From NCBI GenBank assembly GCA_005503215.1, contig SCNS01000013.1, positions 1 through 64,000 on the forward strand: a stretch of DNA of 64,000 nucleotides, written 5' to 3'. Origin of the DNA: Sphingomonadaceae bacterium 3R27C6. GTDB taxonomy: Bacteria; Pseudomonadota; Alphaproteobacteria; Sphingomonadales; Sphingomonadaceae. The translations under genes and the position numbers were made by a program. This document shows, piece by piece, positions 1 through 64,000 of this stretch. The notes below the pieces were generated by a model. The model did not search any database. It saw nothing but the letters and a program-made list of their open reading frames with translations, and had not been told where the DNA came from. Positions within the stretch are counted from its first letter, which is position 1. Each line of letters begins with the position of its first letter.

Positions 1-88
1 GAATATCGGCGCTTGCAACACCGCAAGCTCGCCGCTTAAAATCCAGCCCCTGACGAGGCCCGCACTCCGCTAATTTACGCCGCGAGTT

Positions 89-400
89 GTGCCAAATGTT
101 CTGACGACGGACACTTTGGTAAAAGTCACGGCCTATGACTATTCGGTCTATGGTGGTCTGGAGGGAAAAGTCGAAACAATCGCGCCCGATACGCTGCGAG
201 ATGAGGTCAAACCCGAGATTGTTTACTATCGGGTAGTGATCCGCACCGCAGCCGATGCGCTGAAAGACAAGGCTGGCCGCCGCTTGCCGATCACGCCGGG
301 AATGGTCACGACCGCCGACATCCGGACGGGGCGAAAGACCGTTTGGGATTATCTGACCAAGCCATTGAACAAGACGCGGGAAGCCCTGCGTGAGCGCTAG
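89..400 (+). pseudogene. C-terminal remnant of an HlyD-type type I secretion adaptor
   Basis: The 103 residues match the last segment of type I secretion membrane fusion proteins: a YDYSVYGGLEGKV stretch, then YYRVVIRT, PITPGMVTTADIRTG and a final KTVWDYLTKPL, which is the usual end of these adaptors. Full-length relatives are about 380-450 residues, so roughly three quarters of the gene is missing. In the same frame a TAA lies at 71-73 and only a GTG at 89 could start translation, so the loss is real and not caused by the window edge. The break near position 80 probably marks an old rearrangement or element boundary. A functional product is unlikely. Confidence 0.75.
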
Positions 401-421
401 TAGATCAGAAGGAACACTGTC

Positions 422-868
422 ATGAAGAACTTCACGCCGCTGTCCGCCGCCGCATTTTTGGCAGCTGGTTTCAGCCTAAGCTCGGCTGCGGTCGCAGGCC
501 AATCAAATCCGGTCGATCGGATCAGCAATCCTGGCGCAGTTGCGTACCCGGATGTTGAGGTCAGTCCGGAAGAGTTGAACCCGCCTTTTGTGCGCCACGG
601 TGTTTTAATCGAGCCGGAACGCGTGAGAATTGTTAAGCCAGGGGTATCGGAGGCTGAAGTTCGCGTAGCTCTAGGCGAACCGCTCCGCAGTGATGGAACG
701 CCCAAAAGCGAATGGGACTACGAGTTTAAGTTCAAGATGCCCCAGTCGCAGAACTTTCTCGTGTGCCAATATAAAGTCCTGTTCAACGCGGATCGACTTG
801 TACGGGACGCCGTGTGGCGGCGGCGGCAGTGCCAGCAACATTTCGAAAGCGAATTCATCAAAGAATAA
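422..868 (+). CDS. Small exported protein with BamE/SmpA-OmlA-like domain
   Basis: This 148-residue protein starts with a signal peptide (basic start, hydrophobic residues about 8-22, likely cleavage after AVA). The C-terminal half, around GVSEAEVRVALGEPL followed by SEWDYEFKFKMP, resembles the BamE/SmpA-OmlA fold: a helix followed by strands in which a conserved glycine-x-P turn precedes an aromatic strand. A periplasmic or outer-membrane-associated role is inferred. It follows the HlyD remnant by 21 bp, and small SmpA/OmlA-like proteins are found beside type I secretion genes in sphingomonads, so it was probably part of that operon. It lacks a lipobox cysteine, unlike true BamE. Confidence 0.6.
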   Translation: MKNFTPLSAAAFLAAGFSLSSAAVAGQSNPVDRISNPGAVAYPDVEVSPEELNPPFVRHGVLIEPERVRIVKPGVSEAEVRVALGEPLRSDGTPKSEWDYEFKFKMPQSQNFLVCQYKVLFNADRLVRDAVWRRRQCQQHFESEFIKE

Positions 869-1042
869 GCTAGGCCCGATTGGCGGCGGAGCTATATACG
901 TGCGCTGTCAGACGATGCGGAAAGATGCCGAACCGCATTGTTGCCGTCAGCGAATGCTTCTGGCTGCACGTCAATGGCCGAGATTCGGCGCGAAGCGGAC
1001 CCAGTATTTCGGTTCGCTTCCGGTTCGCAAGACACGGCGATG

Positions 1043-1891
1043 TCAAACCCTCATCGCCCGGCGACCTGCCTCGACAAGAAATCGTCGTCGTCGCGCTTGC
1101 AGTTCCGCGACATAGCCACGCCCTTCGCGCAGTTCGATTATCCGGCGAAGGAGGCGATCTGTCGCGACGTCGACATCTGCCCGCCCGTCGTGGCACCGAC
1201 GCCAGCGTGCAAGCAGCCAGGCGACTCCAATGGTATCGCATTCGCAGGCTTCCTGCACGGCGTCCCACGATCCCGCATAGATGAGTCCCGTGACCGCGAA
1301 CGCCGGCGCCGTCATCTTGGCCGGGATATCGAGCGCAGCCAAGACCTCGGCCAGATGGATCGGCTTCATTTTGAACCCACCGGTCACGATGCGAGCGAAG
1401 TCGAGGTGGCGAGCAGGATCGTTGCCGCCGAACGACAGCCAGCGCCAGCCCCGGGGAAGGGTCAGGCCATGCTTGTAGGCGGCCATCATGATCAGCGGAA
1501 TGTCGTGCACCATCCCTGCCCACGTCACGAGCTCGGCGTCTGGCCAAGTCTGCAGCAGCTGGAACAGGCCGGCCACGATCGCCCGCTCGTCATGGTCCGG
1601 CTGGCTCAGCGTCACGAACTGCGCGATATCCAGATTGCCGTCGGCATGCTCGGTCAGCACCATGACAGACGCGGTGACGATGGTCTGGAACACCCAACGC
1701 GGGCAGGTCAGCGGATCTTCGCTGCGCGTATAGCCGCGGCGCGCGGGCTGGTTGTTGTCGTTACCGGGGCTATACCGCTCCGTGGCCTGGTAACGGCGAT
1801 GGCCGCTTTCATCGATCACGGCGGACTCGACGTCGAGCACGACATAGGAGCGCGGTCGGCGTTCAACGCCGATACGGGGTTCGTATTTCAC
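1043..1891 (-). CDS. PolB-type predicted 3'-5' exonuclease (DnaQ fold)
   Basis: The 282-residue protein has the DEDD layout of the RNase H-like exonucleases. The first strand carries YVVLDVES with D20 and E22, the second motif is LVTWAGMVHDIPLI with D130, HLDFARIV supplies D164, and a final CECDTIGVAWLL supplies D219 in an alpha-helix. This matches the predicted PolB-like 3'-5' exonuclease family found on phages and mobile elements rather than a polymerase. Such proteins probably trim DNA ends during replication or repair of the element. It lies upstream of two more minus-strand genes (one a second DnaQ-fold protein) and reads away from them. The exact substrate is unknown. Confidence 0.7.
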   Translation of the reverse strand: MKYEPRIGVERRPRSYVVLDVESAVIDESGHRRYQATERYSPGNDNNQPARRGYTRSEDPLTCPRWVFQTIVTASVMVLTEHADGNLDIAQFVTLSQPDHDERAIVAGLFQLLQTWPDAELVTWAGMVHDIPLIMMAAYKHGLTLPRGWRWLSFGGNDPARHLDFARIVTGGFKMKPIHLAEVLAALDIPAKMTAPAFAVTGLIYAGSWDAVQEACECDTIGVAWLLARWRRCHDGRADVDVATDRLLRRIIELREGRGYVAELQARRRRFLVEAGRRAMRV

Positions 1892-1977
1892 AGATATTTC
1901 CTTGGAATGCGCGGCAGGCTCGGCCTGCCGCGGTGCTCAGTGGTTTTGAGAATGATGGGTGCCGGCACCGGCCCCGA

Positions 1978-2478
1978 TTATTTGTCGCTGGAGCGCGGCT
2001 GGGACGTGTGCGTCTTGATACGCGTGCGCGTCGCGGCGGCGACGCGTGCTATGCGGGCCAAGGCTCGACAATGTCCGCCCGCGATGTCGGAGGGCGCTCC
2101 CGCCAGACATTCGAACGCGCCATCGCTGCCCAGCCGGATCGTAACTTTCCCGCATTCCGACACCAATATCACCGGCGCATTGCTGTCGCCCGACCAGGGT
2201 CGGCATCGAAAGATGTGGATCAAATGCTGGTTGCGCATAACTGCCAGATACTCACGCGGCCCGGACTTGCCGGTGTGGGACTGACCTGCATAAATGATGT
2301 CCTGGTCCCGATCCATCGCGCGGAGAACCAGTTCGCACACGATGCCGCCGTCGATCGCGCCACCGGTGCCGAATTCAATTGACGGGGTAAGCTTGTGGTC
2401 TGCCGGAAAGCCCATTTCGTGGCGCAGAGCCCAGGCGTGTTTCTGGTGCCGAAGCGCCAGTGTCATGGTGTCGTTCAT
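1978..2478 (-). CDS. Hypothetical protein, 166 aa
   Basis: I do not recognise this family. The start ATG at 2478 is supported by an AAGGAAG ribosome-binding site 4 bases upstream on the minus strand. The N-terminal half is mixed alpha/beta with IIYAGQSHTGKSGPREYLAV, where TGKSG is not a true P-loop, followed by two strand-rich stretches (APVILVSECGKVTIRL). The C-terminus is basic (RIARVAAATRTRIK). It lies between the two exonuclease genes on the same strand and probably shares their transcript. Confidence 0.5.
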   Translation of the reverse strand: MNDTMTLALRHQKHAWALRHEMGFPADHKLTPSIEFGTGGAIDGGIVCELVLRAMDRDQDIIYAGQSHTGKSGPREYLAVMRNQHLIHIFRCRPWSGDSNAPVILVSECGKVTIRLGSDGAFECLAGAPSDIAGGHCRALARIARVAAATRTRIKTHTSQPRSSDK

Positions 2479-2751
2479 TCTATCTTCCTTACTCTTGGGT
2501 GACGGCCGCTCTGGCCAGAGCCTTTTTCCGCTCTCTCACGGTGCTCAATTCCCCCGCATTGGCGGTGGCTTGCGCCTGAAGGCGCCATTCGATGGCCGGA
2601 GGCCGTCGATTTACCGGATGTTCAAAATTTGAGGCTAAGCCGATCCCTGAAGGAAGAGATTGCGACCTCCCCTTCATGCGAAGCGTTGTGGGATATGGAC
2701 GCTCGCTGGCCTCGCTGCTGAGGGGGACCGGAGCAGCGAGGCCCTCCCCCT

Positions 2752-3633
2752 TTATCGATAACGGGTGTGCCAGCTGAGCCGGGTCACGCGCGGTGTGGCG
2801 CGAAGCTCGGCATCGCGCGCGAGCCACATGGCTTCCGTCTCATGCGCCGCTTCGGCGATCTCGCGCCACCATACCTTCGCGCGCGCATCCCAGCGATAGC
2901 CGCGCGCCTTGAGGAGATGGCGTTTGTCGAACCGCGCACCCGTCGCCTCGATCCGCAGCGACGGCTGCGCGGCCCGCGCAACCAGCTCCGCCATAAGCGG
3001 GCGCACGCCGTCCGGACGATGGGTCAGCAGATGTGCGAGACTGATCACATCGGCGTCCGCCCGATGCCCGGTGGTGAAGTAGCCAATCTGCATCAGGAGG
3101 TGACCGAGTTTGGCGCCATCGAACCCATGCGCCGCCCAATCGATTTCGCGCATCGAACAGGCCCAGGCATGCCCCTTAATCCCGGGCAACAGGCGTTCAA
3201 CAATTGGAGCGTCGTAGGCAGAATTGTGCGCGACAATCAGGTCAGAGCCGCCGAGCAGCGCTTCCCAGCGCGGCACGTTCAGGCCCCTCCCCGCCACGTC
3301 GTCGTCCGATATTCCGGTCAGTCGCTGCACCTCGGCCGGGATTGGAATGCCGGGATCGCGCAAGCCGCGACGGGTTTCTTCGACAGCACGGATTTCTCCA
3401 GCGTCGTCGACCAGCACGACCGCGGCGGCGATTTCGATGACCTCGGCGGTCTGGACATCGACCGAGGTTGTTTCCGTATCGACGACCGCGATGCGCCGTG
3501 TCGGCCCGATTGGCGGTCTGTCGTTCGTGAGTGCTGAAATCGGCCGCACGCGGCGGAGGATGCGGACATCATCGCGCGTTGCGCAGAGACGTAGCGCCGC
3601 CTCGAACGAGGCGGTGTCGTTTTGGATGGTCAT
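2752..3633 (-). CDS. DnaQ-like 3'-5' exonuclease (DNA polymerase III epsilon type)
   Basis: This 293-residue protein has all three exonuclease motifs: Exo I AVVDTETT (D52, E54), Exo II IVAHNSAYD and Exo IIIepsilon GHRADADV with the general-base histidine and catalytic aspartate. The RLTGISDDDV segment is also typical of the epsilon family. A C-terminal domain of about 90 residues (RFDKRHLLKARGYRWD, then KVWWREI) is found in stand-alone DnaQ proteins of mobile elements, not in the chromosomal epsilon subunit. It should hydrolyse single-stranded DNA 3' ends. It is the first gene of the minus-strand group reading through 1978-2478 to the PolB-type exonuclease, so the element carries two different DEDD nucleases. 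Confidence 0.8.
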   Translation of the reverse strand: MTIQNDTASFEAALRLCATRDDVRILRRVRPISALTNDRPPIGPTRRIAVVDTETTSVDVQTAEVIEIAAAVVLVDDAGEIRAVEETRRGLRDPGIPIPAEVQRLTGISDDDVAGRGLNVPRWEALLGGSDLIVAHNSAYDAPIVERLLPGIKGHAWACSMREIDWAAHGFDGAKLGHLLMQIGYFTTGHRADADVISLAHLLTHRPDGVRPLMAELVARAAQPSLRIEATGARFDKRHLLKARGYRWDARAKVWWREIAEAAHETEAMWLARDAELRATPRVTRLSWHTRYR

Positions 3634-3972
3634 GGATTTTCTCCTGTTTGCTTACCGCCGAGTGGAGGCGAGGCTTTTCCTCCCCTCTTCACCCGGCTGC
3701 AGGAGACGCGGTCGCGGCAGCTTTTCCATCCCGGTCACATGCGTATGCCGTCAGATGGAAACCCTCAGAACCGTCTCGGACGGCGCGACCGGGCTGAACC
3801 AACGCTTTTCAGTGCCGGAGTCGCTCTCATCAATCTCGATCCGCCGCCCGCAGTAGTATGGACTCGACCCGTCCGCTTATTGCGTGTCTGGGCACGTCTG
3901 GCCCGGACAAATATATAGAAACAGACCACAATTTAGCCCGATCTTAATCCAACTTCGTCCACTCAGGCGGAT
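3634..3972 (+). other. Intergenic region between divergent genes
   Basis: No convincing gene is present in these 339 bases. The right part, about 3905-3950, is much more AT-rich than its surroundings and contains ACAAATATATAG. It probably holds the promoter for the rightward gene at 3973. A short, degenerate TCTGG-type repeat (TCTGGGCACGTCTGG) lies at about 3888-3902. The divergent exonuclease promoter should also be here. Confidence 0.4.
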
Positions 3973-4272
3973 ATGAACGAAAATGACCGGCGGTTCCTGC
4001 AAGGATGGGGTGATGAATTGAGCCCCACGCTCGACGAAAATTATGAACTCGTGACCGGCATGGCACGCGTGCCGGTCTGCGTCGCCTGTCCGATGGCGCA
4101 GTGGTATAAATTGGAGCACCCGCCCTTCAAACCAAGCGAAGAGCCACGTCAGGCGACGCTGGAATGTTTTTGCACTGCCTATCGCGGTGTAATGTATGAC
4201 GGGCGACGTGTAGTGACGGCGTGCGATGCGCGAATTGATGCGCTAAAGTCGGAAAGCGGCGATTCGGAGTAG
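3973..4272 (+). CDS. Hypothetical protein, 99 aa, cysteine-containing
   Basis: The protein is acidic at both ends and contains five cysteines in VCVACPMA, ECFCTAY and TACD, an arrangement that could bind a metal or Fe-S centre but matches no family I can name. It is convergent with the relaxase gene, with only 6 bases between their stops, and sits behind an AT-rich promoter-like stretch. Start codon ATG at 3973 follows a GGCGGAT sequence. It is probably a small element-encoded accessory protein. Confidence 0.5.
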   Translation: MNENDRRFLQGWGDELSPTLDENYELVTGMARVPVCVACPMAQWYKLEHPPFKPSEEPRQATLECFCTAYRGVMYDGRRVVTACDARIDALKSESGDSE

Positions 4273-4278
4273 CTGCGG

Positions 4279-6357
4279 TCATTCGGAGACGCCCTGCCCC
4301 GGCCAACGCGGGAATGGGGATTGACTGGACGGATTTTTGTCCTCCCGCTTCTCGCCTGGCCCTTCGATCGCGCGTCCCGGTTGGCGCAGTCCACCACCGA
4401 CGGGCCGCTCCGCTTCATCCCATTCAATCATCGCCTTGAGGCGCTTTGCACGTGCAAGGTGCCAAGCATTCTTACGGGAATTTGATGTTCCCGCGCGCGG
4501 CTCAGTTGGTTGAGGCTGTATAGTGGCTTGTTGGCTGGCGGCTGCTTCGGCAGCCTGGGCCGCGCGCACGGATGTCTCTTCCTCGCGATTGTGGCGTTTC
4601 TCGTCACGCTTCCGCTCAGCTTCGATACGAGCGAGGACGCGTTCAAGCGTATCCGTGTCGGCAAAATCTGGCCGGATCCAAGACGTTGCGAATTCCGACA
4701 GTTGCGGGATAATCGGCCGGACAGGGCGCGGTGGTTCGATGCTCTGATCAAGCTTGTAGACCGATCGGAGCATAGGCGATTGCGTCGAAAACGGTACCTT
4801 CGACATCGTTGCCGACTTCGCGATCGCTGGCAGCTTTACGTTCGGCTCGCGGTTCGATGCCAGCGGTGGAAGCCGCCAATTTCGCAAATTTGCGATTTCG
4901 ATCCGCGCCGGACGCGGAGTTGCCGCCGGGCATCCTGATAGCGAGACCGCCGCCACTGCACGCCGGGCAATATTTCGCTCACGCACCGGCATCGAAGCGA
5001 CGAGGCGGGTCGCCTCAGGCCTGATCGGTGGGACTGCCGGCACATCGATCGTCTTCATCGACAGAGGTGGCGCGACGTTGAAGATTTCTGCGTTCACCGA
5101 CATCAATGCCGGGGCTACCCGCTGCGGAACTGGCATCGCGAGCATCGGTAACCGAGCGATACACCTGGTTAGGGCGCGCGCTACGATGTGGGCGTTGGTC
5201 AGTACAACATCTGCATGGCGCAGCGCGTCATCTATGACTGCTGCCTTCGAGCGCATGACGCGCTCATGGTTATCTTCGTTCTCGGCAACAAATTCGCCGT
5301 TACGCGCCATATTGGTCTTTGCACCGCCGAGATGAACCTGCGGTTCATGAGGCAGTCCGCGGTCGGCATTGCTCTTGGCGGTCCAGACCTGGTTTTGTCC
5401 GGCCTCATAAGACATCTCGGTCATAACGGCGGCGAACATTTCGCGGAAGGCCTTCATCGCCTTGGGGTTGTCGAGGTCAGTGCGCAGCATTTCGCCGACA
5501 TCCCATTCATGGTCACCAGTGCGAACCATTGGCCGATATGACCACAGGATATGCAAGTGCCAGTTGCGCTGGTCCCCGTCTGGCGGCGGCGCATGCAGCG
5601 TGACCAGGTACGGCAGATCGAACCGACCGAGCGTGCCCTCGGCCCATCGAACGCCACAGGCCATCATCTCGTCCGGTGACTGTCGATGGTCCACGGCAAG
5701 GATGCCGTGCATCAACAGCTTCGCATTCTTCTGCGCCGCCCAGTTGATCTGCTCGAGATGGTCAAAGCCGCACAGCGCCTCCTCGATCGTGTAGCCAACA
5801 TTTGTAGCAACGAATGGATTGCCGTCCTCGTCGAGCTCAGCGCCATGGTAGCAGTACAGCGCGACCCGTTGCGACACACCGGCCTTGGCGGTTTTGCGCG
5901 AATAATAGCGCATCCGCATGAACACGCCCCTTTGGCGGTTCCGGTCGATCACTGGGCCATCATATTTGGGCAAAGCGAACGATGCGAAAGGCCACGCGCG
6001 TTTCCGCTCTCTCGGCGGCGTATGACGGACTTTTTGGTCTGGCCGTACCTTAGTATTCAGCGAACGCCATAGCGCACGGGAGCGACGGTCGCTGTCCCGA
6101 AGCTCAGCGGCGATGTAGCGCTCTGCATTGCGCCAGTCTCGGACCTCGATCCGGCGGGCCTTCTTTTGCTGTTGTTCGTTCCTGAGTTGTAGCGACTGTG
6201 AAGCGGCATCCAACTTTTTCTTCGCGAAGCTGGCGCTTTGGATAGTCAGCTTCGAAGGGCGACCGAAATCGTCGCTGATGAGAGCATCGATATAGCGATG
6301 CTCCTTGCGTTGGGGGGCATTCCGAGGTGCCCGGGAGGGTGTCGAGGGTTTCGCCAT
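4279..6357 (-). CDS. MobA/MobL-family relaxase (HUH endonuclease)
   Basis: This 692-residue protein carries the MobA/MobL signature: H255 in VTLHAPPP, then GDQRNWHLHIL with H267 and H269, the metal-binding histidine cluster of Q-type (RSF1010-like) relaxases. The usual GDxRNxHxHIL sequence is nearly intact. Residues 150-250 (MRYYSRKTAK onward) fit the N-terminal relaxase fold and supply tyrosines for DNA nicking. The first 145 residues are a basic, coiled-coil-prone extension; the last 300 are proline/alanine-rich linker ending in a charged helix. It should nick an oriT on the left element, letting a helper such as the neighbouring ICE mobilise it. The three-gene block at 6500 is divergent from it. 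Confidence 0.75.
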   Translation of the reverse strand: MAKPSTPSRAPRNAPQRKEHRYIDALISDDFGRPSKLTIQSASFAKKKLDAASQSLQLRNEQQQKKARRIEVRDWRNAERYIAAELRDSDRRSRALWRSLNTKVRPDQKVRHTPPRERKRAWPFASFALPKYDGPVIDRNRQRGVFMRMRYYSRKTAKAGVSQRVALYCYHGAELDEDGNPFVATNVGYTIEEALCGFDHLEQINWAAQKNAKLLMHGILAVDHRQSPDEMMACGVRWAEGTLGRFDLPYLVTLHAPPPDGDQRNWHLHILWSYRPMVRTGDHEWDVGEMLRTDLDNPKAMKAFREMFAAVMTEMSYEAGQNQVWTAKSNADRGLPHEPQVHLGGAKTNMARNGEFVAENEDNHERVMRSKAAVIDDALRHADVVLTNAHIVARALTRCIARLPMLAMPVPQRVAPALMSVNAEIFNVAPPLSMKTIDVPAVPPIRPEATRLVASMPVRERNIARRAVAAVSLSGCPAATPRPARIEIANLRNWRLPPLASNREPNVKLPAIAKSATMSKVPFSTQSPMLRSVYKLDQSIEPPRPVRPIIPQLSEFATSWIRPDFADTDTLERVLARIEAERKRDEKRHNREEETSVRAAQAAEAAASQQATIQPQPTEPRAGTSNSRKNAWHLARAKRLKAMIEWDEAERPVGGGLRQPGRAIEGPGEKREDKNPSSQSPFPRWPGQGVSE

Positions 6358-6416
6358 CGGTGAAACATTTCTTGCGCCAATCTTATGCCCCCCAACTCTA
6401 TCCCCTTCGAATCAGC

Positions 6417-6448
6417 GAACCCTCCCGGACACGTCTCCGGGAAGGTTC
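6417..6448. promoter_or_regulatory. 13-bp inverted repeat in the mob/6500 divergent intergenic region
   Basis: The arm GAACCCTCCCGGA at 6417-6429 faces TCCGGGAAGGTTC at 6436-6448, with 12 of 13 bases complementary and a 6-base spacer. A perfect copy of the arm in the right-hand orientation occurs at 10012-10024, just before the ParB-like gene. The position between divergent promoters and the repetition suggest an operator or a partition-type ParB site. Nothing else in the intergenic region looks structured. Confidence 0.55.
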
Positions 6449-6499
6449 AACGCTCGACTCGATCGATGGTGTTGCTTCCACCAAAAAGGAGAAGCGACG

Positions 6500-7132
6500 A
6501 TGAATTCGCAAATTGACGATAACGCCGATGGCCAGCCGGACATCGACCGAATTTTGAACCAGGCCGATGCCGATATCGCGCGGTTAGGCGAGGACCGCGC
6601 TGCACTCACAAAGCGCCGCCGAGCACTCATTTCGCCTCGCTACAAGACCGTGGTTGCCGAGCCCAGCGAGGTGCACCACAAGATCGCTCTGGGCGGCGTA
6701 TTGGCAAACCATGGCCTGTCGGCGATCGACGCCGATGCGTTGGCAGGGATGCTGGCCTTTCGGGCTGATCAGGTCTGTGGTGTCATTGACGAACTGATCG
6801 ATGCCGATCCGTCGTTGTCATTCGGACAAGCGATCGTGACGATGATTGATGGCAATCATCGGGATATGTCTGCGCGAGGTCAATATGAGGCCTGGATGCG
6901 CCGTCTTGCCACCTACGATGAGGATCGCAACGAATGGCTCGCACGGGACGAGGAGTTTCAACTCGATGGCGCGTGGCGCACGGAGGGCATGACGCGCGGC
7001 CAACGCTGGCTCATGCGCGTGACCTGTCGGTTGCGCGGAATCGACTTGCCGGGACATCTTTCGCGCGGCGACGCCGCCGACTGGCTGGAAACTCACGGCG
7101 CCAACTTGAATTATCGGGAGTTTACCGCGTGA
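6500..7132 (+). CDS. Hypothetical protein, 210 aa; weak TraD-like segment
   Basis: The start ATG at 6500 is chosen because AAAAAGGAGAAG lies just upstream; an earlier in-frame start at 6305 would overlap the relaxase start and lacks such a site. Residues 25-80 form a charged helix and then HHKIALGGVLANHGLS, which weakly resembles the small conjugal-transfer TraD proteins that sit beside relaxase genes. The rest (DEDRNEWLARDEEF, tryptophan-rich helices) matches nothing I know. It begins a block of three genes joined by 4-base GTGA overlaps, so all three are probably co-translated. A helper role in mobilisation is inference. Confidence 0.55.
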   Translation: MNSQIDDNADGQPDIDRILNQADADIARLGEDRAALTKRRRALISPRYKTVVAEPSEVHHKIALGGVLANHGLSAIDADALAGMLAFRADQVCGVIDELIDADPSLSFGQAIVTMIDGNHRDMSARGQYEAWMRRLATYDEDRNEWLARDEEFQLDGAWRTEGMTRGQRWLMRVTCRLRGIDLPGHLSRGDAADWLETHGANLNYREFTA

Positions 7133-7956
7133 GCGCGTTCGTTTGGGTAGATCGCGACGGACGGCGGCACGAACTCGAAAGCCCGGCTCCCATAGAGGCC
7201 GAAGCGGCGGACGTCGCGCTCGAGATGGAACAATACTTCGATTTCCTAGACTCTGGCGATCGTCTGCTGCGCGCTGCGGCGCGCGCCGCTATCGGCAAAC
7301 TCCAGCCAAGACTGGAGCAGCTGCGCGCCGACGTAGGCAGTTGGAACGAGCACGCGATCGCCGCCACGCGGGCTGAGGCCGCGACGCTGGCCGAACGGAT
7401 CGACCGGCTGCCGACGATGATTGCTGACGTGCTGCTCGTGGTTGAACTGCACAGCGAACAGGCTCAACTACTGGACGCCATGGGCGATACGTCCGACACT
7501 CCAGCACGGATGTTCGCCGAGCCAATGACCGGGATCCAACGGCGTGCGATCGCGGCGTGCGCATCACGCGCCGCGCCTATCGATGCGGCAACGCGAGGGG
7601 AAGCAAAGGCATGGCTAGACGCCCAGCCGCGCTTTGCCCGCGGTGTGCAGACCGGGGATGGCTGGTTCGCTTGGGTCGATCGCAATGGGCACGCCCACCG
7701 CTTGGCCGACCCGCTGGCCATCGAACGGGAGGTGGCTTGCATCGCGGAGGAGCTCATCCGACTGCGTCCCGCACTGGCAAGCATAACCGCCGCTGACAGG
7801 CTCTACGAGGCGGTCAGTTCAGCGATCACTTCTTGGGAGCGACTCTCTCTCCTACAAGGAGACCTCGAGAGGTTCGATCGCGAGGCGGAGGTTCGCGAAG
7901 ACGCCGCTTGGACCGCATATGCCGCCGACTGGCGATCAAAGAGGAATATTTTGTGA
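7129..7956 (+). CDS. Hypothetical protein with internal duplication, 275 aa
   Basis: Translation is taken from the GTG at 7129, which overlaps the preceding stop (GTGA). The protein contains the same motif twice: FVWVDRDGRRHELESP followed by an IEAE helix at about residues 4-36, and FAWVDRNGHAHRLADP followed by an IERE helix at about residues 181-213. The intervening part is helical, with heptad-like leucines. The duplicated WVDRxGxxHxL unit could be a small beta-hairpin plus helix interaction module. I know no family for it. Coupling to both neighbours argues for a shared complex. Confidence 0.55.
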   Translation: MSAFVWVDRDGRRHELESPAPIEAEAADVALEMEQYFDFLDSGDRLLRAAARAAIGKLQPRLEQLRADVGSWNEHAIAATRAEAATLAERIDRLPTMIADVLLVVELHSEQAQLLDAMGDTSDTPARMFAEPMTGIQRRAIAACASRAAPIDAATRGEAKAWLDAQPRFARGVQTGDGWFAWVDRNGHAHRLADPLAIEREVACIAEELIRLRPALASITAADRLYEAVSSAITSWERLSLLQGDLERFDREAEVREDAAWTAYAADWRSKRNIL

Positions 7957-9986
7957 CCGCACATTTTGGAGCCATGCATGGCGACCGCCTCGATAAGCCC
8001 CATGCCCGCGCCCAAGTTTTGGCGTTCCCGGGCATATGGTTGATTGCCGATCGACTCAAAAAACAGTCGGACGAATGGCTCGAAGGGGATCCCGACGCCG
8101 GGTTGGTATCACAGACAGCTATGACGCTCGCGGCCAGAGCGGGTCGGCGCATGGTCGGTGTGCGCGACATCCTGTGTATTGACCACCCCGTGGTCATTGC
8201 CCTCCACGAGAAGCTGGTGATTGAGCACGCACATATCCCGGCACCTGACAAAGCGATCGTGGCCGCGCTCAGTAAGCTGAACGGCTTTAAATTCGATGGG
8301 TTGGTCGTCACAATCGACGGCGTGCCACTGCCGGCTGGCAAAGCGCAGACCGATTGGTTCACCGTCCAGCGCTATCGCCCGCTCTATTCTTCGCGAGCGC
8401 TGCCGCATCTCATCTATCGCCGCGATCCCGAGAACATCGTCGATGCTGATCGCGGGGCGCTGGGCGTCCCCAATGGCGTCGCCCCCGCACTCATTCATTT
8501 GCTCGCATATGAGGCGGCCAACGTGACAGACGAGATGCAGGAAGCGCTACTTTCGTACAGCGCCGCGATCCACCGCGACAACCTGGTCGCGCTCCAGCGC
8601 GATCATACGGCACTCTACGTCGCAATCTGGCGCCGGGACATGAGGTCGGCCAAGGAGCAAGCGCATAACGCCCGCCGTCGTGGGTCGCTGCCGCCGGCCC
8701 ATCCCAAGAGCGTTCGCAAATTTGCGATTCGCCTGCTTAACGGCGCGGCGCTGATGAGCGAGTTCGAACGGCTGTTCGAGATCATCGATTCGCTAAAGTT
8801 CGCGGGCGGCGTCACTCGCAACTCAATCCAGACAACGTTGAAGTCGTCCAAGTCGATGGCGACGATGCACACTCACAAGGATCCTACGGGGACGTTCATC
8901 TACGGTTCGGTTGCACATGTTCGCAGCCTTCACCCGACGATGAACTCGAAGCACGTGAAGCCGAAGACAGCAGACCCGATCCTTGAAGGCGCACGCACCG
9001 CGTTCTTCAACGCGCGCGGATTTTGGGAGAAAACAGGGCGTATCGAATGGATTGAAGGGGAGATGCCGGGACAGTGGTTCCTTGGGGTCGAACCCGCGCT
9101 GCTCGCTCAGGTCGCCCTGATCCAGATGATCTCGAACATGGAGCGGTGGGAGAATGGCTTCTGGCTCCGAAACAAGCGCGGTGGCGCTCGCGATCTTAGT
9201 GATGAGCGACGCGCGCTGGTAGTCGAACTGGCGGTGGTAATCACAAGCAACATCTGTACTGCCACTGCTCGATCAATGCTGCCGCGCCACAAGCTGGGCG
9301 AGGGACTCGCCGCAATCGGCATAAGGCGCAGCGATGCTGATTGGCGCGATGCGGTGGTGCCGACCCTGATCCGCAATCCTTCATTGGCGGATCAAGTGGA
9401 AGTATTGGCCCACGCGGCTGGCATGGCATGGCCGATTCCCGGAAATGCCGACTGCGATCGACCTCGGCGTTCCAGTCCCTACGACCGCGCGATGGAACGT
9501 GCGCGGGCACTGAAAGCGGTCCATCAGCCTGGTTGGACGCAGGGATTCCTCTTCGAGGCGTGGCTGCGACCCAAAGCCGAGGTAGCGTTTCTGCGCAACT
9601 GTTGTCGGTATGTCCGATATGACCCGGCGGAGGCCAATAAACGCGATGCTCGGAACGCAACATTAGCGCAAGTGACACGCGCCGACGGCCGACCGATCGT
9701 AGTGACAGACATTGCGACGGGGCTGCCACGCCATCATCCACTCGAACGCATCCAAGACCTGTTCCGCGATATGTTCGATCGTCTGCAGGTTGAAGGAGGG
9801 TGCAGCGACGGCTCCCCGTCAGCGTCCAAGAAACGCGCCTGGCGCGAGGCCGTCCTCACCCAGGTCGCCGCGCTTCTACCCGCGGTCAGCCCTATCACTC
9901 TCGATCCACAACATGCCGAACGCTGGTGGCACGATCTTGATGACAAATTGGTCGCTATTGCAAGCGAAGGAGCGTGGAACACCTGA
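7953..9986 (+). CDS. Large hypothetical protein, 677 aa
   Basis: Start GTG at 7953 overlaps the upstream stop and follows AGAGGAATATTTT, a good ribosome-binding site; ATG 7974 is an alternative. The protein is basic and mostly helical, with no membrane segment, no P-loop and no nuclease motif that I can identify. Notable stretches are VEPALLAQVALIQMISNMERW near residues 371-391 and a cysteine pair in RNCCRYVRYDPAEAN. It is the largest gene of the left element apart from the relaxase and completes the three-gene block. The size and conservation of translational coupling suggest an enzyme or structural factor specific to this element. Confidence 0.55.
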   Translation: MTAHFGAMHGDRLDKPHARAQVLAFPGIWLIADRLKKQSDEWLEGDPDAGLVSQTAMTLAARAGRRMVGVRDILCIDHPVVIALHEKLVIEHAHIPAPDKAIVAALSKLNGFKFDGLVVTIDGVPLPAGKAQTDWFTVQRYRPLYSSRALPHLIYRRDPENIVDADRGALGVPNGVAPALIHLLAYEAANVTDEMQEALLSYSAAIHRDNLVALQRDHTALYVAIWRRDMRSAKEQAHNARRRGSLPPAHPKSVRKFAIRLLNGAALMSEFERLFEIIDSLKFAGGVTRNSIQTTLKSSKSMATMHTHKDPTGTFIYGSVAHVRSLHPTMNSKHVKPKTADPILEGARTAFFNARGFWEKTGRIEWIEGEMPGQWFLGVEPALLAQVALIQMISNMERWENGFWLRNKRGGARDLSDERRALVVELAVVITSNICTATARSMLPRHKLGEGLAAIGIRRSDADWRDAVVPTLIRNPSLADQVEVLAHAAGMAWPIPGNADCDRPRRSSPYDRAMERARALKAVHQPGWTQGFLFEAWLRPKAEVAFLRNCCRYVRYDPAEANKRDARNATLAQVTRADGRPIVVTDIATGLPRHHPLERIQDLFRDMFDRLQVEGGCSDGSPSASKKRAWREAVLTQVAALLPAVSPITLDPQHAERWWHDLDDKLVAIASEGAWNT

Positions 9987-10011
9987 GCGAGCAGTCGGAA
10001 TGCCGATCCTG

Positions 10012-10024
10012 TCCGGGAGGGTTC
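10012..10024 (-). promoter_or_regulatory. Third copy of the 13-bp GAACCCTCCCGGA motif
   Basis: TCCGGGAGGGTTC on the plus strand is the exact complement of the arm at 6417-6429. It lies 76 bases before the ParB-like gene start. Sites flanking a gene block next to a ParB/KorB-like protein fit a KorB-style operator or a parS-like site. Confidence 0.5.
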
Positions 10025-10099
10025 AAGCCGCGAATCGGTTGATCGGTTTGCCTGCGATGACGCGGCGCATGGTGCGCCGGGTCTCGCAGGAGACCAGTC

Positions 10100-11239
10100 A
10101 TGACTACGACCGACGAGAATACGGAAAAAGCCTTCCAGGCCGACCCCGCCCAGCTTGAGCCGGCCATCGAACCAACGGCAGCAAGCAACGGCACGCCGCC
10201 GCCCGCCACTGAGGCTGCTGAAAACGAGCTGACCCCGGGCCAGCATGCTTTTGCGCTGCGCCAGGCCGAAACGGTTATCGCAATCGAAAGCACGGCCGAC
10301 GGGAATGGCGATGGGGACTTCACGAGTACATTCGCCAGCGCGCCGCCGGTGCCCGGAGAATTCCGCCTCCCCCTCTCAAAGCTGGCCGAGTGGGTCTACC
10401 ACCCGCGCGCCGGATCGCGCGTGAAGGGAGAACACTTCCAAGCGCTCGCGCTAACCGCCGCCGAACCGGATGACCTTCGCCCACTCGTCGTTCTCGATGA
10501 GATCGATGGTGTCTACCCGATCGTCGATGGCCGCTTTCTCTGGCACGCGCTGAAGGAGACGCATGCCGGTAACGAGGACGTCGGGATTCGCTGCGTGCGC
10601 TTTGTCGGCACCGAAGCGGATGCAGTGGCAGCGGTGTGCGACACCGCGCTTGGAACGATTGAAGCCAGCCCCATGGAGAAGGCGCAGGCGCTGCTCAACC
10701 TCCAGCAGGTGAACGGGATTAGCCAGCGCGCGATCGCCGAACGCTATCCGCGGCTCACCAAGGACAAGGTCAGCAACATGCTGATCGCCGCCCGAATGCG
10801 GCAGGCCTATCCGATGCTGTTCGATATCCTGGAAGAGCCAGACATGGCTCCGATCTCTTATGGGACCACTATCCTGACGCGGCAGAAGGAATTGCCTCCC
10901 GAGGCGTTCCAGGCGATGCTCGAACTCGCCGAGGATGTCGCCGCCAACGGCGAGAGGTTCAAGCCCAACCAGGCGCTCGCTGCGCTTTATCCGGACGGCG
11001 ATGCACAGGCGTCGAGTGACAACAAGACGGTCAAACCGAAGCCGGTCGTTCCGCTGAAGAGCGAAGATATCTTCGGCCACGACGACCAGCCGGTGGCCGC
11101 CTATCAACGCTTCTCCGACGACATCGACCGCATCAGCCTGCCTGACGTCTCGGATATGTCGATCGAGGAACGCCAAGCCGCAGCCGAAGCCTGCATCGCT
11201 GTGATCCGTCACCATTTCGGTCTGGATCAGCAGAACTGA
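10100..11239 (+). CDS. ParB/KorB-like DNA-binding protein
   Basis: This 379-residue protein has a ParB N-terminal domain around residues 90-180 (FRLPLSKLAEWVYHPR, then DLRPLVVLDEIDGVYPIVDGR) and a central helix-turn-helix, SPMEKAQALLNLQQVNGISQ then RAIAERYPRLTKDKVSNML, as in ParB/KorB/Noc proteins. The first 80 residues are acidic, alanine/proline-rich and probably disordered. No ParA ATPase is seen nearby, so it may act as a regulator (KorB-like) as much as a partition protein. The 13-bp motif at 10012 and its inverted pair at 6417 are candidate binding sites. The SRPBCC-adjacent ParB at 58734 is a different family member. Confidence 0.7.
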   Translation: MTTTDENTEKAFQADPAQLEPAIEPTAASNGTPPPATEAAENELTPGQHAFALRQAETVIAIESTADGNGDGDFTSTFASAPPVPGEFRLPLSKLAEWVYHPRAGSRVKGEHFQALALTAAEPDDLRPLVVLDEIDGVYPIVDGRFLWHALKETHAGNEDVGIRCVRFVGTEADAVAAVCDTALGTIEASPMEKAQALLNLQQVNGISQRAIAERYPRLTKDKVSNMLIAARMRQAYPMLFDILEEPDMAPISYGTTILTRQKELPPEAFQAMLELAEDVAANGERFKPNQALAALYPDGDAQASSDNKTVKPKPVVPLKSEDIFGHDDQPVAAYQRFSDDIDRISLPDVSDMSIEERQAAAEACIAVIRHHFGLDQQN

Positions 11240-11264
11240 ACGAGGGTTGACGGAGGGATAGACC

Positions 11265-11474
11265 GTGGGCGCGCCCACCTCTGACAGCCGGCGTGGGGCG
11301 GCCGATGGCGACGAAAATCGTCGGCATCGGTCGTCCCGCGCTGGGACGGCTAAACCCTCCTTGGAGGTGGTTGATCGTCTCGCGGACTCTTTCCCTCTTC
11401 TGCCTGGCGAGTCACAGTGGCTGATGGCCCTGTTGGCCGACGAACTTGCGAGGATACTTGCCGATGACGACTGA
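11265..11474 (+). CDS. Small hypothetical protein upstream of recombinase, 69 aa
   Basis: A GTG at 11265 with GGAGGGATAGACC just upstream begins a 69-residue reading frame, whose last 11 bases overlap the start of the recombinase gene (ATG 11464). The N-terminus is basic (SRRGAADGDENRRHR) and the C-terminus a leucine-rich helix (SQWLMALLADELARIL). A perfect 14-bp palindrome, GTGGGCGCGCCCAC, covers the start codon (11265-11278) and may be an operator. A recombination directionality or control role is inferred only from position. Confidence 0.45.
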   Translation: MGAPTSDSRRGAADGDENRRHRSSRAGTAKPSLEVVDRLADSFPLLPGESQWLMALLADELARILADDD

Positions 11475-13101
11475 TCCGATGACCTTGCGCGCCTGCGCCT
11501 ATGTGCGGGTCAGCACCAAACGTCAGGCCGAGCACGAGACCTCGCTCAACGAGCAAGAGAGGGGTATCGCCCGCGCCGCCGTGGAGCGTGGCTACGAGAT
11601 CGTCGAAACCTATGTCGAGGCGGGCAAGTCCGGCCTGACCGACCGCCGTCCGGCACTCCAGCGGATGATCGCCGACGCCTGCGCGCAGCCGAAACGCTAC
11701 GACGCCGTATTCGTCTTCAATTTCAGTAGATTCTTCCGCGACGAGTATGAAAGCGAGGGATACCGCCGGAAGCTCGAGAAGGCCGGCGTCAAACTGATCT
11801 CGGCGACGCAGGACGTTGGCGAAGGCCCGCATGCGCGGCTCATTCGATCCATCTTTACCTCGCTCGATGCTGCTTCGAGCGAGATCAACGCCGAACAGGT
11901 CAAGGTAGTGATGTCCGCCAATGCGGAGGCCGGATTTCATAACGGCTCGGCACCGCCACTTGGCTACCGCACATACGTCGCGGAACGGCGCGACAAGAAG
12001 GATAAGAAGAAGCTGGAGATCGACTCGGCTGAACGCCCTCTAGTCGCGTTAATCTTTCGCCTCTATCTCGAAGGTGACGGCAAGACCGAGCCACTTGGCA
12101 TCAACGCGATTGTGAATTGGCTGCGCGAGCGGGGCTACACGCACCGCAATCAGCATTTTCATACGGGTCTGATCTATGCAATTCTGACCCGCGAAACTTA
12201 TGCAGGTCGCCACTATTACGGATGCCGCAATAGCCGCACCGGAGAAATACGACCGCGCGAGGAGTGGATCGAGGTCAAAGTGCCCGCCATCCTGAGCGAG
12301 GAGCGGTTCCAGGCAGTTCAGAAGCGCCTGAAGGCGCGGAACCCACGCATCTCGGCACCACGATCACATACGTCACCAGTGCTACTATCTGGCATTGGTC
12401 GCTGTGGCTGCAATGGTTGTACGTCAACGATGATGCTGATGACCGGCAAGGGTGGGCGCTACCGCTACTATGCGTGTTCCAATCGCCGCAAGAAAGGGGA
12501 TCTCTCCTGCGGCGGTAACAATGTGCCGATGGGCAAAGTCGATGAAGCCGTCGTTTCCGCGCTGGAGACGCGCCTGTTCCAGCCCGAGCGCCTGACGGCT
12601 CTGCTCGGCGAAATGCTCGACGCGTCCTCCGTAGCGGACGCTGGCCGCCGAAAGCAGGTCGCCGTGCTTCGCACTGAGGAAACCGAGGTGACCAACTCCA
12701 TCCGCGCGCTGTTTATGATGGTCGAGAGTGGCGCGACCGCACCCGACGACCCGTTTCTCAAGGAACGGCTGGCAACGCTCAAACTGCGGCTCACCTCGGT
12801 AGCCGAGGAGATTGTCACGCTCGAACGTCAGATTGGCGCCAAGAGCAGCCGGATCACACCCGAAAAAGTTGAACGGTTCGCCGCCGCCATGCGGGCCAAG
12901 CTCCGCGATGGCGGCGAGCCGCAGGTCCGCCGCCGCTATGTCCGGGCGTTCGTCGGCGAGGTGGTGATGAGCCGCGAACAGATTATCATCCGCGGCCCCA
13001 ATCGTGCACTCGAACTCGCCGCGGCAGGCGAGATGCCAGCCGACGACAAAGTTCGTACTTTCATGGGGGATTGGCGCACCCGACAGGATTCGAACCTGTG
13101 A
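11464..13101 (+). CDS. Large serine recombinase
   Basis: The 545-residue protein begins with a resolvase domain, AYVRVSTKRQ with nucleophile S17, followed by the conserved FNFSRFFRD stretch. A recombinase domain follows (INAIVNWLRERGYTHRN, then ETYAGRHYYG), then a zinc ribbon with cysteines in GRCGCNGC and YYACSN...LSCGG, and a coiled coil. This is the organisation of large serine integrases/transposases that move elements without a tyrosine enzyme. The final residues, WRTRQDSNL, are encoded by a tRNA-Arg gene fragment (13072-13116) and the stop lies in the tRNA T-arm. So the natural C-terminus may have been replaced, or the gene naturally overlaps the tRNA. Confidence 0.85.
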   Translation: MTTDPMTLRACAYVRVSTKRQAEHETSLNEQERGIARAAVERGYEIVETYVEAGKSGLTDRRPALQRMIADACAQPKRYDAVFVFNFSRFFRDEYESEGYRRKLEKAGVKLISATQDVGEGPHARLIRSIFTSLDAASSEINAEQVKVVMSANAEAGFHNGSAPPLGYRTYVAERRDKKDKKKLEIDSAERPLVALIFRLYLEGDGKTEPLGINAIVNWLRERGYTHRNQHFHTGLIYAILTRETYAGRHYYGCRNSRTGEIRPREEWIEVKVPAILSEERFQAVQKRLKARNPRISAPRSHTSPVLLSGIGRCGCNGCTSTMMLMTGKGGRYRYYACSNRRKKGDLSCGGNNVPMGKVDEAVVSALETRLFQPERLTALLGEMLDASSVADAGRRKQVAVLRTEETEVTNSIRALFMMVESGATAPDDPFLKERLATLKLRLTSVAEEIVTLERQIGAKSSRITPEKVERFAAAMRAKLRDGGEPQVRRRYVRAFVGEVVMSREQIIIRGPNRALELAAAGEMPADDKVRTFMGDWRTRQDSNL

Positions 13102-13116
13102 CCTTCGCCTTCGGAG
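13072..13116 (-). other. 3' half of tRNA-Arg(CCG): ICE attachment site
   Basis: Read on the minus strand, these 45 bases give an anticodon loop CTCCGAA (anticodon CCG), GGCGA, the variable loop, a complete T-arm ACAGGTTCGAATCCTGT, acceptor strand CGGGTGC, discriminator G and encoded CCA. The bases that should precede the loop (TCGCC to pair with GGCGA, then D-arm and acceptor) are replaced by unrelated sequence. This is what a tyrosine integrase leaves when it crosses over in the anticodon loop. The integrase starts 178 bases away. In this orientation the intact tRNA should lie at the far right end of the ICE, outside the window. Confidence 0.85.
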
Positions 13117-13293
13117 CTAGAACCACAACGCTACGACAGGCTTACCAATCCAACGCTAGAGTACGATAACACGCTGTTTATACAGCATTTTATTGATCGT
13201 AAGGGTTCTCTGTGCTACGCCAACGACACCCACAGTTTTCGATACGGTGGTGAGATTTTGGTGAGTTTTTGAGCCCGCACTAGCGAGGTACTT

Positions 13294-14658
13294 ATGTCGA
13301 AACTTACGAAAACCGTCGTGGACAAGTCCGAACCACGCGACCGTCAATACACCGTTTGGTGCGGCGAGCTGAAGGGCTTTGGCGTCTTCGTCCTGCCCTC
13401 CGGCACCCGGACCTACTTCGTCGATTATCGAAACGCCAACAATGTGCGGCGGCGGATGAAGCTGGGCCGGCACGGACAGATCACCGCCGAGCAAGCGCGC
13501 ACGCTGGCCATTCAAGCCCTGGCCGAAGTCTCCAAGGGGAACGATCCCCTCGAAAACCGGAACAGCGCGCGCAAGGCGATCTCGGTAAAGGAGCTTTGCG
13601 AGCTGTATATCGCGGAACTCGAAGCCGGCCGCATCCTCGGCAAGGGCGGGCGGCCGAAGAAGGCCAGCACCAAGATCACCGACCTCGGCCGGATCAACCG
13701 CCACATCATCCCACTCCTGGGCAAGAAGCGCGTCACCCACGTCACCAAGGCCGACGTGACGACCATGATGAAGGACATCATGGCGGGCAAGACGCGCGGG
13801 ATCGAGAAGACGGAGAAACTGCGCGGTAAGTCGATCGTACGGGGCGGCATCGGCGTCGCTAGCCGCACCGTCGGTCTCCTGGGTGGCATCTTCACCTATG
13901 CACGGGATGACCTGGGCATCATCGAGGTCAATCCGGCGCATGGCATCCGCAAGCCCAAGGACGCCGTGCGCCAGCGCCGTCTGAACGAGGACGAGTATCG
14001 CGCCCTCGGGCGCATCCTTGCCAATGCCGCCGAGGATGAACGCTACACGCGCACCGTGGAGATGATCCGTCAGATCGCCATGTCGGGTTGCCGGCGCAGT
14101 GAGGTCATCAAGCTGCGCAAAACGGAACTCGACACCGTGGGGAGTTGCTTCCGGTTCGAGGATACGAAGGAAGGTCAGTCCGTGCGGCCGATGGGCTTGC
14201 CGGTGCTGGAGTATTTCGACGAGCGGGACATGAGCGGCGACAGCCCCTATGTGTTTCCCGGCGAGCGGAACCTGGCCAAGCCGTTCGGCAGCTTCCCTCG
14301 GCATTGGGAAAAGATCTTCGCCGGGACGGAGCTGGCGGACATCACCGCTCATGTACTGCGCCACAGCTTCGCCAGCCTGGCGAACGACCTTGGTTTCACC
14401 GAGATCACCATCGCGGCGCTTCTCGGCCATGCCACCGGCTCTATCACCAGCCGTTATGTGCATACGCTCGATGCAGCCCTCGTCATGGCGGCCGATACGG
14501 TGTCCGGCTACATCCATGCGCTGCTCAATGGTGCTGAGCTGACACATACACATTATGCGCTTGATCGGGGCTCGCGTAAGGCTGCGTTGGTTCGGTTTCT
14601 GACGCCCCATCAAGACTCAACAGCACAAGCTGAAACGTCACAACGGCTGGCCGCCTGA
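13294..14658 (+). CDS. Tyrosine recombinase, ICE integrase
   Basis: The 454-residue protein has the N-terminal DUF4102-like arm-binding region (WCGELKGFGVFVLPSGTRTY, then MKLGRHGQITAEQAR), a core-binding SAM-like domain around residues 95-215, and a catalytic domain with SGCRRSEVIKL (Arg I), HVLRHSFAS (His-x-x-Arg), LLGHATGS and the tyrosine in ITSRYVH. These are the R-H-R-H-Y residues of the P4-type integrases that use tRNA 3' ends. Its gene is next to the tRNA-Arg fragment and reads into the element, as is usual. The final ~40 residues after RYVH are longer than in many relatives. Confidence 0.9.
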   Translation: MSKLTKTVVDKSEPRDRQYTVWCGELKGFGVFVLPSGTRTYFVDYRNANNVRRRMKLGRHGQITAEQARTLAIQALAEVSKGNDPLENRNSARKAISVKELCELYIAELEAGRILGKGGRPKKASTKITDLGRINRHIIPLLGKKRVTHVTKADVTTMMKDIMAGKTRGIEKTEKLRGKSIVRGGIGVASRTVGLLGGIFTYARDDLGIIEVNPAHGIRKPKDAVRQRRLNEDEYRALGRILANAAEDERYTRTVEMIRQIAMSGCRRSEVIKLRKTELDTVGSCFRFEDTKEGQSVRPMGLPVLEYFDERDMSGDSPYVFPGERNLAKPFGSFPRHWEKIFAGTELADITAHVLRHSFASLANDLGFTEITIAALLGHATGSITSRYVHTLDAALVMAADTVSGYIHALLNGAELTHTHYALDRGSRKAALVRFLTPHQDSTAQAETSQRLAA

Positions 14659-14782
14659 CAATTGCACACGATGGTATGGGATGCAGGCCGCTCCTAGACC
14701 GATGCGGCTTTCATCCCCAAAACTGTCTAAAGAACAAGAGGTCGGCCGGGTCATTATCCATCGGCACATAGGCATATTGACA

Positions 14783-14818
14783 TACATTATATGAACACAT
14801 ATTGATGTGTTTAATGTA
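14783..14818. promoter_or_regulatory. ArsR/SmtB-type operator upstream of the CDF exporter
   Basis: AACACAT (14794-14800) and ATGTGTT (14805-14811) form a perfect 7-bp inverted repeat around ATTG, within outer arms TACATTA (14783-14789) and TAATGTA (14812-14818). The region is very AT-rich for this genome. The core ATGAACACATATTGATGTG (14791-14809) reappears with one change at 29240-29258 on the minus strand, upstream of the RND operon. This is the 12-2-12-like pattern bound by zinc-responsive SmtB/CzrA repressors, one of which is encoded at 16364. Confidence 0.65.
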
Positions 14819-14838
14819 TATGTCATGAAAGCTCGATA

Positions 14839-15864
14839 ATGGCCCACTCGCACGCCGACCATGGTCATGGCCACGATCACGACCACGATCATTCGCACAC
14901 GCCGACCATCACCAGCGACAATGAGCGCAAGGTGCTGCTGTCGTTCGGCCTGATCTTCACCTTCATGGCGGTCGAGGTCGTGGGCGGTCTGCTTTCAGGG
15001 TCGCTGGCGCTGCTGGCGGACGCCGGCCATATGATGACCGACGCGGCGGCGCTGGCGCTCGCCTATGCCGCCTTCCGTTTCGGCCAGCGCGCGGCTGATT
15101 CCAAACGCACCTTCGGCTATCTGCGTTTCGAGGTGATCGCCGGCTTCGTCAACGCCGTCACCCTGTTCGCGATCGTCGGCTGGATCGTCTATGAAGCCTG
15201 GCAGCGCTTTCAGGAGCCGCAGCCGATCCTTGCCGGCCCGATGTTCGGGGTCGCGATCGCGGGGCTGCTGGTCAATATCCTCGTCTTCTGGATTCTGACG
15301 CGCGGCGACAGCGAGCATGTCAACATCAAGGGCGCGGCGCTCCACGTCATGGGCGACCTGCTCGGCTCGGTCGGCGCCGTGGGCGCGGCGATCGTGATCT
15401 ACCTGACGGGCTGGACGCCGATCGACCCCATCCTGTCGGTGGTCGTCTCCCTGCTGGTACTGCGTAGCGCATGGAAACTGGCGGGCAAGTCGCTGCACAT
15501 CCTGCTCGAAGGCGCGCCCGACGGCGCGGCGCCGGAGAAGATCGAGCGCCATATTCTGGAGCATGTGCCGGGCGTGGCTGCGGTCGGCCATATCCATGTC
15601 TGGTCGATCACGTCGGGCCGCACGCTGGCGACGATGCACGTCCGACCGGCGAACGACACCGAGGCCCGCGTAGTGGTGCGTGCAGTGGAACGCGAGTTGG
15701 AGAGCCATTTCGAGATCGAGCACGCCACTGTAGCGGTGGATTGGAACGAGGAAGGCGAGACGTGCAGCCTCGCTCCCGGCAGCAAGCGGGATGAGGGACG
15801 CGGACCTGGGCACGACCATCCCAGCCACAGCCACGGCGGCGTGAAACACGCTTGCTCCCACTGA
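14839..15864 (+). CDS. czcD: CDF-family Zn/Cd/Co efflux transporter
   Basis: This 341-residue cation diffusion facilitator opens with a histidine-rich cytoplasmic stretch, HSHADHGHGHDHDHDHSH, and has six membrane helices. The transport site is complete: DAGHMMTD in helix 2 (D61, H64, D68) and LHVMGDLLG in helix 5 (H169, D173). The cytoplasmic C-terminal domain (residues about 205-300) and a second histidine-rich tail (GHDHPSHSHGG) follow. It exports zinc, cadmium or cobalt from the cytoplasm in exchange for protons. The ArsR-type operator about 20-55 bases upstream suggests derepression by zinc through the regulator at 16364. Confidence 0.9.
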   Translation: MAHSHADHGHGHDHDHDHSHTPTITSDNERKVLLSFGLIFTFMAVEVVGGLLSGSLALLADAGHMMTDAAALALAYAAFRFGQRAADSKRTFGYLRFEVIAGFVNAVTLFAIVGWIVYEAWQRFQEPQPILAGPMFGVAIAGLLVNILVFWILTRGDSEHVNIKGAALHVMGDLLGSVGAVGAAIVIYLTGWTPIDPILSVVVSLLVLRSAWKLAGKSLHILLEGAPDGAAPEKIERHILEHVPGVAAVGHIHVWSITSGRTLATMHVRPANDTEARVVVRAVERELESHFEIEHATVAVDWNEEGETCSLAPGSKRDEGRGPGHDHPSHSHGGVKHACSH

Positions 15865-15936
15865 TAGGCGGACGTTGGTGCAGCCTATCTGAAATGCTCT
15901 GTCAGACTGCCTCCCGGTGCCTGAAGGTGGCTCTTG

Positions 15937-16260
15937 GCAATGAACGGGAACCAAACGCCCGCAGGAACATCGCTGTTCTCACTGCCGCGCAAGCCTTGGG
16001 CGGCGCCAGCCCGCCGATCGTGATGTCGCTCGGCGGGCTGGTCGGTCAGCAACTCTCGCCCGATCCCGCCTGGGTTACCTTCCCCGTCAGCCTGTTCGGA
16101 CTCGGCCTTCGCGACCACAGCGGCTGTTTCCTTTCTTGCCGGCACGATCTTGCACAGCTCGGGTTGGATGGCGATCAATTGGCTGATTTTCCCGGTAATC
16201 GCGACGAGCCTCATTCCGCTGCTGCTCCGGCAAGCCGGTTCCACAAGTGCAAGGGGATGA
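15937..16260 (+). pseudogene. Internally deleted MFS transporter remnant
   Basis: The first part, in the frame giving NIAVLTAAQALGGASPP and SLFGLGL (to about 16105), is the N-terminus of a major facilitator transporter (helix 1 and the start of helix 2). The next frame then gives AAVSFLAGTILHSSGWMAIN and WLIFPVIATSLIPLLLRQAG up to a TGA at 16258, which looks like the last two helices of the same kind of protein. About 300 residues between them are missing and the joint shifts frame, so no transporter can be made. It fills most of the 500-bp gap between the CDF gene and the repressor gene. Confidence 0.55.
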
Positions 16261-16335
16261 TCGAGGAAAACCGGCAATTGGTTGGCTAGCGGGTGGTCAA
16301 GGCTGGCCCTAGAAGGATCATAAATCTACACATCG

Positions 16336-16352
16336 TCATATATTCACGTATA
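16336..16352. promoter_or_regulatory. Possible diverged ArsR-type operator before the repressor gene
   Basis: TCATATATTCACGTATA lies 12 bases before the repressor start and shares the ATATTCAyGT core with the operator at 29240-29258. The match is partial and the symmetry weak, so autoregulation of the repressor is only a suggestion. Confidence 0.3.
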
Positions 16353-16363
16353 AGAGGCTCCTG

Positions 16364-16714
16364 ATGTCCGACACCACCAACTCTGACGATCATGGCAATC
16401 CTAAGCATTCTCAGGGACTGTCGAGCCACGACGTAACGATCCTGGCCGAAACTTTCCGCTTGCTGGGCGATCCCTCCCGCCTGCGTATTCTGCTCTATTG
16501 CCTGCAAACGCCGCGATCGGTGGGCGACATCGCCGAAAGCCTCGATCTGTCGCAAACGCTGGTCAGCCACCATCTGCGCCTCCTGCGCGGCGCGCGCCTC
16601 GTCCGTAGCGAGCGACACGGCAAGCAGATATTCTATGAAGTGGCGGATGCCCATGTGAGCACCATGCTCATCGACATGGCCAGCCATATGGATGAGGATC
16701 ACGACGACGAATGA
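16364..16714 (+). CDS. SmtB/CzrA-type metal-sensing repressor (ArsR family)
   Basis: The 116-residue protein has the winged-helix ArsR core (FRLLGDPSRLRILLYCL, recognition helix LSQTLVSHHLRLLR, wing GKQIFYEV). The C-terminal alpha-5 helix carries D95, H97, H108 and E111, the exact spacing of the zinc-binding alpha-5 site of SmtB and CzrA. There is no ArsR CxC or CadC alpha-3N cysteine site, so zinc (or cobalt) is the expected inducer, not arsenic. It should bind the operators before the CDF gene (14783) and the RND operon (29240), releasing them when zinc rises. An acidic histidine tail (DEDHDDE) ends the protein. Confidence 0.85.
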   Translation: MSDTTNSDDHGNPKHSQGLSSHDVTILAETFRLLGDPSRLRILLYCLQTPRSVGDIAESLDLSQTLVSHHLRLLRGARLVRSERHGKQIFYEVADAHVSTMLIDMASHMDEDHDDE

Positions 16715-16797
16715 TCGCGCCCAGTAATATTTGTTCACAGAAAGACAGGAGGACCGGCGCACCTCGATCAGGCCCGCCGGTCCGATAACCATATCCC

Positions 16798-17700
16798 TCA
16801 GAACCAGGACCGGATTCCGATCAGGAAATTCCACCCACCTCTGCTTTCAGCGCGGGCGCGGCGAAAATCCGCCGTGTCGCCAAAGGCGCGTTCATATTTC
16901 ACGCCGATATAGGGCGCGAACTCCGGCACGAACTGGTAGCGCAGACGCAACCCCAACTCGGCGGTGGACAGCCCGGAACCGATGCCCAGCTCGGGAACGT
17001 CCTGCGCGGAGAAGTTCAGTTCGGCGGTTGGCTGGAGGATCAGCTTCTGGGTCAGGCGCTGGTCATATTCCGCTTCGATTCGCGCGGTGACGTCACCCTT
17101 GTCGGACAGGAACAGCGCACTGTCGATCTCGAACCAGTAAGGGGCAAGGCCCTGAACGCCGATGACAGCGTAGGTGCGGTCCGGTCCGGACCGAAAATCG
17201 TGGCGTATGCCGGCCTGGAGGTTCCACCACGGATCGAGCGCGTGGCTCCAGAGCGCCTGCGCCTCGACACTTTCCGGGCTGTCGTCGAAGTGGCTTTCGC
17301 CTTCGGTCTTGAGCCAGAGCTTGTCGATATCGCCGCCATACCAGCCCTGCACGTCCCAGGCATAGCCGTCCTTGCCCTTGCCGATCACGGCTTCGAGCTG
17401 ATCGATCAGGATATTGTGGCTTTTGATATCGCCATGTTCGCGGCGCACGATTTCGCGCGCCGGAGCCATGGCCGCCGCGCCGAATATGGCATCGGCGGCG
17501 TGATCGGGGCCGCCCATGGCCGCCGCCGATGGCCCGCGCACCGGCGGGTCGGGAATGCCCGGTTCATGGCCTGCATGGGCCTGGTGCGCTTCCATCGGCG
17601 CGGCTGAAGGCATGGCGTGGCCGGCATGAGGATCGGGCGCTGCGGAGGGTTCCGGCGGCATGTCGTGCCCCGCATGGGGATTGCCTTCGGCACCGTCCAT
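16798..17700 (-). CDS. copB: Copper resistance protein B, outer-membrane type; signal peptide interrupted
   Basis: The 300-residue open part has the histidine/methionine-rich N-terminal region (repeated HAGH and PHAGHDMP) and the CopB beta-barrel: DQLEAVIGKGKDGYAWDVQG, PWWNLQAGIRHDF, and a final GWNFLIGIRSWF with terminal phenylalanine. In the same frame the sequence continues upstream to an ATG at 17823/17820 that overlaps the copA stop and encodes a typical signal peptide (MMRLVGIALLAVATPA), but a TGA at 17773-17775 separates it from AQHDHRSH. A single G-to-A change from TGG would explain this. Restart at 17700 would give a protein without an export signal, so CopB is probably lost or depends on readthrough. 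Confidence 0.8.
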   Translation of the reverse strand: MDGAEGNPHAGHDMPPEPSAAPDPHAGHAMPSAAPMEAHQAHAGHEPGIPDPPVRGPSAAAMGGPDHAADAIFGAAAMAPAREIVRREHGDIKSHNILIDQLEAVIGKGKDGYAWDVQGWYGGDIDKLWLKTEGESHFDDSPESVEAQALWSHALDPWWNLQAGIRHDFRSGPDRTYAVIGVQGLAPYWFEIDSALFLSDKGDVTARIEAEYDQRLTQKLILQPTAELNFSAQDVPELGIGSGLSTAELGLRLRYQFVPEFAPYIGVKYERAFGDTADFRRARAESRGGWNFLIGIRSWF

Positions 17701-17819
17701 ACGATGCCCCGCATGGGAATCGGCCGGGTCCTGCTGTGAGGCGCCAGCATGACTCCGGTGATCGTGTTGCGCTCAAGCGGGAGTCGCGACGGCGAGGAGA
17801 GCGATGCCCACGAGCCGCA

Positions 17820-19649
17820 TCATGCCGCGTCTCCGTCGAGCGGACGGACGGTGACGACGCGAAACATCCCGGCGTGCATGTGGAGCAGCAGATGGCAGTG
17901 AAACGCCCAGTCGCCGGGCGCATCGGCGGTCAGGTCGAAGCTGACCTTGCCGCCCGGCAGCACATTGACGGTGTGCTTGCGCGGATAGCTGCCGGTATGA
18001 CCGTTCACCAGTTCGAAGAAATGGCCGTGCAGGTGGATGGGATGGGTCATCATCGTGTCGTTGATGAGGGTAACGCGGGCGCGTTCATTGCGCTCGAAGC
18101 GGATCGGTTCCACGCCCTCGCTGAACTTCTCGCCATCGAACGACCACATGAACCGTTCCATGTTGCCGGTGAGGTGGACCTCGACCGTGCGCTGCGGCGG
18201 GCGCGTGTCGGGATTGGGCGTCAAGGACATCAGATCGCGATAGGTCAGCACCTTATGGCCGACATCTTCGAGGCCCAGCCCCGGATCGCCGGTGCGATCG
18301 ACCGGCGCCATGGCGATGGCGTCCACGCCCACACCGACCTTGACGCTGTCGGGAACCAAAGACTTGTCACGCATGTTCATGCCGCCCATCGAATGGGAAC
18401 CGCCATGATCCATGCCGCTGTGATCCATCCCGCCATGGTCTGCTGTCACCGCGTCTGCCCCGGCCGCCATCGCGCCATGGCCCATGGCACTATGGTCCAT
18501 TCCCGCCATTGATCCGTGGTCCATGCCGCCCATGCCCATGTCCTTCATGGTGAGCGTGGGACGCGGGCGCAGCGGCGGAATCGGCGCCGTCATCCCCATA
18601 CGGGATGCGAGCGTGGCGCTCGCCATGCCGGAACGATCGATCGATTCCGCCACCAGCGTGAACGCCTTGTCCTCGGCGGGTTCGATGATGGCGTCATAAG
18701 TTTCGGCATTGCCGATCTGGAACTCGTCGACCGTTACGGGTCGGACATTCTGGCCATCGGCGCTGACCACCGTCATCGGCAGGCCGGGGATACGGATATT
18801 GAAGATCGTCATGGTGGCGGCATTGATGAAGCGCAGCCGCACCCGCTCGCCGGGACGGAACAGGCCGGTCCAGTTCTCCTGCGGGCCATGACCGTTGATG
18901 AGATAGGTGTAGGTGACGGCCGTCACGTCGGAAATGTCGGTGGGGTCCATCCGCATCTGCGCCCACATGGCGCGGTCCGATGCCGACATTTCCTCCTCGG
19001 GGCCGCCCTTCATCATGCCGAACAATGTCTGTTTCTGGCGATTGAAGTAGCCGCCTTCCGCCTTGAGCTTGGTGATGAGAGCGTGCGGATGCAGGAACGT
19101 CCAGTCGCTCAGCACGATCACATGCTCGCGATCATAAGCGATCGGATCGGGCTCGGCGGGATCGATCACGATCGGACCATAATGGCCCTGTTGTTCCTGA
19201 AGGCCGCTATGGCTGTGATACCAATAGGTGCCGCTTTGCAGCAACGGAAAGTCATAGACGAAGGTCGAACGCGGCTTGATCCCCGGAAAGCTGAGGCCGG
19301 GCACGCCGTCCATCTGGAATGGCACGAGCAGCCCGTGCCAGTGGATCGAGCTGTCCTCGTCGAGCGTGTTCTCGACGTGCAACCGCACATTCTGCCCCTC
19401 GCGCAGCCGGATCAGCGGCGCGGGCAATACACCATTCATAGTCACGGCGTGACCGGTCCGCCCGCCTACGGTGAAAGGCGTATTGGCAATCCTGAGGTGA
19501 ATATCCTCGCCCGAGAGTGTGGGCAGGGTCGGTACAAGCCCGGTCGAGCCGGTTCTGGCCCAGGCGGGAACAAGCCCCGTGATGCCGAGTCCGGCTATGC
19601 CGATGGCTCCCGCTCGTAAAAACGACCTGCGCTCAATGAATGGTGTCAT
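17820..19649 (-). CDS. copA: CopA-type multicopper oxidase, Tat-exported
   Basis: The 609-residue periplasmic oxidase starts at the ATG at 19649 (AGGACATAGAG upstream) with a twin-arginine signal, ERRSFLRAGAIG. All four copper-ligand motifs are present: HWHG and HSHS in domain 1, HPIHLHGH and HCHLLLHMHAGM in domain 3. Residues about 375-430 form a Met/His-rich insert (GMGGMDHGSMAGMDHS and more), typical of PcoA/CopA proteins and thought to bind extra Cu(I). It oxidises Cu(I) to less toxic Cu(II) in the periplasm. Its stop overlaps the copB start, so the pair was translationally coupled. Confidence 0.92.
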   Translation of the reverse strand: MTPFIERRSFLRAGAIGIAGLGITGLVPAWARTGSTGLVPTLPTLSGEDIHLRIANTPFTVGGRTGHAVTMNGVLPAPLIRLREGQNVRLHVENTLDEDSSIHWHGLLVPFQMDGVPGLSFPGIKPRSTFVYDFPLLQSGTYWYHSHSGLQEQQGHYGPIVIDPAEPDPIAYDREHVIVLSDWTFLHPHALITKLKAEGGYFNRQKQTLFGMMKGGPEEEMSASDRAMWAQMRMDPTDISDVTAVTYTYLINGHGPQENWTGLFRPGERVRLRFINAATMTIFNIRIPGLPMTVVSADGQNVRPVTVDEFQIGNAETYDAIIEPAEDKAFTLVAESIDRSGMASATLASRMGMTAPIPPLRPRPTLTMKDMGMGGMDHGSMAGMDHSAMGHGAMAAGADAVTADHGGMDHSGMDHGGSHSMGGMNMRDKSLVPDSVKVGVGVDAIAMAPVDRTGDPGLGLEDVGHKVLTYRDLMSLTPNPDTRPPQRTVEVHLTGNMERFMWSFDGEKFSEGVEPIRFERNERARVTLINDTMMTHPIHLHGHFFELVNGHTGSYPRKHTVNVLPGGKVSFDLTADAPGDWAFHCHLLLHMHAGMFRVVTVRPLDGDAA

Positions 19650-19763
19650 GTCTCTATGTCCTGCAGGTGCCCGATTTTCGGAAACGGGAACAAGGGCCGG
19701 AAATGCCGGACGGACGACAGCCGTCATCCGCCCGGTCGGACCTGGTGGTATGGCTACGCCTCC

Positions 19764-19967
19764 CTATGCCACTTCAATAGCGCGCGCGGGATAGCCGTCC
19801 TCGGCGAGCGCGACTTCGATAGCTTGCGCGCTAGCCACGGTATCGACCGTGACCTTCTTGTCCGCGATACTCACCTCGACCTTCGCATTGGCGTCGATCG
19901 CGGTGATCGCTTGCGCGATGTGCTTGATGCATGAACCGCAGCTCATGTTTTCGACGTGGAATTGCAT
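19764..19967 (-). CDS. copZ: CopZ-like heavy-metal-associated (HMA) copper chaperone
   Basis: This 67-residue protein is a single HMA domain (beta-alpha-beta-beta-alpha-beta) with the metal loop MSCGSC near its N-terminus. ATG 19967 is chosen because GGAGATTTCCC lies directly upstream. It should carry Cu(I) in the cytoplasm and hand it to the P-type ATPase encoded divergently at 20206. A CueR-type promoter (20001-20031, minus strand) lies 34 bases upstream. The downstream copAB pair begins 115 bases beyond and may share the transcript. Confidence 0.85.
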   Translation of the reverse strand: MQFHVENMSCGSCIKHIAQAITAIDANAKVEVSIADKKVTVDTVASAQAIEVALAEDGYPARAIEVA

Positions 19968-20000
19968 GGGAAATCTCCATTGTTCCTGACAACGGATCAC

Positions 20001-20031
20001 AAGCTAATCTTTCCCATCGTTGGAGGGTCAA
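20001..20031 (-). promoter_or_regulatory. CueR-type promoter for copZ (and possibly copAB)
   Basis: On the minus strand TTGACC (20026-20031) is followed by a 19-base spacer and TAGCTT (20001-20006). The long spacer contains the dyad CCTCC...GGGA. Over-long 19-bp spacers with an ACCTTCC-N7-GGAAGGT-like dyad are the hallmark of MerR-family promoters, here of the CueR type. Confidence 0.7.
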
Positions 20032-20136
20032 GGCCGTTTTTCGCGGTCGCTATCGGAAAGGAGATCACGGCCCTACCGTTGAGCCATGTGCTTGCGAGGG
20101 CGGCTTGCTCTCATCAGGTCAGGATATATTTTGCCC

Positions 20137-20167
20137 TTGACCTTCCCATCATTGGAACCTGCATCTT
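20137..20167 (+). promoter_or_regulatory. CueR-type promoter for the copper ATPase operon
   Basis: TTGACC at 20137-20142, a 19-base spacer containing CCTTCCCATCATTGGAACC, then CATCTT at 20162-20167. The dyad ACCTTCC-N7-GGAACCT is close to the CueR consensus. It lies 38 bases before the ATPase start and is divergent from the copZ promoter. Confidence 0.75.
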
Positions 20168-20205
20168 GCGACAAATTCCAATCGTGAAGTGTGGAGTATC
20201 GAGCC

Positions 20206-22725
20206 ATGATAGCCGCAGAAACCCTGAGAGATTCGGACGAATCCATCGATTCGGCGATCAGCTTGCCGATTGAGGGCATGACCTGCGCGTCCTGTGTGGC
20301 CCGCATCGAACGGTCGCTGAGCAAGGTCGAGGGCGTACAGTCCGTCAGCGTCAATCTGGCGACCGAACGCGCCGACATTCGAGCAAACGCCGACATTCGA
20401 GCAAACGCCGCCGTCGACCGAAAGGCGCTGGTGCGGGCCGTCGAGGCCGCCGGCTACAGCGTGCCATCTGTCGCCGGCATCGAACTGGCGGTGGAGGGAA
20501 TGACCTGCGCATCCTGCGTCGGTCGCGTGGAGCGGGCGCTCAAAGCTGTCCCCGGCGTCACCGAGGCGATAGTCAACCTAGCGACCGAACGCGCGAGCGT
20601 GCGCGGCGCGGCCGATGTTGAGGCGCTCATCGCAGCGATCGCGGGCGCGGGCTATACAGCGCGCCCAATTGAGGCCAGCGTTTCTGGCGACGAGGAAGCG
20701 GCCGAGCGGAAGGACGCCGAGCGCCGGGCGCTGAAGCGCGATCTCACCCTTGCGACCGTACTGGCGCTGCCGGTGTTCCTGCTCGAAATGGGCAGCCACG
20801 TCATTCCCGGCGTCCATGGCTTGATCGACCGCACGATCGGCATGCAGGCAAGCTGGTATCTCCAGTTCGTCCTGACGACGCTGGTGCTCGCCTTCCCCGG
20901 CATCCGTTTCTACAAGGCGGGCCTGCCCGCGCTGGCGCGGCTGGCGCCGGACATGAACTCGCTGGTTGCCGTCGGCACGCTGGCCGCCTACGGCTATTCG
21001 CTGGTCGCGACTTTCGCGCCCGGTCTGCTGCCCGCCGGGACGGTCAACGTCTATTATGAAGCGGCGGCGGTCATCGTTGCGCTGATCCTGTTGGGCCGTT
21101 ACCTCGAAGCCCGTGCAAAGGGCCGCACCTCCGAAGCGATCAAGCGGCTGGTGGGATTGCAGGCCAAGACCGCCCGCGTGCGCCGCGACAGCGCGGTGTT
21201 CGAGGTTTCCATTAGCGAGGTCATCACCGGCGACATTATCGAAGTGCGTCCCGGCGAGCGCATCCCCGTCGATGGCGAAGTGACCGAGGGCGAGAGCTAT
21301 GTCGACGAGTCGATGATCACCGGCGAACCCATCCCGGTCGCCAAGGCTGAGGGCGCCACGCTGGTCGGCGGCACCGTCAATCAGCAGGGCGCGCTGGCGT
21401 TCCGCGCCACCGCCGTTGGCGGCGCGACGATGCTGGCGCAGATCATCCGCATGGTCGAGCAGGCGCAGGGATCGAAGCTGCCGATTCAGGCGCTGGTCGA
21501 CAAGGTGACGATGTGGTTCGTCCCCGCCGTGTTCGGTGTGGCGGCGCTGACTTTCGCAGCCTGGCTGTGGTTCGGCCCGTCGCCCGCACTGACCTTTGCA
21601 CTGGTGAATGCGGTCGCCGTGCTCATCATCGCCTGCCCCTGCGCTATGGGGCTGGCGACGCCGACCGCCATCATGGTCGGCACCGGGCGCGGAGCGGAAC
21701 TGGGTATCTTGTTCCGCAAGGGCGAGGCGCTGCAACTGCTGAAGGACGCCAGGGTTGTCGCGGTCGACAAGACCGGCACGCTGACCGAAGGTCGTCCCGC
21801 GCTCACCGACCTGCAAGTGACGGACGGCTTCGACCGGGCGGCGGTGCTGGGTCTGGTCGCCGCTGTCGAGGACAAGTCGGAGCATCCGATCGCCCGCGCA
21901 ATCGTCGACGCGGCCAAGGCGGAAGGTATTGCGCTGCCCGCGATTACCGACTTCGACTCTATCACCGGCTTCGGTGTCAAGGCGGTGGCGGGTGGCGAGC
22001 TGGTCCAGATCGGTGCCGATCGCTACATGCGCGAGCTTGGGCTGGACGTGGCCGCCTTTGCGGAGACAGCACAGCGGTTGGGGCAGGAAGGCAAGTCGCC
22101 GCTCTATGCCGCCATTGGCGGGCGGCTTGCCGCGATCATCGCGGTGGCCGATCCGATCAAGGCGACCACGCCGGCAGCCATCGCGGCGCTGCACGCGCTC
22201 GGCCTCAAGGTTGCGATGCTGACCGGCGACAACCGCATGACGGCCGAGGCTATCGCCCGCCAGCTCGGTATCGACGAAGTGGTCGCCGAAGTCCTGCCCG
22301 AAGGGAAGGTGGAGGCGATAGCCCGGCTCAAGGCCGAGCATGGCCGCGTCGCCTTCGTCGGGGATGGCATCAACGATGCGCCCGCGCTGGCGGCTGCCGA
22401 TATCGGCCTAGCGGTCGGCACCGGCACGGATATCGCGATCGAGGCGGCCGATGTCGTGCTGATGTCGGGCCATCTGAACGGTGTGGCGACGGCCATCGCC
22501 CTGTCGCGCGCGACGATTGGCAATATCCGCCAGAACCTGTTCTGGGCGTTCGCCTACAACACGGCGCTGATCCCGGTCGCGGCAGGCGTGCTCTATCCGA
22601 GCCTGGGCATCCTGTTCTCGCCGGTGTTCGCGGCGGGTGCTATGGCGATGTCGAGCATCTTCGTCTTGGGTAATTCGTTGCGCCTGCGCGGTTTTCAGCC
22701 ACGCGAGACAGGAGGAACGGCATGA
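20206..22725 (+). CDS. copA: Copper-exporting P1B-type ATPase, CopA
   Basis: The 839-residue enzyme carries two N-terminal HMA domains, each with MTCASC (C27/C30 and C101/C104), eight membrane helices, the CPC ion motif (C477-P-C479), the phosphorylation site DKTGTLTEG (D521), TGDN and the hinge [14 protein letters not shown]. These define a Cu(I)/Ag(I) P1B-1 ATPase that pumps Cu(I) into the periplasm, where the oxidase at 17820 would act. ATG 20206 is chosen because GTGGAG lies upstream. Two tandem copies of an 18-bp unit (20371-20406) add six residues, ADIRAN, in the first HMA domain. The stop overlaps the cueR start by four bases. Confidence 0.95.
20371..20406 (+). repeat. 18-bp tandem duplication inside copA
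   Basis: GCCGACATTCGAGCAAAC occurs twice without a gap, duplicating the residues ADIRAN in the loop before the last strand of the first HMA domain. The frame is kept. It looks like a recent slippage event and is probably tolerated because the domain is regulatory. Confidence 0.85.
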
Positions 22726-23165
22726 ACATCGGACAAGCCTCCAAGGCGTCGGGCGTCTCCGCCAAGATGATCCGCTATTACGAGCAGACCGGCCTCATTC
22801 CGAAAGCCGATCGCAAGGACTCCGGCTATCGCGATTACTCGCCATCGGATGTTCATATGCTGCGGTTCATCCGGCGGGCGCGTGATCTCGGTTTCTCGGT
22901 CGCGGAGATCAACGATCTTCTGAGCCTCTGGCGGGACAAGGCCCGCCAGAGCGCCGATGTGAAGCGGATCGCGCAGGCCCATATCGCCCAGCTTCAGGAG
23001 CGGATCGAAAATCTGAACCAGATGGCCGCGACGCTCGGAACGCTGGTGGATTGCTGCGCGGGCGATGATCGGCCTGACTGCCCGATCCTTGCCGATCTGG
23101 AGGAACCCGGCGCCGCGCCAGCATCCGTGCCGGCGGCAACGGGCCGCCTTCGGCACCGACCGTAA
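22722..23165 (+). CDS. cueR: CueR, copper-responsive MerR-family activator
   Basis: The 147-residue protein has the MerR winged helix ([21 protein letters not shown]), the dimerisation helix, and the metal loop [12 protein letters not shown] with C112 and C120 at the same positions as in E. coli CueR. Residue 77 is serine, which marks sensors of +1 ions (Cu, Ag, Au); divalent sensors have cysteine there. It twists over-spaced promoters into an active form when Cu(I) is bound. Four matching promoters are seen in the window (20001, 20137, 29438, 29774). Its start overlaps the ATPase stop (ATGA). Confidence 0.9.
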
Positions 23166-23222
23166 ACGAATCAGATATTCGACACCGCTCCACGATGCGG
23201 CGCCGCTCCCGCTAAGCCGTGG

Positions 23223-23363
23223 TCAACAAGTCCGACAACAAGCGGACGCGTTGATCCCGAGTGGTGCGGTCGCCTTCAGAAAAACGCTGACGCCATAACC
23301 TATGGCGACCACCCCGCCGATTTGCAGTAGGTCTCGTCGTGAAGGGCGGCGCTTCTCCGTCAT
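23223..23363 (-). CDS. Short twin-arginine signal-like ORF, 46 aa
   Basis: An ATG at 23363 overlaps the stop of the outer-membrane factor gene (ATGA), and the reading frame encodes KRRPSRRDLLQIGGVVAIGY and then GVSVFLKATAP, ending in SACCRTC. The SRRDLLQ segment followed by a hydrophobic stretch looks exactly like a Tat signal peptide. The mature part is only about 15 residues, so this is either a truncated Tat substrate (a periplasmic enzyme once belonging to the pump operon) or a small membrane peptide. It is too short to be assigned to a family. Confidence 0.45.
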   Translation of the reverse strand: MTEKRRPSRRDLLQIGGVVAIGYGVSVFLKATAPLGINASACCRTC

Positions 23364-24763
23364 GTGTCGTCCGGGGTCGCGCCTCCCAGCGCCCGGATCA
23401 AGGCGATTGCCGTTCGGGCGCGATCATATTCGACCGTGATGCTGGCGCGTTGCGCGGCGAGCGCGGCGGTTTGGGCCGTCGTCACCTCCAGATAGTCGGC
23501 CGCGCCGTCGCGATAGCGATCAAGCGCCAGGCTCTCAGCCCGCGCCGCCGCTTGGGCGGCTATGCGCTGCTCGCGATCCTGACCCGTCAAGGCATCCATG
23601 CGAGACAGGGCATCCTCCACCTCCCGGAACGCATCCAGCACGGTCTGGCGGTAGCCCGCGGCGAGTTCTTCATAGTCCGTCCGGCTGATGGCCAGCCGCG
23701 CTCGCCGTCCGCCACCGTCGAACAGATTGAAGATCGTGGTGATCGGCCCGAGCGCCCAGAAACCAGTATCCGCGCTGACGATCGGCGCCTCGACCGCCTG
23801 ATACCCCGCGCCGAGCCCGAGGCTGATGCGCGGATAGAAGGCGGCCCGCGCGACGCCGATCCGCGCATTGGCGGCGACCAGGCGGCGCTGCGCCTCGGCG
23901 ATGTCGGGACGGCGCTGAAGAAGTTCGGAGGGCAGGGACGGCGGCAGGTCAGGCAGCGCAAGGCTTCGTTGCGCGGGATCGATGGCGAAAACAGAGGCGC
24001 TCTCGCCAACCAGCGCCGCGATCCGGTTCTCGATCCCCGCGCGCTGCGCCCGTAGCGCCTCCAGACGGGCGCGGGCATCGGCGAGCTGGGCCGTCGATCG
24101 GCTACGGTCCACGCCAGAGGCAATGCCGCCTTCGTGGCGGGTGCGGATCAAATCATCGGCGCGCGCATAGGCGGCCACGGTCCTGGTCAGCAGGACCTGC
24201 TCGGCATCGACGGCGCGAAGTTGGACATAGAGATCGGCGACCGAAGCCTGAAGGCTGAGCCGCGCCGAGCGCAAGGCGGCCTCCTGCGCTTCGGCATCCG
24301 CCGTAGCGGCGCGCACGCTGTTGCGGACCCGGCCCCAAAGGTCCAACTCATAATCGAGACCAACACCGAAGAGGATCTGGTTCGCGATTACGGGCTCGCC
24401 AGCTCCGATCGATCGTCCGGCTGAAAGCCGCTCGCGCGAAGCCCCGCCGGTCAGATCGACATTCGGCAACTGGTTGGAGCGGTCGAGCCGTGCCGCCGCC
24501 AACGCCCGGTCGTAACGGGCAAGCGCGGCCGCGAGCGTCGGGGTCCGCTCGTCCAGCCGCGCCATCAGCTCGTCGAGCACCGGGTCCGCGAATCCGCGCC
24601 ACCACTCGCCACGGTCTAGATGATCGCCGGGCGCGGCCGTCGTCCATCCTTCCACATGGCGGAAGCTTGCCGGGGTCTCGATTGCCGGCGTTTGCATCGG
24701 CGGCAGGGTGGCGCAGCCGCCGAGGCCGATCGCGGCGACGAATGCTATCCTAGCGCTGCGCAT
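23360..24763 (-). CDS. Outer-membrane factor of an RND pump (NodT/TolC family lipoprotein)
   Basis: This 467-residue protein begins with a lipoprotein signal (AAIGLGGCATLPP, lipid-attachment cysteine in GGC). It contains the two repeated OEP halves, ending each in characteristic stretches such as ARYDRALAAARLDRSNQLPN and LQRRPDIAEAQRRLVAANAR, followed by ARAAFYPRISL. It would form the TolC-like outer-membrane channel. It overlaps the adaptor gene by 14 bases, and the order permease-adaptor-channel on the minus strand is a complete tripartite operon. Confidence 0.88.
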   Translation of the reverse strand: MRSARIAFVAAIGLGGCATLPPMQTPAIETPASFRHVEGWTTAAPGDHLDRGEWWRGFADPVLDELMARLDERTPTLAAALARYDRALAAARLDRSNQLPNVDLTGGASRERLSAGRSIGAGEPVIANQILFGVGLDYELDLWGRVRNSVRAATADAEAQEAALRSARLSLQASVADLYVQLRAVDAEQVLLTRTVAAYARADDLIRTRHEGGIASGVDRSRSTAQLADARARLEALRAQRAGIENRIAALVGESASVFAIDPAQRSLALPDLPPSLPSELLQRRPDIAEAQRRLVAANARIGVARAAFYPRISLGLGAGYQAVEAPIVSADTGFWALGPITTIFNLFDGGGRRARLAISRTDYEELAAGYRQTVLDAFREVEDALSRMDALTGQDREQRIAAQAAARAESLALDRYRDGAADYLEVTTAQTAALAAQRASITVEYDRARTAIALIRALGGATPDDT

Positions 24764-25913
24764 TCGGAGCCGCCGGTTGCCGTGCGGGAACTACCCGGAC
24801 CTTGTCGCCGGTGGCCAGCGCGTCGGGAGGGGTCTGAACGATGCGGTCGGTTGGACGTAGCCCCGAGATAATCTCGATGGTCGCGCCCTGGTCGCGACCC
24901 ACCGCAACCTCCCGAAGCGCGACCTGACCCTGGCCATCGACCACGGCGACCCGCGCGCCGTCGGAACCGAGGATCAGGGCGCTCGCCGGCACCTGGACCG
25001 TTTCGGCGCCGCCAGGCACGGACACCCGCACCTCCGCGTAGCTGCCGGGTCTCAGGCGTCGAGCGCCGTTATCGACCAGAAATTCCACCAGCATTGCGCC
25101 GGATTGGCGGTCCACCGCCTCGGAGAGACGGGACAGTGTGGCCTCGAACACCTCGCCCGGTCTGTCAGGCACGGTGAACATCGCTTGCGTGCCGCGCACC
25201 AGCCTTCCCGAAAAAGCTTGCGGTACGCGCACATAGAGGCGCAGGCGGCTGACGTCGGCAACGGTGAACAAGGGTTCCACCCCCGGCGCGCCCGTCTGGA
25301 CCAAGGCGCCGAGCTGGGCCGAGCGGCTGGTGACGACGCCATCGAACGGCGCCGTCAGCCGCGTAAATCCGGTCAGCGCCCTCAGCCGGCCGACGTCCGC
25401 CTGAGCGGCCCGTGCGCGCGCATCGGCAGCGGCAAACTGCCCCTGCCGCTCATCGGCTTCCTGCCGGGACACGGCGTCCTTTTCGAGCAGATTGTTCCAG
25501 CGCGCCGCCGTGGTTTCGGCCAGCCCGCGATCAGCGGCCGCGGTCTGATAGGCCGCCTGGGCCTGCGCGAGCTGCTGGTCGATCTCGGGCGCATCGAGGA
25601 TGGCGAGCGTTTGCCCGCGCCGCACCCGGTCCCCGATGTCCGCGCGCCATTCGCGCACATAGCCGCTCACCCGCGCGTTGATCGCGGCGCGATTATAGGG
25701 ATCGAGACTGCCCGGCAGCACGATCTCGCCTCCCTCGGACACGCGGGGCTGAACCAGGCTGACGGTGGGCAGCGCGTTCTCGGCCGCGATGGCTGCCTGT
25801 TCGCTTTCGGCCATGCCGCGCGAAACGAGGCCGCCTCCGACCAGTGCGGCAATCACGAGACCGGCCGCGCCGAGATAAAGGCCGGCGCGCTTCTTTGGGG
25901 TTGGATCAGACAT
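24750..25913 (-). CDS. Periplasmic adaptor (membrane fusion protein) of an RND pump
   Basis: The 387-residue adaptor has one N-terminal membrane anchor (YLGAAGLVIAALVGGGLV), a lipoyl-like half motif (RVRRGQTLAILDAPEIDQQL), an alpha-hairpin (residues about 100-170), a second lipoyl half (LTAPFDGVVTSRSAQLGALV) and beta-barrel/membrane-proximal domains. No extended metal-binding (His/Met) N-terminal domain, as in CusB or CzcB, is visible. ATG 25913 overlaps the permease end (ATGTCTGA); a TTG at 25925 is an alternative. It links the inner-membrane pump to the outer-membrane channel. Confidence 0.88.
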   Translation of the reverse strand: MSDPTPKKRAGLYLGAAGLVIAALVGGGLVSRGMAESEQAAIAAENALPTVSLVQPRVSEGGEIVLPGSLDPYNRAAINARVSGYVREWRADIGDRVRRGQTLAILDAPEIDQQLAQAQAAYQTAAADRGLAETTAARWNNLLEKDAVSRQEADERQGQFAAADARARAAQADVGRLRALTGFTRLTAPFDGVVTSRSAQLGALVQTGAPGVEPLFTVADVSRLRLYVRVPQAFSGRLVRGTQAMFTVPDRPGEVFEATLSRLSEAVDRQSGAMLVEFLVDNGARRLRPGSYAEVRVSVPGGAETVQVPASALILGSDGARVAVVDGQGQVALREVAVGRDQGATIEIISGLRPTDRIVQTPPDALATGDKVRVVPARQPAAPNAQR

Positions 25914-28900
25914 GCTGGAGTTCAAGCTCCCTTGCGGGTGAGGAAGGCGCGCCCTTGCGATGGGCGATGCTGAACAGCGCCGGCACGAGCAGCAGTGTCG
26001 CCACGGTTGCGAAGATCAAGCCGCCGATCACCGCGCGGCCGAGCGGAGCGTTCTGCTCGGCGCCCTCGCCGATACCGAGCGCGATGGGGGTCATGCCGAT
26101 GATGATCGCGAGCGCGGTCATCAGCACGGGGCGGAAACGGACCACCGCCGCCTCGATCGCGGCGCGGGTGGCGTCGCCGGTCTCGGCTAGGCGTTCGCGT
26201 GCGAAGCTGACCACCAGGATGGAGTTGGCGGTGGCGACGCCCATGCACATGATCGCGCCGGTGAGCGCGGGCACGGAGATGGTCGTGCCGGTCACGAACA
26301 GCATCCAGACGATGCCGGCGAAGGCGGCCGGCAGCGCGCCGATGATGACCAGCGGGTCGATCCAGCTCTGGAAGGTCACGACGATCACGAGGTAGATGAG
26401 GATAATCGCGCCGATCAGCCCGAAAGCGAGACCGGAGAAGGCGTGGTTCATCGTCTCATATTGTCCCGCCAGCGTGACGGTTACGCCGGCCGGGCGCTCG
26501 GCATCCATCTCGGCAATGATGCGATGAATGTCGCCGGCCACGGCGCCCAGGTCGCGAGCCTGCGGCGTGGCATAGATGTTGATGACCGGCTGGATGTCTG
26601 CTCGGCTCGCTACGTTGATGGTCGTATTGCGAGTCACGGCGCCAAGACCGCCCAGCGTCTGGGCCTCCCCGGCGCCCGTCGCCGAAACCGGCAGCGCTTC
26701 CAGCGCAGCGATCGTGTCGACCTCCAGTTCGGGGACTTGCGCCACGACAGGATAGGACACCCCGTTTTCGGGATTGAGCCAGTAAACCGGCGCAGACTGC
26801 TGCGTGCCGGCTAGGGCGGTCGCGACGCTGGTGGTTACGTCACGCTGGTTGAGCCCGTATTGCGCGATCCGCGAGCGATCGATGTCGATGTTGAGCTGCG
26901 GCGCGCGCGAGGATTGCTGGAGTCGGGCGTCGGCGAGGCCGGGCACGGTCCGAACGCGTTTGAGGATCGCTTGCGCATAAGCTTCGTTCGCCGCGAGATT
27001 CCGGCCGCGCACCTGGATATCGATCGGCGCTGGCGAGCCGAAGTTCAGGATTTGGCTGGTGATGTCGGCAGGCAGGAAGGAGAAATCAACGCCCGGAAAG
27101 CTCACGGGCAGCTCGCGCCGCAAAGTGGCGACATGCGTGTCCGTCGCGGTTCGGTTCCGCCCGAGCGAGATGAGGATATCGCCCTCGTTCAGTCCCACCG
27201 TCCCCGTATTGTTGTAGATGACGTTGAGCAGCGCGGAGGACATTCCGACATTGGCGACGACCGATTCAACCTGCTCGGCGGGGATCAATTCGCGCACCCG
27301 CGTCTGCACCCGCGAGATCAGCGCCGTGCTGTCCTCGATGCGCGTGCCTGCCGGCGCGCGCACATGCAGGGTGATTTGCCCAGCATCCACAGTGGGAAAG
27401 AAGTCGCGGCCAAGTGTGGGAATGAGCAGCAGCGACGCCACCATCGCGCCGAGGAACGCCGGGATGAAGATGCGCCGTGCGGACATCACGCGGGAAAGCA
27501 CCCGCCCGAAGCGGTCCTTCTGCCTGTCGAACCCGGTCGAAAAGCGATGCTGGAACCGGACGAGTGGATTGCGCGAGCGGGCGCGCTCGGCCTCTTCGCC
27601 CTCCCGATGCGGGCGTAGCAGATACATCGCCATCGTCGGGATGAGCGTGCGCGACAGGATGAACGAGGCGATCATCGAGAAGATCACCGCCAGTGCCAGC
27701 GGCACGAACAGATAGCCTGCGACGCCCGGCAGGAAGAACATCGGCACGAAGACGATGCAGATGCACGTCACGATCACGAAGGCGGGCGTCACGATCTGCG
27801 CCGCGCCGTCCATGATCGAGCGTAGAACCGGCTTCCCTTTCTCAAGGTGCCAGTTGATGTTCTCGATCGTGACCATCGCGTCGTCGACCAATATGCCGAT
27901 GGCCAGAGCCAAGCCGCTCAGCGTCATGATGTTGATCGTCTGGCCGGTCGCGCTCAGCGCCAACAACGCGGCGAGGATCGCCAAGGGTATCGTGGTCACG
28001 ATGATGATCGTCGATCGCCACGATCCCAGAAACAGCAGGATCATCAGCGAGGTCAGCACGGCGGCCAACACACCCTCATAGGCCACGGTGGAGACGGCCG
28101 CCTTCACCAGCACCGACTGGTCGCCGATAAGCTGGACGCGCAGCGTTTCCGGGAGGCCCTCGGTGATCTGTGGGATACGCTCGCGAACCGTATTGACGAT
28201 ATCGATGGTTGAGGCCGCACCGCTCTTGAGCACGGTCATCAGGACTGACCGCTGGCCTTCGACTTGGACGATGTTCATTTGCGGCGGCGCGCCGTCGCGG
28301 ACTTGGGCGATGTCGCGCATGGTGATCGTCGCGCCGTCGACCACGCGAACTGGCAGATTGTTCAACTGCTCGACCGAGCCCGGCGCATTGTTGAGCCTGA
28401 CGGTGTATTGCAGGCCGCCGACCTTGGCGAAGCCCGCCGGGATGATTTGGGTTTGCGCGGCAATCGCCGCCGCGACGTCGCCGGCGGACAGGCCGCGAGC
28501 GCGCAGCGCCTCAGGGTCGATGTCGATCTGTATCTGACGCTGCTTGCCGCCGAATGGGAAGGGCATGGCGACGCCCGGCACGGTGATGAGCTGCGGGCGG
28601 ATTTGATTGACGCCGAGATCGTAGAGCTGCTGTTCGCTCAGCCCTTCGCCGGAGAGGGCGAGCTGGACGATCGGCACGGTCGAGGCGTCATAGTTGACGA
28701 TGAACGGCGGAGAGATGCCCGGCGGAAGCTGACGCAAAATGGCCTGCGAGATCGACGTGACCTGCGCGGTCGCGGTGCGAATGTCCGCGCCTGGCTGGAA
28801 GTAAATCCGCACGACGCCAACGCCGTTCATCGACTGGCTCTCGATCCGGTCGATGTCGTTGACGGTCGTGGTCAGCACGCGTTCGAACGGATTGATGATC

Positions 28901-29088
28901 CGTCCGGCCATGTCCTCGGGCGACAGCCCATTATAGGTCCAGGCGGTCGCGATCACCGGCACGCCGATGCGCGGGAAGATGTCGACCGGCATCCTCAGAA
29001 CGGACAGGATGCCGAGGCCAAAGATCAGCACGGCCATCACGATGAAGGTCAGCGGTCGCGTTAGCGCGACCCGCACGAGCGCCATCAT
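25906..29088 (-). CDS. RND-family efflux permease
   Basis: The 1060-residue transporter has the full RND duplication with twelve membrane helices and two large periplasmic loops. Helix 4 carries LAIGILVDDAMVTIENI, whose paired aspartates are the proton relay of AcrB/MdtB-like (HAE1) members. The heavy-metal RND signature DFGxxVDGAVVxVEN is absent. So export of organic compounds, not divalent metals, is the safer call, although the surroundings are all metal resistance. A near-identical copy of the CDF operator (29240-29258) and a CueR-type box (29438-29468) lie upstream, which hints at metal-responsive expression. Confidence 0.88.
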   Translation of the reverse strand: MMALVRVALTRPLTFIVMAVLIFGLGILSVLRMPVDIFPRIGVPVIATAWTYNGLSPEDMAGRIINPFERVLTTTVNDIDRIESQSMNGVGVVRIYFQPGADIRTATAQVTSISQAILRQLPPGISPPFIVNYDASTVPIVQLALSGEGLSEQQLYDLGVNQIRPQLITVPGVAMPFPFGGKQRQIQIDIDPEALRARGLSAGDVAAAIAAQTQIIPAGFAKVGGLQYTVRLNNAPGSVEQLNNLPVRVVDGATITMRDIAQVRDGAPPQMNIVQVEGQRSVLMTVLKSGAASTIDIVNTVRERIPQITEGLPETLRVQLIGDQSVLVKAAVSTVAYEGVLAAVLTSLMILLFLGSWRSTIIIVTTIPLAILAALLALSATGQTINIMTLSGLALAIGILVDDAMVTIENINWHLEKGKPVLRSIMDGAAQIVTPAFVIVTCICIVFVPMFFLPGVAGYLFVPLALAVIFSMIASFILSRTLIPTMAMYLLRPHREGEEAERARSRNPLVRFQHRFSTGFDRQKDRFGRVLSRVMSARRIFIPAFLGAMVASLLLIPTLGRDFFPTVDAGQITLHVRAPAGTRIEDSTALISRVQTRVRELIPAEQVESVVANVGMSSALLNVIYNNTGTVGLNEGDILISLGRNRTATDTHVATLRRELPVSFPGVDFSFLPADITSQILNFGSPAPIDIQVRGRNLAANEAYAQAILKRVRTVPGLADARLQQSSRAPQLNIDIDRSRIAQYGLNQRDVTTSVATALAGTQQSAPVYWLNPENGVSYPVVAQVPELEVDTIAALEALPVSATGAGEAQTLGGLGAVTRNTTINVASRADIQPVINIYATPQARDLGAVAGDIHRIIAEMDAERPAGVTVTLAGQYETMNHAFSGLAFGLIGAIILIYLVIVVTFQSWIDPLVIIGALPAAFAGIVWMLFVTGTTISVPALTGAIMCMGVATANSILVVSFARERLAETGDATRAAIEAAVVRFRPVLMTALAIIIGMTPIALGIGEGAEQNAPLGRAVIGGLIFATVATLLLVPALFSIAHRKGAPSSPARELELQHV

Positions 29089-29210
29089 CGTGGCTGGTTC
29101 CGAAACATAGGTGACTTGCTAGGCATCGCACGTCCTCCCGCGAGATCGCGAAAATGGGCATGCTCCCGTCTTGCGTGATCGTGATCGTGGTGGCTGTGGG
29201 AATGGGGCAT
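29085..29210 (-). CDS. Histidine-rich short ORF ahead of the RND operon (possible CDF N-terminal stub)
   Basis: The 41-residue frame starts with MPHSHSHHDHDHARREHAH and its stop overlaps the permease start (TGATG), so it could couple translation. The histidine run resembles the N-terminus of the CDF exporter at 14839, and the same operator type precedes both. It may be a leftover 5' end of a second CDF gene that now acts as the leader of the RND operon, or a small metal-binding peptide. No ribosome-binding site is clear. Confidence 0.4.
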   Translation of the reverse strand: MPHSHSHHDHDHARREHAHFRDLAGGRAMPSKSPMFRNQPR

Positions 29211-29239
29211 GTCGATCTCAAACGGAGCCATAAGATGTG

Positions 29240-29258
29240 CACATGAATATGTGTTCAT
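29240..29258 (-). promoter_or_regulatory. Second ArsR/SmtB-type operator, upstream of the RND operon
   Basis: On the minus strand ATGAACACATATTCATGTG differs at one base from ATGAACACATATTGATGTG at 14791-14809. It contains the inverted repeat ATGAA-CACATA-TTCAT. It lies 30 bases before the histidine-rich ORF and about 150 bases before the permease gene. The regulator encoded at 16364 is the natural candidate to bind it. Confidence 0.65.
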
Positions 29259-29437
29259 TTGTTTGATGTCAACTCGATGCAGTCAAGCACCACCATGAGC
29301 TGGCCGTGGCGATGACGAGCAAATGGCAGCGTCATTTTTGCGCTCGGAGAAGCCGATGACGGCGTCGGCGGTTGAGGGACGGCTTCAGGAATCCGGGAAT
29401 TCCTGACTTTCCGCATTGATTCGTTTGTTGCCGCAGA

Positions 29438-29468
29438 CCGATGCTTCTTCCAACGTTTGGAAGGTCAA
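29438..29468 (-). promoter_or_regulatory. CueR-type box between the RND operon and the trbB fragment
   Basis: On the minus strand TTGACC (29463-29468) is followed by CTTCCAAACGTTGGAAG, a 7-bp perfect dyad. The expected -10 position 19 bases on reads CATCGG, which is poor. It points toward the RND operon, 350 bases away, and may be an inactive remnant or a weak copper-responsive promoter. Confidence 0.5.
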
Positions 29469-29499
29469 GGGATGAATCACTTCGGGCTCACGTCGGACC

Positions 29500-29700
29500 T
29501 ACGCCGCCGGTACGTTGCTCGATGACTATGTGCAGTCGGGCACCATGGCCGCCGACCAAGCGGCGCTTCTAGCCGAAGTCGCCAAGGGTCCCGACCGCGT
29601 CGTCATCATTGAGGACACGCGCGAGCTTCAATGCGCCGCGCCTAATCTCGTCGCGATGCGCACCAAGGATGGCATTGCGACGCTCGACGCGCCATGCCGG
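29500..29700 (+). pseudogene. trbB fragment with internal deletion
   Basis: Translation gives LLDDYVQSGTMAADQAA joined directly to LLAEVAKGPDRVVIIEDTRE and [16 protein letters not shown]. In the intact TrbB (40935-41921) these two segments are separated by about 26 residues that include the Walker A motif GGTGSGKT. The fragment differs enough from that gene (VVIIED against IVLIED) to have come from another trb operon. It starts without a start region and ends after ATLDAP in unrelated sequence, and it lies on the opposite strand to the working trb genes. Confidence 0.75.
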
Positions 29701-29773
29701 CGTGCCCCTTCGACCTATCGCCTATCCTTTCATATTTATCTATATTCATATGAATGATTGTTGAAAATAATCC

Positions 29774-29804
29774 TTGACCTTGCCAACGCTGGAAGCCGCA
29801 AAGC
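29774..29804 (+). promoter_or_regulatory. CueR-type box upstream of the adaptor/channel chimera
   Basis: TTGACC at 29774-29779 followed by TTGCCAACGCTGGAAGCC gives the ACCTTGC-N7-GGAAGCC dyad with a 19-base spacing to CAAAGC. It lies 67 bases before the chimera start. An ATTCATATGAAT palindrome just upstream (about 29743-29754) may be an additional ArsR-type half-site pair. Confidence 0.5.
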
Positions 29805-29870
29805 GAACAGGAATCGATCAGACGCCGCGGAACGGATGAACAAGGCGCGGCACAGTTGAAAGGCAATATC

Positions 29871-31037
29871 ATGCCGACAAAAAGCGCACTTCTCCTGGCT
29901 TCCATAGCCTTGGCTATTGGCGGCCTTACGTCAGCTTGTAGCAAATCGGGCGGCGATCAGGGCGCACAAGCGGCGGCAGCGCCGCAAGTGCCAGTAGCGC
30001 AAGTTGTCGTGCGCGAGCTTGCCCCCTCGGCCGAGTTCAACGGTTCGCTATCGGCGCCCCAGAGCGTCGAGTTGCGGCCCCGCGTCAGCGGCGCAATCGT
30101 CTCCGTCCATGTCCCCGAAGGCGTGCTCGTCAGGAAGGGGCAGCTTCTGTTCCGCATTGATCCGCGACCATTCCAGGTCGCGCTCGATCAGGCGCAGGCG
30201 CAGCTTCGTCAGGCGCAAGCCTCCGCAACGCTCGCCGAAAGCAATTTCACCCGCTCGGAACAACTCGTCGCGACCGGCGCAATCTCGCGCAAGACTTATG
30301 ACGACGCGCTGGCGCAGCGGAACGCCGCACGCGCACAGGTGCAGGCCGGTAGCGCGGCCGTAGCCGCCGCACGGCTCGACCTTTCCTTTACGCAGGTCAC
30401 GGCGCCGGTCGGCGGCCGGGTCGATCGCGTGCCCTCGGACCTTCTGGCGCGCCGACCCGACATCCGCGCGGTCGAACATACGCTGCGCGCCGCCAACGCG
30501 AATATCGGCGCTGCCCGCTCAGCGTTCTTCCCGACGATCAGTCTGACCGGCTCGGCGGGAACGGCGAGCGCGAGCCTCGACGATCTGTTCTCATCGGGGT
30601 CGGGCGCATGGAGCTTCATGCCGCGCATCACCCTGCCGCTTCCAATCTTCGGCGGCAGCGCGCTGAGAGCCAACCTCGATCGCGCGGACGTGCAGAAACG
30701 GATCGAAATCGCCAACTATGAGAAGGCGATCCAATCCGCCTTCCGCGACGTGGCTGACGGGCTCGCCGGCAAAGGAACCTTGGACGCCCAAATCCGATCG
30801 GAAACGCAGCGGGTCGATGCCAGCCGCAATGCCTACAGGCTCGCGGAACAGCGGCTCAACTCAGGCGAGGATGACAACCTCGCCCTGCTCGACGCGCAGC
30901 GCACGCTTTACGGGTCACAGCAAGCCTTGGTCCGCTCCAAGCTGGTGCGGCTCAGTAATCTCATCAATCTCTACAAGGCGCTGGGTGGCGGCTGGACGGA
31001 GTTCACGACACCGCCTGATGATCCGTTAGCCCGGTGA
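29871..31037 (+). CDS. In-frame chimera: RND adaptor N-terminus fused to outer-membrane factor C-terminus
   Basis: Residues 1 to about 185 are an AcrA/HlyD-like adaptor: lipoprotein signal with GLTSACSKSGG, lipoyl half PRVSGAIVSVHVPEGVLVRK, coiled-coil hairpin (AQAQLRQAQASATLAESNF) and the second lipoyl entry LSFTQVTAPVGGRV. From about residue 186 the sequence becomes a NodT/TolC channel half: VPSDLLARRPDIRAVEHTLR, ARSAFFPTISLTGSAG, and the C-terminal LINLYKALGGGW. The joint near nt 30,425 is in frame and no stop interrupts the 388 codons. A deletion that removed the adaptor end, a permease and half the channel gene would give this. ATG 29871 is chosen for the lipoprotein signal. Function, if any, is unknown. 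Confidence 0.8.
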   Translation: MPTKSALLLASIALAIGGLTSACSKSGGDQGAQAAAAPQVPVAQVVVRELAPSAEFNGSLSAPQSVELRPRVSGAIVSVHVPEGVLVRKGQLLFRIDPRPFQVALDQAQAQLRQAQASATLAESNFTRSEQLVATGAISRKTYDDALAQRNAARAQVQAGSAAVAAARLDLSFTQVTAPVGGRVDRVPSDLLARRPDIRAVEHTLRAANANIGAARSAFFPTISLTGSAGTASASLDDLFSSGSGAWSFMPRITLPLPIFGGSALRANLDRADVQKRIEIANYEKAIQSAFRDVADGLAGKGTLDAQIRSETQRVDASRNAYRLAEQRLNSGEDDNLALLDAQRTLYGSQQALVRSKLVRLSNLINLYKALGGGWTEFTTPPDDPLAR

Positions 31038-31975
31038 TTGAGCTGCGCCAGCTCCGCTACCTGATTGCGGCGGCCGAGGCCGGTAGCTTCAGTCGCGCGG
31101 CGCGCAGCATAAATATCAAGCAAGCAACGCTCAGCCGACACGTCCTCGAAATCGAGAAGCGGCTAGGCATGGCGCTGTTCGACCGCAAGACCCGCGGTGC
31201 CACTCTGACTCCGAATGGCAGAACCTATCTGCGAACGGCACAGCGCATCGTGAAGGAGTTCGAGGAACTGAACAACTGGGTCCGCGCCACGAACAACGGC
31301 CACGTCGGCAAGCTGGCCGTAGGCTTCTATACGTCCTTCTCCGCCGGCAACTTGCGGGCAACGCTCAGCGAGTTCGGCGAACGCCACCCCGAGGTCAAAG
31401 TATCCGGCTTTGAACGCGATCGGGATATGCTGTTGGCCGGGATCGAGAATGGCCTGCTCGATATCGCGATCATGATTGGGGAGGCCTCCTATCGGGGTCT
31501 GATGAGCCGTTCTTTCTGGAGTGAGCGCATATTTGTAGCAATGCCGGCAGGCCATCCACTCACCCAATGCGAACGCATCCATTGGCCCGACCTGACCGGC
31601 GAACACTTTTTGCTGACCGAACGAGATCCCGGCCCAGAGACCCGAAACATCCTCATGGGCAAACTTGGGGTCCCCGGTTGCATGCCAGAGATCGACATGC
31701 AGGATATCGGACGCGAGACAATGTTGAGCGCCATTGCGCTCGGTGGGCGTCTCTCGATTGTCGCCGAATCCGCCTTGGGTATCCAAGTGCCAGGCGTAAC
31801 GTTCAGCGAAATCCACGACAGTCATGGACATATGCGGATCGGCTTCTCGGGCTATTGGCGTGAAGACAATGACAACCCCGTCTTGCTGCGCTTCCTTGAT
31901 CTCGTGGCCGGTCGCTATTCGCTGCCGCCCATTCTGATGCCGCAGCCATCACATCACCAACCGGAAAAGAAATAG
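31034..31975 (+). CDS. LysR-family transcriptional regulator
   Basis: This 313-residue protein has a typical N-terminal winged helix (LRQLRYLIAAAEAGSFSRAA, then KQATLSRHVLEIEKRLGMAL) and the two-lobed ligand-binding domain (LAVGFYTSFSAGNLRATLSE onward). GTG 31034 overlaps the stop of the chimera. A LysR gene beside the trbK-like gene at the end of a trb operon is a recurring arrangement in sphingomonad and related ICEs, so a role in control of transfer genes is more likely than control of the metal genes. The ligand is unknown. Confidence 0.85.
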   Translation: MIELRQLRYLIAAAEAGSFSRAARSINIKQATLSRHVLEIEKRLGMALFDRKTRGATLTPNGRTYLRTAQRIVKEFEELNNWVRATNNGHVGKLAVGFYTSFSAGNLRATLSEFGERHPEVKVSGFERDRDMLLAGIENGLLDIAIMIGEASYRGLMSRSFWSERIFVAMPAGHPLTQCERIHWPDLTGEHFLLTERDPGPETRNILMGKLGVPGCMPEIDMQDIGRETMLSAIALGGRLSIVAESALGIQVPGVTFSEIHDSHGHMRIGFSGYWREDNDNPVLLRFLDLVAGRYSLPPILMPQPSHHQPEKK

Positions 31976-31977
31976 CC

Positions 31978-32286
31978 ATGACACGAAGCAAGACACTCTT
32001 CATCGTGCTGGTCGCGCTGGTCATCGGATTCGGCGTGGGCTTCGTGCTGCGCCCGGTGATCATGCCCGTCGAGCGTGCGCCGGCCCTCGCGAGTCCGGCC
32101 CCCGCCGCACCGGAGCCGGCCGAACCGCGCGGGACGCAGTATTTCGCGGCGCATCTCGATGAAGCACGGGAGATCGTGGGGCAATGCGCGGAAGGCTCGG
32201 TGCGGGGCAGCGAGTGCGCCAATGCCGAGCAGGCCGTGATCGAGGCGGAAGGCCGCGACCGCTTCAAGAAGTTCATGGGCAACTGA
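31978..32286 (+). CDS. TrbK-like putative entry exclusion protein
   Basis: The 102-residue protein has one N-terminal membrane helix (LFIVLVALVIGFGVGFVLRP), a proline/alanine linker and a C-terminal segment CAEGSVRGSECANAEQAVIE followed by GRDRFKKFMGN, as in the TrbK-alt family. The two cysteines may form a disulphide in the periplasm. It starts 2 bases after the LysR stop, so the two are probably one operon. A second, different TrbK-like protein is encoded at 36815 within the trb operon. Entry exclusion is known for the RP4 TrbK, and is assumed here. Confidence 0.65.
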   Translation: MTRSKTLFIVLVALVIGFGVGFVLRPVIMPVERAPALASPAPAAPEPAEPRGTQYFAAHLDEAREIVGQCAEGSVRGSECANAEQAVIEAEGRDRFKKFMGN

Positions 32287-32303
32287 CGGCAGGCGGCGCG
32301 CTC

Positions 32304-32525
32304 TCACTTCCCCTGCGCGCGGTGCCGGCGAAAGGCGCGGTCGGTTTCCATGAACCGGGCGAGCATCGGCGCGACCAGCTTGTCGGGCGGGACCGGCGCT
32401 CCCCCGGTCTCGGCTGCGAGCGCGGCGGCATAGGCGACGAGATCGCGATGCACGGCGGCGGGCAGCTCCACGGAGAGCTTGACCGGCCGATCGTCGGCCA
32501 GCGGCCCCAACTTCAATTTCGTCAT
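32304..32525 (-). CDS. DUF2274-family small protein
   Basis: The 73 residues begin KLKLGPLADDRPVKLSVELP and continue with AAVHRDLVAYAAALAAETGG, the usual DUF2274 sequence. The fold is probably a ribbon-helix-helix. The family is found almost only as the last gene of trb operons in proteobacterial ICEs, directly after trbI, as here (4-base overlap). A regulatory role is assumed from the fold. Confidence 0.8.
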   Translation of the reverse strand: MTKLKLGPLADDRPVKLSVELPAAVHRDLVAYAAALAAETGGAPVPPDKLVAPMLARFMETDRAFRRHRAQGK

Positions 32526-33742
32526 CGTGTCGCTCCGATCGGTTCAAGCACCAGGTCGCGCGTGATGACCACGCGCAACGGATGCCCCGGCCGGATGGTG
32601 AGCGTCGGCTGCACATTGAGCTGCCGACGCACGATCTGCTGGCCGGTCTGGTTGATGGTGTCCTGCGAGCCGCGACGCAGTGCGCGAGTAAGTTCGTCCT
32701 CGCTATCCGCGCCCAATTCGGCGCCGACGCCGAGCAGTGTCGAAACGGCGGCGGCTTTCAGCAGATTGCCCCAATGCTGGTTTACGCGATCCTGTAGGCC
32801 AGCATATCCGGCCGCATCAGCGCCGGGCTGGCGCTCGAGAACGATCGAGCGGCCGTCCGGCAATATCAGCCGATCCCATGCCAGCAGCACGCGCGCCTGC
32901 CCGGCGGCGATCTCGCTGTCATATTCGCCGATCAGCCGCGTGCCCTGCGGGATGAGCAGGATGCGGCCCGTAGGGCTGTCATAGACGTTTGCCGTTACCT
33001 GGGCGGTGATCTGGCCGGGAAGGTCCGAACGGATGCCGGTGATGAGCGCGGCAGGGATGATGCTGCCGGCCTGCACGATGTTGGGCGAGGCCGGCGCCAC
33101 GAGGCGTTCGACGCTGACCGTCCGCTGATTAGACGCCTGCGCCAAGAAGGCTCGCTTGGCGGCCTGGTCGCCCTGCGCCGTCTCGGCAGGTTGCGGTGAG
33201 GCAGGAGCACCAGGCGCTGCCGTCGCGAGGTTCGGCAAAGACGGCATCGCAGCGGCCCCGGCGCTGCTGCCACCCAAGAACACGCCGCTCATGCGGGCGG
33301 CGTCGCGCTCCTGCTGCGCGCGCTGGCGGGCGGCTTCCTCAGCCTGCGCGCGCGGATCGGGCTGGGCGCCGACCGGCGGGACCTGGACATTCTCCCCGCG
33401 CTGCTGGGCCGAGACGATCGGGCCGCCGAGGTCGCCGGGAAGCGGCGGGCCGAGTTTCGGCGCTTGGCTATAGTCGCGCGGTCCCGACGTGATGGTCTCG
33501 GACGTGGCGCGGCTGTCGGTGTTGTAAAGCTCCTTGGCCTCCTTCTCGCCGGCCGGCTTGAGCGCATAGATCAGTGAGCCGCCGATCCCGAGGCCGGCGA
33601 CGACGCCGAGGGCGGCCAGCGCCTTGCGCGACAGGCGCATGACGCGCGGCGGGTTGCCGCGAAGCTGGAAGGCTTGCGGATCGGGGCGCGGCGCTTGCGG
33701 TGCGGCCGCCTCGGGCGGGGAATTGTCGGCGGGATCGGTCAC
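32522..33742 (-). CDS. trbI: TrbI, VirB10-like transfer channel scaffold
   Basis: The 406-residue protein has a short cytoplasmic part, one membrane helix (ALGVVAGLGIGGSLIYALKP), a proline-rich periplasmic linker and the C-terminal VirB10 barrel (SVERLVAPASPNIVQAGSII, GQITAQVTANVYDSPTGRIL, IPQGTRLIGEYD). The protein spans the periplasm and joins inner and outer membrane parts of the mating channel. It overlaps both neighbours by four bases, so the operon is tightly coupled. Confidence 0.92.
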   Translation of the reverse strand: MTDPADNSPPEAAAPQAPRPDPQAFQLRGNPPRVMRLSRKALAALGVVAGLGIGGSLIYALKPAGEKEAKELYNTDSRATSETITSGPRDYSQAPKLGPPLPGDLGGPIVSAQQRGENVQVPPVGAQPDPRAQAEEAARQRAQQERDAARMSGVFLGGSSAGAAAMPSLPNLATAAPGAPASPQPAETAQGDQAAKRAFLAQASNQRTVSVERLVAPASPNIVQAGSIIPAALITGIRSDLPGQITAQVTANVYDSPTGRILLIPQGTRLIGEYDSEIAAGQARVLLAWDRLILPDGRSIVLERQPGADAAGYAGLQDRVNQHWGNLLKAAAVSTLLGVGAELGADSEDELTRALRRGSQDTINQTGQQIVRRQLNVQPTLTIRPGHPLRVVITRDLVLEPIGATR

Positions 33743-34746
33743 GGCCGCCCCCTGCGCCCATTGTCGCGCACGATGCGGACGCGCTGCTCGCCGCGCCGGT
33801 CGCCCAGGCGCAGCTCGGCGGCGGCGAACAGCCGGTCCACCACCATGTAGCGGCCCTGCACGCGGTAATTAACTAACTCGGCATCGCCGGCCGCGCCGGT
33901 CACGAACAGCGGCGGCATCTCGCCCTGCGAGATCCCGGCCGGAAACTCGATGAACACTTGGGCTGCATCATCGAAGGCGCGAACCGGCTTCCACGGCACG
34001 CGGTCGCCCTCGATCCGGTAGCGGAAGTTGAGCGCCGCGAGGTCGAGGCCGGTCGCGACGGGGGCAGCGGCGGCATTGGCGCCGCGCAGCGCGATGAGCT
34101 GGTCCTGCGGATAGGTCCATGAGACCGAGGCCATGTATGTCGATGCGGTCGCGCGCAATTCGATGTGATAGGTGCGCCGGTCGGTATTGATGACGAGGTT
34201 CGTGGAAATGTCGGGGCGTGTTGGCTTCGCCAGGATATGCACGCGCGCCGTCGCGCCGCTGCCGCTCACCGTGTCGCCGATGATCCAGCGCACGGTGTCG
34301 CCGGCCGCGACCGGCCCGGGCCCCACGAGCTGCTCGCCTTCCTGAAGCGCGATGTCCGTCACCTGGCCGGGCGCGGCATAGACCTGATAGAGCGCGCCGT
34401 CCGTCCAGGGATATTGCTGGATGGCGTTGAGGAAACCGTCGCGCACCGGCTGCACGCGGGCGGCCGCGTTGGCGGCCCCGACACGGCGGCGCGGATCGGC
34501 GGGCTCGGAAGTCGCTGCCCCGGCCGCGACCGGCTTCAATTGGCCGGGGAGCGGCAGGGGTTCGGGGATCGTCACCACCTCGACGGCGCGGAGCGGTTCC
34601 GCGGCCGGCGTCGCCGCGATCTCGCGCGGCGGATCATCATAGCGAATCGCGGGCGGCTTCGCCGATGTGGTGGCGCAGCCGGCGAGCGCGGTGGCGGAGA
34701 CAAGCAGGACCGCCGAGGCGGAACGGCGAAATGGCGTGTGCGTCAT
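33739..34746 (-). CDS. trbG: TrbG, VirB9-like outer-membrane channel protein
   Basis: The 335-residue protein has a lipoprotein-like signal (LLVSATALAGCATT) and the VirB9/CagX domain (YQVYAAPGQVTDIALQEGEQ, LVINTDRRTYHIELRATAST, FNFRYRIEGD-like segment). ATG 34746 is chosen because it overlaps the trbF stop and starts the signal peptide. With TrbI it forms the outer-membrane core of the type IV secretion channel. Confidence 0.92.
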   Translation of the reverse strand: MTHTPFRRSASAVLLVSATALAGCATTSAKPPAIRYDDPPREIAATPAAEPLRAVEVVTIPEPLPLPGQLKPVAAGAATSEPADPRRRVGAANAAARVQPVRDGFLNAIQQYPWTDGALYQVYAAPGQVTDIALQEGEQLVGPGPVAAGDTVRWIIGDTVSGSGATARVHILAKPTRPDISTNLVINTDRRTYHIELRATASTYMASVSWTYPQDQLIALRGANAAAAPVATGLDLAALNFRYRIEGDRVPWKPVRAFDDAAQVFIEFPAGISQGEMPPLFVTGAAGDAELVNYRVQGRYMVVDRLFAAAELRLGDRRGEQRVRIVRDNGRRGRP

Positions 34747-35426
34747 TGCGACAGCTCCCTTGACCAATTCAAAGCGTTGACGAAGACGCCGAGCGGATTC
34801 TTGCGCAGGGCGTCGGGGGTGCGCGGCGGCTGCACGACGATGGTGAGGATCGCCGACCAGCGTTCGGTGGCGGCAAGGCTGCCGTCCTGATAGCGGCGCT
34901 CGGTCCAGGCGACGCGGAAGCTGTCGGGCGATGCCCGGATCACGCTCGACACGTCCACCGCGACCTGCACCCGGCCGACATTGGCGAAGGGGTCGTTGGC
35001 GCGGGCGTAGTCGTTGAGCGCCACCGCGCCCCGATCGGTCGTGAAGTCGTAGGCGCGCAGCCAGTTCTGGCGGACGATCACCGGATCGGCCGGGATCGCC
35101 CTGACCTGCTCGATGAAGCGGGCGAGATGGAACGCAATTTGCGGATCGGTCGGGCGATAGCCCGCCTCGGCGGGGGCGACGGCCTGGGCCTCGCCGAGCC
35201 GATCGACCTGCACCACCCAGGGCACGATATGCCCACGCGCCGATTGCCAGACGAGACCGGCGGAAAGGCCGCCCGAGAGCGCCAGCGCGCCGAAGAAGGC
35301 GAGGCGCCAGTTCTTCGCCTGCACGCGCGCGGAGCCGATGCGGTCGTCCCATTGCTGGGCTGCGCGCTGATAGGGTGTCGTGGGTTCGGGCGTCTGGCCG
35401 TAGCGGATGGTGGGGCGTCGGAACAT
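34743..35426 (-). CDS. trbF: TrbF, VirB8-like assembly factor
   Basis: The 227-residue protein has a cytoplasmic start (RRPTIRYGQTPEPTTPYQRA), one membrane helix around residues 40-62 and a periplasmic VirB8 domain (QVDRLGEAQAVAPAEAGYRP, FIEQVRAIPADPVIVRQNWL). It nucleates assembly of the mating channel at the inner membrane. It lies 6 bases after trbL. Confidence 0.92.
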   Translation of the reverse strand: MFRRPTIRYGQTPEPTTPYQRAAQQWDDRIGSARVQAKNWRLAFFGALALSGGLSAGLVWQSARGHIVPWVVQVDRLGEAQAVAPAEAGYRPTDPQIAFHLARFIEQVRAIPADPVIVRQNWLRAYDFTTDRGAVALNDYARANDPFANVGRVQVAVDVSSVIRASPDSFRVAWTERRYQDGSLAATERWSAILTIVVQPPRTPDALRKNPLGVFVNALNWSRELSQ

Positions 35427-35432
35427 GGGAGG

Positions 35433-36818
35433 TCAGTCCTTCTCTTTGATGTCGGGACCGGCGCCGCCGCCGTGGCTGTCGCCAGCCTTCATGGTGTGGG
35501 CGAGGACGGTCGCGCCGTGGCTGACGGCCTGGCGGCGTTTCATCGCGGCGGCCCATTCAGGCTGGGCGGATGCGCCGGCCGACGCGGAACCGCCAGCGGT
35601 TGCAGCCGCCGGGGCGGCGGATGCCGGCCCGCCGGTGATCGTGCCGCCGGTTGCGGTGAATCCGGCACGGGCGCCGGAGCGGAAATTGGACTTGATCGCC
35701 TCGCCGCCCTTGGCGGCCGCCTTGCGCAAGGGCGAAAGGACGGCGTTCGCCGCGCTTCCCGCCGCCGCTTGGCCGACAGCGGCCATGCCGCCCGCAACAG
35801 CGCCTGCACCGCTCTTGCCGAACGAGCCGAGGCTGTAGGCGCTGGTGGCACCGCCTGCCATCTGAGCGCCACCACGCGCGGCGGCGCCGGTCATCCGGCC
35901 GGCCGCACCGACTGCGGACCCGGCCGCGCCCACGCCAAGGCGTGCGGCGGCGGCGCCTCCGATCAGCGCGCCGCCTGCCGCCAGCGCGGTCCCGGCCGCC
36001 GTACCCGCGCCGAGCTGCGGGCCGCCCGAGACGATGCCGTTCGCAATGCTGGGGCCGAAGATCGACAGGCCCAGCAGCGACAGCGCGGCAAGCGCGATGG
36101 CCATGACCTGATTGATGTCGGGCGCGGGGCCGAGGGCAGCGCCGGTGAACTGGCTGAACAAGGTGGTGCCGATGCCGGTGATGACGGCGAGCACCAGCAC
36201 CTTGATGCCGGTCGAGACGACATGGCCCAGCACCTTCTCGGCCATGAAGGCGGTCTTGTTGAAGAAGGCGAAGGGCAGCAGGACGAAGCCGGCCAGCGTC
36301 ACCAGCTTGAACTCGATCAGCGTGATGAAGACCTGCACGGCGATGATGAAGAAGGCGAGCACCACGATCACCCAGGCGAGCAGCAGCACGAGGATCAGCG
36401 CGAGGTTGGAGAACACGGCCCAAAGGCTGGAGAACTGGCCCGCCGCATCGAGCAGCGGCTTGGCGGCTTCGAGCCCCTTCGCCGCGATCGTGCCGGGCTT
36501 CATGAACTCGTCGATCGTCATCGCCCCGCCGCTGGCCTGGAGGCCGAGCCCGGCGAAGCTCTCGAACACGATGGTCGCGAGCAGCGAGAAATTGCCGATG
36601 ATGAAAGCGAAGGTGCCGATGTAGAGCGTCTTCTTGACGAGGCGCTGAAGCACGTCCTCGTCCGCGCCCCAGGCCCAGAACAGGCCGGCGAGCGTTACGT
36701 CGATGGCGATCAGCGTGGTCGAGAGGAACGCGACCTCGCCGCCGAGCAGGCCGAAGCCTGAGTCGATGTAGCCGGTGAAGATGTTGAGGAAATTGTCGAT
36801 AACGCCGGTGTCGTTCAT
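35433..36818 (-). CDS. trbL: TrbL, VirB6-like polytopic channel protein
   Basis: The 461-residue protein has a conserved N-terminal start (NFLNIFTGYIDSGFGLLGGE), about six membrane helices to residue ~280 and a long glycine/alanine-rich C-terminal tail. This is the usual TrbL/VirB6 form. It makes the inner-membrane passage for DNA. It overlaps the trbK-like gene by four bases. Confidence 0.92.
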   Translation of the reverse strand: MNDTGVIDNFLNIFTGYIDSGFGLLGGEVAFLSTTLIAIDVTLAGLFWAWGADEDVLQRLVKKTLYIGTFAFIIGNFSLLATIVFESFAGLGLQASGGAMTIDEFMKPGTIAAKGLEAAKPLLDAAGQFSSLWAVFSNLALILVLLLAWVIVVLAFFIIAVQVFITLIEFKLVTLAGFVLLPFAFFNKTAFMAEKVLGHVVSTGIKVLVLAVITGIGTTLFSQFTGAALGPAPDINQVMAIALAALSLLGLSIFGPSIANGIVSGGPQLGAGTAAGTALAAGGALIGGAAAARLGVGAAGSAVGAAGRMTGAAARGGAQMAGGATSAYSLGSFGKSGAGAVAGGMAAVGQAAAGSAANAVLSPLRKAAAKGGEAIKSNFRSGARAGFTATGGTITGGPASAAPAAATAGGSASAGASAQPEWAAAMKRRQAVSHGATVLAHTMKAGDSHGGGAGPDIKEKD

Positions 36819-37117
36819 GGCCGGGTGCCTTCATCCGGCGCCGTGTCGCTGCCGCGCTCGATCTCGGGCGGGGGCTCGTCCTGGCGGAAGAAGCGGCGGC
36901 GGTTGACGGCCCAGGCCGCCTCGCAGCCACTATCCGGCTTGGTGAGCGAGGCGCAGCGATCCAGCTCGCGGGCGAGCCTGGCCTGGCCTTCGTCCGCCGG
37001 CAGGAAGAGCGGGGGCGCGGGCGCAGGCTCATCGGGCTGGACGGCGGCGACGATCGCCACCGTCATCATCAGCCCGGCCAGCGCCGCCACCCCTGCGATC
37101 TTCGCCGTGCGCGACAT
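36815..37117 (-). CDS. trbK: TrbK-alt putative entry exclusion protein
   Basis: This 100-residue protein lies between trbJ and trbL, the normal trbK place. It has an N-terminal membrane helix (VAALAGLMMTVAIVAAVQP) and the family motif LDRCASLTKPDSGCEAAWAV followed by NRRRFF. The cysteine pair and NRRRFF are typical for TrbK-alt proteins of ICEs. It should prevent uptake of a second copy by a cell already carrying the element. Confidence 0.82.
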   Translation of the reverse strand: MSRTAKIAGVAALAGLMMTVAIVAAVQPDEPAPAPPLFLPADEGQARLARELDRCASLTKPDSGCEAAWAVNRRRFFRQDEPPPEIERGSDTAPDEGTRP

Positions 37118-37125
37118 CGGGCGTC

Positions 37126-37842
37126 TCAGTTGCCCATGAAGCGGCGGAACCGCTCGCGCCCTTCGGCCTCCTCGGCCGCCTGGCGGGCGGATTGCAGCGC
37201 CTGCGCCCGGCCCTGCGCCGCGACCGCGGCGGTGAGGTCGGCGAGCTGCTGCGATTGCAGCGCGAGGAGCTCGTTGCCCGCCTGCGTCGCCTGGAGCGCG
37301 CCGGTCGCCGACTGGCTGGCCGAGACCAGGCTGTACATCGTCGTGCGGGCGCCTTCGATGTTGCCGACGACGCCGGCCTGCACCTGCAAGGCATCCTGAA
37401 AGGCGCCGACGCTATCCTCCCAGCGGGCATTGGCGTTGGCGACCATCTGCGCGTGGGTGCCGGTGAGCGCCGCGCCCTTGTAGCGGCCGTTGAACACCTG
37501 CTGGACGTTCTGCACGTCATAAGCGATGCGCTGCGCCTCGCCGAGAAGCTGCTGGGTGCGCTGCACCTGCTGCTGCAACTGCTGGAGCGAGCTGAACGGC
37601 AGCGAAGCCAGGTTGCGCGCCTCGTTGACGAGACTGGTCGCCTGCTGCTGGATTTGCTGAATCTGGTTGTTGACCTGCTGGAGCGACCGCGCGGCCGTCA
37701 GCACGTTCTGCGCATAATTGGTCGGGTCATAGACGATCCCGCCGAACTGAGCGTGCGCCGGCGTGGCGGCGGTGATGCCGATCATGCTCGATGTGGCGAT
37801 GGCGCCGGCCAGCATGGCGCGGCGCAGGATATTGGGTTTCAT
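37126..37842 (-). CDS. trbJ: TrbJ, VirB5-like pilus-tip protein
   Basis: The 238-residue secreted protein starts at ATG 37842 with a signal peptide ending ATPAHA, followed by GGIVYDPTNYAQNVLTAARS and a glutamine-rich coiled coil (LQQVNNQIQQIQQQATSLVN), the standard TrbJ sequence. The C-terminus GRERFRRFMGN resembles the end of the TrbK-like protein at 31978. It probably acts at the pilus tip or in channel assembly. The gene starts within the trbE stop region (4-base overlap). Confidence 0.9.
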   Translation of the reverse strand: MKPNILRRAMLAGAIATSSMIGITAATPAHAQFGGIVYDPTNYAQNVLTAARSLQQVNNQIQQIQQQATSLVNEARNLASLPFSSLQQLQQQVQRTQQLLGEAQRIAYDVQNVQQVFNGRYKGAALTGTHAQMVANANARWEDSVGAFQDALQVQAGVVGNIEGARTTMYSLVSASQSATGALQATQAGNELLALQSQQLADLTAAVAAQGRAQALQSARQAAEEAEGRERFRRFMGN

Positions 37843-40328
37843 GGGGTCGTGTCCTTCAAGGCAAGGGGGAGCTGGCCGGCATCTTCCCGGCGACCGGCCA
37901 GCGGATCGAGTTGGGGTTCGGGAAGAAGATCGACCGCCCAGGCCAGGCCGCGATGGCGCAGCCATTCGGCGGCGAAGCGCTCGCGGCCGTGGGTCTCGAC
38001 CAGTTCGGCGATGCGGAGCTGATCGGTCTTGGAAGACGCGGCGGCGAAGGCCAACGCGACCTCGCCTAGCCCCAGCTCGAACAGCCGGTTGCCGCGCCGC
38101 GACTGGCAGTAATAGTCGCGCTTGGGCGTGGCCCGGCTGAGGATTTCGATCTGGCGAGCGTTGAGGCCGAACCGTTCGTAGATGGCGGCGATCTGCGGCT
38201 CGGCGGCGCGCTCGTTCGGCAGGAAGATGCGCGTCGGGCAGCTCTCGATGATGGCCGGCGCGATGTTAGAGGTTTCGATGTCGGCCAGGCTCTGCGTGGC
38301 GAAAACGACGCTGGCGTTCTTCTTCCGCAAGGTCTTAAGCCATTCGCGGAGCTGGGCTGCGAAGTCGGGGGTGTCGAGAACCAGCCAGCCCTCGTCGATG
38401 ATGATGAGCGTCGGCGAGCCGTCCAGCCGGCCTTCGATCCGGTGGAACAGGTAGGACAGGACGGAGGCGGCTGATCCGCCGCCAACCAGGCCCTCCGTCT
38501 CGAACGCCTGCACCGACGCTTCGCCGAGCCGTTCGACCTCGGCATCGAGCAGCCGGCCCCACGGTCCACCAAGGCAATAGGGGGCGAGCGCCTGCTTGAG
38601 CTGCTGGCTCTGGAGCAGAACCGCGAGCCCGGTCAGCGTGCGTTCCGGCACGGGCGCACTGGCAAGGGAGCCGAGCGCCGACCACAGATGCTCCTTGGCC
38701 TGCGGATCGACGGGGACGCCTTCGCTGGCGAGGATCGCCGCCAGCCATTCGGCCGCCCATGCGCGCTCGGCCGGATCGTCGATACGGGCGAGCGGCTGTA
38801 GCTGGACGCTGCCGTCGCCGTCGTCGGACAGCCCGAGATCCTGCCAGTCTCCGCCCGCCGCCAGCGTGGCGGCGCGGATCGAGCCACCGAAGTCGAACGC
38901 GAAGACCTGGGCGTTCTCGTAGCGGCGGAACTGCATCGCCATTAGCGCGAGCAGCACCGACTTGCCCGCGCCGGTCGGGCCGACGATCAGCGTGTGGCCG
39001 ACATCGCTGCCATCGGGGTGAAGGGAAAACCGGAACGGGGTCGAGCCTTCGGTCCTGCCATAGAGCAAGGGGGGTTGTCCGAAGTGCTCGTCCCGTTCCG
39101 GCCCCGCCCATACTGCTGACAGGGGGATCAGATGGGCGAGATTGATGGTGGAGATCGGCGGTTGCCGGACGTTGGCGTAGGTGTGGCCGGGCAGGCTCCC
39201 CAGCCATGCCTCGATCGCGTTCATCCCCTCGGGGATCACGGTGAAGTCGCGGCCCTGGATGACCTTCTCGACCAGCCGCAGCTTCTCGGCCGCAATGGCG
39301 GGATCGCCGTCCCACACCGTCACCGTCGCGGTGACATAGGCCATGCCGGCATAGTCGGAGCCCAGCTCTTGCAAGGCGGTGTCGGCGTCGGCGGCCTTGT
39401 TCGAGGCGTCGCTGTCGAGCAGCGTGGACGCCTCGTTGGTCATGACTTCCTTGAGGATGGCCGCGACCGATTTGCGCTTGGCGAACCATTGCCGCCTGAT
39501 CCTGGTCAGCAGCTTGGTCGCGTCGGTCTTGTCGAGCATCAGCGCGCGGGTGGACCAGCGATACTCGAAGGCGAGCCGGTTCAGCTCGTCGAGCAGGCCG
39601 GGGAAGGTCACGCTCGGGAAGCCGACGATGGTGAGCGTGCGCAGATGGTGCTCGCCGAGCTTCGGTTCGAGCCCGCCGGTCAGCGGCTCGTCGGCGAGTA
39701 GCGCGTCGAGGTGCATCGGAGTTTCCGGCACGCGCACGCGCTGGCGGCGGGTTGAGGTGGTGCTGTGCAGGTAGGTCAGCGTCTCGCCGTCATCGAGCCA
39801 GCGGACCTCGGGCACGAAGCCCTCGACCAGATTGAGAACGCGGTCGCTGCGGTCGGCGAAGCCCTTGAGCAGTTCCCACGGATCGACGCCGCTGGTGGAC
39901 CGGCCCTCGTAGAGCCACCCTTCCGCGCGCGCCGCTTCCTCGGCCGGCGGCATCCACAGCAGGGTGAGATAATAGGCGCTCTCGAAATGCGCGCCTTCCT
40001 CGCGGAACTGTTCGCGGCGCTCCATGTCCACGAGCGCCGAGACCGAATCGGGAAAATCGGAATCGGGGTAGTCGAGCGCGGGACTGCGCTGCGCCTCGAC
40101 AAAGATCGCCCAGCCCGAGCCGAGACGCCGGAGCGCGTTGTTGAGCCGCGCGGTGGTGGCGACCAGCTCGGCGGGTGTGGCGCTGTCGAGATCGGGGCCA
40201 CGGAAACGCGCCGTGCGCTGAAAGCTGCCGTCCTTGTTGAGAACGACGCCCTCGCCGACCAGCGCGGCCCAGGGCAGGAAGTCGGCCAGGTGGGCGGCGC
40301 GATTCCTGTATTCGCGCAGGCCCATCAT
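37839..40328 (-). CDS. trbE: TrbE, VirB4-like transfer ATPase
   Basis: The 829-residue ATPase has the CagE/VirB4 N-terminal domain and a C-terminal RecA-like domain with Walker A GPTGAGKSVLLALM and Walker B TLIIIDEGWLVLD. It powers pilus assembly and substrate transfer at the inner membrane. ATG 40328 is used because it overlaps the trbD stop (ATGA); a start 12 bases earlier is possible. Confidence 0.95.
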   Translation of the reverse strand: MMGLREYRNRAAHLADFLPWAALVGEGVVLNKDGSFQRTARFRGPDLDSATPAELVATTARLNNALRRLGSGWAIFVEAQRSPALDYPDSDFPDSVSALVDMERREQFREEGAHFESAYYLTLLWMPPAEEAARAEGWLYEGRSTSGVDPWELLKGFADRSDRVLNLVEGFVPEVRWLDDGETLTYLHSTTSTRRQRVRVPETPMHLDALLADEPLTGGLEPKLGEHHLRTLTIVGFPSVTFPGLLDELNRLAFEYRWSTRALMLDKTDATKLLTRIRRQWFAKRKSVAAILKEVMTNEASTLLDSDASNKAADADTALQELGSDYAGMAYVTATVTVWDGDPAIAAEKLRLVEKVIQGRDFTVIPEGMNAIEAWLGSLPGHTYANVRQPPISTINLAHLIPLSAVWAGPERDEHFGQPPLLYGRTEGSTPFRFSLHPDGSDVGHTLIVGPTGAGKSVLLALMAMQFRRYENAQVFAFDFGGSIRAATLAAGGDWQDLGLSDDGDGSVQLQPLARIDDPAERAWAAEWLAAILASEGVPVDPQAKEHLWSALGSLASAPVPERTLTGLAVLLQSQQLKQALAPYCLGGPWGRLLDAEVERLGEASVQAFETEGLVGGGSAASVLSYLFHRIEGRLDGSPTLIIIDEGWLVLDTPDFAAQLREWLKTLRKKNASVVFATQSLADIETSNIAPAIIESCPTRIFLPNERAAEPQIAAIYERFGLNARQIEILSRATPKRDYYCQSRRGNRLFELGLGEVALAFAAASSKTDQLRIAELVETHGRERFAAEWLRHRGLAWAVDLLPEPQLDPLAGRREDAGQLPLALKDTTP

Positions 40329-40606
40329 GGCCGCATCCACGCCGGATAGCGGAGGTGCCGCCGGGCCACGTCCACGAACTGCGGATCACGGCGCGCGGCC
40401 CAAACCGACAACGCATGACCGATTGCCCAAATCGCCAGCCCGGCGATCCAGAGGCGAAGGCCGAGGCCGATCGCGCCGGCGAGCGTGCCGTTGACGATGG
40501 CGAGCGAGCGCGGGGCGCCGCCGAGCAGGATCGGCTCGGTCAGCGCCCGATGGACCGGCGCATAGAAGCCGGCGATCGGCTCGACGGGATCGGCCGCGCC
40601 CGTCAT
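40325..40606 (-). CDS. trbD: TrbD, VirB3-like membrane protein
   Basis: The 93-residue protein begins with AGFYAPVHRALTEPILLGGA, the conserved TrbD/VirB3 start, then two membrane helices (SLAIVNGTLAGAIGLGLRLW, IAGLAIWAIGHALSVWA) and a cytoplasmic end (DPQFVDVARRHLRYP). It works with the VirB4-like ATPase, next in the operon. It overlaps trbC and trbE by four bases each. Confidence 0.92.
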   Translation of the reverse strand: MTGAADPVEPIAGFYAPVHRALTEPILLGGAPRSLAIVNGTLAGAIGLGLRLWIAGLAIWAIGHALSVWAARRDPQFVDVARRHLRYPAWMRP

Positions 40607-40938
40607 GCGATCAGCGCCCCGCCGCCGAACGAGAAGAACGACAAAAAGAAGCTCGACGCGGCGAAGGCGATCGACAGGCCGAAGACGATCTGGATCAGCC
40701 GGCGAAAGCCGCCCGAGGTGTCGCCGAAGGCCAAGGTGAGGCCGGTCACGATGATGATGATGACCGCGATGATCTTCGCGACCGGCCCCTCGATGCTTTC
40801 GAGGATGGATTGCAGCGGGGCTTCCCACGGCATCGACGACCCGCCCGCGTGGGCGGGCGCCGAGATGGTGAGCGCGATGACGCTGGCGGTGGCGGCGAGC
40901 ATGGCGCGGCGTGCGCCATGCCGAAGGGCATGGATCAT
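40603..40938 (-). CDS. trbC: TrbC, VirB2-like prepilin
   Basis: The 111-residue prepilin has a long signal peptide ending SAPAHA, then GGSSMPWEAPLQSILESIEG and two hydrophobic helices separated by a short glycine loop (LAFGDTSGG). In RP4 such a subunit is cut and cyclised by the TraF peptidase, and a TraF homologue is encoded at 51537. It builds the conjugative pilus. Confidence 0.92.
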   Translation of the reverse strand: MIHALRHGARRAMLAATASVIALTISAPAHAGGSSMPWEAPLQSILESIEGPVAKIIAVIIIIVTGLTLAFGDTSGGFRRLIQIVFGLSIAFAASSFFLSFFSFGGGALIA

Positions 40939-41921
40939 GGTGCGTCTCCGAGGTTGGGGGGTGCGAGGGGGGTCAGGCGGTAATCGCCGGTCTCGGCGTC
41001 GATCCCCTCGACGCGAGCCAGCTCGGCGAGGCGGCGACCGTGCCCGTCGCGAACCAGCACGGCGATCAGGTCGATGGTCTCGGCGAGCAGCGCGCGGGGA
41101 ACCGTGACGACGGCCTCCTGAATGAGCTGCTCCATGCGGCGCAGCGCCCCGAGCGCGGTCCCGGCGTGGATGGTGCCGATGCCGCCGGGGTGGCCAGTGC
41201 CCCAGGCTTTGAGGAGGTCGAGCGCCTCGGCGCCGCGCACCTCGCCGATGGGGATGCGGTCGGGGCGCAGCCGCAGGCTGGACCGCACGAGATCGGACAG
41301 CGTGACGACGCCATCCTTGGTCCGCATGGCGACGAGGTTCGGCGCGGCGCACTGAAGCTCGCGCGTGTCTTCGATCAGGACGATGCGGTCGGTGGTCTTG
41401 GCGACTTCGGCCAGGAGCGCATTGACCAGCGTGGTCTTGCCGCTGCCGGTCCCGCCTGCCACGAGGATGTTGGCGCGGGCGGCGACGCCATCACGCAGCG
41501 CCGCGGCCTCGGCCGGCGACATGATCCCGGCCGCCGCGTATTCATCGAGCGTGAAGACGGCGACGGCGGGCTTGCGGATCGCGAAGGCGGGCGCGACGAC
41601 GACGGGGGGCAGCAACCCCTCGAACCGCTCCCCTCCTTCGGGCAGCTCGGCCGAGACGCGCGGGGACCGGGCATGAACCTCGACGCCGACATGGTGCGCG
41701 ACCAAGCGAACGATGCGCTCGCCGTCCGCGGCGGCCAGCTTCATGCCGGTGTCGCTGATGCCTTCGCCGAGCCGATCGACCCACAGCCGGCCGTCCGGGT
41801 TCAGCATCACCTCGATGACGGCGGCATCGTCGAGCCAGGCCGCGATCGACGGGCCGAGCGCCGTGCGCAGCATCCGCGCGCCGCGTGTCTTCGCCTCGGA
41901 ACGGATCGGATGGACGGTCAA
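40935..41921 (-). CDS. trbB: TrbB, VirB11-like ATPase
   Basis: The 328-residue hexameric ATPase has the N-terminal domain ([20 protein letters not shown]), Walker [10 protein letters not shown] (residues 156-164), the Asp box [12 protein letters not shown], and the HPGG box [15 protein letters not shown]. It drives pilus and DNA transfer steps. The first in-frame start is a TTG at 41921 directly after a run of eight T that ends a strong terminator hairpin; ATG 41873 is an alternative. A damaged relative of this gene lies at 29500. Confidence 0.92.
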
Positions 41922-41970
41922 AAAAAAGCCCCTGATGAGGGCCGGGCGAGCCGCCGCCCGGCGTCAGGGG
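41920..41970 (-). terminator. Intrinsic terminator in the trbB leader
   Basis: On the minus strand CCCCTGA (41964-41970) pairs with TCAGGGG (41929-41935), enclosing a second GC-rich pair GCCGGGCG/CGCCCGGC, and is followed at once by eight T (41927-41920). This is a strong rho-independent terminator. It sits between the promoter-like element at 42026 and trbB, so it either ends the traG-copG transcript or attenuates the trb operon. Confidence 0.85.
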
Positions 41971-42025
41971 CACATCAAGAGAGGCAGAAAAGACCGTGCT
42001 TCAATAAGTAAATGTGGTCGTCGTA

Positions 42026-42060
42026 GTCTGGCGTAGAGATACAAGAACTGGCGTAGTCAG
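42026..42060 (-). promoter_or_regulatory. Repeated transfer-operon element, copy 1 (before trbB)
   Basis: The plus strand reads AGTCTGGCGTAGAGATACAA then GAACTGGCGTAG, with two GCGTAG units 20 bases apart (42032, 42052). The same arrangement recurs at 44566-44605 before traG, with mostly transition differences. Twin 6-mers at a two-turn spacing suggest a regulator binding one face of the helix, overlapping a promoter for the minus-strand trb genes. Confidence 0.6.
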
Positions 42061-42061
42061 C

Positions 42062-42481
42062 TCATTCTTCTTGGAGCGGAAAGTCCTCGCCAATTTCTTG
42101 CCTGACCTTCGAACCCTTCGCGAGTCGGCGGCCGAGCGCATCCATGAAGGCGTCGTAGCGGTCGCCGCCCTGGCGACGCATCGCGGCCCGCTCGCTCTCG
42201 GGCGGCGGCGGAGTGTTCGACAGCCAGAAGCGCACGAACAGCGCGATCATCTCGACACCGATCCCCGTGTCGCGCTCCAGCCGGGTGATGCGGCGGTCCA
42301 GCTTGTCGAGACGCTTGGCGATGGCGGCCTCGCGCTGCTCGTCGGCGTCGGGCGACAGGAAGGATGCGATGGCCGCCTCGGCGATCAGCGACCGGGACTT
42401 GTCCCTGCGGTCGGCATAGGCGGCGAGCGCGCGCATCAGCTCGGGGTCAAGATAGACCGACAGCGGCGTCTTGGTGCTCAT
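42062..42481 (-). CDS. CopG-family ribbon-helix-helix protein
   Basis: The 139-residue protein starts with a ribbon-helix-helix (PLSVYLDPELMRALAAYADR then RDKSRSLIAEAAIASFL), followed by a coiled coil and a C-terminal part found in the CopG-like proteins that sit between traG and trbB in proteobacterial ICEs. It overlaps traG by four bases. It is a candidate regulator for the repeated element that flanks it, but this is inference. Confidence 0.82.
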   Translation of the reverse strand: MSTKTPLSVYLDPELMRALAAYADRRDKSRSLIAEAAIASFLSPDADEQREAAIAKRLDKLDRRITRLERDTGIGVEMIALFVRFWLSNTPPPPESERAAMRRQGGDRYDAFMDALGRRLAKGSKVRQEIGEDFPLQEE

Positions 42482-44508
42482 AGCTCGATGCCGTCCTCGG
42501 GATCGAGCGACGCCTGCCGGGCCACGCGCTGCATCTGGCGGCGCACCGTCGCCTGCCGCGCCGCATCGCTATCGGGGTCCGGCTCGTCCAGCTCGAACTC
42601 GTTGGCGGGCGCGGGCCGGGGCGTCGGCGCGATGTCGATGTGGGGCTCCAGCGCCGGCTCGCGGCGCAGGTCCCCGTTCGCGGCATCGTCCTCAGCACCC
42701 GCCTTCTTGGCGGCCTTTTTCTTCATCGGCTTCTTGGGCGATTCATGCTCGATCGGCTCGGGCATCGGCGGCGCCTCGATCGGCGCCAGGCCGCTCCAGT
42801 CGTCGGGGCGCGGCGGGCCGCCTCCGACATTCATGTCAGGCGGCGACATCACCCGCTGCGTGAACCGCCGGTCCTTGAAGTAGCGGGCCTTCTTTGCCCG
42901 GATCGGCGGGATGCCCGCGACCATGACGATCTCGTCGTCGGGCGGTAGCTGCATGATCTCGCCGGGGGTGAGGAGTTGGCGGGCGGTCTCAGAGCGCGAC
43001 ACCATCAAATGCCCGAGCCAGGGCGAAAGCCGGTGGCCGGCGTAGTTCTTCATCGCCCGCATCTCGGTCGCGGTGCCGAGCGCGTCCGAGATGCGCTTGG
43101 CGGTGCGCTCGTCGTTGGTGGCGAAGCTCACGCGCACATGGCAATTGTCGAGGATCGCGTTGTTCGGCCCGTAAGCCTTCTCGATCTGGTTGAGGCTCTG
43201 GGCGATGAGGAAGCTCTGGATGCCGTAGCCGGCCATGAACGCCAGCGCGCTCTCGAAGAAGTCGAGTCGGCCGAGCGCCGGAAACTCGTCGAGCATCAAC
43301 AGCAGCCGGTGGCGCGATTGCCGCGCCTTCAGGTCCTCAGTGAGCCGGCGCCCGATCTGGTTGAGGATGAGGCGAATGAGCGGCTTGGTGCGTGAGATGT
43401 CGCTGGGCGGCACGACGAGGTAGAGCGTGACCGGCAGCTCGCCCTCGACCAGATCCTTGATGCGCCATTCGCAGGTGCGCGTGACCTGCGCGACGACGGG
43501 ATCGCGATAGAGGCCGAGGAACGACATGGCGGTCGAGAGCACGCCCGATCGCTCGTTGGCCGATTTGTTGAGCAGCTCGCGCGCGGCCGAGGCGACGACG
43601 GGATGGACGCCGGCCTCCCCCAAATGCGGCGTCGTCATCATCGCCCATAGCGTGCTCTCGATCGGGCGGCGGGGATCGGACAGGAAGGCGGCGACGCCCG
43701 CCAGCGTCTTGTCGGCCTCGGCGTAGAGGACATGGAGGATCGTGCCGACCAGTAGGGCATGGGAGGTCTTCTCCCAGTGGTTGCGCTTCTCCAGCGAACC
43801 TTCCGGGTCCACCAGCACGTCGGCGACGTTCTGCACGTCGCGCACTTCCCAGGCGCCCTTGCGGATTTCGAGCAGGGGGTTGTAGGCGGCCGACGCGCCG
43901 TTGGTCGGATCGAACAGCAGCACCCGCGCGTGCCGGGCGCGAAAGCCGGCGGTGAGCTGCCAATTCTCGCCCTTGATGTCATGCACGATCGCCGAGCCCG
44001 GCCAGGTGAGCAGCGTCGGCACGACCAGGCCGACGCCCTTGCCGCTCCGGGTCGGCGCGAAGCACAGCACATGCTCGGGGCCGTCGTGGCGCAGGTAGTC
44101 GCGCCCGAGCCGACCGAGCATGACGCCGCTGTCGCCCAGCAGCCCAGCGGCGGCGATCTCCCCGCGCGTCGCCCAGCGCGCCGAGCCATAGGTCTCGGCG
44201 TTCTTCAGCTCGCGCGCACGCCAGACCGACATGCCGATGGCGACGACGATCGCGGCGAACCCGCCCGACACAGCGATGAACGCGCCGGTCTGGAATATCT
44301 CCGGCGCGTAGGCGTCAAACGAAAACCACCACCAGAAGAAGGCCGGCGGCGGATAGATCGGCCAGTCGCCGAGCATGAACCAGGGCGCCCCAAGCTGGGG
44401 CTGATAGGCGAGCGCTGCGGCCGTCCATTGCGTCGCGGCCCAAATGGCTGCGAGCACGATCAGGAAGACCGTGAAGACCTGACCCCAAAGGATTTTGGTT
44501 GCCGACAT
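42478..44508 (-). CDS. traG: TraG/VirD4-type coupling protein
   Basis: The 676-residue protein has two N-terminal membrane helices (VFLIVLAAIWAATQWTAAAL and a second around residue 70), Walker A FAPTRSGKGVGLVVP, Walker B LLLMLDEFPALGRL, and the conserved GIQSFLIAQSLNQIEKAYG stretch. It brings the relaxase-DNA complex to the Trb channel. The C-terminal 120 residues are lysine- and glutamate-rich and probably disordered. Confidence 0.95.
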   Translation of the reverse strand: MSATKILWGQVFTVFLIVLAAIWAATQWTAAALAYQPQLGAPWFMLGDWPIYPPPAFFWWWFSFDAYAPEIFQTGAFIAVSGGFAAIVVAIGMSVWRARELKNAETYGSARWATRGEIAAAGLLGDSGVMLGRLGRDYLRHDGPEHVLCFAPTRSGKGVGLVVPTLLTWPGSAIVHDIKGENWQLTAGFRARHARVLLFDPTNGASAAYNPLLEIRKGAWEVRDVQNVADVLVDPEGSLEKRNHWEKTSHALLVGTILHVLYAEADKTLAGVAAFLSDPRRPIESTLWAMMTTPHLGEAGVHPVVASAARELLNKSANERSGVLSTAMSFLGLYRDPVVAQVTRTCEWRIKDLVEGELPVTLYLVVPPSDISRTKPLIRLILNQIGRRLTEDLKARQSRHRLLLMLDEFPALGRLDFFESALAFMAGYGIQSFLIAQSLNQIEKAYGPNNAILDNCHVRVSFATNDERTAKRISDALGTATEMRAMKNYAGHRLSPWLGHLMVSRSETARQLLTPGEIMQLPPDDEIVMVAGIPPIRAKKARYFKDRRFTQRVMSPPDMNVGGGPPRPDDWSGLAPIEAPPMPEPIEHESPKKPMKKKAAKKAGAEDDAANGDLRREPALEPHIDIAPTPRPAPANEFELDEPDPDSDAARQATVRRQMQRVARQASLDPEDGIEL

Positions 44509-44565
44509 GGCACCGAGGTCGATGCGTACCGGACATCAAATCAAGTCACTGTTATTGTTGAGGGA

Positions 44566-44605
44566 AGTCTAGCGTAGAAATACAGGGAGTAGCGTAGTTT
44601 AGTCT
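44566..44605 (-). promoter_or_regulatory. Repeated transfer-operon element, copy 2 (before traG)
   Basis: AGTCTAGCGTAGAAATACAG then GGAGTAGCGTAG, with GCGTAG at 44572 and 44592 (20-base spacing), matches the element at 42026-42060. It lies 60 bases before traG. On the minus strand the shared TGTAT-TCTACGC-AGACT core could contain the promoter. Confidence 0.6.
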
Positions 44606-44700
44606 GCTATGTTTTCGACGGTGATCGATTGAACGGTCCCGTATGTCGCGCGCTATCAGAGCGGACAGATCGAGAACAAGGTGCTTTACCAACCAGAATG

Positions 44701-44735
44701 GGTATGATACCCGATCCAAGTTCGGGCATCATACC
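44701..44735. promoter_or_regulatory. Palindromic operator before the MerR-like/methylase/PIN operon
   Basis: GGTATGATACCCGA (44701-44714) and TCGGGCATCATACC (44722-44735) pair at 13 of 14 positions around a 7-base spacer. It ends 14 bases before the start of the MerR-like gene and so is a good autoregulatory site for that protein. Confidence 0.65.
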
Positions 44736-44749
44736 CGAACCGGAGAAAA

Positions 44750-45274
44750 ATGGTGCGTCTAATCGGATCGCGGGATGTCCTGAAGCTGACCGGGCTTTCG
44801 GCTGATCAGCTGCGCGAATGGACCGTGCGGCGCAGGCTCATTCATCCGGACGTCCCGGCATCACGCCAGGGTCAGCAGGCTCAATTCGGCTGGCAGACAG
44901 TGCTGTTGCTCCGGCTCGCCGTCGTTATGCGCAGCCGGTTCCATGTCGAACTCCAAGTCCATCGCGACCTGCTGCTTCGCGCACGCGAGCTATTGAACGG
45001 CCGGTCCTTTCCGGGCCTGTGGAACCACCGGCTCGTTATCTTTGGACTCGATAGCTGTGCGCTGCTCGGTGGTAGCGATCCGTTGCCGGCCGACCAGGAT
45101 GCAATCCTGCTTCGGCTCAACGCCCATCTTGAGGCGCTGTCGCAGGGCTTCGGCGTCTCCGAGCCGATCGCGCAACTCCCTCTCTTTCCGGCGGTGGGAT
45201 TGCGCCGAAGCGAAGCGCCGGCTGACGCAGAGGGCGGCATCATGCTGCGCACTGCCGAAGGTGACGCGGCGTGA
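44750..45274 (+). CDS. MerR-like helix-turn-helix regulator of the methylase operon
   Basis: The 174-residue protein starts with a MerR-like winged helix: IGSRDVLKLTGLSADQLREW, then RRRLIHPDVPASRQGQQAQF and FGWQTVLLLRLAVVMRSRF. The rest has no metal-sensing cysteines and no long dimerisation helix, so it is not a classical metal sensor. The start follows a GGAGAAAA site and the 14-bp palindrome just upstream. Its stop overlaps the methylase start by four bases. It probably controls the level of the methylase and PIN protein, like the C protein of restriction-modification systems. Confidence 0.65.
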   Translation: MVRLIGSRDVLKLTGLSADQLREWTVRRRLIHPDVPASRQGQQAQFGWQTVLLLRLAVVMRSRFHVELQVHRDLLLRARELLNGRSFPGLWNHRLVIFGLDSCALLGGSDPLPADQDAILLRLNAHLEALSQGFGVSEPIAQLPLFPAVGLRRSEAPADAEGGIMLRTAEGDAA

Positions 45275-47778
45275 CCGCGCTCGCCAGAATCGAAGCGGGA
45301 CTGCGTGCGATCGGCTATCGACCGGAATCGCTCATCCACGACTATAGCTTCGCCGATGTGCTGTCGGAGGCGGGCGAGGAACAGTGCGTCGCACTTGCCG
45401 CGTTCACACAAGTTCCCGAATCCTATCGCTCGGCCGCCTTTGGCGTGATTACCGGCACGCACGATGCGGACGCCGTGCTACGCCGCCGGGCGCTCGGTGC
45501 GCCGATCTTGTTCTCGATCAGCCCTGAAGATGTCGGGGTCTGGCGGGTCGGCGCGGAAGGCAAGCCACGTCTGAGCGAACGGGTTCCGCTCGACCAGCTG
45601 GACGCGCTGTTCGAGCGCAATGCCGACAATTGGAACCCACACGCGGTTCACCGCGCCAAGTCGCTGGCCCAGACCCAGACGGCCTATCAGCTCGACTTCG
45701 TCGATCTGGGACTGATGCCGGCGATCGAACATGAGATCGAAGTGAAGCTCGATCGGCTGCTCGGCGAAGTCATTGCCCAACTGCTGTCCGGGATCGACGA
45801 TCCGCAACGCGAAGAAGCGGTTTTCCGCACCACCTTCAGGCTCCTTGCCGCCAAAATCCTGATCGATCGCCAGCATCCTGACGCGACATCATGGACCCAT
45901 GCGCCGGTGCGCGATGTGCTCGCCGGCATCGAGACCTATTATCATCTCGATCATATGCTGCGGCCCGCGGTCGATGCCCTTCCGTCGTCGGCCGTGGAGA
46001 CTGCATGGACGACGCTTCGCGGCGCCATCACCTTCCGGAACATTTCGTCGGACAGTTTGGCATTCGTTTACGAAAACACGCTGGTGACGGCTGACACGCG
46101 CAAACGCTTCGGCACGCACTCTACCCCCAGACAAGTGGCTGAATATGTCGTTGGCCAACTCGATCTCGGCCGCTTCGATCTTGAGGACATAACGATCTAC
46201 GAGCCGTTCGCTGGCGCGGGTATGTTCCTCGTCGCGGCACTGCGGCACCTGCGCGATCAGCTTCCCGATACGCTCACCGGCGAGGAGCGGCACGCTTTTC
46301 TCGTCAAGCGGATCAGCGGTGCGGAACTCGACAGCTTCGCCTGTGAAGTCGCGACGCTATCGCTGATCCTTGCTGATTACCCCAACGCAAATGGCTGGAA
46401 AATCGCATCCAAGGACTTGTTCGAGAAAGACGCGCTTCGAGCAGATGCCGCTGGCAAGCGCATCGTCCTGTGCAACCCACCCTGGGAGGACTTCGACAGC
46501 GAAGAGCGCCAGCGCTATCCCGAGATGGCGGCAAAGTCGTTCTCGAAGCCGATGGCGGTGCTGCGGACGCTCATCGAAGCCAAGCCCCAAGCGCTGGGTT
46601 TCGTTTTGCCGCAAGGCTTTCTCCGCCAGAAGCAATATGGCGAACTGCGCCAGCTGCTCGCTGACACATATGACCGGATCGAGCTGACATCGCTTCCTGA
46701 CCGCATCTTTCAGCGTGCCGGGCTGGAGGCGGCCGTGATCATCGCCACCGGCCAGCGCGACGCTGATGCGAAGAATCTTCCGAGCCAGTTGCGCTCCGTC
46801 GAAGTCACCGACCGAGGCCGTCCGGATTTTCTCATGACGGGTAAGGTCACCACCGAGCGCCGCCGCACCAAGCTGGTATGTTCGGGGGACCTTTGGATTG
46901 GTGCGCTCGACGAGGTCTGGGAATATCTGGCGGACTATCCCGTGCTTGGTGGTCAAGCCGAAGTTCATCGCGGCCTTCAGTGGATCAGCCAGTCTGCCGG
47001 CTGGAGCGCAGTTCCTCGGGAGGGCTTTGCCAGAGGAATTTTCAAGCCCGCGGACTCGCTTCTTCAATTTAGTATCACCACGACCGGCTTCGTCGATATG
47101 CGCGAGGAATCCGCATATCGGTTCGGTCCACTCACGCGCGCCTGGGACAAACCCAAAATACTGGTCAACGTGGCGCGCCGGTCGCGTGGCCCCTGGCGGC
47201 TGGATGGCGCGCTAGACGCGAGCGGGCTCGTGCCGTCGCAGGCGTTCTTTGGCATCTGGCCGACCACATCAGACCTGCCAGTGGAAGCGATCGAAGCGCT
47301 GATCAACAGCCCGCTGGCGAGCGCCTTCGTCCTCGAGCGGGCCTCGAACCAGCATCTCACCAATGTTGTTATGAAGCAGCTGCCGTTGCCAAAGCGGGGC
47401 GCGCTTGGTGACGTGGTCGCCGCAGTGTGGCGCTACCGCGACGCGCTTGGCGCCGCCGCAGCCCATGCGCTACGCACGCCCGAGATCGACGAGCGGTTGG
47501 AAGGGTTGCTGATCGATATCGACGCGCAGCTCTTGAAGGCCTTCGATCTGCCTCCTCGTCTGGAGCGACGATTGCTCGAAGCGTTTCGTGGACATGAAGC
47601 TGAACGGCGTGTCGCACATACCTTCAAGGGCTGGTTCCCAGAGGACTTTACCGCCTACCTCCCGCTGCACGAATATGTCGGCCCGCTGCTACGCGAAAAC
47701 ACTGGCGCCTGGGCGCTCGAAGTCTTCACGCCGGCACCGGAGCACGAGGTTGAGCGGCTCAGGCGCTACGTCCAGTAG
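45271..47778 (+). CDS. Large N6-adenine DNA methylase (Eco57I/type IIG-like)
   Basis: The 835-residue protein has the N6-methylase core: YENTL then GTHSTPRQVAEYVV (residues about 267-294), SAM-binding EPFAGAGMF (311-319), AELDSFACEVATLSL, and catalytic NPPW (402-405) followed by GFVLPQGFLRQKQYGELRQL. The last 250 residues look like a target-recognition domain. The first 260 do not show a clear PD-(D/E)XK site, so nuclease activity cannot be assigned to this chain. The neighbouring PIN gene may supply a nuclease. It lacks the other genes of BREX or DISARM. Target sequence is unknown. Confidence 0.8.
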   Translation: MTALARIEAGLRAIGYRPESLIHDYSFADVLSEAGEEQCVALAAFTQVPESYRSAAFGVITGTHDADAVLRRRALGAPILFSISPEDVGVWRVGAEGKPRLSERVPLDQLDALFERNADNWNPHAVHRAKSLAQTQTAYQLDFVDLGLMPAIEHEIEVKLDRLLGEVIAQLLSGIDDPQREEAVFRTTFRLLAAKILIDRQHPDATSWTHAPVRDVLAGIETYYHLDHMLRPAVDALPSSAVETAWTTLRGAITFRNISSDSLAFVYENTLVTADTRKRFGTHSTPRQVAEYVVGQLDLGRFDLEDITIYEPFAGAGMFLVAALRHLRDQLPDTLTGEERHAFLVKRISGAELDSFACEVATLSLILADYPNANGWKIASKDLFEKDALRADAAGKRIVLCNPPWEDFDSEERQRYPEMAAKSFSKPMAVLRTLIEAKPQALGFVLPQGFLRQKQYGELRQLLADTYDRIELTSLPDRIFQRAGLEAAVIIATGQRDADAKNLPSQLRSVEVTDRGRPDFLMTGKVTTERRRTKLVCSGDLWIGALDEVWEYLADYPVLGGQAEVHRGLQWISQSAGWSAVPREGFARGIFKPADSLLQFSITTTGFVDMREESAYRFGPLTRAWDKPKILVNVARRSRGPWRLDGALDASGLVPSQAFFGIWPTTSDLPVEAIEALINSPLASAFVLERASNQHLTNVVMKQLPLPKRGALGDVVAAVWRYRDALGAAAAHALRTPEIDERLEGLLIDIDAQLLKAFDLPPRLERRLLEAFRGHEAERRVAHTFKGWFPEDFTAYLPLHEYVGPLLRENTGAWALEVFTPAPEHEVERLRRYVQ

Positions 47779-47781
47779 CGG

Positions 47782-48279
47782 ATGGACACCTATCTGCTCG
47801 ATACGAACCTTGTGTCCGTGCTCTATGACGCGCGGAGGCCCAATCATATCGCCGTCCGCCAGGCAGTCGCCGACTTACCGGCGCAAGCCGCGCAGCTCGT
47901 ATCGGTAGTAACGGTCGGCGAGCTCAGGTTCGGGTTAGCGCTCGCGCGCGCCGCAAGCCAGCCGCTCACGCACATTGAAGCGTGCCTCGTCAGCACCGAG
48001 GCACACCCGTTGGCCGAAGTCACACGGCACACGGCAGATGCCTTCGCGACCGTTAAATCGAGCGTCGCGCTGGCGCGGATCGACATCAGGCGCCGTATTC
48101 CACGCTGGGTCGAGGCCTGGACCGATCGTGTGAGCGGCCAGCTTCTGCAGATCGATGAGAATGATCTCTGGATTGCGGCACAAGCGCTTGAACGAAACTA
48201 TGTCGTCGTCACCTCCGACCGGGATTTCACTCAAGTGATTGCGCCGGTGGTTCCGGACCTTCGCGTTCTTCTCGTCTGA
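47782..48279 (+). CDS. PIN-domain nuclease (VapC-like)
   Basis: The 165-residue protein carries the four acidic PIN residues: D7 in YLLDTNL, E47 in TVGELRFG, D128 in DENDLWIAAQAL, and D146/D148 in TSDRDF. These coordinate the metal in VapC-type ribonucleases. No VapB-like antitoxin gene is beside it. Instead it follows the methylase stop by 3 bases, so it belongs to the MerR-like/methylase operon. It could be the toxic arm of that module or a restriction effector. It converges on the relaxase gene. Confidence 0.82.
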   Translation: MDTYLLDTNLVSVLYDARRPNHIAVRQAVADLPAQAAQLVSVVTVGELRFGLALARAASQPLTHIEACLVSTEAHPLAEVTRHTADAFATVKSSVALARIDIRRRIPRWVEAWTDRVSGQLLQIDENDLWIAAQALERNYVVVTSDRDFTQVIAPVVPDLRVLLV

Positions 48280-48327
48280 GCGACTCCTTCTTTTGCTTCA
48301 GCTCGCTCTCGGCCCCAAACCCTTCCG

Positions 48328-50058
48328 CTAAAGGCCCAGCCCTCGGCCGCGCCCGAACGACCAATCTACCCCGCCGCCCGTACGCATGACGCCGGAGATG
48401 TGCTTGCCGATCTGGCGGTCGAGCGAGGGCGACCAGGGCACGAGCTGGAAGCTCAGGCCATTGTCGATCATGGCGAAGCGCCCCGAGGCGAGCGTGATCC
48501 GCTGGCGCACCGTGCCCGCGACATACTCCCCGGCCTTGGACGGCGCGTGCGGCTGGCCGATCTCGGCCGACAAGTCCTTGGCGGCCGCGTCCAGCTCGCG
48601 GCGGCGGAGCGTGTCGAGCAGGTTGCGCGCGAAGATGATCCGCTGTCCCTGCCGCCGCGCGAGCCCCTCGTCGGCGAGATGCTCGGCGCGGGCCTCCATC
48701 GCGGCGCGCACTTCGGTCCCGAACCCGCCGCCGAGATCATGGCCGTCGCCTGACAGGTTGCGCCGGTCGAGCCAGGTCGCACCCGGCGCGCGGACCTGCG
48801 CCTCAAGGTCCATGTCGGAGCGCACGGCCAGCGCCACCCGCTGCCGGCCTTTCCGGTCCTCGAAGCGGCGCAGCTCGACGATCGCGCCGGGCCGGCAATC
48901 GCCGGTCGCCTCGATGTCGGGAAGCTGGACATGGTGGGTGCGGCCGTCGATCCCGTCCACGATCGCATAGGCTTTGCCGGTCAGCTCGTCATGCAGGCCG
49001 CGATCGACCAGCCGGCCGATAACGGGCTGAGCGGGATCGGCGTCGAGGACATAGCTGCCGGCGCCCCGGTCGATGCCGCGGTCGCTCATCGCCTTGTGCA
49101 TTCGCTTGATGATGTCGTCGCGCTCGCCGAGTTCGCGCAGCGCCGCCTGGGCATCGCCGGCCAACGTCCACTGGCCGGGCGCGATCTCGCTGGCGAGGCC
49201 GAGCCGCTCCAGCTTGCGCAGCCGTCCCATCCTCAGCACATGGTCGCCGTCCGGCCGGACGCTGGGCTCGGGCGCCATGTCGATCAGGCCGTTGCGCTGC
49301 ATGGTCCGCGACAGGTCGCGGTCGATCTCGGTCCAGCGCTCGGCTTCGATCTGCCGCTCCAGCGATTGCCGGATTTCAAGGTCGGTGCGCGGGCCGAGTT
49401 CTTGGGTGACGATCTCGCGCGCCTGCGCCCGCATCCCTTCGCGGATATAGTCGCGCGAGATGATGAGGTTCTGCCCGTCCTCGCCGACGCCCCGCACTAT
49501 GATGTGGATGTGGGGATTGTCGGTGTTCCAGTGCTCGACGGCCCGCCAGTCCAGGCGGGTGCCGAGATCCTTTTCCATGCGGGTCATCAGCTCGCGGGTG
49601 AAACCCTTGAGGTCGCGCATCTGCTCGGCATCCTCGGGCGAGACGATGAACCGGAAATGATGCCGGTCGTCCTCGCAGCGGGCGGCGAACTCGTTGCGGT
49701 CGAGGCCGTCTGCGTCGGCGCCGAACAGCACGCCCCGCTCGCCGTCGCGGGTGACGCCATCGCGTTGCAGGTAGTTGAGATGAGCCGCGAGCGAGGCGCG
49801 GCCGCCATGCCGGACCACGCGCGCCTTGACGATGACCTGGCGCGATCGGTGGCCGAGCCGATGGGTCGCGCGGACGCTCGCCACGCGGCCCCGACCGAAG
49901 GTCGAGCGGCCCGGCGCGACGATCTGGCCGCGGCGCGAGACATGGCCGCCGGCCCGCTGCGCGGCGGCGAGCGCTTGGACGATGATCGGCAGCGCCCGCT
50001 GGCTACCGCGCGAGCGGATACGGCCTGGCCGGAGGCGGAAATCGTCGTCGCGGCTCAT
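48328..50058 (-). CDS. VirD2/TraI-type relaxase with DUF3363
   Basis: The 576-residue protein starts at ATG 50058 (RDDDFRLRPGRIRSRG). The relaxase part has HLNYLQRDGV with a candidate catalytic tyrosine, FRFIVSPEDAEQMRDLKGFT, and the HUH motif DNPHIHIIVRG. The C-terminal half is DUF3363 (AYAIVDGIDGRTHHVQLPD and GTEVRAAMEARAEHLADEGL). It nicks the ICE oriT, binds the 5' end and is led through the channel. It differs from the MobA/MobL enzyme of the left element, so the window has two unrelated relaxase types. Confidence 0.9.
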   Translation of the reverse strand: MSRDDDFRLRPGRIRSRGSQRALPIIVQALAAAQRAGGHVSRRGQIVAPGRSTFGRGRVASVRATHRLGHRSRQVIVKARVVRHGGRASLAAHLNYLQRDGVTRDGERGVLFGADADGLDRNEFAARCEDDRHHFRFIVSPEDAEQMRDLKGFTRELMTRMEKDLGTRLDWRAVEHWNTDNPHIHIIVRGVGEDGQNLIISRDYIREGMRAQAREIVTQELGPRTDLEIRQSLERQIEAERWTEIDRDLSRTMQRNGLIDMAPEPSVRPDGDHVLRMGRLRKLERLGLASEIAPGQWTLAGDAQAALRELGERDDIIKRMHKAMSDRGIDRGAGSYVLDADPAQPVIGRLVDRGLHDELTGKAYAIVDGIDGRTHHVQLPDIEATGDCRPGAIVELRRFEDRKGRQRVALAVRSDMDLEAQVRAPGATWLDRRNLSGDGHDLGGGFGTEVRAAMEARAEHLADEGLARRQGQRIIFARNLLDTLRRRELDAAAKDLSAEIGQPHAPSKAGEYVAGTVRQRITLASGRFAMIDNGLSFQLVPWSPSLDRQIGKHISGVMRTGGGVDWSFGRGRGLGL

Positions 50059-50069
50059 GCCGGGACAGG

Positions 50070-50212
50070 CCGCAATGTGCGGCAAACCCTGCGCGCTGCT
50101 GGTTTCCAGCCAGCGCCGCACAGTGCGGGATTTCCGCACACATTGCGCAGCAATGCCCGAAAGCCTTGAGAATCAAGGCCACAACCGAGGCGCAGGGGCT
50201 CCGCACATTGCC
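50070..50212. other. Candidate oriT: clustered CCGCAC inverted repeats
   Basis: The non-coding stretch between relaxase and transglycosylase holds four related sites: CCGCAATGTGCGG (50070-50082), CCGCACAGTGCGG (50116-50128, palindrome around one base), CCGCACACATTGCG (50134-50147) and CCGCACATTGCC (50201-50212). Repeats directly upstream of a relaxase gene are the usual setting for oriT. No nic consensus could be fixed by eye. Confidence 0.5.
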
Positions 50213-50317
50213 GCCCTTTATCTTGCCCTCGACCTTCCCCCTTCAGAAAGACAGCCCTGCTCCCTTCCGGCGCTGCGAAAGCCTGCGCCGAAACCCGCCA
50301 GAGCGCGCGAAAGCCGC

Positions 50318-51220
50318 TCACGGCGGAGGCCGCCCGGAAAGCGGGACGAACAGGCCGTTGGAGGGAGACGCGGCATCGGCCATGACAAGCCCGGCGCGGT
50401 CGTCGGCCGGCCCTTCCGGCGGCACCTGGGATACCGTGCGATCGGCGGATCGCGGCGCAGGCGAAACCGCGCCCGGCCGCACCGCGAACAGCGCAGCGCG
50501 GCGCCAAGCGAAGGGATCGGGCAGCGGCGCGGCGGCAAGCCGAGTGTCGTCCGAACCACCGGTGATCGACGCCAGCTTTGCGAGATAGGCGCGGGTCTCG
50601 ACGGGCAGCGGACGACCGCGCGACAGATATTCGTCGTAGCGGCCCGGCCCCGCGTTATAGGCTGCCAGCATCGCCGTCGCGTTGCCGTAGCGGTCGTGCA
50701 TCGCGCGCAGATAGGCCGCGCCCGCCATGATGTTGTCGCGCACGTCGTAGGGGTCAGCCCCAAGCCCATAGCGTGCGCGCAGGCTGGCCCATGTCGCGGG
50801 CATGATCTGCATCAGGCCCATCGCTCCGGCCGACGAAACGGCGCGGACATCGCCGTTGCTCTCGACGCGCATGACCGCCCATATCCAGCGTTCGGGGATT
50901 CCGAAGCGCCCTGCTGCGTCGGCGACATGGGCGGCATAGGGATGGCGCGCGGCCGCTCTCTCGGCGGGCGCGTCCTGCGCCCGCGCGGCGACGGGCGCAG
51001 CGCTCGGTGCGAGCAGCAGCAGGACCGCGAGCAAGGCGGCCGACACGCCCCGGCTCCGCCGCCAGCCTGCCAGCGTGCTCGCTCCGGTAAAGGGTGCGCG
51101 CGAAGCGCCGGCCGAGGGCCGCCCTTGACCTTCGCTGCGCGCGCCGGCCGGCCTGCGACCGAGCGGGACGGAGGGATGAGGCGGTCTTTCCGCGAACAGA
51201 GGGATGATCGGGGAAGGCAC
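50318..51220 (-). CDS. Lytic transglycosylase, conjugation-associated
   Basis: The 300-residue protein has a hydrophobic export segment around residues 59-80 (VSAALLAVLLLLAPSAAPVA) after a basic, proline-rich start, then an SLT domain: WIWAVMRVESNGDVRAVSS with the catalytic glutamate, AGAMGLMQIMPATWASL and AMLAAYNAGPGRYDEYL. It opens peptidoglycan for the mating channel (VirB1-like). The long N-terminal extension may mean that translation starts later. It lies 3 bases from the DUF736 gene. Confidence 0.88.
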   Translation of the reverse strand: MPSPIIPLFAERPPHPSVPLGRRPAGARSEGQGRPSAGASRAPFTGASTLAGWRRSRGVSAALLAVLLLLAPSAAPVAARAQDAPAERAAARHPYAAHVADAAGRFGIPERWIWAVMRVESNGDVRAVSSAGAMGLMQIMPATWASLRARYGLGADPYDVRDNIMAGAAYLRAMHDRYGNATAMLAAYNAGPGRYDEYLSRGRPLPVETRAYLAKLASITGGSDDTRLAAAPLPDPFAWRRAALFAVRPGAVSPAPRSADRTVSQVPPEGPADDRAGLVMADAASPSNGLFVPLSGRPPP

Positions 51221-51223
51221 TGA

Positions 51224-51556
51224 TCAGCTCCGATCGTCGCGGGGCCGGGGGCGTTTCCACGACAGCCTGAACGTCCGTCCATCATCATCGGCACGGAACA
51301 GCACCGGCCGGAACGCCGCCGGGAACAGCGGGCTGTCGATCTCCAACGCGATATAGTCGCCGGCACGTTCGCCGACCCGTTTCCACGCGCCGCCGACCTC
51401 GGGGCCATCCTCGTCGTCGAGGTGGACGCGGTAGTCGGGCGCATTTTCGGCGTCGCTCGGATCGAGCGCGACAAGCACGATCGCCTCGTTGATACCGAAT
51501 AGTCGGACGCGGCCGGCATAGCCGTCGGCGGTGGATTCAAAGATATTGGTTTGCAT
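51224..51556 (-). CDS. DUF736-family protein (first copy)
   Basis: The 110-residue protein follows the DUF736 pattern: a short N-terminal strand (NIFESTADGYAGRVRLFGI), DYRVHLDDEDGPEVGGAWKR, and a C-terminal YIALEIDSPLFPAAF. The family is known only from mobile elements and plasmids of proteobacteria and its job is unknown. ATG 51556 is chosen at the family start; it overlaps the traF end by 20 bases. A second, diverged copy is at 57284. Confidence 0.85.
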   Translation of the reverse strand: MQTNIFESTADGYAGRVRLFGINEAIVLVALDPSDAENAPDYRVHLDDEDGPEVGGAWKRVGERAGDYIALEIDSPLFPAAFRPVLFRADDDGRTFRLSWKRPRPRDDRS

Positions 51557-52115
51557 GGCCGATCTCCTTGGCTTCGGGGGTGGAAGGCGATGGGGACGGC
51601 GCGCGCAGATAGAGCGGCGTCGCGCGTCCGATGACGGCGGAAGCCGGCAGCGGGCCGAAGTAGCGGCCGTCCAGACTGTCGGGATGGGCGGGATTGAGCA
51701 GCAGCAGCTCGCCCGATCGCAGCGTGCGGCACCCCTGCCAGACCGGAAGCGGACGGCCCTGGCCATCACGCGCGCGGGCGATGGCGACGCGCCGGCCATC
51801 GACGCTCACCGCATCGCCGATCCGGCATGTCCGCTGCCCGGCTTTAGCCGCGACATGCTTCAAGAGCGGCACACCCTCGGGCAGATAGCCGCGCGTCGAA
51901 AGCCAATGCGCCAGCCGTTCGGGCGGCGCGACGGCGACCAGCGCGCCGATGGCGGGATCGCGGTCGGGATGGATGCGGTAGAGGCCGATGGGCGCGCTGG
52001 CGCTGGCGTTCCAGATGGCGCGCGGGAGCGGATTGGCGACGGCGATAGCGACGAACGCCGCGGCGAAGGCGGATGCGGCGATGGCCGTCGCCATGACGTA
52101 GCGGCGGCGTGTCAT
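51537..52115 (-). CDS. traF: TraF-type S26 signal peptidase
   Basis: The 192-residue protein has one membrane helix (ATAIAASAFAAAFVAIAVAN), the S26 serine motif SASAPIGLYRIHPD and the lysine in PLLKHVAAKAGQ. RP4 TraF cuts and circularises the TrbC prepilin, and trbC is present at 40603. ATG 52115 overlaps the DUF2840 stop (ATGA). Some relatives have a longer N-terminus, but this start fits both the helix and the overlap. Confidence 0.9.
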   Translation of the reverse strand: MTRRRYVMATAIAASAFAAAFVAIAVANPLPRAIWNASASAPIGLYRIHPDRDPAIGALVAVAPPERLAHWLSTRGYLPEGVPLLKHVAAKAGQRTCRIGDAVSVDGRRVAIARARDGQGRPLPVWQGCRTLRSGELLLLNPAHPDSLDGRYFGPLPASAVIGRATPLYLRAPSPSPSTPEAKEIGHANQYL

Positions 52116-52633
52116 CCCTCGATCTCCCGGCGCTTGAGCCAGGCGTGATGGCGCTCGATCGTGTAGAGGCGCGACGGCTGGCCGACGGCGATGCGGTTGT
52201 GGACGTGGCGCCAATGGTCGGCCGCCGCGTCGCAGGGATCGACGCCGGCCGCCTCCACCGCGTCGATCGCCGCGAGCACTTGTTGGACCTTGGGCCAGCC
52301 TTCGATCTTGAGCAGGATGTCCCCGCCCGGCCGCACGAACGGCAACGTCGTGTAGGCTTCGTTGGCCGCGACCGCGCGCACCACGTCGATGCGCGAGACG
52401 ATCGTGCCGAAGTCGTTCGACGCCCAGCGGACGAAGGCGAAGACGGCGCCCGGTCGGAAGCCGACCACGCGGGTTCGGCGGGTCAGGATGCGGTCCTGGG
52501 CGACGCGGCCGAAGCGTATCCAGTGCTCCAGCTTCTTCTCGATCCAGGTCAGCTCGACATGGGTGAGGCCGTCGCGGGCGAGCGCGCTGAACGCGCCGCC
52601 GCCGCGCACGGCGGGGGGCTGATCGTCGATCAT
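52112..52633 (-). CDS. DUF2840-family protein
   Basis: The 173-residue protein has the DUF2840 sequence: HVELTWIEKKLEHWIRFGRV, TRVVGFRPGAVFAFVRWASN, FGTIVSRIDVVRA and PGGDILLKIEGWPKVQQVLA. It is a constant member of the repA-traF cluster in ICEs of this kind, with unknown function. The start overlaps the stop of a doubtful small frame (52630-52908). Confidence 0.85.
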   Translation of the reverse strand: MIDDQPPAVRGGGAFSALARDGLTHVELTWIEKKLEHWIRFGRVAQDRILTRRTRVVGFRPGAVFAFVRWASNDFGTIVSRIDVVRAVAANEAYTTLPFVRPGGDILLKIEGWPKVQQVLAAIDAVEAAGVDPCDAAADHWRHVHNRIAVGQPSRLYTIERHHAWLKRREIEG

Positions 52634-52908
52634 GGGAGGTCTCCGGGGATGAGGCTCGCGACGGGGGCGGTGCGAGGGCGGCGACCTGGCCGCTGCGCGA
52701 GCGTCGAGCCGGCGAGCAAGGCCGCGCTGTCCACAGCCGCGCGCGCCGTTAGCAAGAATCCGAAGGATTCTTTTCTATTAGCACCGTTAGAAGTGGTGCG
52801 ATTCCGCGAGGATTTCTGCGGGTTTGCGAGGCCCGCGCGTTCTCGAAAGTCCGTGTCCGGCGTTCTTGATCGTCCGAATCCGGCTGTTCCCGATAGTCCG
52901 AACCTCAT
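52630..52908 (-). CDS. Doubtful 92-aa frame where parA is expected
   Basis: The frame starts at an ATG overlapping the repA stop (ATGA) and ends overlapping the DUF2840 start. That coupling favours a gene, but the protein (RFGLSGTAGFGRSRTPDTDF onward) is arginine-rich with no recognisable fold, and its coding stretch contains iteron-like repeats and an intrinsic-terminator hairpin. It may simply be non-coding origin sequence that happens to be open. In related ICEs a parA gene usually occupies this place. Confidence 0.25.
   Translation of the reverse strand: MRFGLSGTAGFGRSRTPDTDFRERAGLANPQKSSRNRTTSNGANRKESFGFLLTARAAVDSAALLAGSTLAQRPGRRPRTAPVASLIPGDLP
52754..52776 (+). terminator. Hairpin with T-run between repA and DUF2840
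   Basis: AAGAATCC (52754-52761) and GGATTCTT (52765-52772) form a perfect 8-bp stem with a GAA loop, followed on the plus strand by TTCTATT. In the minus direction the flank is A-rich before and not T-rich after, so as a terminator it would work on plus-strand transcripts. It may also be a structural element of the replication region. Confidence 0.5.
52849..52900. repeat. Iteron-like repeats downstream of repA
   Basis: GTCCG recurs at 52849, 52872 and 52896, every 23-24 bases, within longer related units (GTCCGTGTCCGGCGTTCTT, GTCCGAATCCGGCTGTTCC, GTCCGAACC). Spacing near two helical turns beside an initiator gene suggests iterons of an origin of replication. Confidence 0.5.
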
Positions 52909-53798
52909 GGCCAGTTCTCCACAGGCTTGAGGCCGACGCGGCGCATGGCGGCGTCGAACGGATCGACGGGGACGGGAGCGAAGTTCAGCCGGTCGCGGCC
53001 GAGCGCATGTTCGAGCGTGAGGACGTAGCCGGGGAGCGGCTGGCGCGCGACGATGGCGCGCAGCTCGAACGCGAACCGGCGCAGCGGCGAGAGCACGCCG
53101 GATTTGAGGTAAAGGTGCGGAACGTCGAAGCTCCAGCCGCCGCTCTGCCGTCCGCCATGCTTGCGCACGATGCGGTAGAGCCAGCGTTCGAGGCCGCCCG
53201 TCAGGTCGAAATAGGCGCGGTCGATGGTCAGCACGAGCGCGCGGTCGAGCACGCCGGCATAGAACCAATCGGGCAGGATCAGCTCGATCCCGAGCGCACG
53301 GCCGTTGCCGTCCGCCAGCTCGCGCCATTCGTTGATCCACGAGAAACGATGGCGGCGGCGCTGGTGCTGCTGCCGGATCGAGGTGGCGACGGTGGTGGAT
53401 TGCAGGCGGTCGAGCGCGGCCTTCAGCCGCTCGTAGCTCGCCTTGCCGGTGCCGCGCCGGGTGAACGCCAGTATCTCGTGCGGCGTCGTCACCATAAGGC
53501 GCGAGGTCGGCCGTCCGGCGTCGCGCGCCTCGATGAGCTGGCTCGCCGCCCATATCAGCACGTCGGCGTCCCAAATAGTCGCCATGCCATGCTCGGGCAC
53601 GGCCTCGACCGAGATCCACGTCGCGCCCATGCGGAAGTCGATGGGCGCGGTGCGGCGGGATTTGGCGAGGCTGAAGAACGGCCAGGCCATCAAGTCCTGC
53701 GCGTCGCGGGCCGCAAGGTCGCCGGGGACCGAGCGGAACAGCTCAAGCTGCGTGCGCTCGGCGCTGGACCGGCCGGAGAGGGAGCGTGCAGTGGGCAT
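52905..53798 (-). CDS. repA: Replication initiator protein A (RepA)
   Basis: The 297-residue protein has the replication initiator A sequence: DLMAWPFFSLAKSRRTAPID, GMATIWDADVLIWAASQLIE, SRLMVTTPHEILAFTRRGTG, and HGGRQSGGWSFDVPHLYLKS, with tandem winged-helix folds. Such initiators let ICEs replicate as circles after excision, which stabilises them. Iteron-like repeats follow the gene at 52849-52900. It lies 6 bases after a small excisionase-like gene. Confidence 0.9.
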   Translation of the reverse strand: MPTARSLSGRSSAERTQLELFRSVPGDLAARDAQDLMAWPFFSLAKSRRTAPIDFRMGATWISVEAVPEHGMATIWDADVLIWAASQLIEARDAGRPTSRLMVTTPHEILAFTRRGTGKASYERLKAALDRLQSTTVATSIRQQHQRRRHRFSWINEWRELADGNGRALGIELILPDWFYAGVLDRALVLTIDRAYFDLTGGLERWLYRIVRKHGGRQSGGWSFDVPHLYLKSGVLSPLRRFAFELRAIVARQPLPGYVLTLEHALGRDRLNFAPVPVDPFDAAMRRVGLKPVENWP

Positions 53799-53804
53799 CG
53801 GCGC

Positions 53805-54071
53805 TCAGCGGCGCACGCAATCGGTGGGGAGGCGCTTGGCGGGATAGACGACGCCGTTGCCCGGATCGGAGGTCGAGCGGCGGGTGCCGAGCGCGGCCCA
53901 GGAGTCGAGGTCGTCGATCGCATAGACGATCCGGCCGCCGAGCCTGCGGAACACCGGGCCGGTGCCGTAGCAGCGGTGCTTCTCCAGCGTGCGGGCCGAG
54001 AGACCGAGATGGATCGCCGCGTCGGGCGTCTTGAGATAGCGTGGCGTTGTGGCGGCGACAGGCTCGGCCAT
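53805..54071 (-). CDS. Helix-turn-helix (excisionase/AlpA-like) DNA-binding protein
   Basis: The 88-residue protein starts at ATG 54071 and has RYLKTPDAAIHLGLSARTLE followed by KHRCYGTGPVFRRLGGRIVY and YAIDDLDSW, the HTH_17 winged helix found in AlpA-like regulators and excisionases. It always precedes repA in elements of this family. It could act as a directionality factor or a repA regulator. Confidence 0.8.
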   Translation of the reverse strand: MAEPVAATTPRYLKTPDAAIHLGLSARTLEKHRCYGTGPVFRRLGGRIVYAIDDLDSWAALGTRRSTSDPGNGVVYPAKRLPTDCVRR

Positions 54072-54191
54072 GATGATCCTCCTGATGATGGCCGGCCCCG
54101 AAAAAGGGGTCCGGCGGACAGGAGGTGATCCTGGCGAAATGACCCCGGCGCGGAGAAGGGACAGCGCCGAGGGGAGCGGCAATGTCCCCTG

Positions 54192-54968
54192 TCAGCCGCC
54201 GCGCAGCAGGCGGAGATAGCCGCCGTCCCGCAGCTCGACGGCTTCGGCCAGCCAGCGGCGGACGCGCTTGCGCTCCTTGCTTTCAACCCATTCGGCGGCG
54301 CTGTAGCGGCGGACCCTGCGATGGATCAGCGAGGCGGCCAGCTCGCGTTGAGTGGCGCCTGCCTGGTGGCCGTCGAGCACTTGCAGCAAGGTGACGAGGT
54401 GCAGGCGCCGGAAGGGCGGCGGGCGCCACGCTGGCGGGCCGGCCGCCATGCCGTTGAGGCGGCGGCACAGGCGCTCGACCGACGCGAGGCGTGCGAAGGG
54501 GTTAGGTCCGATCGGCAGCATCACGGCCATCGGTCCGTGACACGGACCGCACATGCAAAGATGCTCGTCGCCATCGGGATCGGCGAGGATGATATGAAGG
54601 AAGTCGCCCATCCTGATCCGCGCGCGAACGTCGCCGAGCGCTCGCATGTCGAGAGGTTGCGCGCCGATTCCGGCAAGCGCGGGCGCGAGGACGATGCTGG
54701 CCGGCGACAGGTCTGGGCGCGCGACCGCCAGCTTGCGGTCGAAGGCCGAGCCGGGGGCGGCGTGGTAGCTGATGCCCCAGCGCTGCACGAGGTTGGCGGT
54801 CGCATTGTCGGCGGAGATCGTGCCGCGTTTCACGCGGCCGAGCGCACGGCGGTAGTCGGAGCGATAGCGCACGTTGCGGCTGAGATAGCCGATGGCGATA
54901 TCCGAATATTGCAGCGCGTCGTCCCCGGCCTCGTCCGGGGGCGCGCGCCAGTCCTTCTCAGGCGGCAT
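54192..54968 (-). CDS. DUF2285-domain protein
   Basis: The 258-residue protein is taken from ATG 54968, with GGGAGGGTCTCG upstream. It begins PPEKDWRAPPDEAGDDALQY, has YLSRNVRYRSDYRRALGRVK, and a C-terminal DUF2285 with RRLHLVTLLQVLDGHQAGAT and RELAASLIHRRVRRYSAAEW, a winged-helix-like region. Proteins of this type sit between ParB/DUF932 and repA genes and probably regulate the element. Confidence 0.78.
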   Translation of the reverse strand: MPPEKDWRAPPDEAGDDALQYSDIAIGYLSRNVRYRSDYRRALGRVKRGTISADNATANLVQRWGISYHAAPGSAFDRKLAVARPDLSPASIVLAPALAGIGAQPLDMRALGDVRARIRMGDFLHIILADPDGDEHLCMCGPCHGPMAVMLPIGPNPFARLASVERLCRRLNGMAAGPPAWRPPPFRRLHLVTLLQVLDGHQAGATQRELAASLIHRRVRRYSAAEWVESKERKRVRRWLAEAVELRDGGYLRLLRGG

Positions 54969-55126
54969 CGAGACCCTCCCAAGCATGGCCCTCTGCGGAG
55001 CGCGTTGGAAGATTTTCTCAGTCGCGGGGGCATGGAGAAGCCCTGCCGAATGGGTGGGCGCATAGCCGATTCAAGTCAGCGATTTGGCCTGATTTCTGCG
55101 CTTTTGCGATGCTGACAGAATGGTCG

Positions 55127-55390
55127 TTATGAGCCAGATGGACGTAGATAATGGCGATATCCGGTCTCAGACATCCATCTCGCGCGCGCAAGATGGGAGT
55201 CGTAGACCAACTGGGCGCGTTCGGGTTCCCTCTCCGGGTCAATCCCGAAAATGATCCGCACGGCCTCGCGCCAATCGGCTTTTTCCGCTGCCGCGTCTAA
55301 CAGTCGCCAGTAGGTGCGGTGATGGCGTTCGTCATACTCGGTGACGTGCGGCGCATCAGGCGCGCTGTCCTCGAAAGCAGTTATGGCCAT
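55127..55390 (-). CDS. Small DUF2285-associated protein, 87 aa
   Basis: The sequence YWRLLDAAAEKADWREAVRI followed by FGIDPEREPERAQ and DSHLARARWMSETGYRHYL is typical of small proteins in ICEs that accompany DUF2285 genes. The core is helical and ends with a conserved YRHYLR. No enzyme motif is seen. A regulatory DNA-binding role is assumed. Confidence 0.7.
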   Translation of the reverse strand: MAITAFEDSAPDAPHVTEYDERHHRTYWRLLDAAAEKADWREAVRIIFGIDPEREPERAQLVYDSHLARARWMSETGYRHYLRPSGS

Positions 55391-55529
55391 TGCCTCGCTT
55401 CGCTTTCAGCAATTGCTCCCTGCGCCCGCAGATTGGCAGGCTATACACCATAATGGACCGAAGCAATTACACTGTCTTCGCTATGGCGGCACGATGCTGA
55501 GAGCATAATAAAGCGAACATCGACGCCCA

Positions 55530-55781
55530 TTACTTCCTCGATTTCTCTGCCGCGCCGCGCACCAGCATGACGCCTTCGCCGCGTTCCGAATCAAGGAAGA
55601 CGATGCCTGCGTCCTCCAGCGCCTTGACCACCTGATGGCGGGTATCTTCGCGCACGGGCAGGTTATTCTCGGATTCGAGACGTTTGAGCGCAGTCAACGC
55701 AACAAGGGCCTCGTCGGCAAGCATCTCCTGGGTCCAATTGAGAAGCGCGCGAGCGGCCCGCACCTGGCGGGAAGTGATCAT
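55530..55781 (-). CDS. XRE-family helix-turn-helix regulator
   Basis: The 83-residue protein is a single XRE domain (ITSRQVRAARALLNWTQEML, LVALTALKRLESE) with a short C-terminal strand pair (GIVFLDSERGEGVMLV). A 15-bp palindrome lies 43 bases before its start. Such small regulators often hold ICE transfer or excision genes off in the host. Confidence 0.82.
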   Translation of the reverse strand: MITSRQVRAARALLNWTQEMLADEALVALTALKRLESENNLPVREDTRHQVVKALEDAGIVFLDSERGEGVMLVRGAAEKSRK

Positions 55782-55823
55782 ACGCGATCACGTTCACGAG
55801 GCCGGGCCTATGCGCCATGAAAA

Positions 55824-55838
55824 CGACTATTATAGTCG
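55824..55838. promoter_or_regulatory. Palindrome upstream of the XRE regulator
   Basis: CGACTATTATAGTCG is a perfect 7-bp inverted repeat around one T. It lies in the AT-rich stretch before the XRE gene and is the obvious candidate for its own operator. Confidence 0.5.
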
Positions 55839-56026
55839 CCTTGGTATAAGGGGAACCGACAAACGCGAGCCGAGCGAACGTCCGGCGAGCGCGCCTTTTC
55901 CAGCGGCCGCGCGGACCATCGGGCCGCGCGGCCGCTGCCGATACGGGCATCCGAGTCGGCGGCGTTATGCCGGCGACAGGAAGCGAAGCCGCAGGGCCGG
56001 ACGGTCCAGCCCTGCGGCAATGGGCG

Positions 56027-56872
56027 TCAACCTGTCTTGAGGCGTTGCATCCCTTCGGCCAGCGTCCAGAGCGCGCGGTTGAGCGTCACATTCTGGTCGA
56101 TGCCGTTGATCGGTCGCGAACGGCTGCGACGGATATGGCCTTCGGCATTGCGCTTGCTGCCATGCAGCCCGCCCCGAATGATGTTCTCCTGTATCACGTT
56201 GAAGGTGGTCCACAGGCTGCTGTCCCGATCCTCGTGACGGCGCGGCTCGATGATCTGCTCGGGGGTAAGCGGGCTTTCATCATCGCCATAGCGGGCGACA
56301 AGGCTGACCTCGCCAAGCAAGCGCTGCTCATCTTCGGAAAGCCGAACCTCCTTCATCGTCTCGCTGGCGTCGATCAGCCGGGGGAAGTCCTCCGCCACGG
56401 TGTAAACGCCTTCGATGATGTCGTGCTGGATATTGCCCTTATGCGGCACGCGGACTTCCTCGAACCGCTCGCCCGCGATCATGCTGTTGGTGCAGACAAA
56501 CCGCAGCATCCCGGCGAACATCTGATAGGCGCTAGTCCCGTCATGGCTGTTGACGATGATGACCTCGGCGGCCTCGGGCTTGCCGATGCCTCCGTCCCGG
56601 CGCAGCCGCAGCATATGCTTGGCGTGGCCGTGGCGGCTGCCGTCACGCGGGACCGACTGGACGGCGAAGAACGGGAACCATCCCTCTCGGCGCAGCCCCT
56701 CCACGATGTCGATGGTCGGGACATAGACATAGCGCTCCGAACGGCTGTCGTGCGCCTCGTTGGCGAAGATGGATGGGACGTGGCGATAGAGCGCCTCGTT
56801 GTCGAGCGGCTCGCGCCCGCTGATCTGATGGGCGTTGCGGCCGAACCGGGTGGCGAGGTGGTGGATGCTCAT
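56027..56872 (-). CDS. DUF932-family protein
   Basis: The 281-residue protein starts at ATG 56872 after AAGGAAAGACC. It has the DUF932 pattern: ALYRHVPSIFANEAHDSRSE, GWFPFFAVQSVPRDGSRHGH, EVIIVNSHDGTSAYQMFAGM, RFVCTNSMI. The family resembles phage/plasmid proteins of unknown function, some studied as plasmid stabilisation factors. Its 5' leader is a copy of the one before parB (60864). Confidence 0.85.
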   Translation of the reverse strand: MSIHHLATRFGRNAHQISGREPLDNEALYRHVPSIFANEAHDSRSERYVYVPTIDIVEGLRREGWFPFFAVQSVPRDGSRHGHAKHMLRLRRDGGIGKPEAAEVIIVNSHDGTSAYQMFAGMLRFVCTNSMIAGERFEEVRVPHKGNIQHDIIEGVYTVAEDFPRLIDASETMKEVRLSEDEQRLLGEVSLVARYGDDESPLTPEQIIEPRRHEDRDSSLWTTFNVIQENIIRGGLHGSKRNAEGHIRRSRSRPINGIDQNVTLNRALWTLAEGMQRLKTG

Positions 56873-57055
56873 GGTCTTTCCTTCCGTGGGCTTGGGTTTC
56901 CGCGCAGCGGAGCGCCGCGCTGAAACCCTGCCCGTCGGCGAGACCGGGGGTGCAACCGGAGTGGGCGGCTTCGCGGGGAACCGGCTGCACGGAACGCGAA
57001 GCGTGGAGGAAGCTGGGCGGAAGCCGCTCCGAAGGGCGCTGGGGGCAGAGCCCCA
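56873..57055 (-). repeat. Duplicated ~180-bp 5' leader, copy 1 (before DUF932)
   Basis: This sequence, read on the minus strand, matches 60864-61045 over its length apart from small gaps and changes. Closest to the gene it forms a hairpin with arms GGGTTTC (56922-56928 on minus) and GAAACCC (56894-56900 on minus) and an inner GCGC/GCGC pair, ending about 20 bases before the start codon. The rest up to the DUF736 gene at 57284 is GC-rich and has no gene. Confidence 0.7.
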
Positions 57056-57283
57056 AGCAACCGCGCCGCCCCGGCGACGCATGACGGGCCTGCGGCTCGC
57101 GGCGTTCGGGGGCGCGAGCGCGCAACGTCGCGCCGAGGAATGAACGGCGGCAGCCGTCGACTGCGAGGTTCTCAGCGCCATCCGCCGGAAGCCGGCCGGG
57201 CTATACGATCACGCATGGCCCCCGGTCGCTTTTTCGGAGGCTGGAGAAGGTGCGCCCCGCCGTGTGGCGGGGCGCCGGTGGGA

Positions 57284-57583
57284 TCAGTCGGACACCAGCT
57301 CGTAGTCGCCAGTGGTCTCGTTCTCGAACAGCCGGAGATAGACCGGCGTGCCGCCGGGAAGGGTCAGCTTGAACGAGACGTAATCGCGCTGCTCCTTGCT
57401 GGTCTTCTTCCAGGCGGCGCCGAACTCGATGCGCTCGTCGTCGGCCGCCACGATGCGGAAGTCGGGAGCCTTGTCATTGTCCTTGCCGTCGATCGGGCGA
57501 AGCTCGACCTGCTCGCGCGTGCCGAAGAAGCGGATTTCGCCGGTGTAGCCGCGATTGGTGGTGGTGAAGATGCCGCGGATCAT
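57284..57583 (-). CDS. DUF736-family protein (second copy)
   Basis: The 99-residue protein begins IRGIFTTTNRGYTGEIRFFG and contains DFRIVAADDERIEFGAAWKK and YVSFKLTLPGGTPVYLRLFE, a clear DUF736. It is more typical of the family than the copy at 51224, with which it shares the Y-G-x-hydrophobic start and GAAWK/GGAWK. The start ATG at 57583 follows AAGGACTGACGAT. Function unknown. Confidence 0.85.
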   Translation of the reverse strand: MIRGIFTTTNRGYTGEIRFFGTREQVELRPIDGKDNDKAPDFRIVAADDERIEFGAAWKKTSKEQRDYVSFKLTLPGGTPVYLRLFENETTGDYELVSD

Positions 57584-57904
57584 ATCGTCAGTCCTTTCTT
57601 GCCTCGGGACCACGCCATTGCGGCCTCGATGGCTGTCGACCGGACGGGGGACGACTGACCTGCACCCGAAGGGCGGAACGAAGTGGCTGGCGGTGGCGGA
57701 CGGCTTTTTTGCTTCGCGATGCAAAGCCGGCAGGGCCGGCGGCGGAAAAAAGCCGTGCGACGCCGTTGCGGGGAGGCAGGCGGACCTCGGCCAGACAAGC
57801 CTTTTCAGAGGCCGTGTGGCGGCGTGCCGAGAGCAGATGCGGGGAAGACGACGTTGCGGCATCCCTGACGCCACCTCATGTCGCGCCAAGGCGAACCGAT
57901 CACA
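57584..57904 (+). other. Gene-free stretch
   Basis: These 321 bases contain no reading frame I can support. They are GC-rich with short purine runs, and include the promoter region for the minus-strand DUF736 gene. Confidence 0.35.
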
Positions 57905-58036
57905 TCAGAGAAGCGTGCTTTGGAGAATGAGCAGGACGACGCAGTAATAAATGACGATCCCGGTGACATCGACCAGCGTGGCGACGAACGGCGCGGTCGC
58001 GCTCGCCGGATCGAAGCCCAAGCGCGTCTGGAGCAT
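57905..58036 (-). pseudogene. C-terminal fragment of an MgtE-like magnesium transporter
   Basis: The frame gives LGFDPASATAPFVATLVDVT followed by GIVIYYCVVLLIL and a stop. This is the last membrane helix of MgtE transporters, where D-P-A-x-x-x-x-P-F-V-x-T-x-x-D-V is the conserved ion-pore segment. Only about 40 residues remain and no upstream part is present. It is probably a relic of an insertion or gene capture. Confidence 0.6.
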
Positions 58037-58074
58037 CCGATCAGCCACCGTCGGACTGGCCCATTCGGCCAGCG

Positions 58075-58554
58075 CTATTCGATGAAGGCGGCGAGGTTGC
58101 GCAGCGTCGATGCCATTCCGGCCTGGTGGTCGTCGGCGCTGATACCCGGCGGCACGTTCGCGCAGAGGATGGTGACGCGGGTGCCATCGGCAACGGGCGT
58201 CAGCGTCGTCGTCACCCGCATCGTTCCGGCGAAGGCAGGATCGTCGGAAGCGAACACCACATCTTCCACGATGCGCTCGTAGGGGAGCAGCTCGACGAAC
58301 TGGCCGGCGAAGCGGTCCTCCCGTTCGGAGGACTTTCCGACCACGCCGGGCGCGGGATCGTCATAGATGAAGGCCATGCGATAGCCGCCGCCAGCGCGTG
58401 CGTCGAACGACTCGATGCGCGCGTGCATCCCCTTTGGCGGCCGCCAGGACGCCACCGATTCGGCGTCGGTCATGGCCCGGAAGATGTCGCGCGGCGGAGC
58501 CAGGATCGTGCGTGAGGCCGTGTCGATTCGCGCGCTGTCCGATGCTATCGCCAT
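58075..58554 (-). CDS. SRPBCC / AHSA1-type START-like protein
   Basis: The 159-residue protein has the AHSA1-like helix-grip fold: SRTILAPPRDIFRAMTDAES, VASWRPPKGMHARIESFDAR, GGGYRMAFIYDD and a C-terminal long helix (HQAGMASTLRNLAAFI). Such proteins bind hydrophobic ligands and are often stress-related; many act with ArsR-type regulators. None is beside it. It is cargo with no evident link to transfer. Confidence 0.82.
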   Translation of the reverse strand: MAIASDSARIDTASRTILAPPRDIFRAMTDAESVASWRPPKGMHARIESFDARAGGGYRMAFIYDDPAPGVVGKSSEREDRFAGQFVELLPYERIVEDVVFASDDPAFAGTMRVTTTLTPVADGTRVTILCANVPPGISADDHQAGMASTLRNLAAFIE

Positions 58555-58679
58555 GCCGGATGATTAGCGGGAAGCGGGGCCAGCCGCCAACGCATCGCGA
58601 GCCGGGCCACGCCCGGCGAGCGCATTTTTCCTGAACGCCAGAGCGGCCGCGCCCGGACAAGAGCGCGGCCGCGAATTAT

Positions 58680-58705
58680 CCGGCCTTCACGAAGGGAAAG
58701 GCCGG
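58680..58705 (-). terminator. Hairpin after parB
   Basis: CCGGCCTT (58680-58687) and AAGGCCGG (58698-58705) form a perfect 8-bp stem with a 10-base loop, 28 bases after the parB stop on the minus strand. There is no T-run, so it may act as a pause/3'-stabilising hairpin, not as a classical terminator. A second GC-rich repeat, GCGGCCGCG, lies just beyond. Confidence 0.4.
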
Positions 58706-58733
58706 AACCGCTCGCGCGGTCCCGGCCCGTCAC

Positions 58734-60863
58734 CTATTCGGCCGCAACCGCATAATGCGGCTGACCCTCGTCCTCCGGTTCCGGCGCGATGGCGTCCGCC
58801 TCGATCCCGGTCGGCTGCGCCACGGCGTCCGCGCCGTCCTGCGCTTCGGTGTCGGGGGCCTCCGCTTCGGACGGCTGCGCGTCCGCTGCGAAATCCTCCG
58901 CCTCCACCGCCTCGGGTTCACCCTCCGGCGCGCGCAACAGGACGGGAAGCCAGCCCGTCCCGGCGACAAGCTGCTCCGCCGCGTCGGCCATGTCCGCCTT
59001 CTTCATCGGCAGGATGCGCTCGGCTGCCTCGACCGAAACGGCCTCGCTGACGGCCTGCCCGATATGGGCCTTGGTGACGCGCCCGAAATAGCTGCGGGCG
59101 GTCGCGGTCCACGTCGCGGTCATGTCGAGGTCAACGGCCTTGGCCAGTCCGTCCGCCGCCTCGATGCGGGCGGTGGAACGCTCCCAAGGCACCTTCACCG
59201 CATTGACGGTGAGCGACACGCAATGCGCCAGAAGCTCGGTGCGGCTGTCGCCGTCCAGCGCCGCGAGAAACGGCCACAGGTCCGCCGTATCGTCGGGAAG
59301 CTGCGCGCCCCATTGATCGTGCCGCGCCGCGAGCGCTTCGCCCGCGCCGCTGTCCGCGATGCCCTCGGCATGGCTGGCGATGTCTTCGCTCTTGGCGGTG
59401 ATGGCGAGGCAGGACTTGCCGAACCCATGATAGAACAGGTCCAGCACCAGCGCGTGGGTGAGGGCCACCATCGCCATGTCGGGCTGCGCGCCCAACGCGA
59501 GACGGAGGCCGAGCGTCCGGTGGGCCGTGAGGTCACGAACGAGGCTGTCCGAAATGGGCTTGCCCGCGTCGGCCTCGTCCACCTCTTCTTCCTCGTCGGC
59601 GTCCTCGTCGTCCTCCACGGCTTCGCCGTCCTCCGCGATGTCATCGCCCTCGTCCTCGGTGGCAACCTCGGGCTGCGGCTCGTCCTCGGCGCGGACATAG
59701 CCGCGCTCGATCTTCACCTCGCCATTGGAGCCGAGGGAGACGAACACGCCGCCACGCTCGATGATGGCGGGATCGTAGGCCGAGCGCTTGGCGCTGATCG
59801 CGTCGATCTCGTTGCTCAACGCCTGCGCCTTCACCGCCACGTCCTCGGGCATGTCCTCGTAGGAGTCATAGCCTTCGATCAGGGCGTCGTGTGCCGCCGC
59901 CGCCTCGGACAGCCGCGCCTCGTCCTCGTCGGACAGGCCAACAGGTTGCGGATAGTAGCGCCGCATCCCATGACCGTGCGGATAGTCGATACTCGCCTCG
60001 GCCCATTTCCAGCCCTCGGCCAATATCTCCCCGGCGATCTCGCGCAACCGCTCCACGGCAAGCGTGTCGAGCAAGCCCGCATCCTCGAAGAAACCGCCGT
60101 CATCCTCGGTGAACAGGTCGCGAATGACATTGCCCCCGGCCTCGGCGTAGGCATCGGCGCCGATGAACACGGCCCGCCGGTCGCTCGCGGGCACGTTGCT
60201 CGCGGTGAGGTCGCGCCGGATGATCCACGGCTCCTTGTTCCACGACAGGTTATCGAAAACCTGCTCCTGACGGGCATGGTCGTCGGTGATGACGAACGCC
60301 GCCAACTGGTCGAGCGTCAACCCGTCCTGCCGATAGACGTCCATCAGCTTCGGGCTGACCGCGCCGAGCCGCAGCCGCCGCTTGACGATCTCGGGCGACA
60401 CGCCGAACCGCGCGCCGATTTCCTCCGCGCCCCATCCCTTGTCGCGGGAAAGCTCGTGGAAGCGCTCGAACTGATCGGCCGGATGAAGCTGCTCCCGATT
60501 GTAGTTCTCATCCAAGCTCACCTCGGCCGGATCGTTCTCGGTGTCGAGCCAGCAGCGGACAAGGTGGTTCTTCCTGATCTCCTTGCGCTTGGCGCGCAGC
60601 AGATAGGCGAGCCTGCGCCCTTCGCCAGCGGTGACGAGATAGCAGCCGGTCGGCTTGCCGTTCTTCACCTCCGGCTCGACGACGAGGTTCTGATAAAGCC
60701 CCTTGGCCGCGACGGACGCGGCGAGCGCTGCAATGAACTCGTCGGTATGCGGCACCTTGCGGACGTTCTTCGGGGACTTCTTGAGCTTGTTCAGGGGGAC
60801 GAACACGGTCTGACCGTCTTGCGCGCTCTGCTCGGTCGCCACGGTTTCGATGGTATTGGTCAT
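58734..60863 (-). CDS. parB: Large ParB/Srx-domain protein
   Basis: The 709-residue protein has an N-terminal ParB/sulfiredoxin fold (VFVPLNKLKKSPKNVRKVPH, GLYQNLVVEP, LVTAGEGRRLAYLLRAKR) and a helix-turn-helix (GWGAEEIGARFGVSPEIVKR). The middle contains a very acidic stretch (residues about 440-490, runs of D and E), and the C-terminal 200 residues are helical. Giant ParB-like proteins of this layout occur in ICEs and plasmids of alphaproteobacteria, where DNA binding or nuclease activity has been proposed. ATG 60863 follows GGAGTAAGGAA. The 5' leader is a copy of that before DUF932. Confidence 0.85.
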   Translation of the reverse strand: MTNTIETVATEQSAQDGQTVFVPLNKLKKSPKNVRKVPHTDEFIAALAASVAAKGLYQNLVVEPEVKNGKPTGCYLVTAGEGRRLAYLLRAKRKEIRKNHLVRCWLDTENDPAEVSLDENYNREQLHPADQFERFHELSRDKGWGAEEIGARFGVSPEIVKRRLRLGAVSPKLMDVYRQDGLTLDQLAAFVITDDHARQEQVFDNLSWNKEPWIIRRDLTASNVPASDRRAVFIGADAYAEAGGNVIRDLFTEDDGGFFEDAGLLDTLAVERLREIAGEILAEGWKWAEASIDYPHGHGMRRYYPQPVGLSDEDEARLSEAAAAHDALIEGYDSYEDMPEDVAVKAQALSNEIDAISAKRSAYDPAIIERGGVFVSLGSNGEVKIERGYVRAEDEPQPEVATEDEGDDIAEDGEAVEDDEDADEEEEVDEADAGKPISDSLVRDLTAHRTLGLRLALGAQPDMAMVALTHALVLDLFYHGFGKSCLAITAKSEDIASHAEGIADSGAGEALAARHDQWGAQLPDDTADLWPFLAALDGDSRTELLAHCVSLTVNAVKVPWERSTARIEAADGLAKAVDLDMTATWTATARSYFGRVTKAHIGQAVSEAVSVEAAERILPMKKADMADAAEQLVAGTGWLPVLLRAPEGEPEAVEAEDFAADAQPSEAEAPDTEAQDGADAVAQPTGIEADAIAPEPEDEGQPHYAVAAE

Positions 60864-61045
60864 TTCCTTACTCCTTGGGCTTAGGTTTCCGCGCAGCGGA
60901 AGCGCCGCGCTGAAACCCTGCCCGTCGGCGAGACCGGGGGTGCAAACGGAGGGACGGCTTCGCGGGGAACCGGCTGCACGGAGCGAAGCGGAGGAAGCTG
61001 GGCGGAAGACGTTCCGAAGTGCGCCAGGGGCGGAGTCCCAAGCTC
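60864..61045 (-). repeat. Duplicated ~180-bp 5' leader, copy 2 (before parB)
   Basis: The sequence matches 56873-57055. The hairpin arms here are GGGTTTC and GAAACCT, one base different. The conserved spacing to both start codons points to a cis-acting RNA or shared promoter region, not to leftover coding sequence. Confidence 0.7.
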
Positions 61046-61614
61046 CGCGCCGCTCGCGGCGCCACAAACGACGCACCCTTGCGGCGGACGGCCGGCGCGG
61101 CGGCGTGCGCGCGGGCCTGGGGGCCAGCCGTCGCCGCGCCCTCCGGCCAGAGCAAGTGTGCAAACGCGGGCAGATAAAAACGCGCGACCCCTGCGCGGCT
61201 TCAGCCGCCAGTGTGCGCTCCCTAGATCCCCGCGTGCTATCTGGGGCGTTGCGGGGTGTCCCCGCTCGAAGGGGTCCGGCGAGACCTGTCAGGGACTCGA
61301 CGGTAGGGGAAGGCTTTCCCCCTCAAACCGTTTGGGATGAAGACGGAAACAGCACGATCCGCACGCTGGAAGCGCGTTGCGAAGGCTTCAGGCTGTGGCT
61401 AGAAATAAAGTGCCCCGGCGGTATGCAAAGCAGGGACCACCGGGGGATACGGGCTCCATGTAGTCGATCCTGGCGGAAAAATCGAGGAGCACGCGGCCCG
61501 CGTCATGGGATTGCAGCCGATTGGCCGCGACGGACCCCGTCAAGCGACGCCATACCTATTCTTGCCGTTGCATCGGTGCTTCCGGGAGAAAGATTGCAGC
61601 GCTAGGCATATGTG
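61046..61614 (+). other. Gene-poor region before the nucleotidyltransferase
   Basis: No convincing gene is present. The left part continues the GC-rich leader with imperfect inverted repeats (GGGGTGTCCCC and CCCCTTCGAGCGGGG-like pairs near 61255-61285). From about 61320 the base composition becomes less GC-rich and the last 40 bases should hold the promoter of the gene at 61615. Confidence 0.35.
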
Positions 61615-62370
61615 ATGAGCAGCGCCTACTTAAACGCGATTCTGGCTAGGGAGGCCGTTGATACCAGCGCGTTCTCACCTGTTCGGCAGGTCCAGACAAT
61701 AATCGCGCCTGTGCTTCAGCAATGGGCAAACCGTTTCTTACTGTCGATTTCTCCGAGCGGCTCGTTTGCCAAAGGCACGGCCAACCGAAGCGGCACTGAC
61801 ATCGACCTTTTCATTTCGCTGCACGAAGACACGCCCGAGACTTTGAAGGATATTTACGGCTCGCTCTTCAACGCCATTGCAGGCGCCGGCTATGTGCCAA
61901 AGCGGCAGAATGCGTCGATCAACGCGACGATCGGCGGCTTCGATGTCGATCTCGTCCCCGGCAAGCGGCAGTCCGCCTGGACGACGGATCACAGCCTCTA
62001 CCGGCGCACGGCCGATACCTGGACGAAGACAAATGTGACGACACATATCAACACCGTCGTCATGGCGGGCCATCAGCGCGAGTCGCGGCTCCTGAAACTG
62101 TGGCGCAACCAGAAGCGGCTCGAATTCCCATCTTTCTATCTTGAGCTGACCGTGATCGCAGCCTTGAGCGGGAGGACATCGCCTGACTTGGCGGAGAATG
62201 TCGTGACGGTGCTGGAGTATCTCAGGGACAAGTTCACTGCAGCACGGGTGATCGATCCCGCCAATGGAAACAATGTCATATCGGATGATCTCACCGGCAC
62301 GGAGAAGCAAGCGGTGCGGCGGTTGGCGGAAGCTGCGCTGGGCGGCAATTGGAGCGGCTTCGTGCAATGA
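61615..62370 (+). CDS. CD-NTase-like nucleotidyltransferase (SMODS-type)
   Basis: The 251-residue protein has the nucleotidyltransferase core SPSGSFAKGTANRSGTDIDL, with GS followed by the D-x-D metal pair, and a third acidic strand GGFDVDLVPGKR. A helical C-terminal half follows (ESRLLKLWRNQKRLEFPSFY, LELTVIAALSG). This fits the SMODS/CD-NTase group that makes cyclic oligonucleotide signals in CBASS. ATG 61615 is used. It overlaps the DUF6602 gene by four bases. A housekeeping tRNA nucleotidyltransferase is excluded by length and missing motifs. Product is unknown. Confidence 0.72.
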   Translation: MSSAYLNAILAREAVDTSAFSPVRQVQTIIAPVLQQWANRFLLSISPSGSFAKGTANRSGTDIDLFISLHEDTPETLKDIYGSLFNAIAGAGYVPKRQNASINATIGGFDVDLVPGKRQSAWTTDHSLYRRTADTWTKTNVTTHINTVVMAGHQRESRLLKLWRNQKRLEFPSFYLELTVIAALSGRTSPDLAENVVTVLEYLRDKFTAARVIDPANGNNVISDDLTGTEKQAVRRLAEAALGGNWSGFVQ

Positions 62371-63086
62371 CCGAATGGTCCCTCAAAACTTTGCTGCAAA
62401 GCCTGCACGACGAGATCGAAGCGAAGCTGGGCATCGCGCGCGGCAGCTTCGGTCACGGCGGAACGAAGGGTGACGCCAGCGAAGCTGTGTGGCTGGAGCT
62501 ATTGCAGGGCTATTTGCCCGAACGGTATCGCGCTGCCGGCGCACATGTGGTCGACAGCAAGGGCGCCTTCAGCCACCAGATCGATATCGTCATCTTCGAT
62601 CGCCAATATTCGCCCTTTATCTTCAATTTCAAAGATCAGTTCATCGTACCGGCAGAGAGCGTCTATGCTGTGTTCGAGACCAAGCAGGCGATCAATGCGC
62701 AGCATGTCGCCTATGCGGCGGACAAGGTGGCCAGCGTTCGCGCACTCCATCGGACGAGCCTGCCGATACCGCACGCGGGCGGCATCTACGATCCGCGACC
62801 ATTGCCGGCCATTATCGGCGGACTGCTCACGTTCGAGAGCGAATGGAATCCACCGCTCGGCCAGCCGCTGACCGATGCGCTCGCAGCGCTCGATGGGCAG
62901 CACCGCCTCGATATCGGATGCGTCGCAGCGCACGGAGTGTTCGGCTGCGACACGGACGGTTGCTCGCAGGCGCAGGTCGGCGTGCGAGCGGCGACGCGGT
63001 TCCTGCTCGACCTCATCTCCCGCCTTCAGGCGAGCGCGACCGTCCCGATGATCGACGTGGGCGCTTATGCCGCTTGGCTCGACTGA
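62367..63086 (+). CDS. DUF6602-like protein with PD-(D/E)XK nuclease core
   Basis: The 239-residue protein has QIDIVIFDRQYSP with D73 and YAVFETKQAI with E104 and K106, spaced as in PD-(D/E)XK nucleases, preceded by an N-terminal helix with glutamates. The family sequence (LQGYLPERYRAAGAHVVDSK) corresponds to DUF6602. It is translationally coupled to the nucleotidyltransferase, which suggests it is the effector of that module: a nuclease activated by, or controlled with, a nucleotide signal. No cyclic-nucleotide sensor domain (SAVED, TIR, CARF) is seen. Confidence 0.65.
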   Translation: MTEWSLKTLLQSLHDEIEAKLGIARGSFGHGGTKGDASEAVWLELLQGYLPERYRAAGAHVVDSKGAFSHQIDIVIFDRQYSPFIFNFKDQFIVPAESVYAVFETKQAINAQHVAYAADKVASVRALHRTSLPIPHAGGIYDPRPLPAIIGGLLTFESEWNPPLGQPLTDALAALDGQHRLDIGCVAAHGVFGCDTDGCSQAQVGVRAATRFLLDLISRLQASATVPMIDVGAYAAWLD

Positions 63087-63089
63087 CCG

Positions 63090-64000
63090 CTAAGCCGCCG
63101 GGATCGGGACCGCGATCTGATTGGCGATGGCGGTATAGAGGTCGATGTCGGCCTCGGGCGCGCGGATCGACACACACAATGCGTAGCGGGCGGAACGATC
63201 CCAGCGCTGGAGCGAAGGCTTCTCCTTCCACCATCCGCTGACGGGGAAGACTCCGATCGCGTCGCGCTCGGCGAGGGCGGCCGCGCTGCCACGCCAAATG
63301 TCGCTATGGATCGAACCGCGGTCACGGATCGTACCCAGAACCCAGGAGTCACCGCCCGCGGCAGCGCCGACAGCGCCAGCCTCTTCGTCCTGAGCCGCCT
63401 TGTTGATCCGCTGCCGGAACGCTTCCAAGCCTTCGAGCGACCGCTTCACCGCAAAGCGGAGATTGTGCGAAGCGTAGCGGTGGCGCCGCGTCCAGCCCCG
63501 TTCACCGGGATTGGGCTCAACGAAATAGGACAGGGTGATCCGCAGCTCCACATCGAGATCGCCAAGCGCAGCCAGTTCGGCGCGCGGCCAGGGCAGTCGA
63601 TGCAGATTCATATCGCGTGTTTTGATCGTCGAGCCGTCCTTGCGGAATGGCAACAGGGCGTCCTCGACCATCAAAGTCGCGTCGTTGGACGCGCTCATCA
63701 GCGCCCGGCCAAGGTCAGGCACGCCCCAGCCGTAGCGGCGTAGCATGGCCAGCTTCTGAGCTTGCGAGCCGGCCGCGTCGAAGCGCTGGCGCATCGCCGG
63801 CGTCCATTCGGCGGAATGGACAATGAGCGCGCGCACCGTTTCCGGCCAGAGTGTCGGACGGGCTGCGATAACGCCGGCGGCGAGGTTCGCGCCGAGCGCG
63901 GCAGCGCCGCTAGTGTCGCCGAACGCTTCGAACAGGCGCATGTTGGGACGATAGTGGGTCGTGAGGAGTTGGAGGTCGTCGATCGCCGAGGCCGGGTTGG
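63090..64000 (-). CDS. Subtilisin-like (S8) serine protease, partial
   Basis: The frame is open to the window edge on the minus strand, so the N-terminal part (with the Asp and His sites) lies beyond 64,000. The visible end has GDTSGAAALGANLAAGVIAA, the catalytic-serine motif of S8 proteases, followed by ALIVHSAEWTPAMRQRF, a region typical of bacterial S8 enzymes encoded with AAA ATPases. About 240 residues form an accessory C-terminal domain. It converges on the DUF6602 gene with 3 bases between stops. A defence role is possible but not shown. Confidence 0.7.
   Translation of the reverse strand, partial: NPASAIDDLQLLTTHYRPNMRLFEAFGDTSGAAALGANLAAGVIAARPTLWPETVRALIVHSAEWTPAMRQRFDAAGSQAQKLAMLRRYGWGVPDLGRALMSASNDATLMVEDALLPFRKDGSTIKTRDMNLHRLPWPRAELAALGDLDVELRITLSYFVEPNPGERGWTRRHRYASHNLRFAVKRSLEGLEAFRQRINKAAQDEEAGAVGAAAGGDSWVLGTIRDRGSIHSDIWRGSAAALAERDAIGVFPVSGWWKEKPSLQRWDRSARYALCVSIRAPEADIDLYTAIANQIAVPIPAA

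What the first reader, a model, noticed from the sequence alone, without database searches (positions are those of the whole stretch)
44701..48279. Three-gene operon MerR-like regulator, N6-adenine methylase, PIN nuclease: candidate undescribed defence or addiction module
The genes overlap or are 3 bp apart, have a private 14-bp palindromic operator, and sit as an insert between the coupling protein and the relaxase of an ICE. The methylase has intact SAM and NPPW motifs but no visible nuclease site, and the PIN protein has no VapB partner. I infer a restriction-like or toxin-antitoxin logic in which methylation protects and PIN cleaves DNA or RNA. I know of no named system with exactly this composition.
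Basis: partly seen in the sequence, partly recalled or inferred. Interest (0 to 1): 0.82.

Follow-up and report, generated by a model that had tools for sequence, protein, structure and literature searches.

The report
DNA methylase doubling as toxin antidote
A three-gene cassette carried by mobile DNA pairs a DNA-marking enzyme with a toxin gene, and relatives show the toxin and the tail of the marking enzyme being exchanged together, which suggests that the enzyme itself is the toxin's antidote.

Summary
The cassette is an HTH regulator (44750-45274), an N6-adenine methylase (45271-47778) and a PIN RNase (47782-48279), with two 13-bp operators in front. It is a 3.7-kb insert (44628-48328) in the relaxase/traG gap of an ICE; four related ICEs have 60-116 bp there.

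Of 49 further locus records (48 distinct), 44 show the complete intact triad. Most are Alphaproteobacteria.

The key finding lies in three relatives. There a RES-domain toxin (annotated NAD+ phosphorylase) replaces PIN, and the methylase has, instead of its last ~55 residues, a fused Xre/MbcA-type antitoxin, the usual partner of RES toxins. Homology stops at about residue 780. The core of these methylases groups with a PIN-type one (100/100). So toxin and methylase C-terminus changed together while regulator and methylase core stayed.

Best reading: a methylase-antitoxin that keeps a toxin latent until the methylase is lost, titrated or blocked. It works like PrrC-EcoprrI but is not homologous. 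Restriction by PIN is disfavoured.

VapC genes beside R-M genes without antitoxin were reported in 2022. The methylase-antitoxin fusion and co-swap were not found in my nine text searches. For PIN itself, the tail's antitoxin role is inferred, not shown.

The parts
44628..48328 (.). whole cargo insert in the relaxase-traG gap of the ICE
   Evidence: the two edges are 60-116 bp apart in four related ICE copies, L064, L065, L066, L069
44700..44712 (.). operator palindrome 1, GGGTATGATACCC
   Evidence: motif found upstream of the HTH gene in 17 of 18 loci of this HTH type
44724..44736 (.). operator palindrome 2, GGGCATCATACCC, 24 bp from the first, just before the start codon of gene 1
44750..45274 (+). 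gene 1: small HTH regulator (174 aa), MerR_1-like only below cut-off; probable autorepressor (inferred)
   Evidence: E 0.018; homologue directly upstream of the MTase in 47 of 49 locus records
45271..47778 (+). gene 2: N6-adenine DNA methyltransferase, 835 aa, type IIG-like fold, SAM and NPPW motifs intact
45271..45630 (+). N-terminal alpha/beta domain of the MTase (residues 1-120); no conserved E-x-K; residue 44 is A or V and residue 46 is T in 44 of 44
   Evidence: DSSP of the model; DrdV alignment spans model residues 1-758
47608..47775 (+). C-terminal tail of the MTase (residues ~780-835): the segment that is an Xre/MbcA-type antitoxin in RES-type relatives; proposed PIN-binding antitoxin segment (inferred)
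   Evidence: homology boundary, tail alignment, model confidence 55-90 by 10-residue block
47782..48279 (+). gene 3: VapC-like PIN RNase (165 aa); D7, E47, D128, D146 invariant in 43 of 43
42478..44508 (-). left neighbour: T4SS coupling protein (TraG/VirD4)
   Evidence: PF02534 8.3e-99
48328..50139 (-). right neighbour: relaxase / DUF3363
   Evidence: PF11843 1.1e-91, PF03432 6.3e-7

Best explanation
The module is a toxin guarded by a methyltransferase-antitoxin. Gene 1 represses the operon from its operators. Gene 2 is a DNA methyltransferase whose C-terminus binds and silences the toxin of gene 3 (PIN RNase here, RES toxin in relatives). While the MTase is present and undisturbed, the toxin is latent. 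When the MTase is lost with the element, titrated by unmethylated phage DNA or blocked by a phage anti-restriction protein, the toxin is freed and stops growth. Shown: gene order, motifs, operator motifs, the joint change of toxin and C-terminus, and the fused antitoxin-like domain in the RES type. Inferred: repression by gene 1, that the PIN-type tail binds PIN, that binding inhibits it, what triggers release, and whether phage defence or element maintenance is the selected function.
For: (1) Fixed triad. In 49 locus records (L002-L050; L006 and L034 are the same contig) an HTH homologue lies directly upstream in 47; the third gene is an intact PIN in 42, a broken PIN in 3, RES in 3, off the contig in 1. 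A 4-bp HTH/MTase overlap is available in 45 of 47. No other gene family recurs in more than 3 of 49 neighbourhoods at the blastp threshold used. (2) RES-type MTases (L004, L048, L049) have PF23125 and PF09722 antitoxin domains in order at the C-terminus, each below its cut-off (E 1.1e-4 to 0.017), followed by a RES gene (PF08808, 1.5e-16 and 1.4e-18 in the two scanned). The C-terminus of the L048 MTase matches a free-standing antitoxin gene at 38% identity over 141 residues, E 4e-17, and many more more weakly; the two inspected lie directly upstream of RES NAD+ phosphorylase genes. (3) A profile of PIN-type MTases aligns to the three RES-type ones only up to position 778-779, where the tail starts. 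(4) In trees of the MTase core the RES type groups with PIN-type L040 (100/100; 100/99 with eight further rows left out), and L040 is closer to RES-type cores (54%) than to any PIN-type core (51% at most). (5) RES-type HTHs have the same C-terminal Q..L.FPP motif as PIN-type HTHs of the same HTH group, so gene 1 does not look toxin-specific. (6) All four PIN acids and NPP[FW] are invariant in the rows examined. (7) A PIN profile at E <= 1e-10 hit only PIN genes beside the MTase (2 hits in 210 genomes, both already known loci).
Against: The PIN-type tail matches no known antitoxin family (0 of 6 tails in Pfam) and no free-standing homologue was found (385 genomes, where the only 3 hits were the methylases themselves; plasmids with the L030 tail). 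A single-chain model of tail plus PIN folded the PIN part badly and gives no support. Only three RES-type loci are known, one clade on a long branch, so the joint change is a single event; the trees are unrooted (midpoint for drawing), so which toxin came first is open. The antitoxin domains score below Pfam's cut-offs, and a profile of the three C-termini hit nothing in PDB sequences. Nothing here tests toxicity, neutralisation, methylation or phage resistance. HTH could still contribute to neutralisation.
Confidence: 0.6

Rival explanations
1. Restriction-like module: the MTase marks self DNA and the PIN protein cuts unmarked DNA.
For: MTase is type IIG-like with intact motifs, and a toxin gene follows it in 48 of 49 locus records, broken in 3.
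Against: In three relatives the effector is a RES protein, annotated in the free-standing pairs as NAD+ phosphorylase. The PIN is VapC-like by weak NCBIfam matches below cut-off. No translocase or other partner recurs. The N-terminal domain has no conserved E-x-K.
Confidence: 0.08
2. Epigenetic addiction switch: the MTase methylates the operator or promoter and thereby silences the toxin gene; loss of methylation de-represses it. No protein-protein neutralisation.
For: Conserved operator motifs upstream of the operon; MTase motifs invariant.
Against: The toxin is last in the same apparent operon as the MTase, so both would rise together. It does not explain why the MTase C-terminus changes with the toxin, nor the fused Xre/MbcA-type domain.
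Confidence: 0.12
3. The HTH protein is the antitoxin and repressor; the MTase is a passenger or separate orphan methylase trapped between them.
For: TA antitoxins are usually small DNA-binding proteins that repress their own operon (established knowledge); HTH is present in 47 of 49 locus records.
Against: The HTH C-terminus is alike in RES-type and related PIN-type loci, whereas the MTase C-terminus is toxin-type specific and antitoxin-like in the RES type.
Confidence: 0.12
4. Chance cargo: an orphan MTase with an adjacent decaying toxin gene, no shared function.
For: PIN is broken in 3 of 49 locus records (L007, L044, L045).
Against: Same order and spacing in loci spread over many families and two phyla; PIN catalytic acids invariant in 43 of 43.
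Confidence: 0.04

Closest known systems
PrrC-EcoprrI (anticodon nuclease silenced by a type Ic R-M enzyme)
   Same: An RNase toxin without its own antitoxin gene, encoded with a DNA-modification enzyme that holds it latent (passages of PMC3506569 and PMC12707154). Here the latency is proposed, not shown.
   Different: No hsdR/hsdS or other recurrent partner; the toxin is PIN or RES, not PrrC; single-chain MTase; dedicated HTH regulator.
VapC/HicA genes beside R-M systems in Thiohalocapsa sp. PB-PSB1 (ISME J 2022, PMC9296519; section 13 and passages seen)
   Same: VapC-family toxin next to MTase genes with no VapB; the authors propose PrrC-like logic. A locus of another Thiohalocapsa, strain ML1, is in my set (L037).
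   Different: Five of their six cases are complete R-M systems. In the parts I saw there is no HTH-MTase-toxin triad, toxin swap or antitoxin domain on the MTase. Whether any of their loci is of this family was not tested; their supplements were not seen.
RES-Xre toxin-antitoxin systems (COG5654/COG5642; MbcTA and ParST are recalled names)
   Same: RES-type relatives carry both halves: antitoxin-like domain followed by RES gene, with homologous free-standing pairs. RES with Xre-type HTH is listed as a TA pair in passages of PMC2701414.
   Different: Here the antitoxin-like part is the C-terminal domain of a 943-947 aa DNA methyltransferase.
Type IIG R-M enzymes (BpuSI, DrdV, MmeI)
   Same: Fold of the MTase.
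   Different: No conserved E-x-K nuclease site; extra C-terminal tail; toxin gene in the operon.
VapBC toxin-antitoxin systems
   Same: PIN with the four catalytic acids.
   Different: No vapB gene; PIN of 165-170 aa in the loci listed.

Membership tests
Type IIG restriction-modification enzyme | N6-adenine MTase with SAM motif and NPP[FWY] | tested here: met
Type IIG restriction-modification enzyme | N-terminal PD-(D/E)XK nuclease with catalytic E-x-K | tested here: not met
   no conserved E-x-K in residues 1-150; the only invariant Lys of the 15-row alignment is K130, preceded by R-A; residue 44 is A or V and residue 46 is T in 44 of 44. That these are the equivalent positions is inferred from strand order; the fold of this domain alone was not searched.
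VapBC type II TA | PIN toxin with four conserved acids | tested here: met
   D7, E47, D128, D146 in 43 of 43 (L044, frameshifted, left out)
VapBC type II TA | small cognate antitoxin gene directly upstream of the toxin | tested here: not met
   MTase stop is 3 bp from the PIN start; in the relatives listed the PIN start lies within a few bases of the MTase stop
VapBC type II TA | toxicity neutralised by partner | not testable with these tools
   -
RES-Xre TA (for the RES-type relatives) | RES-domain toxin | tested here: met
   PF08808 1.5e-16 and 1.4e-18 in L004 and L048; L049 by similarity to these
RES-Xre TA (for the RES-type relatives) | Xre/MbcA/ParS antitoxin directly upstream | tested here: met
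   as C-terminal domain of the MTase: tblastn E 4e-17 to an annotated antitoxin gene; PF09722 and PF23125 present in order but below cut-off
PrrC-EcoprrI | PrrC homologue inside a type I hsdMSR operon | tested here: not met
   gene 3 is PIN; no recurrent partner gene
PrrC-EcoprrI | toxin kept latent by the DNA-modification enzyme, freed by its inhibition | not testable with these tools
   inferred only from the antitoxin-like fusion
MADS (mad2) | NCBIfam NF047738 cut-off 720 bits | tested here: not met
   22 bits
BREX-2 PglX | NCBIfam NF033451 cut-off 400 bits | tested here: not met
   12.7 bits
MerR regulators (gene 1) | PF13411 gathering score 21.6 | tested here: not met
   15.6 bits, E 0.018

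The most novel reading that the evidence does not exclude
A distinct class of toxin-antitoxin system whose antitoxin is a DNA methyltransferase. The C-terminus of the MTase is an exchangeable antitoxin port (PIN-binding tail or Xre/MbcA-type domain), so that loss of the element, unmethylated foreign DNA or a phage anti-restriction protein is turned directly into release of a toxin. It would be a minimal, one-protein realisation of the immunity-suicide coupling hypothesis.
Probability: 0.5. Interest if true: 0.85.

Novelty: new variant of a known kind. Interest (0 to 1): 0.72.

Why it matters
It was proposed in 2012 that immunity systems lack typical antitoxins because their own components restrain the linked toxins, with PrrC as the well-studied model (PMC3506569, passages and section 4 part 2). 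Here the restraint appears written into the gene: in one branch the methylase carries a recognisable antitoxin-like domain for the toxin next to it. That gives a small three-gene system in which the hypothesis can be tested, and it offers a possible explanation for VapC genes that sit beside methylase genes without a VapB.

Tried and rejected
Nuclease restriction by PIN: set aside after the RES finding. Nuclease in the methylase N-terminus: among 15 N-terminal domains Pfam at E <= 1 gave only two single-member hits that look like chance; no PDB sequence match for the N-terminal profile; DrdV aligned over model residues 1-758, but no search with the N-terminal domain alone was made, so its fold is only suggested. 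HTH as toxin-specific antitoxin: not favoured. Known systems: PADLOC gives no hit for HTH and PIN, and 30 models for the MTase, of which the 25 shown are all methylase models (type I, II and IIG, mad2, PglX); NCBIfam scores far below cut-offs.

Led nowhere: viral contigs, two scans without a relative; free-standing relatives of the PIN-type tail; a profile of the three RES-type C-termini against PDB sequences, no hit; order of G318, only 4 genomes; tail+PIN single-chain fold, best VapC matches with rmsd about 12 and the first PIN strand missing, not used; sigma-70 promoter scan, none found; N-terminal profile in 398 genomes of the phylum, 3 with a match including the window's own.

Dropped rows and limits: L051 (67-residue methylase match only); L006 lies on the same contig as L034, both are in the counts of 49; L007 is nearly the window's own element; L044 left out of the PIN residue counts; L006, L007, L012, L039, L043, L045 left out of the first tree, and eight more rows (L046, L050 and the six-row L002 clade) out of the second. 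The first tree flags L040, L046 and L050 as long branches and its deepest forks are weak (71/27); the second also warns of long branches meeting. Neighbour scan: 79 of the 159 neighbour genes listed; 5 of 79 have phage integrase, 4 of 79 MmeI-type methylase, and PADLOC models of R-M, RT-Toprim and candidate PDC systems also occur; no baseline was computed, so no enrichment is claimed. Search bias: loci were found through the MTase, so toxin genes without MTase would be missed; the PIN searches in 210 genomes and in plasmids only partly correct this.
Full report
What is there. Three genes lie head to tail on the + strand: a 174-aa HTH protein (44750-45274), an 835-aa N6-adenine methyltransferase (45271-47778, 4-bp overlap) and a 165-aa PIN protein (47782-48279, 3 bp later). 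Pfam gives N6_Mtase at 8.4e-14 and PIN at 2.9e-12; the HTH reaches MerR_1 only at E 0.018, under its cut-off. PADLOC shows only methylase models for gene 2 and none for genes 1 and 3. Just upstream are two 13-bp palindromes 24 bp apart, 44700-44712 and 44724-44736. On the left is a coupling protein, on the right a relaxase.

The insert. In four related ICEs from the same bacterial family the two edges of the block, 44627/44628 and 48328/48329, lie 116 bp apart (L064, L065), 60 bp apart (L066) or 115 bp apart (L069). The block 44628-48328 is therefore cargo that holds the three genes and their operators. In four of seven other copies fetched (L093-L096) about 3.5 to 9 kb of other DNA lies between relaxase and traG; in L097-L099 the arrangement could not be read. 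So it is a cargo site.

It is a conserved unit. A scan of one genome per species (84,980 species) with a profile of six methylases returned 45 loci; one (L051) is only a short methylase match and was dropped. They include many families of Alphaproteobacteria, two Acidobacteriota and the gammaproteobacterium Thiohalocapsa. An HTH homologue lies directly upstream in 47 of 49; the misses are L039 (contig starts inside the methylase) and L045 (truncated methylase). Downstream there is an intact PIN in 42 of 49, a broken PIN in 3 (L007 by a deletion junction, L044 by a frameshift, L045 truncated), a RES-domain gene in 3 (L004, L048, L049) and no data in 1 (L043, contig end). That leaves 44 of 49 records with HTH, methylase and intact toxin together. 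A methylase start overlapping the HTH stop by 4 bp is available in 45 of 47. No other gene family recurs in more than 3 of 49 neighbourhoods at the threshold used; a number of these neighbourhoods are cut short by contig ends. A later search added one more triad, L056.

The operator. With up to two mismatches the window's motif occurs upstream of the HTH gene, in one to three copies, in 17 of 18 loci with the window's type of HTH (all but L021), and in 0 of 29 loci with the other type. The other type has its own palindrome, of the form ATCTTGTTGT..ACAACAAGAT; its 9-mer ATCTTGTTG is in 19 of 29 upstream regions. Each HTH type thus tends to have its own operator, as expected for autorepression; repression itself is inferred.

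The catalytic parts are kept. The SAM motif and NPP[FW] are intact in the 44 of 44 methylases examined; D7, E47, D128 and D146 of the PIN are invariant in 43 of 43. That these are the catalytic acids of PIN proteins is established knowledge. The AlphaFold2 model of the methylase has mean pLDDT 84.2. Its best Foldseek matches are a type IIG enzyme and adenine methylases (BpuSI, M.BseCI, CamA); DrdV aligns over model residues 1-758 at Z 23.4, rmsd 8.9, 620 aligned.

The swap. In L004, L048 and L049 the third gene is RES (PF08808, 1.5e-16 and 1.4e-18 in the two scanned; the third by similarity), and the methylase is 943-947 aa long. Its extra C-terminus shows PF23125 and PF09722, the middle and toxin-binding domains of Xre/MbcA/ParS antitoxins, in order in all three but under the curated cut-offs. 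The stronger evidence is direct similarity: residues 802-942 of the L048 methylase match a free-standing gene annotated as an Xre/MbcA/ParS antitoxin at 38% identity, E 4e-17, and others more weakly; the two I inspected sit immediately upstream of RES NAD+ phosphorylase genes. A profile of the PIN-type methylases aligns to the three RES-type ones up to position 778-779 and no further; beyond it lie about 55 residues in the PIN type and about 165-170 in the RES type. In a tree of the methylase core the RES type is a clade (100/100) that groups with the PIN-type L040 (100/100). L040 is flagged as a long branch, but the grouping stays when eight further rows, the other long ones among them, are left out (100/99), and L040 is nearer to the RES-type cores (54% identity) than to any PIN-type core (51% at most). 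The trees are unrooted, so the direction of change is open. The HTHs of the RES type keep the C-terminal Q..L.FPP motif of the PIN-type HTHs of their group; the window's HTH type has a Q.PLF version. The simplest reading is one event in which toxin and methylase C-terminus changed together because they bind each other.

What this says about the window. By position, the last ~55 residues of the window's methylase are the PIN antitoxin. The segment is conserved (W, L.E, G.W, F.P.P..E) yet holds the least confident block of the C-terminal half of the model (residues 811-820, pLDDT 55), as expected of an arm that folds on a partner. Against this, it matches no known antitoxin family (0 of 6 tails), no free-standing relative was found, and a single-chain tail+PIN model was unusable. 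So for PIN the step is inferred by analogy.

Mechanism and rivals. The favoured mechanism is a latent toxin held by a methylase-antitoxin and released when the methylase is lost, titrated or inhibited; the trigger and the benefit (phage defence or maintenance of the ICE) are not shown. Cutting of unmethylated DNA by PIN is disfavoured because RES, a family annotated as NAD+ phosphorylase, fills the same place. Pure epigenetic silencing of the toxin gene does not explain the fused antitoxin-like domain. HTH as sole antitoxin does not explain why the methylase and not the HTH changes with the toxin.

Known and new. PrrC-EcoprrI is the functional model (passages of PMC3506569 and PMC12707154). 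VapC and HicA genes beside R-M genes without antitoxin were described in Thiohalocapsa, with the PrrC analogy (PMC9296519, section 13 and passages; supplements not seen). The 2012 hypothesis that immunity components themselves restrain linked toxins is in PMC3506569 (section 4 part 2 and passages). Passages of PMC2701414 and PMC7641849 were also checked and report no such fusion in what I saw. I found no report of this HTH-methylase-toxin triad, of a methylase fused to an antitoxin domain or of the toxin swap in nine text searches of the open-licence library; most subscription papers and all bioRxiv preprints are outside it.

Noticed in passing
L007 10614 (window 47885 to 63493): A Sphingopyxis metagenome contig is 100% identical to window 37271-47885 and then jumps to 63493: a 15.6-kb deletion (or assembly join) that removes the end of the PIN gene and the relaxase, leaving HTH and methylase intact.
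   Followed up: partly
L059 1-1941 (Nostoc cf. commune plasmid pANSO36D): A type ISP R-M enzyme is followed by a DUF2281 gene and a VapC 30% identical to the window's PIN: R-M enzyme, probable antitoxin and toxin in one apparent operon, a possible intermediate to the fused state.
   Followed up: no
L003 (Agrobacterium plasmid pAtA74a_a) 2538-14481: The module lies between a DEAD/DEAH helicase gene and a Shedu SduA-domain gene, near Mu-type transposase, TniB and TniQ genes: possibly a defence island.
   Followed up: no
window 44508-48328; L093, L094, L095, L096: The relaxase-traG gap of this ICE family is a cargo site. By eye L093 holds a MerR-like regulator with other genes; L094 has an 896-aa and L095 a 1715-aa protein there. 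None was searched.
   Followed up: partly
G000 contigs C4, C20, C51, C53: The window's genome has four traG homologues at E below 1e-100, so it probably carries several related conjugative elements.
   Followed up: no
L029, L030, L042: Nearly identical modules (methylase tree distances under 0.1) in Oceaniglobus, Brucella pseudogrignonensis and Sphingobium, three different families: probably recent horizontal transfer.
   Followed up: no
L032, L033, L041 downstream of the PIN gene: A gene of about 1176 aa of one family directly follows the module in these three loci; not identified.
   Followed up: no
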